Positions 1 through 64,000 of a stretch of DNA of 64,000 bases are shown here, piece after piece. The notes below the pieces were generated by a model. That model made no database searches. It was not told the origin of the DNA and saw only the letters and a list, made by a program, of their open reading frames with translations. The position numbers were made by a program, and so were the translations under genes. This DNA comes from Oidiodendron maius Zn (taxonomy: Eukaryota > Ascomycota > Leotiomycetes > Myxotrichaceae). The DNA is taken from positions 2,154,721 through 2,218,720 of the forward strand of contig KN832874.1 in the NCBI GenBank assembly GCA_000827325.1. Direction: 5' to 3'. Position 1 is the first letter of the stretch. Each line of letters starts with the position of its first letter.

Positions 1-96
1 CGGGAGCTACACTTTCCGAAAGCTGGAAAGTTGCGAAGCAAACTGGTCTGGGCGAACAACAGGATAGTTGCAGAGGGTGCGCAATCTCTGCTGTGA
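1..96 (+). CDS. possible 3' end of an upstream gene (partial)
   Basis: Frame 1 is open from the window edge for 31 codons and ends in TGA at 94-96. The tail reads ...LVWANNRIVAEGAQSLL. I do not recognise the family. The only support is an uninterrupted frame and a reasonable amino-acid mix, so this could be chance. If real, the gene lies to the left and runs in the same direction as the SnoaL-like gene that starts about 30 bases later. Confidence 0.25.
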   Translation, partial: RELHFPKAGKLRSKLVWANNRIVAEGAQSLL

Positions 97-128
97 TACA
101 CATTTAACACTTCTTGATCATAACACTA

Positions 129-708
129 ATGTCACACATTGCTAGCACCATCTGGCCGGCAACGCCGGTTCCTGAGCACGCCCGGATGCTCATAAACAAT
201 TTCCTCGATATACTCGACCATAACACTGAGGATGCTGGTGAAAAGCTGGTGAAATATATTTTCACCGCTGATGCAGAATTTCACAGCTCGGGAGGCGTGG
301 CTCGTGGCCATAAAGGTCTGTTGGTCACATCAAAACCGGAAATATGCCCGATGAATCAACTAATGTTTGTTAAAAGAGATTCGCGCATCTCGTACAGCCG
401 CATGGAAAATAGTTAAATATCGACGTCACGATGTTGTGAAAGTATACAGCGCAACAGATGATGCTTCCGATTTGATGTGGATTGGAGACGCAGTCTTAAT
501 CCTGAAAAACGATAAGGAGGTGAAGGGGGCATTCCTTGCCAGGATAGTCCTAGAAGATGTCAACTCGAAGGATGTGAGAATCAAATACTTCCAAGTTTGG
601 GGGGTAAGTCTCTCTACCGTTAATTAATAAACGGAGTCTTTACTGATATTTCTATAGGACTCGGGGCCAATGATGAAGGTGTTACAAGAGCACCCAATCA
701 CTGAGTGA
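129..708 (+). CDS. SnoaL/NTF2-like small protein
   Basis: Three exons joined by two GT-AG introns (about 315-378 and 604-658) give a protein of about 150 residues, the usual size of single-domain SnoaL/NTF2-like proteins. After the first splice it reads ...ARGHKEIRASRTAAW, and the last exon ends ...VLQEHPITE. An N-terminal helical stretch followed by alternating beta strands (VKVYSATDD, LMWIGDAVLIL, VRIKYFQVWG) fits the cone-shaped fold. In fungi these proteins act as cyclases, isomerases or dehydratases on small aromatic or terpenoid substrates, often inside metabolic clusters. The exact reaction cannot be read here. An alternative ATG lies at 114; the start at 129 (MSHIAS) is chosen because it begins the compact domain. 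It is intact, unlike the next three genes. Confidence 0.6.
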
Positions 709-946
709 GTGGATAATGGATCAGTCGTAATAGAAATTACCATTCAAGATTCAGGAATACTTTTTTCGTAACTTCCAATACTCTGCACTGCTCTATTATA
801 CACATGCTATACAATACACATGGAGTCACAGACACATGCATGAAGAGATTCCTTGTTGGCCAAGTTGCTCACATTAACCGTTATTTATGAGCAATGTTAT
901 GCGTGATTTCGTTCTTTCTCACTCCACTATAGTAGGATTCCACAAC
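709..946. other. short convergent intergenic region
   Basis: Lies between the stop codons of the SnoaL-like gene and the convergent dioxygenase remnant. I see only AT-moderate 3' flanking sequence and no gene. Confidence 0.5.
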
Positions 947-1789
947 TTACCAGACGTACGATGTCATCGTTGTCCCAAAGAGGTCCCACTCGCCCAATTT
1001 TTTCCCCTGATCTGCACCAGCAGCCCCAATAGATACTATAAATGGCATGAAATGTTCGTCCTTGCCCACTGGCTGGACAACGTCGTGATCAGGGAACGTA
1101 TCTCTCCAATGAAGTGCAGCGTTAATTCTCTCTTGGCCTTTCAGTTGCGTTGCCACCCCCTCCAGTTCATCTTCGAATGGTCTGTTGTTGGGGACTGGGG
1201 GGGGCTCCAGGGACTCCCATTATTGATGGGATGATGGCATCAAAATTATGGTAGGATGAACCGCTCCCGAGAATACAGTAGCCTTCGTCGCGGAACGATG
1301 CAAGGATTCGGCCATATTTGATGCAATCCTCAGTTGTGTTGGACGTTTGTGGAATTGACACCTGGATGCAAGAAAGGTCACCTTCTGTGCGAAGCAAGAT
1401 CATCGGGACCCAGGTGCCATGATCCCAGCCTCTCTTTTCATCTAGGACAGCGACATACCCAGCATCATCAAATCGTTCTTTGATACGCTTGGCTAGGTCA
1501 GGATCTCCCTTAGCCGAGTATTTGATCTCCCACGCCTCTTTTGGTAGTTCTCCTTCGTTTTCTTTGATGTAATCGTAGTAGAGCTCAGGCTTTGCGCATG
1601 ATGTTATTTGTGGTTGGGCGGCTTGCCAGTGTGCTTGACAAGGATGACACCATTGCAGCCATCGAGCACCCATCGAGTTTTCTTGAATAGCTCAACGAGG
1701 GGTAGCTGATGCTCTGCACCAAGAACTGCAAAGGGACCAGCTCCATGGGAAACAAAGAAAGCAGGAGCCCGTTTTCCGCTATCTCCCAT
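947..1789 (-). pseudogene. extradiol ring-cleavage dioxygenase (LigB/DODA family), frameshifted
   Basis: Three consecutive minus-strand frames together cover a LigB-type class III extradiol dioxygenase of about 275 residues. In order: FFVSHGAGPF with the first metal His near the N-terminus, an AHW motif then ITSCAKPELYYDY, the GSGSSYHNF motif, and a C-terminal piece with ALHWRDTFP and DEHFMPFIVSIGAAG. The family opens catecholic rings, or DOPA, using Fe(II). The frame changes between VILV and AHW (near 1627-1642) and again at a run of eight G (1197-1204), where seven would keep the frame open. No GT-AG intron repairs either point. The second break is at a homopolymer and could be a sequencing error; the first is not. 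The start at 1789 (MGDSGKRAP) is the first ATG before the conserved core. Confidence 0.75.
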
Positions 1790-2262
1790 AGCCGCGAAAT
1801 CAAATTTTAGCTGTGGAGGTAGTGAGGAAAGAGAAAGAGAATATATCGAGTAGTATGTATTTTGACCCAGCTGAAATGTGGTGCTTATTTCAATAAACCC
1901 CCCTGCCACCCTCCGCGGCCCCCGTGTTGGGTGAGATATATCTATATCACTGCTGATGGGTACGCATGAGGCGGGATCCGGAGATCAGCACGTATCTGTG
2001 ACGGCAGTGGTCCCTCGGAGCCGGATGCTACGAAAGATTAAGGACTTCCGAGTGCTTCCGGTCTAGCAAAGCAATGGGCTACGGGAAATATTACCTTCCT
2101 ATTTGGGGCTACAGTTTGATACTAGTCTTCAAGGAAGAAATGACGTAGTAAGCTTCAACGAAGCGGAAATCAACAAATAATACTTCGATTTTATTCATTG
2201 GACGTCACAATGCTATGGCGATTGTTTCCGGCAAGAGAAGCCACTATGAAAGCGAGGCTATC
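1790..2262. other. intergenic, no gene seen
   Basis: About 470 bp between the dioxygenase start and the end of the FAH-family remnant, both on the minus strand. It should hold the dioxygenase promoter. I see no ORF of interest and no recognisable regulatory site. Confidence 0.5.
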
Positions 2263-3322
2263 TTACTTGTCAAAAGTAACATAATGGCTCTGTTTTCCAA
2301 GCTTTGAAAACTCAACGTCGATTTTATCGCCATCTTGCATACACGGCGTGACACCCTCGTCAACAAACCATGCACCACCCCCGCAAGTGCCAGAGAACAC
2401 AACTGTACCAGGCTGGACAGTAGTGCCTGATGTCGATTAGCTATGTACCAAAATATCCATGGACGGGTCCCGGATTACCTGTTGACATGGCCAACAGAAT
2501 CTGAGCCACAGTGAAGATCATGTTTTTAGAGTTGTTGTTTTGAACGAGCTTTCCGTTCCACCAGGTCTTCAGATCAAGTTCTGGGAGTTCTCCAACAACT
2601 TTGCTGCTGACCAGAACCTGACCAGCCAGGGTCCAATTGTCAAATCCTTTGGAAAAGATGAAGTTCATTCTGCCAAACACTTTGCCTCTGAAACACATCG
2701 CCATCAGTAATTCTTCGAATGCGAGTTTAGGATTCGGTGACGAAGTTAGAACAAAATTATACGTACGGGCGGGGAGAATAATCACAGCCAACCGTGAATC
2801 CAATGATTTCCTTTTGTGCCTGTTCAGGAGTGATATCCTTGAGTGGTCTGGAGCCAGTCTGAAAGACCAGTTCACCTTCGTAATCAAGATGCTCCTGCTG
2901 AGCTTTATAAACTCGCACAAGCTCAGGGAATGGCTTTGCAATGGAGGTCCCCGGTCTGTAAAAGATGTATGGGCGAGGAGGGAAGAGATCCTGTTCACAC
3001 TTAGTTGCAGCTGCTTCAGGGTGATGCCCAACATACTGGCGCGCTCATTGGCAAAGACTCAGTCACATGGTCTTTGTAATTAAGACCCGTATTAATTACA
3101 AGTGGGACGGTAGCGAAGGGAGCAAGAAGCGTTTTTTTTTTCAAGAGTTACTATCTCTCCAGTTCTCTTGATACTGTCAAAAACGGGATCACCCGTGCAG
3201 ACATCGACCTTCATCTGCTCCTCTAATGACCCGTCTTCCTTTGGGTTAACAAGATGCCCGAATGTAGGAACACCATTGTGCACAAAACGGACCAGATGGG
3301 TCCAGCCTGACGTATTTGCCAT
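2263..3322 (-). pseudogene. fumarylacetoacetate hydrolase (FAH) family protein, frameshifted
   Basis: The N-terminus MANTSGWTHLVRFVHNG is followed by VDVCTGDPVFDSIKRTGEIVTLEK, then TGLNYKDHVTES, DLFPPRPYIFYRPGTSIAKP, HLDYEGELVF (the acidic metal-binding E-x-E region) and, after an intron ending near 2678, FSKGFDNWTLAGQ and GTCGGGAWFVDEG. This order matches fungal FAH-family hydrolases/decarboxylases, which act on acylpyruvate-type ring-fission products. The frame breaks at a run of ten T (3132-3141), near the LNYKDH segment, and just before the FSKGFDNW segment. A clean intron (boundary ...MSTG/TTVQPG, near 2440) shows the 3' end was once normal. Neighbouring dioxygenase and aldehyde dehydrogenase remnants suggest one former pathway. 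Confidence 0.7.
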
Positions 3323-3759
3323 TGGAGCAAGATGCAAAAAGAATAGGTATGCAGAGGAAGAATAATAGGTAATAGTTCTTGAAGACGATAATACTTGAAG
3401 TTGTCGATTCGTCAAAACAAAAGAGACAGAAGGAGTACCAGTGCATAAGAAGCTGATTATAGTGGATTGAATGTCCTGGTTAAGAGGTGGCGCTACTTCA
3501 CCGGAGAACCCTTCCTTTCCGAACCGGGCGAAAACTAATAATCAACGAGGTTGCCCAAAATATCTCGCCGAGCTTCCGGTCGGAGCCGGGAGCTTCTGTG
3601 AACGGCTCTTTGCTAGTCATTAAATGAAATAATTCGCCCTAACAGCGATTTTAATATCAGTCCAGACCCCTCTATTACAACATAGTCCCATTCTTGAATC
3701 CTGAATCATTTTCGGCCAGTGTTCTCGAGAAGTATAGTAGTGGGGGATGCTAAGATTTC
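3323..3759. other. divergent intergenic region
   Basis: Lies between the divergently oriented FAH-family and aldehyde dehydrogenase remnants (about 440 bp). It probably served as a shared promoter. No gene or clear motif is seen. Confidence 0.5.
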
Positions 3760-5570
3760 ATGAACGACCTTCAGCAATGTCATCAATGGCGAAAATTCCT
3801 CTAGCAAGAAGTTTTATCACAGTCTTGACCCTTGTACGGGGAAAGCGCTTTGGGATGCTCCAGTAGCTACCAAGCAGGATATGGAAGATTCCGTTCTTGC
3901 TGCGCGAGAATCGTTTGAGAAATGGCGCAAGGTTCCTTTCGGTGAAAAAGTGAAGCTACTAGAGGAATTTGGAAAGGGTCTGAAGCCTCACTACCAGCAA
4001 TTCACGGAGTTGCTGATGAGAGAAAATGGCAAGCCCGTGCGTATAGGACGGGTCCTTCACAGGTTCCATAACAGTAAACGATATAGCTAATATCTAATGG
4101 AACAGAAACGACTTGCTGGCTTCGAGACGGCTTCAGCCTGTGGTGATGCTTTTGACTTCTTCCGTAAGTGATCCATATAATCGACAAGTCATGGGGTTTA
4201 ATACATTGGGTAGTGAGCCAAGAGCTTCCAGAAACGACAATTACTTTACCCGATCGGGAGGTGAAGCTCAAGTATGTACCTGTAGGAGTAGTTGTTGCCA
4301 TCTGCCCATGGAACTGTACGTTTCAACCGGAATTGCTTCAAGGAATTTGCTAACCACTTCGGCCAGTCTCGCTTGGACAGGCGTCTTTGAAGTTCCTTCC
4401 AGCACTGGCAGCAGGTAATACTGTTATTCTGAAGCCTTCACCATTTGTGCCGTATTCGGCTCTCAAACTCGTAGAAGTAGCCCGGCAATTTCTGCCACCA
4501 GGCGTGCTACAAGTTCTGGGTACGTCGTAGTTTCTTCATCTTGAGTATTTGGAGTGTTTCTAATACGAAAAATCAGGCGGGGATGACCAGCTTGGTCCTT
4601 GGTACACATCACATCCGGGAGTAGACAAAATCTCATTCACTGGATCGACTGCAACAGGAAAGAAGGTACTACAGTCCTGCGCGAATACCATGAAAGGGTA
4701 ACGCTTGAGCTGTAAGTTCAATTCGAATGATCCAGAGCTGATTCTGACCCCAACTCAGGGGCGGCAACGACGCATGTATTGTTTGCCCAGACGTTGAGAT
4801 CAATGCGATTGCAGATGAACTTCTCTTGGGAGCCTTTTTCAATACCGGACAGGTGCGCAAAGCGGGGGAAATAATCATATTCATGAACTGAAGAACTAAC
4901 TTTCATAGGTCTGTACCGCAACCAAGCGCCTTTTTGTCCACAAGGATATCTATCCACAGATGCTCCAGGCTATCTCGAGTGCACTGAAGCGTCTCAAGGT
5001 CGGGGGGCCTGAAGAAGAAGGCGTCATGATTGGACCCCTGCAGAACAAAATGCAATTCGAAAAAATGAAAATAGTCTACGAAGAAGTAGCGAAGGGTTGG
5101 GTATCCCGTTCAAAAGGCCCAGGAAGTAGGCCCGAAAGGATTTTTTCTACAGCCAACGGTTGTCGATAATCCACCGAGTGATTCCCTCCTCATGACAGAG
5201 GAGCAAATGGTAAGCTTCAACTTTTCCAGCGAGAGTACAAATCTAGCTTCGGCTCATATCCTCTTAGGGACCTATTTTGCCAATGCAACCATGGACAGAA
5301 GAAGAGGACGTCATATGGCGAGCAAACGATAGTGATATGGGTCTCGGGGGCAGCGTATGGAGCAAAGACGTCGACCGCACGCAGATAATTGCAGACTCCT
5401 TGGATACCGGTTCAGTATTCATAACCAGCATGCCAAAAACCTCTATCCGCGTCCCACTTAGTGGTCACAAAGAGAGCGGTCTCGGCGCTGAGGGTGGTCC
5501 ATGGTCACTTCAAACGCATTGCAACCAAAAGGCGTACCATCGCTTTACAACACAAGGCGATAGCCATTGA
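3760..5570 (+). pseudogene. aldehyde dehydrogenase, frameshifted
   Basis: The series SLDPCTGKALWDAPVATKQDMEDSV, FEKWRKVPFGEKV, VPVGVVVAICPWNF, KPSPFVPYSALKL, FTGSTATGKKVLQ, LGGNDACIV, FFNTGQVCTATKRLF (catalytic Cys of the GQVC motif, after an intron) and GHKESGLGAE is a full NAD(P)-dependent aldehyde dehydrogenase of about 470 residues. Several introns splice cleanly, for example PWN/FSLGQASLKFLPALAAG. The start codon frame (ATG at 3760) is one base out of register with the conserved N-terminus. Further one-base breaks lie near 4690-4700, just before VTLEL, and near 5097, before GYPVQKAQ. It is therefore probably inactive unless these are assembly errors. It would oxidise semialdehydes such as those made by extradiol cleavage. 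Confidence 0.8.
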
Positions 5571-6360
5571 CCACTGCATAATACATAGAATAATGAATGA
5601 ATGAAGTCTATTATGCCCGGCTAAAAGCCTTAAAGGGCACTAGTCGCCCCCTATTACATTCGGCTCGCGTTACATGGCTCGTGTTATATAGCGGCCCTTA
5701 CATTCAGGCTCGTGTTACAAATACACTACAGATGTTGATATAACTGATACACTATATATATCACTTACCCTTTTCAGCCAACTATAGTATATCTATTGGC
5801 CTCCAGCTAGCTTCAGGCTATACCTACTAAATTTACAGAGGACAGTTGCTAAATTTATAGAGTATACTTACTATAAACTCTATACCTAATATGGTTTATA
5901 AGTAAGTAGGCTATCTAAGCAAACAGGCCATTTTTTCTTAGCATTATAAATTAAAAGTCTAAATTATAAAGTATTATTAGATCTAGAATCTTTAAGCTAT
6001 TCTTTTGTATTTTTATAAGTTTATAGATAGAAATATACTTATAAAGGAAGTTATATTATAATAGACTAACTAAATAATAATAATATATAGATAACTAAGC
6101 CTTTAACTAGAGTAGCTAGGGTTATAATCTAGGAGAGCACGGCAAGTTTTGTCCCGTTTCCGGACAACGATAGTTCCGGAAGAATATCCCCTACAAGTTG
6201 GTTCCGACAATCATTCGATTTTACCCCGCTAACCTAGGACAGGATCTGGCTTCAAGCTATAACTTTGCTGCGCCCTTCTATATTACACTAATACACTTGT
6301 ATCAAACGCTCTAGTTCCTATCATGCTTTGTAGCGGCCTTCATCCGTAACAAATGTAGCT
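5571..6360. repeat. AT-rich transposon debris (RIP-like)
   Basis: Between the ALDH remnant and the P450. A segment at 5707-5780 is a C-to-T rich version of one at 12337-12412 (both begin GGCTCG-GTTACAAA and end TTTTC-GCCA), and a third relative lies at 45097-45158. From about 5790 to 6120 the sequence is almost pure AT, as expected after RIP. No coding frame is seen. The P450 promoter should lie in the last 200 bp. Confidence 0.55.
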
Positions 6361-8236
6361 ATGGCGACAGTTTCCTCGGGATTTCTTTCGATGCTTGTTC
6401 AAAGTAGCTTCGGCATTAAAGGAGCTACCGTCATTGTTTCATTGGTTGTAACTGTTGCTGTCGCCATTTCCGTGTATTTCACCGACCGTCCATATGAAGA
6501 CTTCGCCATGTTCGGGAAGGATGGAACGAAGATTGATCTAGTCGCGAAATATCGCTGGCTCACTTCAGCCAAGAAGATCATGAAAGAAGGAATGCAGAAG
6601 GTAAGGCGGCCCGGAGTCACTCAAGGTATATTATTTACCTGCATCAGGCCAAGGGTCCGTTTCAAGTCGTCGCGAACTGTGGTCCCCTCATCCTCCTCCC
6701 TCCTACTATGATGGAGGAGATTAGAAACGACGATCGCATGACGTTCAAGGCATGGCTTAAGCAGGTAATTAATTCACATGGGGATTTGGGTACCTTGGGC
6801 TAACTCCCCAATAGCACTTTTTCACTACCTACCCTGGGTTTCAGGGGTTTGCTCCAGCTGTGGAGAACGACGTCTTTGTTAGCTCGGTCAAGGTTGGTCT
6901 GACTCAAACACTTGGTGAGATATATTTATGCCTGGTCTCGTTATTACGTAGCGGGAACTAATACCTGTCATCCTCCCTAGGTCGAGCCACTGAAGTACTT
7001 TCAGCAGAGACCGACGACATACTGAAGGAGTTATACCCGTACAATGAAGGTTGGTTGTTTGTGTACTATGATGCAAGTTAAACTTACGCCCAATATAGAG
7101 TGGAAAGAGACAACCTTTGACAAGGATGCAACAAATATCATTGCACGGCTGTCAACGTGTATATTTATGCCTGGGCTCGCTCATAATGAAGAATGGCTGA
7201 AGATTGCCGTTGATTATACTGTCGATTTCTTTACTGGAGCCTATATCCTACGCATGATTCCTCCTATTCTTCGTCCTATAGTCCACTGGGTCCTACCACC
7301 TACGCGCAAATTACGCAAGGATATTAAAATCGCTCAACGGCTTATCAATGGCGAGTTGTCTGCCCGGAAGAGAAAACGAGAGGAAGATCGAAAGGCAGGC
7401 CGGCCAGTTGAACTCCCTGTAGACGCCTTACAGTGGGTGGAGACCGTTTCACATAACAAGGGCTTGCACTGCGATCCTGTACATAGCCAACTCAACTACA
7501 CGCTTGGAGCCGTCCATACCACCTCCATTACATTTGTGAATGCTGTCTGCGACCTGATCGCTCATCCAAAATATTTTGAGCTTCTGCGAGAGGAGGTAAA
7601 CACTGTCTATGCAGCCAATGGCAACCAGTGGAATAAGACATCGGTGTCCCAGCTTCAGTTGATGGATAGCTTTATGAAGGAAAGCGCAAGATTGAGCCCT
7701 GTGACAATGCGTAAGTACAAATTCAACTGAGTCTCCCCACTGCTTTGTTGTAAAAATCTATTCTAACATATAGCATCACAGTGCCTATCAACAGAGTTGC
7801 TGAAGAAACATTTACTTTATCTAACGGCACGACAATCCCCAAAGGAGCTACAGTGGGTGTCCCAACTCTTCGCGCCACCGATCCATCAGTATTTCCAGAT
7901 CCTTACAAATTTGATGGCCATCGCTTCTTCAACCTGAGGAACGAACCTGGCGGTGCGAGCAAGTACCAGTTTGTGAGCACGAGCAACGACATGATTATAT
8001 TTGGCCATGGAAAGCATGCCTGTCCTGGACGTTTCTTTGCTGCTAATGAGATTAAGATTCTCTTGTCCAAGTTCCTCCTTGGTTACGACCTGAAGTTTCC
8101 GGACGATCAGCTGGACAGGCTGAGACCCCTTGAGGTTGGTGCGGACACGATACCAAATCCATTGTTGAGAATTTGGATCAGGTCAAGGAAACAAGGCCAG
8201 GCCTCAACGCCTGCCGTAACTGTAGAAGCGAAGTAA
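6361..8236 (+). CDS. cytochrome P450 monooxygenase (CYP68/CYP503-like)
   Basis: Six exons (introns 6601-6647, 6765-6814, 6915-6980, 7050-7098, 7711-7781) give exactly 530 codons plus stop. A hydrophobic N-terminal anchor (about residues 12-38) indicates ER membrane attachment. The I-helix region is GAVHTTS, the K-helix ExxR is ESAR, and the heme loop is FGHGKHACPGRFFA with the Cys ligand. The loop and the flanking NDMIIFGHG and LLGYDLKFP resemble the ent-kaurene-oxidase-like CYP68/CYP503 group of fungal biosynthetic P450s, which hydroxylate terpenoids and polyketides. The substrate is unknown. The frame is intact, in contrast with the three broken genes just upstream. Confidence 0.85.
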
Positions 8237-10031
8237 AACTTTCGAGAAGCAAGATGTTGAGAATTCCTGGATATCGGTGACTTTTCTAGTATTTCTGGAT
8301 TAAAAAGAGTCAATTTTTCCCTTTAATTATATCTTTTCTAGCTATTCTAGTAGCTAAGCAGCCTCGAATTGGTATTATAAACACTTAAAAGAAGGTTTTA
8401 CTGTCAGATGTCTACCATACAGAGTGAAGGAGTCAACCATGCAATGGTTGTTCAGCAGAGTTTCTGGATAATTGCTCTGAAAAATCAAAATTTTCTGGGT
8501 ATTTTCCGGGTAAAGGGGATTTCCAGATTAACCGAATCCGGATTAGAAAGCTTTTCTTGCAGCATTAGTGATAGATCTTCCAGTTTTTCTGCGACCCTCG
8601 ACTTTACGCCTCGCACAAGAGTAACGCGGTTTGTTGTGATGGGATATTGCAGAGGCATGTTCATCTGGTGGCCTACAAGGGCACGTCAGAATGGTTGTGT
8701 TCCAGGGCACATAGCTTGAAGCAGGACCTTTGTCATTGGGAGACGCGGGTGAGAGTGATGGAGAGGATCGTTGGTGGCGTCTTGAACATGGTGAAAAAGA
8801 GGATTGGCCAGGCAGGCGTTCGAGCACCGTCCCGAAGGTTGCACCCTGGAGGCGGTGGAGGCCCACGGTCGGGCTGAGGCGCGTCCGGCACTCCTTGCAT
8901 ATGAGGACCTTGTGCAGCGCATTTTATAGTAGGTGAAGTAGCCTAGGCGTGGCGCCGTGTTCCAGGCATCGCCAATCGATCGATCTGTGTGTGGGATGTA
9001 AATTGCTCGATCGATCGAGAGGATCGCGGCGGGCCTTGCCTACCTACCTGCTGCTGCGCCTTCTGGGTCAATAGAATCTGCGCCAGGACCCCGTGGGTGG
9101 TGAATCAGCAGGGACTAGGCAGGACGCGGCGCGATCGGCACGCATGGGCGGGTACTTTCAGATTTCTTTCAGCGAAAGAAGCCGCGTGTATTGGACGTAG
9201 ACCTGGACTGCTCCCAGGGTTCTGCCCCCAGAGCAGTCCAAGATCGTGTCGATCTATTTAGCTCTCTCAGCTAAACATGTGGCAGTGTCTTGGAGGCCAG
9301 CAGGGCTTTCTCGGAAGAAAGCTTTGGAAAAAGTTGACCAATCCTCCATCGACGTATCAAAGCTCCTATTCCTATCTGGGAATAGACGACTCCATACGGA
9401 GTACGGACAGAAAACTAGATAATTATACGGCACTGGAAAATGAGATGAAGCAATCCTAATTACCCTATTCTTGTAGGGAGTATTCAACCGAGTTCCATTA
9501 GGAAATACCTCCGCGTGTAATCAGGTGTCTCGCTGAAACTTACTTTGTCCAAACCCAAGAGATCCAATTAGCCAATGGTCACATCGTGCGTAACGGGAAG
9601 CCTCGGTAATGAATTGGGCCGGCGAAAAAGGTATCGAGTTGGGCAAATTGCTTTACAGCTTTCCTGTAGACTAACCGAATAGTTCGGCGATTGCCTTGTC
9701 GATCATTTTCCAAAAATTGGATCTGCCGCGTATTACTTTGTACCATGGGTAGGCAATGTAGTGCATAATGTACAGTTTATTCTGCTAGTGATAGGAGACC
9801 CTGGCAAATTTAGTAGGATTGGGCAAAGTGCAGGAATTGGCGTGTTTTTGGGTAGCTGAACATTTGAGTAGCTCAACAGTTGAAGAAACTTTCGGTGGCG
9901 ACGTTCCCCCAGGCTCCTTATCGTACGTCAGTCTAAATTGCAAGTATAAGAGTGCTTTGCCAAGTGTGGGGAACGACGCGTTGTTTTCAGACCGCACAAA
10001 CAAGTCTTATCATTTTTTTCGCCGCTACACC
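8237..10031. other. long intergenic region with one dispersed repeat
   Basis: About 1.8 kb with only overlapping shadow ORFs. A 56-bp stretch at 8401-8456 recurs at 60499-60554. At 8977-9020 short GATCGATC-type inverted sequences occur. I see no supported gene; the last part should be the protease promoter. Confidence 0.5.
8401..8456 (+). repeat. 56-bp dispersed repeat, copy 1
   Basis: Matches 60499-60554 over 56 bp, and all six or seven differences are transitions. It contains CATGCAATGGTTGTTCAGC in both copies. The flanks do not match, so it may be the end of an old mobile element; the family is unknown. Confidence 0.6.
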
Positions 10032-11596
10032 ATGGTTCGATCGTGGATCACCGCTCTCGTTCTTGCGGCAGCTGTGACTGATGCTGTCGCTGTGAAGCCT
10101 GACTTGATCGTAGGAAACCCTCGTGGCCTCCTAGGAAAACGGGCTCCTAGCCCGGACGTCTTAACCGACAAGCTCGCGCCTCTGAAGACGGTGACTCTAC
10201 CGTTGTCATGGAAATCCTCACGCCACCAAAAGAAGATTCTCAACCGCCGTCAATCGACTGGCAATAGCACCAGTGGTGGTATCACAGCCATCAGTAACCC
10301 ACAACAATTAGCCTACGTGGCCGAGGTGACGTGGGGCAATCAGACTTTCGACATGCTATTGGACACCGGATCGAGTGATACCTGGCTTCTCCAGGAGGGA
10401 TTTCAGTGCCTGAGCAGCAATGGATCTGCGGTAGATGTAAGAAATATCCAACCTTGTGTTTCTTTGGGTTTGTGGAAGCTGGCTACCCTTGGCTAGTTTG
10501 AGGAGGTTGGGCAATTTCTAACAGGTCACAGCAAAGCAATTGCCCAGTCGGGCCTCTGCACAGCGGGAACTTCACAGGCGGCCAGATGGGAAATGTAAAC
10601 TTCCATGCCGCGTATGGCTCAGCTGGTGTGTCGGGTGCATTTGGCTTTGAAGACATCACAATCGCGGGTCTTACCGTACCAAATGCACAGGTGGCATTAG
10701 TTGATCAAGCGTACTTTACAACCAATGTCAGTGGCTTGTTTGGGTTGGCTTTCTCAGGACTCACAAGTGAATACCCTGGCACGGACACAAGCAAGGACAC
10801 CTCGACCAATTACATCAACTATGAGACTGTGTTCTACAAAATGGTTGACGAGGGGTTGACGCTGCCCACCTTCAGCTTTGCACCACAACGGAACGGCTCC
10901 AACGGGTATCTGGCCTTCGGCGGGGTGCCTCCTGTGAATACCACTGGGCCAACTGCAGCTGTGCCAATCATTACGGTGAGTCGTTATCTCAAGTTTGGCT
11001 AAGTGGAGAGAGTCGTGGTTGACTAATTTGGGTATCTTGTCGTTTTCAGGGCAGAAGCCAAATTTCGGTAAACCAGCCTTTCTTCTACAACATCTCGGTT
11101 GACAGCATTGTCTTTGAGGGATCAAAGAACAGCACCATGAGTGCGATTAACACGCCTTTTGCTGCCATCGTGGATTCGGGAACCTCGAACCTAGACCTAC
11201 CTGCTGGTAAGTTTCCTAACTCCATCCATATGAAGAGAATTCTTTCCAGGAGGCGTTGACTAGCTAACACCTGCCACTTCGATGCGAATAGCCGTGGCCA
11301 ATCCTCTTCTCTTGGCATATAACCCGCCTGCAACCTTCGGACAGGCTTGGGGAGTATATGAGGTTCCCTGCAACGCCACAGCGCCCGGAGTTGCTATTAC
11401 GATCGGCGGAGTGAACTTCGAAATCAGTCCGGCCGATCTAATTTTTCAAACCCTAGTAGACCCAATTACTGGGCTCTGCGTCACTGGAGTACAGCCATCC
11501 ACAGAGCCTTACATTCTGGGCGATTCGTTCATGAACAATGTGCTTACGACGTTCGACCTCGGTGCGCTGCAAATGAGATTTACGGCGCTAGCATGA
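10032..11596 (+). CDS. secreted pepsin-like aspartic protease
   Basis: Four exons (10032-10436, 10532-10975, 11050-11206, 11292-11596) encode 436 residues. A signal peptide (MVRSWITALVLAAAVTDAVA) is followed by a propeptide ending near a basic stretch (LNRRQ). The two catalytic aspartates are in DTGSSDTW and DSGTSNLD, about 200 residues apart as in the A1 family. The second acceptor must be the AG at 10530-10531, not the nearer one, to keep the frame (VD/QSNCPVGP). Several N-glycosylation sequons (NST, NGS, NVS, NTT) fit a secreted glycoprotein. It probably degrades extracellular protein. No C-terminal GPI tail is seen. Confidence 0.9.
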
Positions 11597-12429
11597 ATTA
11601 GATACTAAGTAGGTGGTGGATAAATATATGATTTAGGGGGCGGGGGGTGATACACTTCTCCATCGTATATATAAAACTGATGTTCTCTATTGCTTTGGCC
11701 TATCCGGTGACATGGGAACTGACTCGGATTGGCCAACATCCAATCAATCACGGAGGCTTGGTACTAAGTTTAGAATTAGCTATTTTAAATAATGTCTAGA
11801 TAAACATGAATATAGTCTTCATTATTTTCAACCCAAAGAAACGGGAAGTCCTCCATCGCTGTCAGCCATTATCAGTTCTGCGGAACATGCTACCCAAAAA
11901 AGGGACCAGGAGCAGTTGATGGATGCTGACTAAGGTGGCAAAGTGGCAGCTGGCATCCGAAAACGGCCTGATTCAGTGGTTATAACCTGAATCCAGCACC
12001 AGAACCTAGGGGCTGGACATACTGATATTCGGCGCCGAATATCGGCGTAATCACTGAATATCGGCGTAATCACTGAATATTCGAATATATAATGAGGCTA
12101 TTCAGACGCTCTATAGTGAGTTGAGTCAAAATATCAGCTATAGTTAGTGTATAACCAAGGCGAATCGATCGGGTCAACTTATATAGAATGGGTGAACAAT
12201 ACACCAGGAAAGTGAATATATTAATAGTAAGGCAGTAGCCTTACCTTTAGAAAAACAACTAATTCAACCAACCTTTTTGACCCTATATTGCATATGCAGT
12301 ATCACCGGAGTGATACAAACAGTTAGCCAGTGTCACGGCTCGCGTTACAAACACACCACCGATCGTCAAGCAATCGACACACTAGCCGATTATCAATTGC
12401 CCTTTTCGGCCAAAAGAAGTGTTATTTGG
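11597..12429. other. convergent intergenic region with repeats
   Basis: Contains a perfect 19-bp tandem duplication (12037-12055 and 12056-12074) and the reference copy of a dispersed repeat at 12337-12412. No gene is seen. Confidence 0.5.
12337..12412 (+). repeat. dispersed repeat, least mutated of three copies
   Basis: Starts GGCTCGCGTTACAAACAC and ends CCCTTTTCGGCCA. Copies at 5707-5780 and 45097-45158 differ mainly by C-to-T type changes, which fits RIP. It resembles the end of a transposable element; TGTTACAAACAC is also how the LTR at 38534 begins, but the rest differs. Confidence 0.55.
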
Positions 12430-14371
12430 CTAGCCCTTAAATTCTTTTTCTAAGATTCTATCGTCTAGATTTAATAATAGAGTTTCTGCGTCATCAAATT
12501 CGCCTCGTATTACTTTTTCGTACGAGAGACCGCGGCTATACAAGTTGACCTTGTACGGCCTTGTCTTATTTACTAGACCCACTAATAATACTGCGGTTAG
12601 TGTCTCAACGATAGAAAATAGGCTTATACTCACTGATCTTGTCACTCATATCCAAGGTACATCCTTCTACAGGCTCGATGTTGAAGCCCCAGAGGACCCG
12701 GGAAATGAAAATAAATAAGGAGGACTCGGCGATATGGATTCCCTGGCATAATCGTCGCCCAAACCCGTAATGAAAGTGATCTCGTTGAAGGTACTCTGCA
12801 CTTATAGCGGACGCTGCTGACGAAACATCATCATGTTCAAAACGGTCCGGATTAAAGATCTCGGGGTTTGGATAGCGATCGGGGTCATTGCTTAAGGCTA
12901 TTAAGTTTGGGAAGCAAATTGTCCCCTTCGGAATTAATTTCCCTTCGTAGAAATCATCCTGCGTTGTTGCATGCGGGATACCTATGGAATTAGCATGTCG
13001 GACAGAGTTTTATCTGCAAATAACGCAAGTCGAGCGGCCCCAACTCACCCAAGCTGGCATTAAGGCCCCATCGATGAATCTCTTTGATAAGACTCCTAAG
13101 ATAGGGTAAGGAGGGTTGATCATCCCATGTTGGCAACCTGTCAAGCCCTATGACACGATCCAGCTCTTTCCCTCCTGATTAGCGGGCGAACATCAGAGAT
13201 CGGATTGGAGGAGCTACCTTCATGGGCTTTCTTCACACACTCGGGATGGAGTGCCATGATCTTGAAAAACGACTGCAAAATACTGCTAGTGGTCTCCGAA
13301 CCCGCGCCAATAAGCATAGCTAGTATGTGCAGTACTTGCTCGTTGTCGAGCACTTCCTTTTTTTGGATCTACGCGAGACTTAGAATATCATATATATGGC
13401 TTGGACGCGCAGAGATATGGGCCTACCTCCAGGAGCATCTTCCCGAAGCATTCTGGGGCGCGGTCCGCCTCCATCGCCTTCCTCAGGACATCCAAGACGG
13501 CAGAGTGCAAGGCAAAGTCTCGGCTCTTGATTGCCACGGCTTGGTGGTGCCAGGGTTGAAGGAATAGAGGTAAGTATTGGAGGGCTGGAATGTAGTCTAC
13601 TGGCAGGGACCCTGGGCGAATGACTGTTATCATGGTCAGTAACACTACTATCGAGTCTGGGAACCACACTTCCAACATTTTAGATTAATATCCAGATGAG
13701 CAAAAAATTCAACCAGAACCGCATGATCAGATCGAGGGATTCGGACTCCATAGACAGCACTGAAGATGATACTTAGGGCGAACCTCTCGGTATCATGGAG
13801 GAATGAGGTGGGATTATCCAAAAAGCCGACGAGTGTCACCTTGGACTCGTAGTCCTGATACTGTCGAAAGAGCGGTAGTTGTCGCGGCCCAAGCAAGCCA
13901 TGGTAAAGCTTGCGGAGGTATCTGAATTCGTCACCCACTGGGGTTGTGAGTATTCTCCACGGCCATATTTTGCCCCGGAACTGATCTTCCGGGCGGGATG
14001 CGTAAATCGCACCCCTCTGTAAACTCTTAGCAGCAGTGATGGGAATGAGAATCAGCAGATCTACCTACATCTTGCAGAAGCTCTTTGGCAGCCTTTGGGG
14101 TGTTGATGATAATGACTGGGCTAGAGCCATACCACAGCATGCAGATGCTCCCCCATCGTTGCCTTATGCGGAGGAGTTCTTTGTCTGGCTCTGAGAGAAG
14201 CTTTAAAAATGTCGAGACATTTCCCACGAGACCTAAAGGCCTGGGGCCAGCTGGATATTTCGAGCGTCCGGTGAAGATGGATGTACCGACAACTAAAGCT
14301 GATAATGCCACCAAGACTGCTCCTCCATAGAGGGAGGCAAGCTGCGGAGGGCCGAGAGTCAAAACGTCCAT
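12430..14371 (-). CDS. cytochrome P450 monooxygenase (OrdA/CYP64-like)
   Basis: Seven exons (14069-14371, 13677-14025, 13427-13623, 13218-13356, 13049-13174, 12634-12981, 12430-12590) sum to 1623 nt, or 540 residues. After the N-terminal anchor comes the proline-rich hinge KYPAGPRPLGLVGN. The I-helix is LIGAGSETTSS, the ExxR is EIHR, the PERF-like segment is NPDRF, and the heme loop is YGFGRRLCQG. The layout resembles the O-methylsterigmatocystin oxidoreductase-like P450s common in fungal clusters. It is divergent from the SDR at 14847 (475 bp apart), so the two may be co-regulated. Start MDVLTLG at 14371; another ATG lies seven codons upstream (14392). The substrate cannot be inferred. Confidence 0.85.
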
Positions 14372-14846
14372 CTCTTTAGCGATGAGAAACACCTTGCGCT
14401 GCGAAGGTGAGACGGCGCCGAGAGCACTTCAACATTCGCCGGGGAACTAGTTCAGGCAGATGTCAGATAGGAGAGCTATTTTTATCGTGAACGGGACTTT
14501 GTCTGGCACTCGAAGTGACACTCAGCTCCATCCCGCCGCATGAGTGCAGGACAGGGGGGTGTGCGGTGCCGCACCTACTCCAATCGGGGCTGAGTGCGAA
14601 GTTACATTAACTTACAGTACATGTACGAAGTATAGTGCATATGCATTTGCAATTCCGCATTCCCATGTCGACCCATGCCAGCTAATTATGACCCTAGCTG
14701 TCATGGCCGGGGCTGATCGGTACTGCCCGGCGGTACTTTGCAGGCCGAACTGTTGACTCGTGCTGAGATTGCATAGCACGGGTGCTTTGATCTCGATGTG
14801 CCCCGAAAGTCCTCAACTGGAACAGAGCAAGGCACACTTTGTCGTC
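14372..14846. other. divergent promoter region, P450/SDR
   Basis: About 475 bp between divergent P450 and SDR genes, a likely shared promoter. No specific operator is evident by eye. Confidence 0.45.
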
Positions 14847-15897
14847 ATGGACTTCATCAGGTCGCAACTTACGAAAATTCCGAGGGTCGCACCGGTCGAC
14901 CTGTCTCGGAGCACTGTCTTGATCACTGGCGCTAATTCGGGCCTTGGGTTGGAAACGGCGCGCGAGATCTTGCACTCCAAGCCAGGGCGCCTCATCCTCG
15001 CCGTGCGAGACCTTGGGAAAGGCAATGAGGCGAGAAAGCTCTTGGCTGGGGCCAATCCGTCGGGGGCCAAAATTGACGTGCGCAAGCTGGATCAGTCAAA
15101 CTTTCAATCCGTCCAGGCTTTTGTAGCGGGGCTCGAAGGCGAGCCGGTCGATATTGCTATCTTGAACGCAGGTCCTTCTCCCCACAATGTGCTCGCCTTG
15201 ACGTGGCCTCTTACACTTACACTATGTGGCAGGCGTGTGGAATACAAAGTTTACCACCACAGTCGATGGCTATGAATCTGATCTCCAGGTTAATTATCTT
15301 GGCGCCGCACTGCTCTCCTTATTACTGCTCCCCAATCTTCGCGCTGCTGCCGCCAAGCCACGTCTCCCCAATGTTCCTCGACCGCATCTAACCGTAGTGG
15401 CTAGCGGCCTACATGAAATGGCCCAGTTCCCAGAAAGGCGGCTCCCAAGTGGCCAGGTGTTGGCAGCTTTGAATGACCAGAAGCAATACACGCAAAAGGA
15501 TCGCTATCCGGTCACCAAATTACTTAGCCTGCTGTGGACTAAGTCCCTCTCCAGCAGGGTACCGAGCTCTGAGATTATTATCAGCTCACCAGCACCTGGA
15601 TTTTGCAAGACGGGACTTTTCAGGGACATGTCCGGTATTGCGGGATTTATTCTAAGACTGGCTATGGCAGTCCTCGGCAGATCGGCGCAGGACGGTGCGC
15701 GGTGTTTGGTAGATGCGGCATTAACGAAAACGGAAGAGACTCATGGGCTATATCTAAGTGAAATGAGTGTTAAACCTGAATCAGAGCTGGTCCGGAGCGA
15801 AGAGGGACAAAAGCTGCAAGAGAAGATGTGGGAGGAATGTATGGAGATATTCGTCCGGCACGATATAAATGTTAAGGCAAGCTTTCCAGCCGCCTAA
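14847..15897 (+). CDS. short-chain dehydrogenase/reductase
   Basis: Two exons (14847-15171, 15233-15897) encode 329 residues. The cofactor motif is TGANSGLG after a beta strand (STVLITGANSG), the NAG motif falls at the splice junction (ILNAG/VWNTKF), and the active site is YPVTK (Tyr and Lys of YxxxK). This is a classical NAD(P)-dependent SDR of the retinol-dehydrogenase-like fungal type, which oxidises an alcohol or reduces a ketone. It lies between a P450 and an FAD monooxygenase, so it is probably a tailoring enzyme acting on an oxidised intermediate. Start at the ATG giving MDFIRSQL. Confidence 0.85.
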
Positions 15898-16095
15898 GGT
15901 TCAGAATATACAAAGTATTTCACTTGGGAATAATCTAGTGTAATTATGTAGGGAAATTTCAAAGTGATCTGCTCGTCTCCGATAATCAATCTATGCAGTA
16001 CATAATGATAAGCATTGAACTCAGATTCCAATTCCGTAACTTGGCGGCAAGTAAATGAATGCAGAAACGAGTTAACTCTCTGACGAATTCCCCAT

Positions 16096-17987
16096 TCATC
16101 TTCTCGTGCTCAACCCCTCTTGGTGATCTCTCTCCTCTCGGTCTTTAGTAACACTTGCATAAATCTCGGGAAACATGGGACGGAACCAATCTCTTATGGT
16201 ACGTAATAGCCCTCCCATGCCGTCACGGACATGGCCTGATGGCAGTTTCATATCTGAAAGCAGTTGGTCGGTATACAACGTCGCGTGTGGACCGATATGC
16301 ACGCCCTTAGCTCCGTGTGCGCCGAAGCATGCGGTCTGCCAGGCGTGGAACCTGGTCACGTCTAGGTTGCTTTCAGTATATGTAAGCTTCCTAACCCGAG
16401 TGGCTCGTACCTTCATCAATTATATCTTGCGGTGGAGCTTGGATAACCCCACGGAAATAGTCAGATATCCAATGCGCAGCGACGAAGGCCACCGTTGGGT
16501 TTAGGAGGCTGTATGCGAACCCATTTAGTGCTATGTTACGGTATGGCCGGGGTGACTTGCCCTTGGCGGGCGGATGGACTGCATGCGGGGGAGCTATTAG
16601 TCGGTATAGCCTAATGTAGGAAAGGTTATTTAAATCGTCAATTGAGTCTGAACTGCTCACAAGGCCCAAATCGTGGAGCAGTGGAGGCGAAAAGAATGGC
16701 AAAGCCTAGCACGTCCGTCAGCATTGCTGTTCACTCCCCAGCTTGAAGTCGCTCACCAGGTTATACCCTGTCGCAAGAATGACATTATCGGCGTTAACCA
16801 CCCGGGTCTCTCCATGCTTGTTTTTGAGGCGTGCCGTGTGATCTTGTAGCATGTCTATAGATCCTTCACATACTTCAATCCTTCCATCCCGGACGCATTC
16901 GAGGTATCCGGGTGGTTCTACGTGGAGGGCTCCTGATAGAGCCTGTGCAAAGGAGTGATGTGGTATGGTCTGCGGAAGATCTTGCTGTCCATTGGAGGTT
17001 ATGAAGTCGTAGGCAATGAATCGGAATATCTGGCGCGTGAGCCACTGCCCAACCGCTGTCTCAGCAATGAGATAATGAAAATAGTCGGGTGGAGTCACAA
17101 ATGGTAACCAAGCGTTCTACAGAATTAGTAGAGCCTGGACAAAGATCAGGCCATGGAAGGAAGGGTGCTCACCACGAAACGAGAAAATAAAACCTTCTCA
17201 AATGATACAGAATTTTGAAATATCCTGCGAGGCGCAAGCCAGTGGGGTCTCCGATAAACAAGCTTTACAGCTGGAGCGACATGACTTGTTGTAGTTGGGC
17301 ATCGACCCTGGGCTACAAGCGTTGCCAAATCAAGAGCCGACTTACCTGCTCCTATGACCACCACGCTCTGTGACGCGCCGAGCGTGCGTTGAACTGCAGG
17401 ATTCGATATATCACTCGAATGCCAGATGTGGCCGTTAAACTGCGATGTCTGGCTCTTGCTTAGGGGATTGTGGCTCGAGTGATACAAGCCGGTACAGACA
17501 ACAATGTGTGAAAAGTCTTTTGTGAATGCCCGTGTTGCCTCCTGGCATCTCACCACCCACATGGAATGCCTGGTATCCCATGACACATCCTCCACGCGGC
17601 AATCAAATCTTATGCGACTAGTGAGATCGAACCTTTCTGCATATGCTTTCAGGTAAGAATTCACATCCTGTGCATTCACGTGACTCCCGGCTTTGCGCAA
17701 CTCATCCGGGTATGGAAAGCCTGGAATTTCGTATGTTAGGAGAGGCGAGTTTGTGGTCAGCCCTTCGTATATACGATTTTGTGCCCATACACCTCCCAGA
17801 TCTGTATTCTTTTCGAAGATCTCAACAGAGTGAAAAAACGAGCCTGAATCGCACAGCAGCGATTTGGCGGTAATGAGACCATAGATGCCTTAAGAGTTAA
17901 TCAGGCTGACCGAAGTGGGGAGAGAGGACGTAGAAAGTTACCTGCTCCGATAATTAAAGCGCTTCTCTTCTCCGGTTTCTCCATCAT
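16096..17987 (-). CDS. FAD-dependent monooxygenase (flavin-containing monooxygenase type)
   Basis: Five exons (17942-17987, 17173-17888, 16757-17116, 16411-16705, 16096-16361) give exactly 560 residues. The FAD-binding GxGxxG is ALIIGAGIYG near the N-terminus, then LGGVWAQNRIYEGL, as in FMO/BVMO-like enzymes. A second Rossmann motif for NADPH is VVVIGAGKSA, and ILATGYN is the conserved C-terminal ATGY motif. It should insert one oxygen atom from O2, by N- or C-oxidation, epoxidation or Baeyer-Villiger reaction. The apparent frame breaks at 16705-16757 and 16361-16411 are resolved by proper introns. It shares a 483-bp divergent promoter with the prenyltransferase-like gene. Confidence 0.85.
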
Positions 17988-18470
17988 CTCTTGCGTGCTT
18001 CCGATGGTGCCAGACGGGCAGCCTTTCGAAAAGGTTGCAGGCGCTGAAATCGGAAACTGCTTCTTTAGGAAGCATAGACTGTAGGTTGCCAACTTTCAGG
18101 CGTCAGTGACAGTCGATGACAATCAATTAGAAATCTGATGCTAGGCATGTAGCATCAGGCCCCTCCTTAATTTAATTACTGGTCCCACTGAAGTGGCTAT
18201 GCAACCACCAGTTCTCAGGTATGTTGGAATCCTACCCTTCAGTGTGACCGTTCACGACCTGCGCCTGCCTCTTGCTTATAACCCCCAGCATGGTCACCCC
18301 CTTCTTGATTGGAAGCTACAGAATCGCTCCGATTGGCCCCTTGTACCAAGAGCTTGTTAGTTCATCTATATTTATTTCGTCTTTTATCATCGGGCTGATG
18401 ATAAGAACTACCTATCTGCTCAACATATGCGGGATTCTTGGTTCAGTGTATCTTTTACTCTCACTCCAAG
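17988..18470. other. divergent promoter region, FMO/prenyl synthase
   Basis: 483 bp between start codons of two divergently transcribed genes, a likely bidirectional promoter. I see no repeated operator that I can defend. Confidence 0.45.
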
Positions 18471-19655
18471 ATGGCGTATACGAACTACGAGATATTAGCA
18501 AAGATGTTTGCACAGGTGTCCTCCGGCTGGTTTCGAAGCTGGTGGCCCTCGGTCACCATCGAGACTGAGAGCGATACCACAACGGCGGCCAAAGAAGTTC
18601 GCGACAAGATTTCATGCCCTTATAATTATATCCTCAGCATCTACGGCTCTGCGCATTTTACAAAGATCATCCAGTGGCTAGACCCTACGCTGGAAGAAAA
18701 TGATCCTAGCTGGTTTGCTCTCATTCTGGAGATCATGGACGCCATCCACTTCGGCGCCATCTTGGTCGATGATATCGCTGATGGCAGCATTCTGCGAAAA
18801 GGGCGGACGGCTGCCCACCACATCTACGGATCTTCGGAGACCATCAACCGTGCATACCTGCGCATCTTTGAAGTGGTCGAGAAATGTAGAGCAACCAAGC
18901 CGGAGGCGGTGCCTTTCATTCTAGATAATCTAACTCAGATCCACAAAGGTCAGGACCCCTGCTGTCCCTCGGCTTATCAGTGTAGCTAACGTCGAGATGC
19001 AGGTCAAGATGACTCCCTTGTCTGGCGCAGGGACGGGTTCGACTTAAGCGTAAATCAAGAGCAGGCCCTCGCCCTGTATCGGCACTGCGCCTCCCTCAAG
19101 ACCGGGGCGCTCTTTCGCCTCGTGGGCCAACTCGTCACCGGCAGCCATGTGAAGGACAGGGTCTTGTCCAGCTTCGGGTGAGCCATTCGCGAATCAACCA
19201 ATAATGCAGCGGAACCTACAACTGACGTATGACTTAGGTGGTACTGCCAGCTCCAGAACGACTGTAAGAATATCTTCTCGTCGGACGTGATTACCGCAAA
19301 GGGAGCCTTGGCAGAAGATCTCGCGAATGGCGAGTATTCGTACCCCATCATCGTTGGCCTCTATGCCGGCCCTTCGACCCGAGAGGCCGTTGAGAGTGCG
19401 TTGCACCGTTTCGGAGAGACGACGCCTTACTTCCATGACCAGGTAGCAAGGGCAACAGTGATGCTGCAGAGACCCGAGGTGCGGGGTCGCTGTCTAGCGG
19501 AATTGGCAAAGCTGAGAGAGGAGAACAAGGATCTTGCGTCGTTGTGGGGCCGGAGGGAGGAGATGGTTTTAGATTGCTCACGGCCCAACAAGAGTGAGAG
19601 TGACGGTGGAGTGCGATCCTTGACCTTCTGGCGCAAAGTGCTATATGCTGAATAA
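18471..19655 (+). CDS. polyprenyl-synthase-fold prenyltransferase with altered second Asp motif
   Basis: Three exons (18471-18948, 19003-19177, 19238-19655) give 356 residues. The first aspartate-rich motif is intact, ILVDDIADGSILRKG (DDxxD), followed by AAHHIYGSSETINRAY and HKGQDDSLVWR, as in fungal GGPP synthases. The second motif, usually DDxxN/D after FQ, here reads QLQNDCKN, so the first Asp is Asn. A similar Asn change is, from memory, described for PaxC-type indole-diterpene geranylgeranyl transferases, which use the same fold to attach a prenyl chain to an aromatic acceptor. It may therefore be a transferase rather than a chain elongase. GEYSYPIIVG later in the chain is the usual fold signature. 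It is the most likely backbone-forming enzyme of the cluster. Confidence 0.8.
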
Positions 19656-20170
19656 TACGCGTGATAAGTTGTACTAGTTTACTATATTTTTAGCCTCTAT
19701 CAGAGCAGAAGGTGGGATTTTATTTTTTAGCGCTATGCTGTCTGCAGCCAAGAGAGTTTTCCCCCCCCTGGAAGGCTTTGCCGCATACTTCCATCCCATG
19801 TGCATACGGTGCTCCGAGAGTGCTCCGAGAGGGCGCTGCTGTGCCACGAAGAGGTCGCTTCCTGTGGAGTGATTCGCGGTGTCGTGCGGCACTCGTAATG
19901 CAGCCGAATATAACAACAACTGTGGAGCGTGGCCAGTGCCAGGCAGTGCCAGGCAGTGTCAGGGTGTCGCTGACGATGATATGCACGCGATATCCAGCGC
20001 CTCAATCCCCCTGTTCTGGTTGCGTTCCAACAGTTACACCCGTAAATGACTTTATGTGGCCCAGGAGGAGATGATATCCTATCTTATCATCCCTCGACGG
20101 CCAAAATTCAAGAACTCTGCACTTCATCTGCTGGCATTTGTTTAGTACAACTCGCACGACCACTGTTCCG
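19656..20170. other. intergenic, short tandem repeat
   Basis: About 515 bp; contains three near copies of a GCCAGGCAGT-like 10-mer around 19933-19960. No gene is seen. It should hold the promoter of the 7-TM gene. Confidence 0.45.
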
Positions 20171-21569
20171 ATGGATCTCCCTGTGGACCTTTCTGCCATA
20201 CCGGCCCTCCCCGCTCCTGAGGGCTGGACTACTGATTTCAACAGTCCGGTAAACCGAGCTGTACAGTATATTGCCGTCAGCTCGATCGTCGTCCCGATGG
20301 CCTTCGTCTGCGTGCTTCTCAAGCTGTACATGAAAATCACGGTGATCCGCAAGCCTGGATGGGATGACTGTAAGTGCACGGCCGCTGATCATGTAATCCA
20401 CAGTCCTAACTCTCTTCACAGTGGCGAGCATCATCGCCGTGGTATGCGAGTTGCGTTCAGTCGATGTCCTGCCTTACTAATAATTTACAGATCGGACTTG
20501 TCGCATATCAGGCCATTTTCATCTGGTGTAAGAAGTTGTCCTCCTGTGCGTTAGCTGCGATTAACATCCTCCAGTATTAGATCGTGGCGCGGGAAGGCAT
20601 GCATGGGATGTTTCGATTTCTCTATATCTGAAGGAGATAACTGTAAGTGTTAGGCCCCGGTCCTACGAAGCTCCCAAGTGGTTAACGGCTCGTAACAGCT
20701 GAGCAAAACCTTAGCCATTATCCAGCAACCAACATCGCTGGCGGCCAAACTTGCGCTCTTGGGCATGTACCACCGCCTATTTTCTCCTAAAAAAGGCATT
20801 AAGTACACCATCATCATCGGCATGGTCGTGTGTACTATCATCTATATCGTGATCATGGCCTTATACATCCCTCTCCAGGACAACGCTGCCGGGATCCTAA
20901 GGCTCAATCGCATCAATAAGGCTCAGGCCATCTTAAACTTGAGCACCGACATCTTCATTTTCGTTGTTCCTCTAGTTGCCATCTCTGGCTTGAATTTATC
21001 TCGATCCCAGAAGATCGGTGTAGGGGCGGTATTCATGACCGGGTCACTGTAAGTGCCTCCACAGCCCGAACGGCCCGTTACTAATGACCCAAAGCGCGGT
21101 TGCTTCATGTGTGATTAGTGTGGTGTACCGCTTCCAGACCATGACCAACATGACCGATCTTACCTGGCAATTGGTCCCATTTTACATCGTCCTGTGAGCA
21201 CTCTTATTGCCGCCATTAAGCCTCGTTACACTAACCTACTAATCCAGGACGGTCGAAATCTCTATTGGGGTTATGTGCGGCTGCATGCCCGTCTTCCCTG
21301 CCCTCCTGCAAAAGTCGGGCGTGGCGAAATGGTGGTCGGCAACATATAAATCCATCTCTTCGATCCTGCTCAGATCTAAAACCGGAACGACTATGTCGTC
21401 CACCAAACCGTCGGCCAACCACGGCTACCGGGTCGGCTCAAGTGGTTCGGACGAGGATTATGTTCAGCTCCGTGATGCCGGTAGCATCCAGAAGCATGTA
21501 CAGATCGACGTAAGTTCAGTGAGGGAAAACTCCCTCACTGAGACCCGCGAATATTTGCGAGAGGTATAA
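20171..21569 (+). CDS. seven-transmembrane fungal rhodopsin-like domain protein
   Basis: Seven exons predict about 370 residues with six to seven hydrophobic helices: VQYIAVSSIVVPMAFVCVLL, LASIIAVIGLVAYQAIFIW, TIIIGMVVCTIIYIVIMAL, LNLSTDIFIFVVPLVAI and others, then a polar Ser-rich tail. The motif TDIFIFVVPLVAI and the DRGAGRHAWDVS loop are typical of the fungal integral-membrane (rhodopsin-domain, PTH11-like) family found in many clusters and near plasma-membrane sensors. Splices checked include GWDD/LASII, FIW/LLDRGAGRH, KEIT/LSKTLA and PFYIVL/TVEISIG. The function is unknown: a receptor, sensor or enzyme is possible. It lies downstream of the prenyltransferase-like gene in the same direction. 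Confidence 0.75.
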
Positions 21570-22941
21570 AACAGGAGTGGAATAGGGGTGGCTGTCAGAG
21601 AATAGACTCTTCATACTGCTATTTCTAGTGTCTATGGACGGAGGATTTTATGCATATGTTTCCCGGGCTGCACATTACGAGTGCGATGAGTCGAAGTTGG
21701 TGTGCATAGCAGGGCGAGACGTTTCCGCTCGTGATTCTGGGGGCGGGGGCGAGACTATCACGTCATCTTGAATGGTGCCTGCATTGTAAGGGGCACGCAT
21801 ACAACCACATAGAATGCACAGAGTTGGGAGGTGACATTGCAATTAACTACCATGACGAATCTATGCATCGGCATATTTGCGTGTCACATACTAATCCTCT
21901 TGCCAGGATAGGCAGTTGGTAACATTCAGCCGCACACCAACATGACTGCTCTAGTGTATAGTCATCGCGCCGCGCTCTTGCATATTACGTATCTCGCAGG
22001 GGTCAAATGCACATGTGATGATTACTCGTTAAAAGACCAATCTGGAACTGCGCGGCGTAGTGTGGCATAGCACTGAAACTGTGCGGCGTAGTGTGGCATA
22101 GCACTGGAACTGCGCGGCGTAGTGTGGCATAGCAAGGCAAAAACATTCTAGGCCTTCAGGGTAACTATACTTTTATTTATTAATTATTTAAAGAAGCTTG
22201 AAGTTAAACTTAAGCTCTTTATTAATATTTAAAAAAGAAACAATCTTTTTAATAAAATAAAGTTAAAATTATAAACATCTTGTACGTAGGCAATGGGTGG
22301 CATGGCAGGGTGGATGATCTCTGAATACTGTGCTTACCGTGTTTTCCAACACTCATCCTGGAACCGCCATTGCGGACTTTGTGATATCCCCCCTTCGTTG
22401 GCCCGTGGCTGAAGATACGTTTCGCCCACCCTCCTACCACCGGAATATCATGTCAGAATTTATGGGTCTCATTTATGGATCGTACATTGCAAAAGAAGGG
22501 GTAAAGGAGGGGTTCAGCTTGCAGGAGCCAGTCTACATAACGTAATGAGCTCTCACGGACCTGACAGTACTGCCTTCGATAAAGCCAGTAACGAAGACTT
22601 GAAGCCAGTCAAAGTGGGAGAAAGCAGTATGGCCTTCATGTTTGAAAGTTGCTTCATGGTAGGCGTCACGGAATAGGGATTCAAGACTTGCGAGAAGATT
22701 CAGGAGGATTATAGTCATGAGAGCTTGGGGGCTTTGAAAGATCCGCCAGTGGAAGATGGCCATAATTAAAACAGACTGGTCGTCAGTGGAGAGTTTAACT
22801 TATTATTTAATCACATTTTAGCCTTATATTAGGGTATTGTTAATACTCTGACGCTCTCCCTCACGAACGAACTCAATTTTAAAAAGTAGACTCTACTCAA
22901 CACGATGTTAGATTGCATCCATATATATGAAAGTGTCAGGC
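21570..22941. other. intergenic, AT-rich patch and minisatellite
   Basis: About 1.4 kb. A 31-bp tandem repeat lies at 22044-22134, followed by an AT-rich patch (about 22150-22270). A minus-strand frame at 22533-22763 begins MAIFHWRIF and looks protein-like, but I cannot assign it; it may be another piece of the neighbouring regulator remnant. Confidence 0.4.
22044..22134 (+). repeat. 31-bp minisatellite, three copies
   Basis: Copies start at 22044, 22075 and 22106. The unit contains GCGGCGTAGTGTGGCATAGC, and one copy differs by C-to-T and G-to-A changes. Short non-coding tandem array. Confidence 0.8.
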
Positions 22942-23619
22942 TCAGGTGCCCATAAAGCCCCCCATCCCCATTCCTCCAAATTCTTCAGAAGCGCCTCGCA
23001 TATCCCATGAATTTGCCCACTCCTTCCAGAACAAGGCTTGTTCATCATCGTCCGTGCCTAAGTAAAATCGAAACAATGACTCCCCAACGTGTTCCCCAGT
23101 AGCTAAGGCTGCTGGGATTTGATCATGTTTTTGAACCGAGCCAAACTTACTTGAGCTATGCTGCAATCCAGCTCCGGGATGACTGGTTTCGTGAGTCAAA
23201 CTGCAATATTTATCTCGTGCTGAAGTCCTTTTAATAATTGTGCCCGCATTCTTCGTGACGACGAATTTGTCCATTGCCTCTAATACGGCGATCGTCTGGT
23301 TGACTGCATGGAACAAAGAGTTCTGAGCTTCAGAAGCAGCTCGGAAGATGCAGATGAGAATTGTGGTCACAGCAAAGAAAATATAGGTCGAGTTATACCA
23401 CCTACAGAAATTTATTTGGTTCGATTCTGAATAGACAGCATTCGGTGGATAGATTAACTTGCGTGTCTTGACGTAGTCGAAATATTTAAAAGCTGCGAGG
23501 TAGCAATAAATTAGCCTCTTGCAAATCTCAATGTCTGCTGGGGTTTGGTTTTTAGGTTGATTGCTGAGGCTGGCGAAGATCGTGTCGGCTTCTTTCATGT
23601 ACTTTCCAGAGAGCGCCAT
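22942..23619 (-). CDS. fungal transcription-factor domain protein without DNA-binding domain (fragment?)
   Basis: The frame opens with MALSGKYMKEADTIFAS and, after a probable 66-nt intron, continues KTRKWYNSTYIFFAVTTILICIFRAA, the pattern of the C-terminal part of the fungal-specific (middle homology) domain of Zn2Cys6 regulators. It ends in a Gly/Met-rich tail (EEFGGMGMGGFMGT) like an activation domain. No Cys6 cluster occurs within the 800 bp upstream. It could be the C-terminal remnant of a decayed regulator or a natural short form. Length is about 200 residues after splicing, against 500-700 for intact family members. Confidence 0.55.
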   Translation of the reverse strand: MALSGKYMKEADTIFASLSNQPKNQTPADIEICKRLIYCYLAAFKYFDYVKTRKLIYPPNAVYSESNQINFCRWYNSTYIFFAVTTILICIFRAASEAQNSLFHAVNQTIAVLEAMDKFVVTKNAGTIIKRTSARDKYCSLTHETSHPGAGLQHSSSKFGSVQKHDQIPAALATGEHVGESLFRFYLGTDDDEQALFWKEWANSWDMRGASEEFGGMGMGGFMGT

Positions 23620-24472
23620 GGTGATAATGATTTTGGAAGACTAACCCACGTGGGCAAATCTATAAAGGGACCGACTAGTCTGCTTTGCAAATCGGATTTG
23701 GCGTTTCAATCGTAAAGTGATGGAATTTGATAGATTTACAAGAGCTGAAGATATTCGTGATTATTCTTAGAATTTCTGTCCAGACAAGTAATCCCCAACT
23801 CTTGTAGTGGCTATTTGTAGATTGGAAGATTGTTTAGCAACCTTCAAATAACGTTACCTTTAAGACTCTAGCACGGATCCGCGGGAAGTTTACCATGGGT
23901 GGCGCCACAGCCGACGCGCCACCCACAGTTACCGCCACTGAACCTCGAGGGGGATGATAGTGTGTCTTCGTAGACCGACCAGTGCAACGGCGGATAGAGT
24001 GAGCTGCTTTGGATCCGAAGTGATCACAGCGAAGTAGTATTGCAGCAATGCAGTCTCGGCCTGCCGTCACGTGTAACGATGAACAGCAATGTGTTGACAA
24101 TTTGTGCTACTACAGTTTACCACTAATGAGTATTCTGAGGTGACAAAGAAGAAAGAAAGATACTAGAAAAGGAGCGATGCCTCGCATCTCTCCCTATGGC
24201 CGGTGCGGCCACGTCCAATTAGAGACTGTCTATTAGATAGCTAGGTAGCCAATCTAACTTTATTCAAATCCTCATTACTCCTCATAGGTGGCCGGCCAAG
24301 GCCAGCCAGCCTCGCAATTAGCTAGAAAAGTCCGATGCACGGATTGAGCAGGCGATGCTCTACCACCACCAAATTAAACCAGTCGCCAACGAAGGCTCAA
24401 ACCAAGTATGGCAAACGTATTATACTAGTAATATATAATACAGTAGCCTAACTTACGTATCATCATATTCAA
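23620..24472. other. intergenic, no gene seen
   Basis: About 850 bp between two minus-strand genes. A GC-rich part (23870-24100) has an open minus frame that I do not recognise and do not support. The rest is AT-moderate. Confidence 0.45.
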
Positions 24473-25638
24473 TCATCTCCATCGATCATCTCCCCATTCA
24501 CTTTGACAAGTGACAAGTGCTGTTGAGTTACTATTACACCTCGCGCTGTATCGTATATTAGCTGTATAAGTTATTTCTGGCGGAGCAGCCCTGTCATCCC
24601 AGCCTTCGACCATAGCGATCTGACTTGCTACCTCGCCTGCCTTTTTATGGTGGTGAAACAGTTCCGGATTAACTGTCACACATCGTAGCGTACCCTGCGT
24701 GCACCACTTACGCATGTTCATGGTGATGATTCTATCCTTTCCGCCTCTGGATAGAGCATACATCTTAAGCGCAGCGGCCCGAGTTACTGCATAAGCAAAG
24801 GTGCAGAGTGGCGCAATTGAATAATGGACTACACGAAGCTGCGGCGGAAAATAACTGCGGCCTCCATAAACGTGACGATAAATTGTCGACTCTGGTAGCG
24901 TTTGATCCATCGTCGCTTTGAATCTTCCGTCCTTGAAGTCAATCGGATCTCCGGCATGGCCTAGCCACAGAAGGTCCCAGGAGTCGCCATATGGAGAATT
25001 GGAGCTTCTTGTCGCATTTGTAAGTTCCTTGATCATTGGCGCCACCAGCTTCATTTGATCCTTAATTTTGATGTCCCAGTCTGCGTCATCCTCCATGATG
25101 AGGGCTGTCGCCCATCCGTTCTCAATAACATTTCTCAGCGCATTCAAGTGGCCCAGCCAGCATCGAGCTTGGCCCGGGCCAATGCCATATACTTCCTCGC
25201 GACGAGCACTGCTAGCAGACGGAGTTTTTTTCTTTCGACGGAATATGTTAACTTCCTCTTCGGTCCAGTCTGGCTGTTTCGGGGCCGTCAAGTTTAATCC
25301 TGTGAAGGTCGCTGCTGTGTACAGCCCACTAAGTCTCCAGGAAGGGCCAGTCGTAACCACAACCATTTGCTCAAACTTATACCGCCAGTCAGCTTTAGTA
25401 AATAATAAGCTGTGTAAGTAACGGAAATTCTTACGCCAAGCGTTGCATTGCTCGCTCTATGTGCTTTGATCTCTTCTCTTCGAAACCGGCTCAGTTGCAT
25501 CTCAGGAGACAGATAGGCCAATGATACCATCAAAATAAGAGCTGCAACAAGGACCATAATAGGACGTTCTCGTTCTTTATTGTAAACATTCCACCTTGTG
25601 ATGGAGGGTGGCAGCGAAGCATTATTTGATGGGCCCAT
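24473..25638 (-). CDS. glycosyltransferase family 25-like protein (type II membrane)
   Basis: Exon 1 encodes a short cytosolic tail and a membrane anchor (IMVLVAALILMVSLAYL). An intron with a GTAAGA donor ends so that the frame reads NATLG/FEQMVVVTTGPSWRL. The remainder has GLNLTAPKQPDW, then GQARCWLGHLNALRNVIENGW and ALIMEDDADWD, the acidic ED-D metal/donor motif of GT25 (LPS-biosynthesis-type) transferases. LLWLGHAGDPIDF and APLCTFAYAVTRAAALKM follow in the usual order. It is probably a Golgi galactosyl/glucosyl-type transferase; donor and acceptor are unknown. Spliced length is about 365 residues. Confidence 0.8.
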
Positions 25639-26449
25639 GATATTAGTGCCAGAATGTTTGCTGCGCGTAAAGTTAGCATATGCCTAAAGCAGTGACGGTA
25701 AAGCAGACGGGAAGCATTTTTTTGTCCTGCTACCTTGGATTATGTCGAATAAGTAAGCATTTCGTGGAGACGTATGTACTGAGACAAAATTAGCGGTGTG
25801 CGCGCGTTAAGTCAAGACAATTTCACACCCCAATGTCCGACTTCGGTTGTAGCTCCCGCCAGACGACGAACGGCCCTCTCGCGCCAGGATATTCCCGTAA
25901 TAGGTTTCATAAATCCAGTAAGGGTTACGCATTAGTCCCGCTATGAGTGATGGGGTTCACCACTCAATATTGAAGGGCACAGCCAGCAAAAGGATGATGC
26001 TGCCGAACGAAGGGGCGAGGGTAATCCCCCCCAAAAAAGATATGTCAAATTTCTAAGACAGCACCCATCCCGGCTCACCAATTAGCCAAAGCCACATATC
26101 CTACCTTGTCTCAACTACTAGCACGGCTGCGGATGCCACCCGGCGTGGTATCGATGCTGGATATGCCTTTGGAATACACTTATGTACGCCAGTGGCCTGC
26201 TATTACCGGTAATCTGAAATGTATTTAGTAGTATCCAGGGTTCATACCAACTTCCCTTGATGTAGGTCTTACCTATTCCTCTCGATGAGGAATTCTTCAC
26301 GAGGAAATTCTGCAATACGTTATTCAGCGATGGCTACTCCAAGAGCGGGCCCGGCTGGGTATAAAAAGCAAACGCTTCTGCTGTCATGAACAAAATACGA
26401 TTTCCCTGCTAGCAACTGTTATGTAAGATCCCATACACTGAAGCACAAC
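25639..26449. other. intergenic, promoter of the secreted repeat peptide
   Basis: About 800 bp between divergent genes. It has a TATA box at 26360. No further gene is seen. Confidence 0.5.
26360..26367 (+). promoter_or_regulatory. TATA box of the acidic repeat peptide gene
   Basis: TATAAAAA lies about 83 bp upstream of the ATG at 26450, a usual fungal spacing for strongly regulated genes. Confidence 0.55.
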
Positions 26450-26800
26450 ATGAAGCCTACTACAACCACAGTTCTCCTGTCTCTACTTGCTAGCTTCTCC
26501 ATAACCCTAGCTGCTCGCAGTGCATTGGAGACAGAGCAATATAAAGCGCTGGCCGACCAACTACACTTTGATCCGGCTGAGATACAAGGCATTCAAATGA
26601 AGATGGCAGGGAACCATAAACGGCAGGGTGGTGACGATTCGGGCGGCGATGATGATGGCGGTGATGACGATGGCTCGGAAGGGAACCATAAACGGCAGGA
26701 CGATGATGACGACGATGATGATGGCGGTGATGACGATGGCTCGGAAGGGAACCATAAACGGCAGGACGATGACGACGACGATGATTCTAGCGACGACTGA
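26450..26800 (+). CDS. secreted Asp/Gly-rich repeat protein with Kex2-type sites
   Basis: A single exon encodes 116 residues. A signal peptide (about residues 1-21) and a short helical pro-region are followed by three units, each introduced by GNHKRQ (Lys-Arg at 57-58, 81-82, 103-104). Cleavage after each Lys-Arg would release acidic peptides of 24, 22 and 12 residues, all starting with Gln. They contain almost only Asp, Gly and Ser before the next GNHKR. This is the design of Kex2-processed repeat proteins (KEPs) and, more loosely, of fungal RiPP precursors. No Tyr is present in the core, and no DUF3328-type modifying enzyme is seen nearby, which argues against a dikaritin. The units are near-identical in DNA, suggesting recent duplication. 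Confidence 0.65.
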   Translation: MKPTTTTVLLSLLASFSITLAARSALETEQYKALADQLHFDPAEIQGIQMKMAGNHKRQGGDDSGGDDDGGDDDGSEGNHKRQDDDDDDDDGGDDDGSEGNHKRQDDDDDDDSSDD

Positions 26801-28552
26801 TTCTTACTGCACCAGGCGGCAACACAGGCCCAGTACTAGCCACGGATGGAGATTGGAACGGGCTTGTGCGTAAGATGTACGCAGTATTGTTGGAGGCAAT
26901 CTAGATATACAAATATGTGGGTTTGGACCATGTTGGAGATTGATACGTCAGGATAGCCGGTCAATAGAATAAACATACAACGGAGCACTGCAATGCCGTG
27001 TGAGCCTCAACTTACGATGCTCCCCGATCCAGCAAGCACCCAATACATTTACGCAACTGGGTGAGCAGGCAATATTTCTGTCGGCCAAAGTAGCAACGTT
27101 AACAACAGCTTGATTGAGGGAAGCTGTACTGAAACTGTTGACATTGACTTTAGCTATATAGATGGCTTTTCTGTGATAATAACCTGCTCCTCGGATGGAG
27201 AATCAGTTACTTGTTGCAACATTGACTTGTTTAGTAAAATTGGAAAGGTTCTGTTGGGGTGGGAGCCGTTACTTGCCTGCCAGCTCTAACGATCACTACA
27301 GCCTTATAGTGGTTAGCCGCTTTACATGCAAGAGGAGAGTTCTAACATCTGGTGAGCATCGAAGAGAGTGTGAAGTGAACGAGCGCGAGAGTGTGTGACA
27401 CAACCGCTATTCCGAGTCTGCTCTCGCGAAGGACACCGCACTCGCCTGACTCAACTGTCCACCTGTTCGCAATAGCCTCAAACCCGCTATGGTAGACTCA
27501 AACACCCCTACTCCCATTCCTCATAGAACCGATGACAACGTGACCGCAACGGTTGTCTACCTCCACCGCCCACCGCACTCGCGCGGTCTGTGGCTCTCCC
27601 CATCAGACCTCTCCGCCCTGCCCACGCCCGCGACAGCGACGCTCAAAGTACCCGGTATCAACCTCCTCTTCCCACACCCCTTTGCGACGTATTGCACTGC
27701 TGCCGCCGACAAGCCTCGACGAACGCCCACCCGAACATCAAATGCCCACTCCAAAGGCCGCTTTGGCCTGGCCCTTAGCTCTCTTTAGCGCTGGTGACGA
27801 TACGGACACCTTCATAAGCTGGACACTCATAGATCTGTGCAGGGGTTGCTGCACTGGTGTCTTGCTTTTCTTTGGTGATGTATGAGTTGGCGCAAACAGA
27901 GCCGCCGAAAGTCGAAGAAGTTCAATGGTAGCCGGAAGCTATTGAGACGTACTTCGTCGACCGTTTCGCATGTTAGATAAAAGGAATTCATACTGTACCC
28001 TTTTTTTTGTTGCCCGGCAAGCAACGAAGATTCCACTTAGAAGTAAGGAGACGGGCTTTGAGCTGATATTAAGTGGGGCCATGTAGAGACTCACTGAAGT
28101 TGTCGCCGTAGTAGTGTTAGTTCTAGTCTAAAGTGAAATAAATAACCAACAGCGTAAAAAGAAGTTCCATATGACAGGGTGAAACTAAGGTGGGGCAACC
28201 TCAAGCCAAAACATTATTGTAGACTTTCAGGCTCCGTCTTGTTTTTCTTTCAGTAAGTATGTTTCAATGATACGTACTCGGCTTGGAGACGATCAAGAGA
28301 TCGGTCGGGAACCACCTTCAGGAACCATCCGCGGAGACAAAGAGAATATAGACGCATCTGATGGTAGACGGAATATTGTCTTTCAAAGCAAAGTCACTAG
28401 TCATGGAGACGAAGTCCTCCTTCGGCTTTAAAGCAAGGCTTTATCGTCAGGATTTGAATGTCATATAAAGGTTGAATAATACAACCCGTCTCCTACTGTA
28501 ACACGACTACATAAAAATCTCCGTATCTCGTGTCTGTACCCATGAAATAGCC
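26801..28552. other. intergenic, no supported gene
   Basis: About 1.75 kb. The GC-rich part at 27420-27800 is open in several frames at once, including a 99-codon plus frame from 27489, which is more likely compositional than coding. Nothing else is recognised. Confidence 0.45.
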
Positions 28553-28911
28553 ATGGCGTTACAAGTGAACTCTCTGCTCTATACTTACGAAGATCAAGTT
28601 TACATCAACGGTCTTTCAAGCAGCCGTCCTCCCATCACGTTTAATACCAGCAGTGGGAATCTCTCGCTAAAGAGCGGCTCTTGGATAAGAATGCGTTTGA
28701 AATGGCAGGTCTGTGGACAGTTAATGCTCAGGATGTGCTCCAAAAGATGTTAAAATACAAAGGAATCGCCACTAGAATCAGCTCTGCCTGCTCCAATAAA
28801 TCCATGACTATCAAAACCGCCAAGGCCACTAAACGCGATGAATTTGATCAGTCTGACCTATCTGATTATATTAAAGTTAGATCAGGTGGCTGGAGAGAGG
28901 ATAAAAAGTAG
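28553..28911 (+). pseudogene. fragment of an FMN-dependent alpha-hydroxyacid dehydrogenase (lactate-monooxygenase-like)
   Basis: The start MALQVNSLLYTYEDQVYING and SRPPITFNTSS resemble the N-terminus of FMN-dependent lactate 2-monooxygenase-like proteins. Next, in a shifted frame, comes WESLAKERLLDKNAFE, also typical. The similarity then stops, and the remaining residues (LWTVNAQDVLQKM... to the stop at 28911) do not match the FMN domain. It is a truncated, one-base-shifted remnant close to repeat debris. Assignment is from memory of the family and not certain. Confidence 0.4.
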
Positions 28912-29358
28912 TCCTAAGGCTTCAAGTCCATATTACACATATGGTGTGGGTACCTGCTAGGCTGCCCCTCTGGCGCCTAGTCAGTGACTCAATTGTGTAT
29001 TCCTTGTTGAGAGTATAAGGAATCTGGTTCTCCTGTATGCCTTTTTCTTACTCTAGTTATCTCTGCATACTCTAGTCAATATACTGAGTTTCACCTTTCT
29101 TGATCAGAGGTCGTAGTCGGATATCAAGGTGAAACTCAGAGTTATATTGACTATTGAGTGATTCAGAGACAACTATCGAGTAAAGATACACTGGAGTAAT
29201 GCCCCCTCATATAGATCTATTCAGCCCCTTTTTGAATCACATGAATCCTTTAAATCCTCCGAATCATCTTAGTCCTGGATCCCGAAGGATGTGTGATATG
29301 TGCTTGAGGCCCTAGTCCATAACCTTGATTACTAACTACGACATGCGCACGGTATACC
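28912..29358. other. repeat-containing intergenic region
   Basis: Holds the inverted-repeat structure at 29055-29174 and its AT-moderate flanks; otherwise nothing. Confidence 0.5.
29055..29174. repeat. imperfect inverted repeat (two ~45-bp arms), related copy at 44578
   Basis: The left arm (29055-29097) and the right arm (29126-29174, opposite strand) share TAGTCAATAT and CTGAGTTTCACCTT, around a 28-bp spacer. The right arm plus spacer read on the minus strand matches 44578-44648. It looks like two facing ends of an old transposable element, or one end inserted into another. Confidence 0.6.
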
Positions 29359-30393
29359 TCAGAACCCTTTAGTATCAACAGCAACAATTTTACCACCCTC
29401 AGTAAGTGTTCCGTTAATCGGACTCGCCAGCCCGCCCGATGTAGCAACAAACAAGACCTCCTCCAAACCCCGCCTCCCGAATGCACAACTCGTCGGTCCT
29501 GGCAGTGTCAACTGCGCTTCCGCACCCAGCACCGACACCATATTTCCACTGCTCGGGACCAAAACACTCAGCTGGTTGCGGAAATTCATGGCGATCCAAA
29601 GCCTGCCTTCCTTATCGACGGCGAAATCATCCGGCAAGACTCCGGTGGCCAACACCTCCACTGTGCCGTATACCGTGCCGTTTCGATGGATGTGAACACG
29701 GCCTACGGTTTGTTGTGCAGTATTGGTATAATACAGCCACCCATCGTGAATTTTGATCCCATTTACGCCAATTGGGAAAGCTCCCGCGGGTGGTTTCAGC
29801 TCCGGGATATCGACAGCAATGTCGTACGTCCTGGCCGCAACGTCGACGTTGAACACGACCCCGAGTGAAGAATCAGCAACTAGAATCGTCTTCTCCTGAG
29901 ATGAAAGCGTGGTCACACCATTCGGCAAGACACTCTCGGGAATATCAACGACCTTCTTCACTTGTGCTCCTGATCCGTTCTTGCTATTGAACGATCGCAT
30001 GTCAAGCTCAAATATGGAGACGCTTCCCTTCACGCCGGTGAGGGTCGCAAAGCTGACATTCGCGCCCGCGATATAGTACGTGTCGTGGCCGAGCGCGGCA
30101 ATGCCAGCAAGCCCAGTCACGCTGGAGAACGTATGTACGAGGGTGGAGGATCCATCGCGAGGGTCAACGAGGTAGACGGATGCAGAGGGGATCCCGAGTG
30201 AGGCGAGGATCGTGTTATCGGGGCGGACGGCGAGGTTTTCAAGCCATGTCGGGTCGGGAAATTTATGGATGGCGTGGTCTGGAAGAGGAAGAGAAACCGC
30301 GCGTGGATGCGACTGCGGATTTGGGAAAGAGGTTGACAATGAGGTAAAAACGAGGAGAATGGTGGTGAAAGAAGAGGTTTTGAAGTACATCAC
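29359..30393 (-). CDS. secreted SMP-30/gluconolactonase-like beta-propeller protein
   Basis: A single exon encodes 344 residues with a signal peptide (MMYFKTSSFTTILLVFTSLSTS). The start of the mature chain, HKFPDPTWLENLAVRPDNTILAS, followed by SVYLVDP, TGLAGIAALGHDTYYI, PNGVTTL, VNGIKIHDGWLYYTNT, LPDDFAVDKEGRLWIA and a last blade with GPTSCAFGR, is the pattern of a fungal SMP-30/LRE-like group. That group includes the hetero-Diels-Alderases of tropolone sesquiterpenoid clusters (EupF, AsR5). Members without such activity are also common. There is no neighbouring PKS or terpene cyclase, so the catalytic role is open. It is intact although flanked by transposon debris on both sides. Confidence 0.75.
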   Translation of the reverse strand: MMYFKTSSFTTILLVFTSLSTSFPNPQSHPRAVSLPLPDHAIHKFPDPTWLENLAVRPDNTILASLGIPSASVYLVDPRDGSSTLVHTFSSVTGLAGIAALGHDTYYIAGANVSFATLTGVKGSVSIFELDMRSFNSKNGSGAQVKKVVDIPESVLPNGVTTLSSQEKTILVADSSLGVVFNVDVAARTYDIAVDIPELKPPAGAFPIGVNGIKIHDGWLYYTNTAQQTVGRVHIHRNGTVYGTVEVLATGVLPDDFAVDKEGRLWIAMNFRNQLSVLVPSSGNMVSVLGAEAQLTLPGPTSCAFGRRGLEEVLFVATSGGLASPINGTLTEGGKIVAVDTKGF

Positions 30394-31100
30394 GGGATGA
30401 GACCGATTGGGAGATGGGTGGGCGCAGGAACGAAATCATCTCGTGGACAGGTTGCAAGCAACATTTTATATCAGGTTAAAATTAGAGACGTCCTTGGCGT
30501 CGACGTCAAAGTCCATCGCCACGCATAATTACGAGAGCAGCTCGATTTCTAAAAGTCGTCCTGTCCCATCTCATAACTTCTCGGTCCGGATGCCGTGCGC
30601 TTAGAAATGTCAGACGGAGTGAGCACTTAGAATGTCCCCAAGTACGACGGTCAACGACTCCTCTGGGTGCCTGGAAGTCCATTAGCTAAGCATATTAAAC
30701 GCTACTAGGGCCTCGGCGATAATTCTCGTATATCCGGGGCCAGGGACTTGGTAAGAATTTCGCACGGTGGAATGAAATGACGCCGGATCGTCGCAAGCGG
30801 CCGACAATCCGATGCTTAGTGCTAGCCAGCTCTTATCCAGGATAACCTTGTGACTAATCGCATATACCAAAGGGTAAGTCATGGTAGACTAGTCTTTGGA
30901 GTAAGTTAGGTAGTGCAGAGACAGTTATGAAATTGTCTACCGCCGCTGAATCCGAACGAGGTTCACCACAATTCGCTCCCGTGATTGCTAAGAACAAGTT
31001 CCCAACACCACCTCCCCATCAAGCCAGCTTGACCCGCTAGTGGGTCGCGTATGCCGACGCTAAATAGACGTTAGTGACCAATTATCGTATTGTGGTGCTT
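30394..31100. other. intergenic, promoter side of the SMP-30-like gene
   Basis: About 700 bp of normal base composition with no gene seen, running into the AT-rich block from about 31130. Confidence 0.5.
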
Positions 31101-32147
31101 ACGTCTACAGTACTAGACTTTAAGTTTGAGCCGCTAAGCGAAACCAACCAGATTTTCAATTTCTCTACCCAACTTATATTATATATTATAGAACTAATTT
31201 TGAAGCTATTCCTATATATAATACATTAAAATAACTATAAAGTTTAACTCTTCAATTCTTTCAAACTAGATCCCTTCCTGACTCCTTTAATACTTTATAT
31301 ATTAACCCTTTACTGTAATATATACCTTAATCTATCTTAGTATACTCTCTATAAAGCTTTCAAATAACTTATCTGGTAAAGTCTTCTATACTTCTTTCAA
31401 GGCTTCTTTAACCTTTATTCAAGCTTCCTCTATCTCTTCTGTTATGTTTATAATATCAGGAAACATCTTTTAAGCTAGTAATTTAAGTATATACTAAGCG
31501 TTCTTAATTGGGTTTAGATCTAGGGAATAAGGAGGCTAATCTATAAACCTAATACTCTATTCTTGGAACTATTCTTAGACCTTTATAGCTATATAGATTA
31601 AAGCGTTATTATATATAAATATAAAGTTGTCTATATAGTACTAAACTATATTTTAATCCAAAACTTCAATATAACTGTTTGTAGTATATCTATACTTCTT
31701 TAACTTAAAGTTATACTTAAGTATATATAAAGAAAACCTCTCTATAAAGCCCTAAAAGTATCCCTAAACTATTATTTATATTTGCTTTCTAGCTATATAT
31801 ATTTCTATAAAGTCTAGCTTCTATTTATCCTTTAGAGTACTATAAACCTATATAATCTCTTTACTAGAGCTATACTCTATAGAATATTTATTAGAAAACA
31901 TATATTTTCTCTATATATCAACTGTCTAGTACTGCCTATACTTATACTAAAGTAAACGCTTATCTGTATTCTTTTCAGACAATTCCAGTTGCTTCTTTAT
32001 ATACTAGTAAGTAAAGCTATAAGCCCTTACTAGCTCCTTAATATATATATTGCTTATTTTTAGGCCTATAGCAGTTTAACATTACTTAAACATAAGCTTT
32101 AGATAGATTTATAGATTTTAAAGTATAGATTAATAGTCTTGTTTAGT
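31100..32147 (-). mobile_element. Tc1/mariner-type DNA transposon remnant (RIP-decayed)
   Basis: On the minus strand, near 31500-31560, the sequence reads PPYS-DLNPI followed a few residues later by a position usually Trp, the C-terminal signature of Tc1/mariner DDE transposases (SPDLNPIE). Near 31590-31630 it reads NNALIYIAIKV, a mutated form of the DNAPIH-A region with the second catalytic Asp. Many in-frame stops and extreme AT content mean it is dead. The changes seen (Asp to Asn, Glu to Lys, Trp to stop) are what RIP produces. Terminal inverted repeats were not identified, so the ends are approximate. Confidence 0.6.
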
Positions 32148-32152
32148 ATAAA

Positions 32153-32498
32153 TATTACAAACACAAAGCAAGAGCCTAAGGCTTGGTAGGCAGCAGCCTA
32201 TACAGAGAACCCTTATAAGTGGCTCAGGAAGAGTCACGTGACATGCACGGGATTATAGGGATTATAGGGATTATAGTATAATCCAAATAATCCAGCTAAT
32301 CCAGGATAAACAAAGGTTCTATATAAATAATATATATTCCTTAGTAGATAAAAGCTTTATACTTAACTTAAATAAAGTATCTTATTACTACTTTAGTAAC
32401 TTATTAAGTCTATATATTACTTCTTGACTTAATAGTATCCCTGCCTTATCTAATCTACTTAATGACTTACCTAACACTAGATATAAGCTATCGTTACA
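32153..32498 (+). repeat. 5' LTR of the Gypsy-type element
   Basis: 346 bp, same length as the 3' LTR. It contains a short internal tandem GGGATTATA repeat, ends CGTTACA, and differs from the 3' LTR almost only by transitions. Confidence 0.85.
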
Positions 32499-35400
32499 CT
32501 TTAAGCACTCTAATCTTAGGTATCAATATACTATCATTATCAAGAAGTCAATATATCTTCTATTAAAGGAGAAAGTTCCACTAGCAAGCACTAAGCAATT
32601 AAACTATTTATAGGATCACTAAACAAGGGCATTAAGATAGAAATACCTCAGGCCTACTTTAGGGAGAAGTCTAAGCTTAAAGGCTTCCTTATTCAACTAA
32701 ACTTATATCTAACCTTCTATATCTAATATTTCGCCTCTTTAACCAAAAGGGTATTATATACTATTACTCTCCTTAAGGGAGAAGCATTAAACTAGATTAA
32801 AGGATTTATATAGGACTACCTTACTAATACCAGCCTATAAGGGTAAGTAATAGCTGAAATAAGGATAGAGATATACTATATCTTTATAACCTTTAAAGGA
32901 TTTTTAGAGAGACTTAACTATACTTTTAGAGATTTCAATAAAGTTAAACAAGTAATTAGAAAGATCTAGTCCCTAAAACAAAAAGGGTCTATAGCTATAT
33001 ATATAGTAGAGTTTAATAGATATTCTATCAAAACAGGATAGAATAATATAGTACTCAAGGATAAATATTATAAAGGGCTGAAAGAAGTTATAAAGGATAA
33101 ACTATCTAGAGCAGACTTCCCTAATTTGTTTAGAGAGTTAACCAAGAATACTATATATATCAATAATTAATTCTATAAAAGGGTCTAGGAGAAAAGAGGG
33201 TTCTATAACCTAACCTCTAAAAAGCAGTATAATTATAGAAACCACTATAGCCCTTAACTAATAGAACTTAATACTATATATAGAAAGGAACTATTACCCC
33301 AGGAATAATAGAACTATATAGAGAAGAAATTATACTTCTAATATAGGAAATCTAGTTATATAGTATACAACTATAAGTCTGGAGGAAACAAACAAAAAGG
33401 ACTATATAGGGGTAAGGTTAATGCTATAAACTATAGTAGCTATAATAGACTAATAGAATACAATACCTCCTTTATAGGAACAATATTTAGCCCTTATAAG
33501 AAGTTAAGCTTTATAGGAACTTTTAGCACTTAGGTCTATATACTAGTATTTTAATTATCTTCTTTATCCTTAGGATAGGAAGACTAGGCTACTTAGATAG
33601 AGGAGTTAATAGAAGTAGACCCAGATAGCAAAGACAACTATAAGTATATTTTATAAAGCCTAGCAGTAGTTAATTTTATAGAAATAAAGGGTAATAATAT
33701 AAACAGTAATTCTTTAGATACTAAAGACTTAGAGGGCTTGTAAGGGTAGGTAACCCTAGATCTAGAGCTAGAGGAAGAGCAAATAGAATCTGAAGAGACA
33801 TTCTCCTAAAGGATACTAAATATAACAAGATAGGAAGAAAGGGATACCTATATACTAGCAGGATTAGTATCTATATAGAAATACCTTAAAGAGTCTAAGG
33901 ATAATTTCTATAATATAATAAACCAAATCAAGAAACAATATAGAGATTATAAAGGAAACCTAGTACTATTAATTAATAAAGCAGAAGATATTATAGAATC
34001 TATAAGGCACTACTATACTAATATAATATATCTAGAACTTATAATCAAGAAACAAATAGAGAAGATAGATAAAGCAGTAAAGCTAGACATTAAAAGAAGC
34101 CAGTAATACTAAGATAAATTAGCTATAAATATCAATCTCCTACTCTATTTAAGACAAGAATTCAATAGATCAATTAAGAAGAAGAAACTTATAGAATAAT
34201 AGCTAGAGGAATATAGAAAAGCCAAGAATATAGCAAGGACTAATTACCCTTAATATAGAGAACTTACTTAAAGCTTCTACTATACTAACAAGTATATAAT
34301 ATATAAATCTAGTAAGAAAGAGACAGGATACTAGCTAAAAAAGAATAGGCTAGTCTACTAGACAAAAATACCCTAAACCTTAGTGACTTATATTAATAAA
34401 GCTAGAATAAAGTCAAAAAACTAGTTAGTATTAATATAAGAAAGCCTATATTAAGGCACTAGCAAGACTATAGAAGACTATATAAAGAACTAAATACAGT
34501 AGGAAAAGGATACTAGATTTTCCTGAATATCCTTATAAAAGGATAAATACTTAGAGTATTAATAGACTTAGGAGCAATAGGCAACTTTATTAATATATAA
34601 ACAGTTATATAAGAAAGGTATTAGACTTTAGAAAAGAAAGTATTATACCAACTACTCCTTATTAATAAGGGAGAAATCGGATCTAATAAAGGAATAGTAA
34701 CCTATAAGACCAAGAAATTATTAATAACTATATTAAGGGGATATACTAAAGATATTCAATTTAATATTATTACTATAGATACTTATAAGGTAATACTTAG
34801 TATACTTTAGTTATAATTTTATAACCCCTAAATCAACTAGGTAAGTAAATATATTACTATAAACCAATACTAGTATAGAAGCAATAGTATAATACCTAAA
34901 GAAAGGATAGAACTTCCACCCTATAAGCAGTTATATACAACTACTAAAGAGGAAGAGGACCTAGCCTAGACCTTTATACTGAAGCAAATACCAGTAGTAT
35001 ATAAGGAATATAAGCTACTATTCCAAGAAGCACCTACAAACAAGGCATTTCTAAAGTATTAGCTATAGGATTATAAGATACCTATCAAGTCTAGAAAGAT
35101 ACCTCCTTTTAGACTATTATACCAGATATCTGAAAAGGAGTTAGGGGTTCTTAAGAAATTTATTAATAAGAACCTAGCAAAAGGATTTATACAACTATCT
35201 ATATTATTAGTAGTAAGCCTAGTCCTATTTATACCCAAAAAGAATAGTAACCTATAGCTATATATAGACTATAAATAGCTGAACAATATTACTATCAAGG
35301 ATAGATATATACTACCACTAATCAATAAATTATATAATAGACTCTAAGAAGCTAAATACTTTATAAGTCTTGATATATAGAGAGTATATTATATAATAAA

Positions 35401-38099
35401 AATAAAGGAGGGTAAGGAATAGAAAACAGTATTCTATACCTACTATAGCCTCTATAAGACTCTAGTTATATAAAAAGGACTAACTAACGCCCCTATAACC
35501 TATTAGTAAATAATTAATAACTAGCTATATAAATATCTTGATATCTTTATAGTTACTTACTTAGATAATATCCTTATATTCTCTAAAACACTAACCAAGT
35601 ATATCAAACATATTAAGAAAGTACTAGATAAGATTAAGTAGACAAGACTACTAATTAAGCCAGGAAAATACAAGTTTTATAAAAAGGAACTTAAGTTCCT
35701 AGAATATATTATTAAGGAAAATAGAATCCAGATAGATAGAGAAAAAGTAAAGGCTATCTTTAAGTAGCTAGTCCTATAAACTATTAAGGAAGTATAATCC
35801 TTTTTAGGATTTATTAACTTCTATTAATGATTTATCTAGAATTACTTAAAGATAATAGTACCCTTAATAGAACTAATAAAAAAGGACTAGAAATTTATAT
35901 AGAATAAGATAGCCTAAAAAGCTCTTAATATACTTAAATACAAATTTATATAAGCACTAATACTTACTACCTTTAATCTAAAACAGAAAATTATTCTAGA
36001 AATAGATATATCTAACTTTACTATTAAAGCTTATCTAGAATAAGTCAATAAGTAAGGGAAGTTAAGACTAGTTATATACTACTTATATAAACTATTACTA
36101 GCTAAATTAAACTATAATATATATAACAAAGAACTATTAGCAATAGTTGTTATATATAAACAATAAAGAGTTTACCTTAAAGGATCTATATATTAAGTAT
36201 AGATCTAGATAGATTATAAGAACCTTATTTCCTTCACTATAACTAAGATCCTAAACCAAAGACAAGTCTAATAGTCTAAAGCATTATTAGCCTATAACTT
36301 TATTATAGTATATAAGAAAGGATCAGAGAACACTAGAGCTAATACCCTAAACCAATAATAAGACTATATCAGGAAACCTATAGAAAGGCCCCAAGTAATA
36401 TTATAAGCTAAAAACAAGGGTATAGAATACAACTATAAACTATTAGCTATAATCTCAGTTATAGAGGATATATAACTAGAGAGGATAATCAAGGGTATAT
36501 ACTTAGTAGACAAGAGTATATAAAGAGTTCTAAAAGAACTAACTATAGACTTCCTAGTTAACTACTAGAGTATATTACAATTTAAGAGCCTTATCTATAT
36601 CCTAACCAGGATAAGAAAGGATTTTATATAGAGGCAATATATACTCTCTATATATAGATACTAAAAAATTACAAGAACCCTTAAAAGACTAGTAAGGGAC
36701 TACTATTTTCTAGATATAAGGAAAGAGGTAAAGAAAGTAGTAGAGGAATATATCTTATATAACAAAAGCAAGATAAACCAATACACCCCCTATAGACTAC
36801 TACAACTACTACTAACACTAGATAGAGTATAGAAATCCATTATCTTTGATTTTATTATCAAACTCCTACTATTAAAGGAACTAATAACTAAGGTTACCTA
36901 TAACTCAATATAAGTAGTAATAAATAGATTAACCAAATATAGGTATTTCATACCCTATAAGGAAAGTAGCGATACCCCAGAATTAGTATATATATTCCTA
37001 AAGATTATTCTTAGTTAATATAGACTACTAGAAGAAATAATCTTAGATAGAGACAAGCTATTTATCTTAAAATTCTAGTAATCTCTTATAGTAAGACTAG
37101 GAGCAAACTACAAACTATTAACAGTATTCTACTTTTAAACAGATAATCAAACAGAATAACTAAACCAAACCTTAGAGCAGTATCTAAAGAACTATATTAA
37201 CTATAAATAAAACAATTAGATAGAATAGCTGCTACTAGTATAGTTTGCTTATAATAGTATAAAAAGCAAAGTAACAGAGACTTCACCCTTCTTTACTAAC
37301 TTTAGCTATAAACTAGAGGCTTATAGATAGCTAAAAAAAGATAAGGAAAAAGCAGAACTATCTAGAGTGTTTATAAATAGGCTATAACAACTAAAGGAAC
37401 AGCTTATAAAAGATATTATATTTAGCTAGTAGTAAACTATAGCAAATACTAACAAAAAGTATAGTATAGAACCTCTACTAAAAGAGGGGGATAAAGTATA
37501 TCTACTATAAAGGAATATCAAAACCAAACAACTAAGCAGTAAACTAGACTTTAAGAAACTAGAACTATTTAAAATTCTAGAAAAAGTTAGATCTATTAAC
37601 TATAAACTATAGCTACTCGAGAACTCTAGACTCTACTCTATATTCTATATATCTTTACTGGAACTAGTAAAGGGAGATATACTAGTAGTAATATAAGCTA
37701 AACTCTAACCAGAAAACAATCCAGGAGAATATAAGATCAAGAAAATCCTAGATACCAGGATAACTATAAAAGGTTAGTAAGAGTACTTAATCAAATAGAA
37801 AGGATATAGTCAAACAGACAATTTATAGGAACTAGAAGAAAATCTTAACTATCCAGGGCTTTTAAGGAAGTTTTACTAGTAATACTAATTGAATCCTAGA
37901 AAGAAGGTAATATAGGAAGATCAGTATCAAAAGCAACCCTAGAGAAGTCAAGAGAGTCACTAGAAAGGTTACCTAATATATTAGCTAAAGCAGTAGGTAT
38001 AAGAGCTTAGGAAGCAGCCTTATATATCTCTGCCTCTTCTACTATATCTAGTTTATCTAGGGTTTTTAAACTACAATAAAGTATAGTAGCTATATAAGC

Positions 38100-38366
38100 A
38101 ACAAATAATTCCCTTTATTTTTTAAGACATTCTATATAATTCTAGGTCTCCAGAAGACCCTCGACAAACTTCCGATATTCAGCCTCAGTAGCCTCCAGCT
38201 ATTTATACAGCTTCTTCTCCCCCTGCTCCAGGGCTATCCAGTCAGCCTAGAAAGGGCCAAGAACGTTATATTTTATACCGGATTATATACACTCAGAATA
38301 GCGACAAGTATCAGCAGCCACAAGGCATTTCAGATCCTTCTGCTCACAACAAGAGCAAGGAGACAT
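38100..38366 (-). other. antisense cysteine-rich region near the 3' end of the Gypsy-type element
   Basis: Between the chromodomain region and the 3' LTR the base composition is much less AT-rich. On the minus strand, from 38366, it starts with a short Cys-rich segment followed by Glu/Lys/Leu-rich coil-like sequence. Accessory reading frames of this kind near the 3' end are, as I recall, found in some fungal Gypsy elements. It is part of the fossil and broken. Confidence 0.45.
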
Positions 38367-38533
38367 TTCATTACCACTCAGTATAATATATATATATAAT
38401 TTCATATAGTATTCAGTTTTCTTTAAACAAGTAGATAGTATAATAAGAAGAAAAGAAGAAACATAGCGTTTAAACGAAGTTCGCCCTCTAGGTCTTAAGC
38501 AATCAAGACAACACTAAACTAGAGAGGGGCTAG

Positions 38534-38879
38534 TGTTACAAACACAAAACAAGGGCCTGAGGCTCGGTAGGCAGTGGCCTATATAGAGAACCCTTATAAG
38601 TAGCTTAGGAAGAGTTATATAATATATACAGGATTATAGGGATTATAGGGATTATAGTATAATCCAAATAATCCAGCTAATCCAGGACAGACAAAGGTTC
38701 TATATAAACAATACATATTCCTTAGTAGATAGAAGCTTTATACTTAACTCAAATAAAGTATCTTATTACTACTTTAGTAACTTACTAAGTCTATATATTA
38801 CTTCTTGACTTAATGGCATCCCTGCCTTACCCAACCTACTTAACGACTTACCTAACACCAGGCATAAGCCATCGTTACA
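38534..38879 (+). repeat. 3' LTR of the Gypsy-type element
   Basis: 346 bp, begins TGTTACAAACAC and ends CGTTACA, followed directly by the ATAAA target duplication. Its set of transitions differs from that of the 5' LTR. Confidence 0.85.
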
Positions 38880-38884
38880 ATAAA

Positions 38885-40242
38885 CTAGGGGATACCCTTA
38901 TTAAGGTAGAGAAACGCCATTTGATCTTAATCCATTTAACTTGATTATATATCTTATAGCCTTTTGTAAGAGGTTCAATTCCACCTTGATTTTATATACT
39001 AATAAACCAGCCTTCCTAGCGCCTAAAATTTGCCCTTAATCAAAGGGACTTAATTCAGGGCCCCTAGTCCTGATATTTATATCGAGACTCTATAAAGGAG
39101 TATATAGTGTTGATAAAACCGGCATTTTGTTATATAGGTGGGATAATGCGGTACGCGAAAAAACACGGTTTTGCAGATTTCGGCTCAAACTTAATATAGG
39201 TCACTGTAGGAGTGAGGCATGAATGAAAGGTCACGTTACGGATCATATTGTAGTTTACATTTCAATGTAAGTTGAGAATATCAACTTACAACAGTAGCAT
39301 CTAGGTTTAGTCCAGCTTAGTTCTTTTGCATGGTTTATTATACGGATTTAGAGTCTAGAAGTACTGTGGCTCTTATAGCCAAGAGGAGTATAAATAATAA
39401 TAATAATAAGAATAATAATAATAAGAATAATAATAATAAGACGTATATACAATTATAAAGAAAAAAAGTACTGTAATGCAGGTATTTCAGGTGTGCTAAG
39501 TCATTTGTCCTGAAGCGGAAAGGTGGCTGCAGTTTAGCTGTCCCTATAGATAAATATGTCTTTGTTTGCTACCTCTATAGTGAACCCCGCAAGGCTGCAA
39601 GATCCCGCAATCCCTTACCGAATATCGACTGCCTGGCTAACCCTTTAATTCTCTAGATGAGAGACGTTTAGCAAGTGTGGTCCCTAACCCCGGGTCCAAG
39701 AGCTGGAAGAATAGCTTTAAATGTACCGTCAGGGGCTAGGCTGTACTTTCAAGCCCATTAATGTACGCGCTTATGGGAATCAGTTAGCATCGGGTCATCG
39801 GCCGCCACCAATTAAGTTCTCTTCGGTGCTTACGTTTGGGAGAAATAGTTGGCTTCGGGTGAGCGACTGCCACTGGCTGGCACTAGCGACCAATCATCTT
39901 CTGGACAAATATTCGTAGGACACAATATCAGGCAGTCAGCACAATGTAAGGATTCCCACTTATTCTGTAGCTGACTCCGTTACTGCGGTGTTGTGTGACG
40001 TAAAAGGAGACGCTTGGTTTTTGCAAGGTTAGTTCTATGCATTAGCTTGTAAAGAGTGGCTCGATCATAATATAGAGTACGAAATGTCATATATTTGTAA
40101 CGCTTAACATACGCTGAGAAATCACTGCCCTATATAATAACAATATAAGAGACTGAAGCTCTCCCAGGATAACACCGAATTCAAGTCATTTCCAAAACAC
40201 ACTCGGCAGAGCCTATTTTCGGATATCTATCTATTACCTACA
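38885..40242. other. intergenic region right of the retroelement
   Basis: About 1.35 kb with AT-moderate sequence, an AAT-type microsatellite (39393-39440) and a 65-codon plus frame (39721) without features. I see no supported gene. A TATA-like TATATAA lies at 40131, about 112 bp before the next ATG. Confidence 0.5.
39393..39440 (+). repeat. AAT/AAG microsatellite
   Basis: Repeated AAT units interrupted by AAG, about 48 bp. Confidence 0.8.
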
Positions 40243-41032
40243 ATGACGCCAAAAGTTGCAATTGTTACAGTGAGTATTTTATCTGCAACAGTTTGTATAA
40301 CTGAATAGAGCCGCATCTGACACTAGTATAACACAAGTATTCTATGTATGGGCATATTGATGCTCTTGCAGTATCAATAAAGGCCGGTATTGAAGAAGCT
40401 GGAGGCAAAGCTGTCCACTACCGGTAAGATAATATGCATATGTATCTGCCAAGAAGAAGGTGCACTGACCACATTAACGTATCAAAGGGTTCGAGAAACA
40501 CTTCCCGAAGGTGTTCTAGAGTTAATGCACGCTCCACCAAAGCCAGACCTTCCACTAATTACTCCGGACGAATTAGCTAAATTCGATGCTTTCTTACTCG
40601 GTATTCCAGCACGTCATGGATCTATGCCTGCACAGTGGAAGGCGTTTTGGGACTCGACTGGGAAGTTATGGCAGTCGGGTGGCTTGTGGGGCAAGTACGC
40701 TGGTATTTTCGTCAGCTCTGGTGGTCTCGGCGGTGGCCAAGAGTCAACCGTGATCTCAACGCTGAGTACATTAGTGCATCACGGAATCATTTACGTTCCC
40801 TTGGGATACAAAACATCCTTCGCTATCCAGGCAAATGTGGACATAGTTAGGGGTGGAAGCCCATGGGGGGCTGGAACATTTGCAGTGAGTCTCCATCTCG
40901 TTGCCAACAGAAGTTACTTACCAACCTGAATTGTAGGGTGCAGGTGGCTCCCGTAAGCCAAATGAGCAAGAGCTTGAGCTGGCCAAAATTCAAGGATCCT
41001 CATTTTACTTGACAGTTTGTAAGGCTTTCTAG
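40243..41032 (+). CDS. flavodoxin-like NAD(P)H:quinone oxidoreductase (WrbA type)
   Basis: Four exons encode about 205 residues: [32 protein letters not shown] (FMN phosphate-binding loop), [49 protein letters not shown] (the PTRFG-like region, here PARHG), [32 protein letters not shown] and, after the last splice, [16 protein letters not shown]. This order and length fit the WrbA / Alt a 7 family, cytosolic flavoproteins that reduce quinones by two electrons and limit redox cycling. The C-terminus is short: the usual final helix (GKxxAxxA) is replaced by [11 protein letters not shown] and a stop. It sits alone between transposon debris. Confidence 0.85.
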
Positions 41033-42836
41033 AGTTTAGACCAACAAATAGAAATGAGCCGTTCCCGAACAGATCCATATACATAAACAAATGCAGGATG
41101 AGTCATTCTATTTACGAGCTCTATTGTCACTTACTTAAAATGCTATTTTTGTAGTCCTGTGAGAGAAAGAATAAAGCATTAGATATCGGCCACCGTGTAA
41201 ACAGTGTACGACAAGATTTTTGACCGAAATAGAGCTTCAAGCCAGTAAGGCTTTAATTATTCTAGACGATGGGGTTACATGTCTGATCTGCTTGTAATGC
41301 TGACAACTAGGAGAAACGATGATCACACCTTTGATATCCGAAGTACTAGTGACTGTTGGCCAATAGAATAGATCGAACTCTGTCCAAAATGAGAGACAAA
41401 TCTGTTAAGACTATCCAGGCTACTGTGTGCGGCAAGCATACTTCTCTCAGGCAATCTCTTCCCTGACGTCCCAATATAGAAATATGTGGATGTTAGCGGA
41501 TTTTTCCCGCAAGGCGTCACTCGGGTCCATCTATGCAACGAGGAGGGGAGAATCTCTCATTGAGACGATCCGTGCTGAGTCTTTTCTCGGATTCCTAAAC
41601 GGACATGTTGCAGCACTCTGGAAGAATTCTTGCCGGCCGCAATACCAGCATTAACAATGATACCCTAAAAAGACGTGGACGATTCAGTCAGCGGATGTGA
41701 AAAGAAGCTAGCACTAAACAACATGGAATAGCGTTGTATGTAGCCACCTTGGCTGCTATCATAGTGCTGACTATGATGTCGGCCGATTTCCGAAGGCCAC
41801 CTGCTGATCGCAAATTTCCGTTCTTTCCCGGCTCTTCGACGTGGTTTTCGACTAAGGTTTGGCGAAATATGTTTTAGTCTGATTTGTGGAATATATTACC
41901 AGATTGAAAACGTCACTTTTTAGTTGATAGGATGGCAGCCGCCTTCTCATTCAGAATCTATTCACATATTCGCACGATTGAAAAAACTACACCCTGAAGA
42001 GTAGTCACTAAAGCCTGCAGATGCTCCATACCTTTATTTATCTTTGTGTATTATGAAGTAATAAGATAAGACGTGCTGTTGCTTTGAATATTGCGTCAGA
42101 GTGGGATCCCGAAGCTGGAAATGAGAGCATACGGCTGTGAACGCAACAGTTGCTATGAATAAATAGTCAGCCTCCCTACATTCGCGTGTAGGATTTGCTT
42201 ATAAAAGCCGGAAAGACCCATTGCCTAACCTGCGCCACAGTAGCCGGTACTCATTCGCGGTACATATAGCGTCTTGCGTCGCGCATAATATTCCCAAATT
42301 GGGTTGACTCTAAAAGGACTCCCTCCGTGATAAATATTTAGTACTGTTCTCTTGGGGCGAATTACGGATCTGATATAGACGGCTATATTGTATGTTGTGT
42401 ACTAGAAGTATATGGTAGACATCTGCTACTGCCGTGTCTAATCAAGTCTTCAAACTCCCGCCAGCCGTAGGTTCTAAAAGCATCCGTGGAGTGGTACTTC
42501 TGTCCACTGACTCTTGGGCGGGTAGTAGATGGATCTGCAGGTGGTCCTGGACATTGCCCCCACGGATGTGGGCAGGCTGGCACTGTCGAGATCTGTAGGC
42601 GCGGACCGGCTCTCGGTTCAAATATACGGAGCCAGAATTGACAGTAGATAAGGCAGGAAAGATCGATGGGAGTGAGGACCTTGTATCTGACAGTGTCTCT
42701 GTTTGAATACCACCAAGGCGACCATCAGAATGTAGCTAACTATAAGCATAGCGCAACATGAATTTCTACCATAATAACCCTGATAAATCAGATGGTCAAT
42801 ACCAAAATAAGCTTGTCTAAGTGTTTGCTGTACAAT
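41033..42836. other. long intergenic region, no gene seen
   Basis: About 1.8 kb with only short unrelated ORFs on both strands. No motif or repeat that I can support. Confidence 0.5.
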
Positions 42837-43700
42837 CTACCAACCAAAAACCTCTTCATACAGCTGAACATGATCTACCCCTTCCTTGACAGCTTGCGCA
42901 ATTGTCTTCCGGGCATCATCAGCCATCCTTTCAGGACCGCAGACAAAACCCGCCAGCCTTTCACCCCTTATTCCACTAGTATTCTCAATCTCGCCCTCCA
43001 TCAGTGTGTTAACCTGTGGTCTTTGAAATCTAAATGTTTCATTGTCAGAAGTTTCATTCTGACGCAGAGTGATATATATTTGTACTAGTAAGTTTTGATC
43101 CCTGTGCTGCGCATCGGAGAGATGTTGTTGCCATATATGCTGCGCAAATTTCATTTCGCGCACCACCCAAATTAGATGAACTTTCTGGCGAAAATGTCGT
43201 CGTATAACAGTAAGAATATCAGCTTGGCGCCCATTGGGGTCATGTAAGGGTGATGGCGTTGCTGGATGTAGAGTCGCAAATTCACGGATGTATGGCAGAA
43301 TAGCCGTTATTCCACTGCCGCCGGCGAGGTAAAGAACGGTGCCGTATTTTCCAACCGGGGCTTTGGATCCGTCGGTCCTTCTAGAATCACCCTTAGCTGG
43401 CGGCGGCTGATCAATTCCCCCGCATTGCGTTGTTGCACAGAATGAAGATGTCGCTTCTGAAGATGTCGCTTCATCATACCACCGATTGGCCGGGTGTAGA
43501 ACATGAGACTTTTCACATCTTCAGTTCTATCCGCGCCTACCTGGGTATCCATTGCTTGTAAATTCAGGGTATCAGTAGAAACAGTGACCTTCTCCAGTGG
43601 TGGGCCTGTAATCGAAGCAGCCGCCACTATTTCCGCGGCTGCAATTTGGAGGGCCGGCGTAGCTGATTTCCAATCTGCAACACTGAATGGATAGCTTTCG
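42837..43700 (-). pseudogene. ferric-reductase-like NAD-binding domain fragment
   Basis: The C-terminal part reads GKYGTVLYLAGGSGITAILPYIREFA (NADPH-binding GGSGIT motif), VHLIWVVREMKFAQHIWQ and LAGFVCGPERMADDARKTI (CGPxxM motif), as in fungal ferric reductases/NADPH oxidases. Upstream, in a frame shifted by one base near 43375, is SLMFYTRPIGGMMKRHLQ and RVILEGP, matching the preceding FAD/NAD linker. The transmembrane heme domain and the FAD-binding HPF motif are missing. The 5' side runs into AT-rich debris. It is best read as a truncated, frameshifted remnant. Confidence 0.65.
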
Positions 43701-43719
43701 TACAGTCTTCATCCGTTAA

Positions 43720-44179
43720 CAAAGTTCAGAAAATAGTAATTTCCCGGGAGAGGTCCAATTCCTCATCTAGGAAAGACCTGAAGCTGAATCATGCCCATAT
43801 CTTTATTGAAGGTCGCTATAGCTGAGAATAAATTCTTCCGCTATTCCATGAAATTGAAATTTACAGATAGGATATATAGTAAAACATATCAAGTGATCAA
43901 ATGCCTATAAAGCAATAGTTATCTAAATATAAATAATACTTCTACTCTAGGTATATAATAAAATGTAGCTATATAGTATAAGTTAATTTTTATACTCTTA
44001 TTTCAAGAGGCATTTATATATTAATTAATTATATACTAGTGCATTGCTACTAGTATAATAGTAGCTAAAGCTATATAAACAAGTTTAAAAGCCTTATAAA
44101 TCCTATAGTAGATTAGCTTAATAAATAGTATAAGAATAGTAATATAAGTAATAAAGTAATAATATTGAAATCTAAAATT
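43720..44179. other. AT-rich (RIP-like) debris
   Basis: Very AT-rich stretch between two truncated gene fragments, with no coding capacity seen. Confidence 0.5.
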
Positions 44180-44419
44180 AATTAGTCCTGCAACACGACG
44201 AACAAATTGTGGCAGAGCTTTCCCGCCTGTGACTGTTCTGACCAGAGAGGACAGTGTCCCATCTCGGTCTGAAATTTGGAGCGATACAATTGAATTGCCT
44301 GCTGCATCATTATCGAGAAAGTAGAGAACTCGCTTTATGCCGAATAAAGCCTCGGCTATCGGGAGAGCCAGAACAGCTGATAGCTGACAGCCAAATAGGA
44401 ATAAAGTATACAATTGCAT
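44180..44419 (-). pseudogene. N-terminal fragment of a secreted lactonase (7-bladed propeller family)
   Basis: MQLYTLFLFGCQLSAVLALPIAEALFG is a signal peptide. It is followed by VLYFLDNDAAGNSIVSLQISDRDGTLSSLVRT and TGGKALP, matching the first blade of fungal 6-phosphogluconolactonase/cycloisomerase-like secreted proteins (DNDPAGNSIVSL pattern). After about 75 residues similarity ends abruptly in AT-rich sequence, so only about a fifth of the gene remains. Confidence 0.6.
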
Positions 44420-45589
44420 TATTTGTTGACTAGTATCAGGGCTTCAAGCACGTATAATGTCTCAGGGTTAGTGGCAACATACGCAATGGCATACGACTGT
44501 ATAGTCGTAAAGGCTTACGCATGTTGCCACCTAAGCAGGTATATAATAAGTGTTGTGTTCTGTAGTCTAATCCCCTTAGTTGTCTCTGCATCACTCAATA
44601 GTCAATATAACTGAGTTTTACCTTGATTCCTGACTACGACCTCTGCACCTATATTGCCTCTGATCAAGATTATTAGTTTTATATTTCTTCCTTTTTGAAC
44701 CTCAATACAAATTAAAAAATCGCCTCTGGCAAAAGCTTTATACCTTTTCTACCCCTCTTGAGTAATTTAATTTACCTGCTTTGTGGCCCTAAGGGCTGAG
44801 GCTCGAGGCCATCATTTGTAGAATAAGGGGATAGAAAATGATTCCAAACGATAGTCGAAATACGGACGTATCTGCAGTCTGATGTCAGATTGGGGTTATT
44901 TATGACGACGACAATTATGTTGGAGAACAACAACCTTGCTTTCGAGTGGAGTAATCAAGCAGCTAGTCCCTTAAGCCGTGCAGCCACTCTTGGTTTAAAA
45001 TCACACAACGGATCGAAGCGACCAGGGTCATTTTGGGTTTCTCATATCTGCGCTAGTGAGCCAGCTACTTACGTTATATCCTGCCACTGTATGAAAGGAC
45101 TCGTGTTATGCCGTCTTTTCACCACCCCACCACGCATATCATTTATCCTTTTCGGTCAAAGAGGTGTGAATATTACTAAGATTACCCTTTTAGGACGCTA
45201 TTGTGTGTATGCAACTTGGAGGTGAACAGAATGAAGAGGTCCCTCATTGTCACGCAGCACAGAAAATTGCATAGCTATGAGAGTTGCTGGTTGGTAGTAG
45301 ATACTCCTTCTCAAGTTCCAATATCGTGTAGGATGACGCGGCGTAATTCATGCCCCATCGAGATGTAGTAAGAATGCATCAGGGCCTAACCCGACACAAG
45401 GTATGACCGCAACCTGTCAGCACTATTAAGCACTGCCTGATCGTGTATACTAACATGCTTAGGCTTACACATGGCCGCCCCGCGCAAGCATGATTTAAAC
45501 GTCGTTCACGGAATACAGTCGTAGAGTAGACAAAGTAGCGGTCATATCCCAACTACCATAGCATTAACTCCATCAGTACCATCGCCGTC
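44420..45589. other. repeat-rich intergenic region
   Basis: Contains the related copy of the 29.1-kb inverted repeat arm (44578-44648) and the third copy of the dispersed repeat (45097-45158). No gene is seen. The final 100 bp should be the acyltransferase promoter. Confidence 0.5.
44578..44648 (+). repeat. copy of the 29.1-kb repeat arm
   Basis: Starts AGTTGTCTCTGCATCACTC and continues through GTCAATATAACTGAGTTTTA to CGACCTCTG, matching the minus strand of 29102-29174 with C-to-T type differences. Confidence 0.6.
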
Positions 45590-46954
45590 ATGGGGCGCGA
45601 TTTGACTTGGCGAGAAGTCTTTCCTGGCAAATATCTCCAACCCTTAGGTCATGTCGATCGCAATGTCTTTGGTGCGCTGCCCATACGCCAGGGCGAGCGG
45701 CAGCAATGGATTGTCTATAGTGGTACCAGCTTCGAGACAAACCTCGCTGATAATACCCTGCTCACTTCCTTGAAAACCGCCTGGAAACACACCAGATATG
45801 CTTTTCCCACGCTGGCGTGTCTCGCTGACGACAAGAACAAGACCTATGAGGTGCCCAAGAATGAAGAGGAGCTTGATAAGTGGGTTAATGAGTCGTTTGT
45901 TGTGCACATGGACAGCTCCTCTAAGGAACAGGTACCCAAGTTACGAGCAGAACACTTGCTCGTCCTGGTGCACTACTTTCCGCACCGGCGAGAGCTGCTG
46001 CTCCAAGCGGACCATCGGCTGGTCGACACGCGCGGCCTGTGTATGTTTTGGGACCGATTCTTCACTTTTGTAGCTCAGCCACCGAGTGCTACCATAGAGT
46101 TCGGCAGTGAAGTGAGGAATTTACCCCCAGCCTTGGACGATATCCTGAAGTTCCCTGCTTCACCAGGGGCAGAGGACATGCAACTCGCACAAGCTGCCGT
46201 GGCAGAGATGATGCTTCCGGACCAGATTGATATGCCAGTCGCCAACATGGACGACCCCCCGACCGACAGTAACTACTGCGCCATTAAGTTGTCGCCTGCA
46301 CTTACGAAGGCGGTGGTGGCCGCCTGTCGCCAACATAACGTGACGGTCACGGTCGCCTTCTACGCGGCTGTCATCTTGGCGACGCGACAGAGCCAAATCG
46401 AAGCCACGGGCAAGAGTGGCAGCGTCTTCTCCTCATTTCACACCTATGACGTGCGGCGGTATTTCCCTAAAGATTTCGATGCCCGCAGGTACACCATCTG
46501 CGACTATTCGCCACCATTCCTTATGACGAACAAGTCGACGACTTTCGATGGGCTCGTCAAGGAGCTCAAAGCGAGCTATGCTAAGCTGCTGCCTGATCCT
46601 CCCACTGCCGACAGCCTGATTTCGCTCGAATGCGCGTTCTCGCACATCGTACAGAAAATATTTACGACTCTTGGCGGTCTGCCCAAGTCTAGCACCCCGC
46701 TTGTGGTAAGCAGCGGTGTGTTTGAGAACTATATGTCGCGCTCACATGGCGGGGGAGATCGTAAGATCACAGTGTTAGATGTGTTTGTCAATGTGTACAT
46801 CCTAAGCGCACAAATCCAGCCATACTTGTGGACGTATAACAATCGGCTTACAATTCACTTGGGGTACAATGAAGCTTATTATACGCAGGTAGAGGCACGA
46901 AAGTATGGGGAATTGATACAGAGCATACTACTTAGGGAGCTAGGAGTCGAATAG
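45590..46954 (+). CDS. condensation-like O-acyltransferase (Tri3/CAT-like)
   Basis: A single exon of 454 residues. The N-terminal part (WREVFPGKYLQPLGHVDRNVF) and the central QADHRLVDTRGLCMFWDRF, carrying an HxxxDxxG variant of the condensation/acyltransferase catalytic motif, place it with fungal alcohol O-acyltransferases resembling trichothecene 15-O-acetyltransferase. The second half has VTVAFYAAVILATR and SSFHTYDVRRYF, usual for the second lobe, and PLVVSSGVFENYM near the end. It would esterify a hydroxyl with an acyl-CoA in the cytosol. The general base His is present. It lies upstream of the oxidation cluster in the same direction as the SDR, so it could acylate a product, but 1.3 kb separates them. 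Confidence 0.75.
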   Translation: MGRDLTWREVFPGKYLQPLGHVDRNVFGALPIRQGERQQWIVYSGTSFETNLADNTLLTSLKTAWKHTRYAFPTLACLADDKNKTYEVPKNEEELDKWVNESFVVHMDSSSKEQVPKLRAEHLLVLVHYFPHRRELLLQADHRLVDTRGLCMFWDRFFTFVAQPPSATIEFGSEVRNLPPALDDILKFPASPGAEDMQLAQAAVAEMMLPDQIDMPVANMDDPPTDSNYCAIKLSPALTKAVVAACRQHNVTVTVAFYAAVILATRQSQIEATGKSGSVFSSFHTYDVRRYFPKDFDARRYTICDYSPPFLMTNKSTTFDGLVKELKASYAKLLPDPPTADSLISLECAFSHIVQKIFTTLGGLPKSSTPLVVSSGVFENYMSRSHGGGDRKITVLDVFVNVYILSAQIQPYLWTYNNRLTIHLGYNEAYYTQVEARKYGELIQSILLRELGVE

Positions 46955-48306
46955 GTGCAGTGCTATGAACTCTTTAGGTACTGCTGAGCACAAACTCAAG
47001 TTAAAGATACTTTTTGTTTTTCCACATAACTTGCGAGCATGAAAATTAATGACTTGTAGTAAGTAGTAAGAGATCAAAATAGTATTGAAGATGAAGTTCT
47101 TCAAGCAGTATGATGGATGGCTTGGGCAACGAATCTTTTCTCCGAAACGCGTCTCTAGAGTAACCCCTAGTTTATAGTGTCAACGCGATTCCGAAAGCAG
47201 ACATCATTGCGCTTTACGTGGTGTGTACCTTATCTTCCCCATCTTCATAATCATATTTCACAGCCACCCCGCAATTCTAAATCAAGTTTAGCCGCGCACG
47301 GTTCGCCCTCCGCGTTCCCATCTTTTGGTTGCGAGTTGTAAGCGCAGAGCTTTCCTCTATGAGAACTATTGACCCGATGAGCTAGGGTTTGGTCGATCTG
47401 TTGCTTCCTTTCTCAATGAACAAATCTCATGCTCCGAGTGCGCAGCTCACTGCAGATGACACGAAAGATGTGTATCTGCCTAGACACTTCGATTATGATA
47501 TCTAATACCCACCTTCAAACCTAAAATTTCTGCTCAGTCTGTACTTGCTCAGGATAGGCGTACGTCATACACACACTAATTTTGGTGAGACTGGAGCTCG
47601 TAATGGTAACACAAGTTGCTCTAATACTGGAGATCCGCCTATTGTTCCCTCCTGTGTCGCTCGAAATCAAACCCTGGAACACCCGGTACCGCTGCGAGAT
47701 GCTCGACCCACATCTCAATATTTTCATAGCTTTGTATGATAACCGGTTCGTAATTTAGTTGGTCTTTCGTTAGTTAGTTTGACCTATAACAGTCAGTTAA
47801 ATTGACTATCATACACTGCTGGAACACTGACCACCGGCTCTCATGCACGGAGAATTGACTCTTGACAGCTTTATCTAACATTAGTATGCTTCCAATATTG
47901 GATTTGAAAGACCATCTGATGTAGATAGTCAGCCTGGTCAATAATGGGGCACAATGACCAATAGATTAAATATCTACCTGTAAGGGAAGAGGTGTGAGTG
48001 TCAATAGCGGCAGGGCAGGCTTAGGATCTTGCCGACATGGTCCCTTTAATGAATATCCTGTCATAGTCTTCGGCCCAATAGAAGTCCGGCACACAATAAT
48101 TCGCGCATTGCAAGCCAGTTACAGTAATGCAGGATGTACTGCCCCCCTTATAAACTAGCCGAAGAGACTTCCAGCTATTGGTCAGTGGCGATCCATAACG
48201 GTATTGGAATTGGCACGAGACTAACTATAACTTCTTGGAATGATGCTTTCTTCTTTCTGCAAGTCCACAGAAAGAAAGTCTGGGCTCAACATCTCCCCGA
48301 CTGATT
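46955..48306. other. intergenic, no gene seen
   Basis: About 1.35 kb of unremarkable composition between two plus-strand genes. The distal part should hold the SDR promoter. An in-frame ATG for the SDR does not occur upstream; the earlier ATG at 48241 reads into a stop. Confidence 0.5.
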
Positions 48307-49523
48307 ATGACTTGGACGCCAGAAAGTCTACGTAACCTAACAGGGCGGGTATATCTTGTCACAGGAGGAAATTCTGGCAAGTAAGTTCACCCAATAAGTC
48401 AGTATGAGAGGCTACACTGCTAATATCCGACAAGCGGCTACCAAACCGTCCTTGGCCTGGCAGCAAGGAATGCAAAGGTCTACATTAGAGCACGGTCGAA
48501 TGAAAAGGGTACTGCTGCAGTATCAGCTGTCAGAGCCGAGAACGAGAGTGCGAAGGTTGACTTTGTGAAAATGGATATGATGGATCTGAAGAGCATGGAA
48601 AAGGCCGTAGGGGAAATCAAAAGGTATGTGCCAACTTCCTGCACCTGGACATGTGCCTGCTTCTGAGTTGGGAGCTGATCTGAGTCCGTATGCAACAAAG
48701 AGAAATATTTACATGGTTTGATAAATAACGCTGGCATAATGGCAACACCGTATGAGGAGTCTGCTCATAAGTACGAAGCCCAATTCCAGGTACGTTTCCC
48801 TCTACGGAGCAAGACACGACGATCCAGTAAGTTGATATCTTGCGTTTTAATTGAAGACAAACTACATCTCTCCTTGGCTCCTTACATATTACCTACTTCC
48901 TCTTCTCATCGAAACTGCCCGTCAGAGTCCAATCAGCCACGCTCGCATTGTGAATGTGAGCTCGGATGGCCATTTGATCTTCGGCCCCCCCTCAGGCATC
49001 AATTTCAACGACATCAATCAAACCAAGAGCGGGAAGGGAGGCCCATGGTCGCGTTATGGGCTATCTAAGCTAGCAAATATTCTGCATGCGAAAGAGCTGA
49101 ATCAGAGATATGGAGGAACAGAGGCAGGAAGCATCTGGACAGCCAATTTGCATCCTGGAACAGTAGACACGTAATACCCGTTCTATCCGCTCTACACCCC
49201 GAAATACTAACAGGCTATCCCAGGAAGCTTCTATACAGGCCACAGCTTCCGCATTCTTCCAAACCATTTTCCCCATCTTGAGGTTCCTTGGCGTATACTC
49301 GAAAGTGGACACTGCCGCCTACACGACTCTCTACTACACGACTCTCTATACCGTGGCCAGCGACGAGTTCACACAGAAGCTTAGTAGTGAGTACCTGCAG
49401 CCAGTGGCCAAAGTGGGAAGGCTGAGCAAGGTAGGAAATGATGCAAAGCTAGCCAAGGATCTTTGGGAATGGACGACAGCAGAGATAATCAACCTGAGCC
49501 TGATTCCGTCCACCAAATTGTAG
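48307..49523 (+). CDS. short-chain dehydrogenase/reductase
   Basis: Start MTWTPESLRNLTGRVYLVTGGNSG, then after a splice NGYQTVLGLAARNAKVYIRARS (TGGNSGNG as TGxxxGxG). LHGLINNAGIM is the NNAG motif, IVNVSSDGH holds the catalytic Ser, YGLSK is YxxxK, and NLHPGTVDT follows. This resembles retinol-dehydrogenase/WW-oxidoreductase-like SDRs of about 330 residues. Five exons; the second intron is not ideal, because the frame needs a GTGCCA donor (near 48629) or a small anomaly. An in-tandem duplication near 49318-49348 makes the peptide YTTLYYTTLY. It converges on the CYP505 gene and could oxidise the secondary alcohol formed by it. Confidence 0.75.
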
Positions 49524-49905
49524 CGGGCGTGCAACGAGAAGTTGTTATCGAATTGAACCGAATCCGCCAATGTCAATCCAATTCATTACCATCCATTATG
49601 AATCTTCATGAGTTTGTGTATTCGTCGATTTAGGTGGTCCCTATATTTACTCTACAAATTTTCGAGTCATTCGAATTGGGGCGTTAAGACACAGAGGATA
49701 GGCAAAGGCTCATTCAGGATGTTGAATGGGACAACTATGAGGAGTGGCGATAAAGGAGAATTTTGTGTTATATACAAGAGTCAACTGGGTTATCACGATC
49801 GTGCAAGCTGCTGCACACAAAGATGGTTCTCAACTGTAGTTCCTTTGAAAATTAAGACACCACGAACGCATTCCACCCACTATTCCCCTATTATAATATG
49901 GCCGG

Positions 49906-52900
49906 CTAGGTCTGCGAAAAGATTTCGGCGACGTATCGCGCAGACATTGTTTCCTCGGAGAGCTTATTCAGACTTTCTGCGCCACGTTTCCCGTCCACTT
50001 CAGTAGGACCCACGATCTCATTGAAAATTTCCCTAACCCCATCTGCCATGTTGATCCCACCACAGACATAGATTTTCGCTCCTAGATTCCACAACTGGAT
50101 TACTTCTGCTCTATCCGCCCACATTCGGTCCTGGACGTACATTCGAGATTCCGATATAGACACTGTTTCTTCGCCACTGAATGCACGGCGCACACTTACA
50201 ACACCTTCAGCCTCGAACTCATCTAGCTCTTGGCGGTACAAGTCATCTTGCTTTGACCCACGGCAACCAAAGAATAAGATGGCGGGCTGCAATTGTACGC
50301 CATTACGCCGTTGTAAAGCGCGATCTTGGATGAATCCCCGGAATGGAGCAATACCGGATCCTGCTGCAACCATAATTATAGGATGAGCACTGGCATCATC
50401 TGGTAGATGGAATTGCTTTTTACAGGGTCGAATTGTAAAGTGCACCGCGTCTCCAGGGACCAGATCTGCCAGGAAGTTGGATGCGACTCCGAGGAAGGAT
50501 CCTTGGCCGGATAAAGCAGGTTGGGCCAAGACGGAGATTGTAAGGGACGCATGTGATGGCTTCCAGAGAGCTGACGATGAGATTGAGTATGTCCGCACTC
50601 TGAGCGGTGGAAGCATATCAATAAATGCACCAACACACAACTTTATTGCCTTGTATCTCTCAAGAAGATCTAAGACTGACACTCGCATGTCACGAATCTG
50701 CGACTCAAACGCAGCACCACCAAGCTCAGCGAGCTCATATCTTCCTTCACCTTCCGGGGTTACAGACAAAAGCGTTGCAATGTTCTATCGAAATCTTAGC
50801 CTGGATGTGTTATTATGCAGATGTGAGTACTCACTCGACGTGTTGCTGGCTGGCTTAATTCGACATACGACGCAAACACGTCAAAGGCCGAAAGAGTTTC
50901 TTGACCTAGTGTACCCATATGGCCGATTCTCGCCACTGACAAAACGCTGTCTCCAGCTAGATGAAAGCGAGCCAAGGCACGACGTACGTTCTGCCGCGGA
51001 TTTATAGGCAAGACCGAGAGGTGATCTCCAGGCGCGTACTTCATGTTAGCTGGAAGTTGTATTTCAACATGGTATTTCAGTGCTGAGCCAGACTCAGACA
51101 ATTTATGCGTCTCCGAGACGATACACTCGACGGCATTGTGATGGAGCGCCCTCGCCCGGGGATTCGTGATTGTGATATCCTGCTTAACCTCTGTCCTTGC
51201 AACATTATCAACCGTCTCATTTCCGGCGGCGCTTGAGCTCGACCAAAGATGTTCATCTTCCCAATTCTCGAGGTCCGAGAACATGTCGCTCACTGCTGAG
51301 TTTGCCTTACCCATCTGCGCAACACGATGAGCTCCAGCTCGCGCAAGAAGCTCATCGATCATAATGGGAACCTTATAAAATGTCTTTGCCCAATCATGAT
51401 GGCCTAGTATACATTGTCAGTATAATGTATCTTGGTTAATCATATGATAGATTCACTTACCGCAGGCAAAGACTGCAAAAGGCATGCCACCAAGAGCATC
51501 TTCATCCAATGTTTTCAACCAATTGCAGAATCTAACAGCATTATCGGCAGGCAAGCCATCATAGGAGCATGTGATAATGACTACAAGTTCGTCCTTCGCT
51601 CTTGGCAAAATTCCTATCACCGAGTCTAGTGTAGCAACAGTGGTTACCGAATATCCATAGCTTGGCGCATCTCTTGCCAGACGGTGAGCAAGCGCTTCAC
51701 AGGTACCACTGTTGCTTCCGTAGAGGATTGTGACAGGAGTGCTGTTTCCCACCTGGCCGTCATTTGCTGGTGCGATAGTTCCATTTTTTATCTGGATATT
51801 AGTGGAGATCGGATTTGAAAATCCGCATAATTCCCTCGGTGTCCGGCCGCTCCTGAGTTTTGCACGAACGTAGAAGTTCCCAGGTTTGATAGTCAAGGTT
51901 TCCACAATTTCGAGTTTATAGTCGGGATTATCAAGAGTGAGATCAAAATTCTGAAGTATAGACGCGATGACCTTGAGAAGTATTAATCATCGAAGCTCGT
52001 TGTAGGCCGAGATAGCAGGGAAGGCAGACTTACCAGTTGTGATTCTTGCCAAGCAAAAGCTCGTCCAATGCACCCTCGTGTGCCATTTCCAAACGGTTTC
52101 CAGGCGTTTTTTGGAAGTTTATTAAAATTTTCGTCCATCATTCTTTCAGGTTTCCACTCATCTGCGTCCTCTCCATAGACTTTCTTGTCGCGATGGATAT
52201 TGTGAAACATACACAGTACAGGCTCACCTTTCTTGACGGCATACTTCCCTCCTAAGGTGGTGTCTTCTCGTGCACCCAAGGTAATAGCAGGGCCAGTTGG
52301 ATTAAGACGTAAGGCTTCTCGGAGAACAGCATCGATGTATGGCAGCTTTGACAAGTGATCGGCAGTGATGTTGCCAGCTCCAATCACGCGATCTACTTCC
52401 TCTCGTGCATTCTTCAATGACTCTGGATTTGTGAGGAGGTAGTAAAACACAAACGAAAGTGCTCCCGATGTAGTCTCGTGCCCTGCGACCAGGAATGTAA
52501 TCAGATTATTGATGATCGATTCGTCACTCATACCTTCCCCGGTCTTAGGGTCTCGCCCATGAAGAAGTGCATTCAAGAGATCATCTCTGTCGCTTGGATT
52601 TCCTCTTCGCAGGTTTAATATCATCATACTCATTTCCCTCATGCTTGCAATATCGCCCAGGAAGCTACGCCTAGCCTTCCACCGGAATGCATTCAAATAC
52701 TCCGGTATCATAGACGACTTGTCAGCTTCTCGCAAAAACCCAACCATGGATTTAACAAAGGGATGCACGTCACTGTTGCGGTAGAAGCTATTGAACCTAT
52801 ATCCCATGGTACAGAATGCTATGGTATCCAAAGTGAGGCGGGTCAGATCGCCGGCGATATCTATACGGTGGTCAGGTCCATATCGTGCCCTAATTTTCCT

Positions 52901-53459
52901 TTGATTAGGCATAAAGGATAAAATGACAGATTGAACATACCATTTGAGACTAAGTTCTTGGCAAACATCTTTCATTCCGCCCAATGTCTCTCTAATCTTT
53001 ATTGGTCCAAATATAGGCATGATAATTCGATGGGCAACACCCCAATTGTGTTCACCATCGTGAGCTGTAAACAAACCATCGTTGACCCCAGCTCGTAAGT
53101 TGCCCAGACCACTAACGACAACTTTGCAGAAACGAGATTCGTCACAGACTTCGTCAAACAGAGCGTGGGTTTGGAGAAAAACGAGTTTATTTCCACCAAG
53201 AACCAACTGAAAAATATCGCCTATCACAAATTTAGTTGGTAATGACCATTGGAAACGAATTCTCAGTGATACCCATACCATATGACCGTCCCATTTCTAA
53301 TACAGATGCGAGGCCATGTTCTGTATCAATATCGAAGAGGTTTCCAAGCAGTGGCCACACTATTTGAATATTAACATTCTCGGTTTTCTTGGTTGAGATT
53401 CAGGAACACATACCCGAAGGACCAGGAATTGGGATAAGGGCATGATTCTTTTTGGTCAT
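49906..53459 (-). CDS. self-sufficient P450:NADPH-P450 reductase fusion (CYP505 family)
   Basis: Seven exons give about 1,060 residues. N-terminal P450 half: ALIPIPGPSG, VWPLLGNLFDID, I-helix LVAGHETTSG, ExxR EALR, PERM, heme loop FGNGTRGCIGRAFAWQE. Then, across an intron, the reductase half: FMN domain TILYGSNSGTCEALAHRLA and CSYDGLPADNA, FAD-binding RTYSISSS, NADPH site AAGSGIAPFRGF and FFGCRGSKQDDLY, ending RYVAEIFS. No membrane anchor is present, as for BM3/P450foxy-type enzymes, which hydroxylate fatty acids and alkyl chains at subterminal (omega-1 to omega-3) positions without a partner. Start MTKKNHALIPIPGPSG at 53459, first ATG before the PGP hinge. All splice junctions keep the frame, so it looks functional. 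Confidence 0.9.
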
Positions 53460-54106
53460 TCTCTTCGTGACTTGTAGGGTTGGCTCAAGGGAGAAAGGAG
53501 TATTGCACAAACTATCGTATGAGTATGGGGGATTTGATGCGTATGGCAAACTGGAGGTTGACAACAAGTGTTAAGATTTTAATTTGGTATCATAGAGGCC
53601 AGGGCCTTGCTTGAATGCCTCCAGACATACACAAGGAGGGCTGTAAAAGATATGGATGGGTAGTTGTATTATATTGCTAGTTCTGTTCGGTTGGCCTTTG
53701 CGTCTCTAACCTACTCTTCCCTGTTGGTCTTCAAAAGACAAGAAGCAGAGACTATACCAACTTTGCGGTCTTCGTTATAGCAAGTGAGTTCGCAACAGTT
53801 ACTTCTGTGACAAATGTGGAGTTCATCGCGGCATGGTTACCAGTCTCGGTATAGCGACTTTCTTCCTGTCAGCCCGCCTTCTCCCTGTCCCATTGGCATT
53901 CTCTATTGAGAAAAGGTAGCGCGCTGCTCCCTCAGCTGTTGTGGGCCTCTCTTTGTGAAGTTACGGGCAGAAACAGCCGCAGTTATACCAGGAGCCGTCG
54001 CCCCGACTCTGCATGTTCGGTCGGAACAGGCGGGCGGGATACTGGAACTAAGCAATTCTACGACGGGACTGGTCTCGATTGGCATCAGATACAAAATATA
54101 ATTTAT
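53460..54106. other. CYP505 promoter region
   Basis: About 650 bp upstream of CYP505 and downstream of the esterase, both minus strand. I looked for CCTCGG/CCGAGG and found none. No gene is seen. Confidence 0.5.
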
Positions 54107-55172
54107 CTAGTTACGACGGCCTAAAATTTTATTGATACTTTGAATGCCCTCATCCCACTCTCCAGATGCCATAAGATATATCTCACCCGCTACTCCATGG
54201 CCGACTCCTTCCAATTCAGAATACCTTAAAGCTATGCGCGGATTGAGTGTTTTGAGCTTGCTTACAAACTTTCGACTTCCATCAATGGGAACTTCTGTGT
54301 CTGCAGTTCCATGTTGTAACCAAAGGTATGAAAGATCGCTGGCGAGTTGGGCATTATCTTCGAGTCTCTCAATCGGGAAAAAACATCGATCCACTCCGAA
54401 GAAATCAAGGAATCTCCCACGTTGAATCATTGCGTACGCTAACGTGTCGGTGCCACTATTAATGCCTCTGGTTGACGGATGAGGGCCATTTGGCAAAGCC
54501 TGAAGATGGTCATCAATTATTTCGTTGGCATGTTGAGGTTGATTGTTAATATTTTTGGCGTAGTCTGTACAGTAAAAAGGATCTCGCATGTCAATCATGG
54601 GATAGGTTGCTATTACTGCGCTGATTTCTAAAGGATGGGAGAGTGCAACTTGAATTGCAAGATAACCTCCTATAATTGAAATACGTTAACCTAGACTGAC
54701 AGAGGAATTCTGATGCTCGAAGTGACTACACACCTGCGCTCTCGCCCGAGACCATAATTCTCCCTATGTCCGCCCCAGCCTTTCCATTTCTCATGCTGCG
54801 TACAGCCTTGTCAAGCTCCGTAGAGACCCAATTCCATGCGTCCTCAACATCTTCCAGGATTTCCTTTCCATTGCCCTCTGGTAGAAGCCTGTAATCTGGG
54901 GCCACAATGATAATGTTCTCATCGATCGCATGCTGCAAGATGCGGGGTGGTGTTATCTCAACCATGTTTCTGGCCCCATTGACTAGAAAGCCCCCATGGA
55001 AACGAATATTGACCGGATGTTCGCCATCACACAGCGTCTTAGGCACCATCACATCTAGCATGATTGCATTTCCTTGAACATACTTGAAAGTGATAGTCTC
55101 GACATCAAAAGCATCGAAAAGTGATACGAACTCATATACATCTTTATGAGTTTGTCCTTGAGAAGTTGCCAT
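54107..55172 (-). CDS. alpha/beta-hydrolase esterase (HSL-like)
   Basis: Two exons joined at GESAG/GYLAIQV give about 333 residues. The oxyanion motif HGG is in NIRFHGGFLVNG, the nucleophile elbow is GESAG, the probable acid lies in LQHGTADTEVPIDGS, and the catalytic His is in EGVGHG. There is no signal peptide, so it is intracellular; the open frame upstream of MATSQGQTHK is not needed. The family hydrolyses short esters. It lies directly downstream of a Baeyer-Villiger monooxygenase in the same direction (about 430 bp), a pairing in which the esterase cleaves the ester made by the BVMO. Confidence 0.85.
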
Positions 55173-55604
55173 GGCGAACAGAAAACGATGCAGAGGCAAT
55201 CTTGATTCCTCAGGAATTATAAAGTCTAAATAGCGCTGGATAAATAGAAATGGGTACTCCAGTATAAGCAGATCCTTGAAATTAAGTCTAGTCGCGCAAC
55301 AGTAGCCGGATTGGGACGGCGGGGCCTTGTCGCTCGCCGTCCTGGCGTGAGTGGGGGGCAAGGATGTAAGCAGATGCAATTTGAGATAGTAACCGGGCAC
55401 GTGTGGCTTAGAGGTTGCATTAGGAGATTCCTAGCATTCTCGATAGTTTACTCAAGGTTCATATTGAGTTACTACGTTTGAGTTCGACAGGTCATCGAGA
55501 GTAAATTGACATCGGATGCATGAAAAGTACGCATGAGAAAAGGTAACATTTCGAAACAGGATCTACCAAATTCTATGCTTCACAGTGCCTAACAGATGGT
55601 TGAT
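55173..55604. other. esterase promoter region
   Basis: About 430 bp between BVMO stop and esterase start. No gene is seen and no CCTCGG element is present. Confidence 0.5.
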
Positions 55605-57894
55605 TCACTTCTGAACCACTTTGGGAGCGTCGAGGGACCAGGGCGTATCTGAGTCTCGAATGAAAGGTGCCAGATCAACGTCCTTCCCATTAATAGCGTC
55701 GACCTCTAAGTCGGTGAAGCCGTTTCCAAGAAAGGCCCACATGTTGCTATTCATGTATCGTATGTCATAATGCTCAAATCTGGGGGTTTTGAGTGCTCTT
55801 AAATGATGTAGAAGGCTCCCCGGCCAAATGTACACTCGACCATTTGGTTTATTATCCTTGTACCATGACCGACAATCTTCAGCCCATACAGATTTCTTTG
55901 AGTGCCACGTATCAAGATGCTCATTGATCTGTGTTGTTGGCAACTGCTTGACTTCAATTGCCTTGATGCCATCCTCTTGCATCTTTTTGCAGCATTGTAG
56001 GGCGTATTCAATTTGAACCTCGTGCTTCAAATCTGGTTAGCGACGGCGAAACCCCTTCCTTAACCTATTTGTAAGACTTACAGATGGCAAGACGCAACCT
56101 TGGCCCCAGTTTCCCGTTGGGCCATTTACCACGAAGTAGTTTGGGAACTTTGGGCTTGCGATGCTCAAGTATATGTTAGGGATCTGCGTTCCGAGTTGTT
56201 AGTCCGTATTATAGGCATACAGCTTGAACAGGGTTTTACTTCCGACCACTCATCTTGAATAATTGCCCCATTAACGCCTGTAATCTTACTTCGTGGTTCT
56301 GTCAGTATTGAAAATATACTGTGAGTTAAAGGCTCGGTATGGACAAACTTACAAGTGCGGCACATATTGAATTGAGAACCCAGTGGCACAAGCAATTATA
56401 TCGAATTCAAAAGTCTTTCCTGACGTGGTCACCAGACCTTTTTCGTTCAGCTGAGCGACGCCTTCGTGTACAATGTAAACATCTGCGAGGCAATTAGTGT
56501 TTGAATCGATTATGAGATTTAATCGCAACTTCCGGTCTCGAGTCAGCGACTCTAAATAACCCTCTCCTGGCTATGACGATGTATTAGCAAAACTTTTAGA
56601 CAGATATGGGAGTATGAGAAGGTGCGAAAACTTACAGTAATTCGACGGCACCCCGGTGACCAATCCGGAATCAAATTTTCCTTCAGTTCATCATGTCCGG
56701 GCCCAATTTTGGCTACCATGCTCTCACGCATTGCTTTTCTCGCCCATAGGTTGAGTGGAGAGCCTCGAAGAAAGATTGGAAAGCTCTTGGTCATTCTGGC
56801 TTCTAGATCTTTTCTATAAGATAGGAAAAACTCTTTGTTAGTTCGGAATCTATGTTTTTCTTCTTCAGAGTAGATGTGTCGTCCCACAATCCTTGTGTCT
56901 CCTCCTCCAGTGCTTTCTTTTGATATATCCGATCCCATTTGCGGCGATATCCAGGTTTTATTACGGGCAAAGACATGCACGCTTCTAGAGCCTTGTTGAT
57001 TGATAAGTAAATTACTATGGAAGGTAGTTTGGAACCAAAATCGAATACACATACCTTGAGCCAGATGGGGAAGCATCTGTATGGAGCTTGAGCCTGTCCC
57101 AATGATAGCAACTCTTTTTCCTTCCCATGTGATTGTCGGATCCCACGAGGCACTGTGTGCTAAAACACCAGTAAAGGAGTTTAAACCAGCGATATCCGGC
57201 CCTGGGTGGGAGGCGGTGGGTCAGTTTCTAATTATACTAATACATCAAGGGGTCATTTACATTTCCATTTGTTTACCACTCCAGAACCGTTTAGCAAAAC
57301 ATCACAAGTAACAACAGATTTATTTCCGTCCCTCATCAATCCTACATGCCCTTTGTCTTATTAGCATCGTATTTCAACAGGTGTGGCGAGCTTACATTTT
57401 CCTTGCTCTTCATTCCATAACGCTTCCGTTACCTGTGTGTTCAGCTGAATATAGGGCTGCAACTTGTACTTCTCGTAGAATCTAATAAAATATGCCTGAA
57501 TTTCGCTAGAGAAGGAATAAAATCCAGACCATTCGGGGTTCGGCTCGAACGAATACGTATAGATATGTGCAGGTACATCACAGGCACATCCTGATGTACA
57601 TCATTAGCAAATCTCCAAACAAGCTGGGGATAGCCGACCAGGGTATCTATTCTCCCACCAGGTGCCACCAATTGTTGGGTTTCTATATGAAGTCATTAGA
57701 TTTGCTTGTCAAAATCCGTCTAAAAGCCCTTACTTCTCATAACAGATAAGCTCATAATTATCGAGCATTCGCTCGGCCTTATATGCAGCGAGTAATCCAG
57801 AGGCACCTGCTCCAACATGGATTATTTTCAATCTCCTGGGCTCAGACTGCGCCTGGTCCAGAATATCGTAGCCTTCGTCATTTAAAATCGCCAT
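55605..57894 (-). CDS. Baeyer-Villiger monooxygenase (type I, FAD)
   Basis: Ten exons give about 600 residues. The FAD motif is KIIHVGAGASG at the N-terminus, then [32 protein letters not shown] (the conserved BVMO core spanning an intron). The fingerprint FxGxxxHxxxW is FTGVLAHSASW, the NADPH motif is IIGTGSSS, and ATGF lies in IACATGFS. Odd acceptors were needed at two introns (PHF/KITGVNG and LPS/HEVQIEY), but each gives an open frame, so I judge the gene intact. It converts a ketone to an ester or lactone with O2 and NADPH. It is divergent from the alcohol dehydrogenase with 611 bp between them. Confidence 0.9.
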
Positions 57895-58127
57895 TGTAAC
57901 GCAAGAGAAATATTTAAAACTTCTGATAAGACGGTGTGGCTCTACGGAATGTTCAAGGACAATAGTGCAACTTATATGGAAGTCCTTGGCCTATATGCTA
58001 GATTAATGTGGCCCTTCTCCGAAGTGGTTATCACTAGTGCATTCAGATGGAGTTAGAGTATTCGCCACGTTCCGAGAATGTAGCGTCTAATTTTTCACCC
58101 CTAAATTGGTATTGTTCGCGCGATAGA

Positions 58128-58133
58128 CCGAGG
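58128..58133 (-). promoter_or_regulatory. candidate FarA/FarB-type site (CCTCGG on the minus strand)
   Basis: Plus strand reads CCGAGG. Its inner edge is about 235 bp upstream of the BVMO ATG. CCTCGG is the known core of Aspergillus FarA/FarB and Fusarium CTF1 sites in fatty-acid and lipase genes. A six-base match alone is weak. Confidence 0.4.
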
Positions 58134-58269
58134 CACCTAGGCGTCTGGGAATTTTATTACTAAATCTGGATCATACTAGCATCACAATAAGGAATTAGAT
58201 AAGGCAAGTGTACCGCAGTTACATGTGAAACGAATCACATAAAACGTGTTGTAAATTGCAAGCAATTTG

Positions 58270-58275
58270 CCTCGG
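58270..58275 (+). promoter_or_regulatory. candidate FarA/FarB-type site (CCTCGG)
   Basis: CCTCGG, 236 bp upstream of the alcohol dehydrogenase ATG, the mirror of the site at 58128, adjacent to the inverted repeat. Confidence 0.4.
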
Positions 58276-58318
58276 CGCGAGCAGAGTTTCAGGTTTTCAC
58301 TCGCAAGGGAGCTCTGCC

Positions 58319-58326
58319 TATAAAAG
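58319..58326 (+). promoter_or_regulatory. TATA box of the alcohol dehydrogenase gene
   Basis: TATAAAAG about 180 bp before the ATG, with pyrimidine-rich sequence downstream. Confidence 0.45.
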
Positions 58327-58505
58327 AGTCAGGCTCTAAGCGTCGTGTTCTGAAGGGACTGGAAATATCGGCTACAAAGCAACGCTGTTCGCCGTACCTT
58401 TTATCTTCTGCTTAATTGAGTAGTTCAGTGTTCCACTTCTCAGCCATAGACAAGTCTGACAACTACTTCATTTTCAAGCACACGTTACAGGATTAGAATT
58501 TCATC

Positions 58506-59849
58506 ATGGCAGGCACTATGCAGGCCGTTCGTTTTCATGGCAAGAATGATATTCGGCTGGAAGAAATTCCGATACCTGTGTGCGGCAGGGGGCAGGTTAA
58601 GGTACGTTGTACTTAAAAGTCGATTGCCTTTGACAACCATTATTAATGTTGCCATAAAACTTTAGGTCAGACCTGCTTTCGTTGGTATATGCGGCACTGG
58701 TTGGTTTTCTCACTTTTGACTCGCTATTGAAATACTGAAGGGAATCCTCAGATCTTCATGAGTATCTTGAAGGGGCGTACCTTATTCCTACCGCTCCACA
58801 TCCTCACACCGGTGAGCAAGCACCGGTTGTTATTGGACACGAGTTTGGGGGAACTGTTTCCGAGGTTGGAGAAGGCATCAGTGGCCTGCAAGTCGGTCAA
58901 CGGGTTGTCATTCAACCCATTCTCTTTGATGAGACTTGTGCGGCGTGCCAGAAAGGTCTAATCAACTGTTGTCGAAAGGGTGGATTCATCGGACTAAGCG
59001 GTAAGAGTGCACGCCTCATTTACTGGAGCCCTCTAACTCATGATTACGATGTCAGGTTGGGGAGGTGGGCTATCTGAGTATATTGTGGTTCCCAGTTATT
59101 CCGTTTTCAAGATACCGGATTCCATATCTCTCGAGGTTGCCGGTCAGCATTTCTCCCCTCTAACTTTGCATAATCTAGTAGCTGAGAAAAAAAAGCCCTT
59201 ATTGAGCCACTCGCCGTTGCATGGCATGCCGTCACCCTCAGCCGGTTCCAACCCAATGATAGTGCTCTTATTCTGGGCGGAGGGCCAATTGGCTTAGCCG
59301 TGCTGCAAGTGCTTAAAGCACGCGGCGCCAGGAAGGTCATTCTTTCAGAAATCGCAACCAAGAGAAAGCAATATGCAGCAGACTTTGGTGCGGACCTGAT
59401 TCTTGATCCAACCAAGGACGACGTTGGTGCTCGCTGTCTGGAATTGTTCGGTGGTGAAGGCGTTCAAGTCGTTTTCGACGCCGTAGGACGCCAAAGCAGT
59501 ATCGACACGGCTCTCGTAGCTTGTCGACCGAGGGGAGTTATATGCAATATTGCCATCTGGTCGGAAGAAGCTGTCATCCAGCCGAACTACTTTTGTTTGA
59601 ACGAGCGCACTTATGTGGGTTCAGCAACATACTCCGCCGGTGACTTTCAGCAGGTCATCGACACGATTGCGTTAGGTATGCCCAGAATAATTGATAAGGA
59701 TCACTAGGCACTAATAAAGTTGTAAAGGACTATTAAAACCCGATCCCATGATTACTCTGGTTATTGGATTGGAAGAAGTTGAGGAAAGGGGGTTCAAGAC
59801 TCTGATCAATGATAAAGATTCTCATGTCAAGATCATTGTTAAAGTCTAA
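58506..59849 (+). CDS. zinc-dependent alcohol dehydrogenase (butanediol dehydrogenase-like)
   Basis: Six exons; start MAGTMQAVRFHGKNDIRLEEIP. VGICGTDLHEYLEG (catalytic zinc Cys), GHEFGGTVSEVGEGISGLQVGQRV (zinc His and GHE signature), CAACQKGLINCC (structural-zinc Cys cluster), IEPLAVAWHAV and the NAD motif LILGGGPIGLAVLQ follow in order. The last intron is needed to avoid the stop at 59705 and to reach LKPDPMITLVIGLEEVEERGFKTLIN. The group oxidises secondary alcohols and vicinal diols to ketones. About 360 residues. Divergent from the BVMO, it would supply the ketone. Confidence 0.88.
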
Positions 59850-61350
59850 TGGAACTTGGGTGGAAGGTAGTTTGGAAAAGAGATGAATGAATACCACATA
59901 ACCTCGTCATCCCGCCTATAGTTACAAGGCTCTGAGCCCTATACTGCTTTGTAGTAGGCTGCAGTGTTGACCTAACGAGAATAGGAGGTTTTGTATGTTT
60001 ATTTGATAGTTGATACAGCAAGAGAACTCGGCTTCCATCACGTCCCTTATTATAAATGTACGGATAATTGATCTCATCCCCATCCCCATCGCCATGTTGC
60101 CTATCTATAGGGGCGAACGCGATGTAGGAGGCCGAAATAATTAGCTGTGGCGCTAGAGATCGCACATTGTATTGTGCTCCCAGGTTCTCTGCGGCTTTCA
60201 GTAATCACTACGGAGTTTCGGAGTAGTACCGGAGTTTGGCACATCGTGGGGGGTTTTGAACCCGAGATGGCGCAGTCCCAACTCAAAATGGACAGGAAAC
60301 TAACACATAGACCATCAGACTTCGTGCGCGGGCCCAGTTTCGCGCAAAGCTGCCCATATCCGGTCAGCCAAACTACCATTCTGACAGCGGGCCTCATCCA
60401 CCAAGCTGGGTAAAAAGCGGGCCGGGAGCTGCAAGCTACTGAATTGTGTCGAACTCATGCACCAGTGGTTGTCAGAATTCGCTGCACACGGGCCAAGACT
60501 GTCAGGTGTCTATCGTACAGAGTGGAAGAGTCGACCATGCAATGGTTGTTCAGCCGGAAAATAAGGGTAGCTGGAACCTCGCTGGAGGTTCACTAGTGAT
60601 ACACAAGAGCAAAACTATATTCAGCAACCGATGATTAGACTAATTGCTGCCCCTCTTAAAATGAAGGCCCTGTTGATATATATATACATGATTAATTGGT
60701 GGTCCCAAGCATGAGTCGTGCCACATAGCAAGGTGCGACTCTCCAGCGACCCTCTGGATTTGCACCTGACAAAAACCCCAAAACGCGAAATCGCGATTCC
60801 CATCCATTGTACTTAATCACTCAATATAGCCATCTTTCGAATTATCGAATATCTAATGGGCAATTCCGGATTCATTTTATCACATGAGTATATGCTGTAC
60901 ATTTTTGATACCATCTTGATGCTATCGGTGGTTGGTCTCTTTCTATAGCACCACCCAGGAAATATGTTCGCGCCGGCCAGAGAGCAATCAGAACGAGAAT
61001 CAAGTACCTTTTTTGACTTGTTAGAAAATTGATAGACATGTCAGATTTGTGTTAACAAGAGTTGTAGCTAGCAGAATATAAGAACGATTCTCACGACCCG
61101 GACTGGCAGAGGTCTTGATTAGTGGTAACTGAAAGGCACAGTCGATACTGGGACCGTGTCAGGCGAAAGCGTTATTGTCCATCTACAGACTCTATATTGT
61201 TTTCAGACTGCGGTGAGCCATATTCTGGTGCTCGGCATCCCAAATTCCCCACGATCCTCCCGTGAGATTCGCTCTGGCCCTCTGTATTCCTCTCCTATCG
61301 AAGCCAATGCCTTGAGGCGCAGCAGGTAATATAGATTTCCAGACATACAC
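59850..61350. other. intergenic with dispersed repeat copy
   Basis: About 1.5 kb without a gene that I can support. Copy 2 of the 56-bp repeat lies at 60499-60554. Confidence 0.5.
60499..60554 (+). repeat. 56-bp dispersed repeat, copy 2
   Basis: The matching partner lies at 8401-8456, in the same orientation. This copy has more G and C at the variable positions. Confidence 0.6.
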
Positions 61351-62124
61351 TCAAGGAGCCGCCTTCTTCATCTTTAATCCCACTCTCTTCCCGACGAATT
61401 CACTCTGCAATCCTTTCTCGAAGTCGGTAGCAATGAAGTCCAAGGGATCCTCCAAAGAAGTGGCGTAACCACCCGCTAGACCGAAGACGTTCAAATAGGG
61501 CCCGATCAGCGGTACCCACTTGAGAGTGTCCCGCCACTCGGGGGGGGAGTCCGCGCTGGCGATCACATTGGCCGCCGAGCAGTCGTCCGGTGCGGGAATT
61601 CGAATCTCGTTGTGCTTGGGGCTCATTTGATTGGCACAAAACAGCGACCAGGCGATGTTCCCCTCGTCTTGCTTCTGGATGAGGGCTAGATTTTCCCTGT
61701 GCTCGGGAAACATGGGCATGTAGTCACCGATGAGATGAGTCGGGATGGCGCTGTCCAGCATGGGGAAACCAGACATCAGCCAGGCGCGGATTGCGGGCCC
61801 GCGGCGCTCCTCGCGGGCTTCCACAATGGCTGCGACGACGGTGGCGAACATTTTGTTATATTCGCCGGTCTTGGAGCGGCCGAACATCTGCGCCACGCCA
61901 GCGGCGTGAAAGACGGCATCGCAGTTGTGGGCGAGTATGGCATCCTTCAACGCTGACTTGTCCGTGACCGATCCGACGACCACGTCGGCCAAGACAGCTC
62001 GCTTCCCTGGCGCGAGTTTGCTAGGCGAGCGAACATAGACTACGACGGTGTGGCCGTGCTTGATCAGGGCAGGCAGTGCACGGCTGCCGACATTGCCAGT
62101 GGCACCAAGCAAGAGCACCTTCAT
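61351..62124 (-). CDS. NAD(P)-binding Rossmann-fold protein (NmrA/epimerase-like)
   Basis: A single exon encodes 257 residues. MKVLLLGATGNVGSRALPALIKHGHTVVVYVRSPSKL carries the GATGNVG dinucleotide loop of atypical SDRs (NmrA/NAD-dependent epimerase group). DAVFHAAGVA, AIRAWLMSGFP and AWSLFCANQMSPKH are in the usual positions, but a canonical YxxxK is not seen, which suggests a regulator or an isoflavone-reductase-like enzyme. GC content is higher than in its neighbours. It lies next to a transcription-factor gene in the same direction, with no clear link to the oxidation cluster. Confidence 0.75.
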   Translation of the reverse strand: MKVLLLGATGNVGSRALPALIKHGHTVVVYVRSPSKLAPGKRAVLADVVVGSVTDKSALKDAILAHNCDAVFHAAGVAQMFGRSKTGEYNKMFATVVAAIVEAREERRGPAIRAWLMSGFPMLDSAIPTHLIGDYMPMFPEHRENLALIQKQDEGNIAWSLFCANQMSPKHNEIRIPAPDDCSAANVIASADSPPEWRDTLKWVPLIGPYLNVFGLAGGYATSLEDPLDFIATDFEKGLQSEFVGKRVGLKMKKAAP

Positions 62125-62838
62125 GGTCGTTTCGTTCAGCTGTAGTTTGAAGAAATGGGTAGTACTAGATCGTAAGATTGTGTCCAGAAGCTAGGTTACA
62201 AATAGCTGAGGGCATGATTTATAATTTTGTTTTAACCAAGGGTACATAAGGTAAGAATTATTACTCGGCCCGCGAAGTCCCCGTGGAATTTACGGAAAAC
62301 AGCCCGCGACAGCGATGCGCCCCCCTGAGAAAGGTACCGAATTCCTGCCAAATCCTCAGCGAGCGAGTGCCAAGGTGCGTATGTGGCTTGGACTTGACAG
62401 CCGTGCCGCCTTGCCTGAAGGATGCGCTAATACACACTTTCAGGGCTGTACTTAATATTTGCAGTTATACGGAGGCAGTGGGCTTGGAATCGGCCGTTTT
62501 CTCAGCACACCCACCCTGGCCAAGAGGGTAGAGCTAGGGGAATCTTTCCACGGGTGTATTGTAGTTTTTACTTGCACATGCACAATTCCGGGCGTCAGGC
62601 GTTGACCGAAGCACTGAGACCAGCAACTTGGCCACCCTGAAGCGCCATGGAATTGGCCATCTCACATTAAGCACAGAGCCAACATGACTCATTTTCATCC
62701 ACGTGCGTAGATGTGTAGTCGTCGTCTTTGGCTGGTCTTAGGGCTTAACCCGGTGCCAGAACATACGGGTGAGTTGCCGGGGCCCTTGTTGCACCTCAAA
62801 TTTAACCGTTAAACTTCTATGTTTGGTCCGCTCACAAA
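62125..62838. other. intergenic, no gene seen
   Basis: About 710 bp between minus-strand genes, with the NmrA-like promoter at its left side. Nothing else is recognised. Confidence 0.5.
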
Positions 62839-64000
62839 TCACAAATCGACCAGCATGTCTGTGTTCCAATCGATGGACTTGAAGACAGCTCCGGTATGAA
62901 TGTCCCGCACGATCTCATCAAACATAGTACTCTCCCACTGCATGTTGTCCCAGTCATAGCCTGATGTTACCCATTCGAAACTGTCGACGCTCCGCCCTGC
63001 CAATATATTTATGGCCTCTCTGCTCCCTTCGTAAACGCTGTCATGGGCATCGGTCAGCGGGCTCCTCCCCTCGCCTGCCGCCATGGTGACCATCTCACAC
63101 CATTTCTCCACCCTAGCCTTCTTCATCTTCAAATGTTCTGCTGCAAAGTCCCATGTATCATTTTCCCAATCCACCCCCTGCGCCGCGGCCATCTCCTTCT
63201 TTGCGGCCTCAAAACGAGCTGCCATGGTGTCTAAGATGCTGAGGATATCAACCTGAAGATTGGGCTGCGCTGTGACCTTGGCCCTGAGCGTGTTGAGTAT
63301 CTGGGCGGACACGACTTGGGTGGGTACTGAGGCTGGAGGCCTCGGCAAGCTCAGATCTGGACATGAGGGGACGCCGCTGAGAGCAGGCGTTGGTTGCCAG
63401 GGAACCGTGAATTCTTTCTGCGACACGGCCGTGCCGGCACTGGAAAGCTTGACCGCGCTGGGCCCGGCTACTCTTACCCATCGAGAGAGCATCATGGCAC
63501 CATGGACCAACTGAACGTAGGCGGGTTGAGGCATGTAGAAGTAGGAGCAGACCGGGATAGCAAGCCAATTCTCGAGCCAGGCCTTGAGCGCAGCTGTGAA
63601 ATGTGAGAAGACATCGGATATCGGCACGCCTGAAAGCGAGAGCGAGGCGAAGGATTGAGATTCGGCATCTGGTAGGTGTGAACCTGCCAGTAGAGGCTCA
63701 AAGATCCGGAGGTAAGCACTATTGTAATAGCAAGATAGAAGGTCTGGGCTCTCAGACTGCGTTAGCGAAGCACTGGGGGCGACATTTTCAAACATTTGGG
63801 GAATCATACAATCGGATTTAAGATTCGGGGGTAGTGCGTTCCGGAGGCTGTCTAGCTCAACTCGGAATGCCTCTAGACGCGCCATCGTTGAAAGTTCGGG
63901 CGAACCTAGCTGTTCGTCCACCGGTGAATCACTACTGTGGAAGTGGAAGATTTTCTCGGTGAGTTGCTGGATGTGGACCAACTGTATGGCAAGTTGGTCT
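62839..64000 (-). CDS. fungal transcription factor, C-terminal part (partial, runs off the edge)
   Basis: The frame is open from the right edge of the window (DQLAIQLVHIQQLTEKIF) and ends at 62839, giving about 387 residues. RLEAFRVELDSLRNALPPNL, LLSCYYNSAYLRIFEPLL and YVQLVHGAMMLSRWVRVAG match the C-terminal half of Zn2Cys6 regulators, as does the acidic, Trp-rich end (YDWDNMQWESTMFDEI). The DNA-binding domain would lie to the right of the window. No intron is seen in this part. It could regulate the NmrA-like gene or the oxidation cluster. Confidence 0.75.
   Translation of the reverse strand, partial: DQLAIQLVHIQQLTEKIFHFHSSDSPVDEQLGSPELSTMARLEAFRVELDSLRNALPPNLKSDCMIPQMFENVAPSASLTQSESPDLLSCYYNSAYLRIFEPLLAGSHLPDAESQSFASLSLSGVPISDVFSHFTAALKAWLENWLAIPVCSYFYMPQPAYVQLVHGAMMLSRWVRVAGPSAVKLSSAGTAVSQKEFTVPWQPTPALSGVPSCPDLSLPRPPASVPTQVVSAQILNTLRAKVTAQPNLQVDILSILDTMAARFEAAKKEMAAAQGVDWENDTWDFAAEHLKMKKARVEKWCEMVTMAAGEGRSPLTDAHDSVYEGSREAINILAGRSVDSFEWVTSGYDWDNMQWESTMFDEIVRDIHTGAVFKSIDWNTDMLVDL

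Follow-up and report, generated by a model that had tools for sequence, protein, structure and literature searches.

Introduction

Gene clusters that combine a Baeyer–Villiger monooxygenase (BVMO), an esterase and a dehydrogenase have been reported to be widely distributed in fungal genomes (PMC5943271). As far as the accessible part of that report goes, the demethoxyviridin cluster of Nodulisporium encodes VidF (a type I BVMO), VidP (an esterase) and VidH (a dehydrogenase), which together cleave the pregnane side chain by turning a ketone into an ester, releasing an alcohol and oxidising the alcohol so freed, the evidence being deletions, an in-vitro assay of VidF, and feeding. These genes are part of a steroid pathway that has 19 genes and includes six P450s, and CYP505 is never mentioned in that part of the report. 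VidH has 283 aa and is gluconate 5-dehydrogenase-like by the name used in the paper. BVMOs of Grosmannia clavigera have been implicated in hydrocarbon (limonene) detoxification, with no CYP505-led set described for them in the portion of the text available (PMC8120277), and in aspergilli BVMO and SDR genes are syntenic with the neighbourhood of a 3-hydroxyanthranilate catabolic cluster, which serves aromatic catabolism and for which the sections at hand likewise describe no CYP505 (PMC7842363).

There are bacterial counterparts as well. In the propane/acetone pathway of Gordonia TY-5 (prmABCD, acmAB), a subterminal hydroxylase is joined by secondary-alcohol oxidation, a BVMO and an esterase, with the BVMO and esterase genes clustered, but the hydroxylase is a diiron enzyme and the substrate is C3 (PMC3604635). 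Along the long-chain alkane route of Thalassolituus oleivorans, proteomics detected an ADH, a BVMO and an esterase raised together on a C28 alkane, although their tags (TOL_2772, TOL_0709, TOL_0906) suggest that the genes are not adjacent (PMC6304351). Reports of subterminal alkane degradation by filamentous fungi go back a long way, and Baeyer–Villiger oxidation of dodecane-2-one was shown in yeasts (PMC4192553), while for Aspergillus flavus the available text presents subterminal alkane degradation as a hypothesis only (PMC9468676).

The present study examines a five-gene block of Oidiodendron maius in which a BVMO gene and an esterase gene are accompanied by those for a CYP505-type P450-reductase fusion, a zinc alcohol dehydrogenase (ADH) and an SDR. 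CYP505 enzymes such as P450foxy have usually been studied as single enzymes, and the members characterised to date work mostly on fatty acyl chains.

Materials and Methods

The window is the whole 64,000-nt stretch analysed (C5:2154721-2218720), from a 45.9-Mb genome in 58 contigs; its contig, C5, is 2.3 Mb long. The short introns and a RIP-like island point to a filamentous fungus. Splice models were built by hand and later re-derived, and each was checked for a stop at its end and for the lack of stops inside. Core biosynthetic enzymes were sought exon by exon across the genome at E 0.001, the search comprising ketosynthase (KS), NRPS condensation and Terpene_syn_C_2 domains. Chance adjacency was estimated from tallies of five CYP505 loci and 34 FMO/BVMO-like loci in the genome.

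Results

Organization of the block

The block spans 48307-59849 in the order SDR(+), CYP505(-), esterase(-), BVMO(-), ADH(+) (Table 1). In the re-derived models the spliced frames of all five genes are intact, with a terminal stop and no internal stops, and their introns, of 43–67 nt, all start with GT and end with AG. The soft spot is the second SDR intron, where the frame is kept only with a less usual GTGCCA donor. Spliced frames, Pfam families and catalytic motifs back each of the assignments and bear out the initial annotation, which had described five adjacent, apparently intact genes. A perfect 15-bp tandem duplication, of a length that is a multiple of three, lies within the SDR coding sequence (49319-49348) and is the single tandem repeat pair found in 46000-62000. 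A search of 30000-64000 against Rfam gave zero matches.

Table 1. Genes of the block, an adjoining gene and the shared promoter, in window coordinates.
Feature	Coordinates	Strand	Length	Exons and remarks
Acyltransferase-like gene	45590..46954	+	454 aa	one open frame; HRLVD (HxxxD); 1.35 kb from SDR
SDR gene	48307..49523	+	331 aa	5 exons: 48307-48380, 48435-48627, 48685-48789, 48857-49170, 49214-49523
CYP505-type P450-reductase fusion	49906..53459	-	1073 aa	7 exons: 53414-53459, 53279-53359, 52941-53220, 52034-52889, 51461-51971, 50835-51403, 49906-50784
Alpha/beta-hydrolase-3 (HSL-like) esterase	54107..55172	-	333 aa	exons 54734-55172, 54107-54669
Type I BVMO	55605..57894	-	593 aa	10 exons
Divergent BVMO/ADH promoter	57895..58505	.	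611 bp	CCGAGG (58128), CCTCGG (58270)
Zinc MDR ADH	58506..59849	+	355 aa	6 exons: 58506-58601, 58666-58699, 58752-59000, 59056-59142, 59196-59675, 59728-59849; divergent from BVMO

The encoded enzymes

The P450 gene specifies a protein with p450, Flavodoxin_1, FAD_binding_1 and NAD_binding_1 domains, an AGHETT motif and an intact heme Cys loop (FGNGTRGCIG), that is, a P450 fused to an FMN/FAD reductase as in CYP505. Like P450foxy and the protein of PDB chain 7p6l_B, both of the CYP505 family, it is a self-sufficient fusion; it matches P450-reductase fusions end to end (nearest 9wuc, 2.7e-222), and 7p6l_B, which we take to be CYP505A30, is the nearest chain to its heme domain (5.4e-148, 497 bits). 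The rule for inclusion in the CYP505 family is an identity of more than 40% to named CYP505s. In the heme-domain alignment the positions of the BM3 carboxylate (fatty-acid) anchors R47 and Y51 read N and F, so that binding of free fatty acids is not indicated; since 7p6l_B also lacks both residues, their absence is neither proof nor exclusion of a fatty acid as substrate. A Fusarium CYP505 is named as a fatty-acid subterminal hydroxylase in a title within the reference list of PMC4117967.

The ADH has the Pfam families ADH_N and ADH_zinc_N, and carries the motifs GICGTD and GHE and a zinc-type cysteine cluster. Its nearest structure among 221 is 6ie0, (R,R)-butanediol dehydrogenase (1.9e-75), with residues 5–354 covered. 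Judged by its catalytic and structural zinc motifs and this full-length match, it is an (R,R)-butanediol dehydrogenase-like zinc MDR and, because (R,R)-butanediol dehydrogenase acts on a secondary alcohol, the match was counted for a secondary-alcohol step.

The BVMO falls in the FMO-like Pfam family (3.7e-18). Type I BVMOs are marked by two signatures, FxGxxxHxxxW[P/D], which is quoted in PMC12724338, and [A/G]GxWxxxx[F/Y]P[G/M]xxxD; both are present in the protein, the two stretches being FTGVLAHSASWD and GGTWWENRYPGCACD, and place it in type I. Of the dinucleotide-binding (Rossmann) motifs, one agrees with GxGxx[GA] (residue 28), and the second, read by eye as GTGSSS, lies outside the pattern used. 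Among 67 distinct sequences the nearest structures are cyclohexanone monooxygenase (9.1e-45), OTEMO (3uov, 3e-44) and steroid monooxygenase (4aos, 1.1e-43); OTEMO is an enzyme of the camphor pathway. More distant is 5j7x (2.5e-35), which we take to be a fungal BVMO. By its two signatures the protein is a type I BVMO, with a predicted conversion of ketone to ester or lactone at the expense of NADPH and O2.

The esterase belongs to Abhydrolase_3 (6.8e-16), with the motifs HGG, GESAG, DTEVP and GHG, and its structural relatives are distant carboxylesterases only (best 1.7e-9 among 28). The SDR is an adh_short protein (1.4e-21) with TGGNSGNG, NNAG and YGLSK motifs, and 3rd5 (4e-24) is its sole PDB match below the chosen limit of 1e-12. 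It ends in STKL (window 49512-49523), similar to a weak peroxisomal targeting signal; when the ends were compared, the C-termini of the other four proteins bore no resemblance to such a signal.

The shared promoter

CTF1alpha/beta and FarA/FarB, which regulate cutinase and fatty-acid genes, bind the motif CCTCGG (PMC5068947). There are 21 Far/CTF1-type sites in the window, and among the four promoter stretches of the block two sites lie in the one shared by BVMO and ADH and none in the other three. When every 611-bp stretch of the window was counted, this promoter included, 1.3% had at least two sites; among order-1 resamples of the promoter the figure was 0.5%. The sites had been noticed before they were counted, and the enrichment is therefore a hint only: a weak hint of putative fatty-acid control. 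A search for words common to the four stretches gave weak matches only.

Neighbouring genes

Contig C5 carries none of the 98 KS, 35 condensation or eight Terpene_syn_C_2 matches of the genome. No core synthase of these three classes therefore stands beside the block, which counts against a tailoring role for some nearby product made by such a synthase. The initial annotation had found no PKS, NRPS or cyclase in the window; this can be widened to the whole contig for the three classes, but a polyprenyl_synt Pfam match is present at 18405-18986, near FMO-like and P450 matches. Its concern that a core enzyme might lie outside the window is answered for the same classes, but an NRPS-like gene was found in the right flank (L037:6776-9999 and L038:3-2132), with AMP-binding, phosphopantetheine (PP-binding) and hexapeptide matches; the distance from the ADH to its nearer end is 10.9 kb. 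Between the two are, by eye, a zinc-cluster-type regulator ORF, one piece of which had no Pfam match, and a GH2-type ORF.

The polyprenyl synthase belongs to a terpenoid-looking set (6334-19652), in which Pfam recognized FMO-like and P450 genes; an SDR and another P450 were seen by eye only, the tested pieces of these two having no Pfam match. The first motif of the synthase is DDIAD and its second, by eye, an unusual NDCKN. About 29 kb separates this set from the block, including an AT-rich island (32000-38000; 26–29% GC, TA/AT of about 1.5, low (CA+TG)/(AC+GT)) that looks RIP-mutated. Pieces of a LigB-type dioxygenase and an aldehyde dehydrogenase lie at the window's left end (1170-1691 and 3764-4087), and further left (L039:5044-6608) there are acyl-CoA-dehydrogenase-like ORFs and a transporter-like ORF, seen by eye. 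Several window pieces were assigned no family by Pfam, four of ten pieces being left over in one scan and three of ten in another.

Immediately left of the SDR gene is an acyltransferase-like gene, whose PapA_C match (6.8e-6) is below the cut-off of that family and which weakly matches a 15-O-acetyltransferase (3fot, 4.7e-4). It is possibly a sixth member of the block and, as such, would suit tailoring better than catabolism.

Relatives elsewhere in the genome

Other CYP505 relatives are found on contigs C1 (two), C7 and C24, and for BVMO relatives the highest identity is 51% in a long exon and 65% in short exons. Expected numbers of CYP505–BVMO pairs are 0.03, 0.07 and 0.11 for limits of 4, 10 and 15 kb, respectively; those observed are the window block, at 2 kb, and a looser one on C1, its members about 12 kb apart. 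The adjacency in the block is thus a mild enrichment, not proof.

No second copy of the block was seen among 17 loci of the genome (14 paralog loci and three C5 flanks), and esterase or SDR matches at 1e-4 were absent both from these loci and from the window's first 47 kb, a result that applies to loci of mostly 4–10 kb, beyond which farther neighbours would be missed. A BVMO-like gene with a nearby ADH-family match occurs at two loci (L043, L047); a third (L046) combines a P450 match with two BVMO-like genes. These loci, at 21–42% identity to the window proteins, show that such BVMO neighbours are not rare in this genome.

Two candidates for further copies were rejected. One, near 6.40-6.42 Mb on C1, combines a divergent couple of ADH-like and BVMO-like genes with a CYP505 gene about 12 kb off, but within the 8 kb examined a transketolase-type ORF adjoins one of sorbitol-dehydrogenase type (both by eye) and the BVMO-like gene is only distantly related, at 24–32% identity; the arrangement was judged a coincidence. 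C8 carries a similar pair. The C24 relative (L040:4807-5848) is 42–76% identical to the window P450 by piece and has several stops, some maybe intronic; as a decayed copy of the block it was discarded, the surrounding 10 kb having no tblastn match (1e-4) to BVMO, esterase, SDR or ADH and no RIP signature.

Another CYP505 paralog (G000:C1:498533-501413) has a ketosynthase match about 8 kb away and a condensation match at 16 kb, and probably belongs to a separate biosynthetic cluster. Contig C25 (392 kb) has four separate BVMO-like loci, at about 168, 250, 274 and 322 kb.

Discussion

By family and motif, a hydroxylase, a secondary-alcohol dehydrogenase, a BVMO and an esterase, the set needed for subterminal oxidation, are all encoded side by side in the block, and the enzyme classes and reaction order first proposed for it fit this evidence. 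Reading the order of reactions, the common substrate and a breakdown purpose from gene content, the CYP505 would hydroxylate an in-chain (subterminal) carbon, the zinc ADH would turn the resulting secondary alcohol into a ketone, an ester would arise as the type I BVMO places an oxygen next to the carbonyl, and the esterase would hydrolyse this ester to acid and alcohol; the SDR may oxidise the freed alcohol or interconvert alcohol and ketone. That the five genes form one such route, which would oxidise an aliphatic or similar substrate within its chain and cleave it there, is the reading we favour, at about even odds. Fatty-acyl or alkane-type chains would be the most likely substrates, followed by terpenoid or steroid ketones. 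A more specific version is put forward as tentative and with low confidence: a dedicated fungal cluster with Far/CTF1-type control that splits fatty-acyl or alkane chains in-chain, the self-sufficient CYP505 opening the reaction series and the ADH, BVMO and esterase completing it.

The chemistry itself is established already. The initial annotation knew of no fungal cluster with all of these steps, a claim that has to be narrowed, since chain-cleaving BVMO–esterase–dehydrogenase clusters have been published (PMC5943271, as far as its accessible part goes), and it stands at most for a set that includes CYP505. A cluster of CYP505, BVMO and esterase was not found described in the open-licence literature, which is weak evidence of absence. 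Relative to the known trio, the window brings in a CYP505 and a zinc ADH, and where the trio has VidH the block has this zinc ADH and an SDR.

Among the other explanations, one is that the block serves the cleavage of a terpenoid or steroid side chain or ring, for example of a plant defence terpenoid or a progesterone-like compound, with the P450 hydroxylating earlier. The BVMO is about equally near to steroid monooxygenase, OTEMO and cyclohexanone monooxygenase; VidF, VidP and VidH represent the same three enzyme classes (PMC5943271), and monoterpene detoxification has been linked to two BVMOs of Grosmannia (PMC8120277), each to the extent of the text accessible. This is possible but doubtful, given that the block contains no P450 other than the CYP505, a family with the fatty acyl preference mentioned above.

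It is unlikely that the genes are instead a tailoring set of a biosynthetic cluster, made up with the acyltransferase-like gene and perhaps the polyprenyl-synthase set (6–20 kb) or the right-hand NRPS-like gene. The acyltransferase-like gene does adjoin the block, both candidate partners have supporting Pfam matches, and the available part of PMC8403587 counts BVMOs and acetyltransferases among the tailoring enzymes of cytochalasans, but C5 lacks KS, condensation and Terpene_syn_C_2 matches, the polyprenyl-synthase set is set apart by distance and a RIP-like island, and the zinc-cluster-type and GH2-type ORFs intervene before the NRPS-like gene. The catabolic role favoured in the initial annotation gains from the missing core domains, but it was read from gene content only and had not weighed the acyltransferase-like gene or the polyprenyl-synthase set. 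Finally, that these are chance neighbours in an oxidoreductase-rich genome, with no common pathway, is very improbable: the families are large (104 P450 exon matches among those listed, besides the many FMO/BVMO-like loci), other BVMO loci also lie near ADH-family or P450 matches, and the looser pair on C1 looks coincidental, but few CYP505–BVMO pairs are expected at such short range and the five functions make up a complete reaction series.

Returning to a dedicated cluster for in-chain cleavage, its significance would be both biological and practical. Engineers have built ADH–BVMO–esterase cascades in bacteria, and the block, if this reading is true, would be their natural counterpart. With a complete clustered set, the fungal subterminal alkane pathway could be tested by deleting genes, and a natural team of enzymes would be at hand for converting fats to hydroxy acids and esters.
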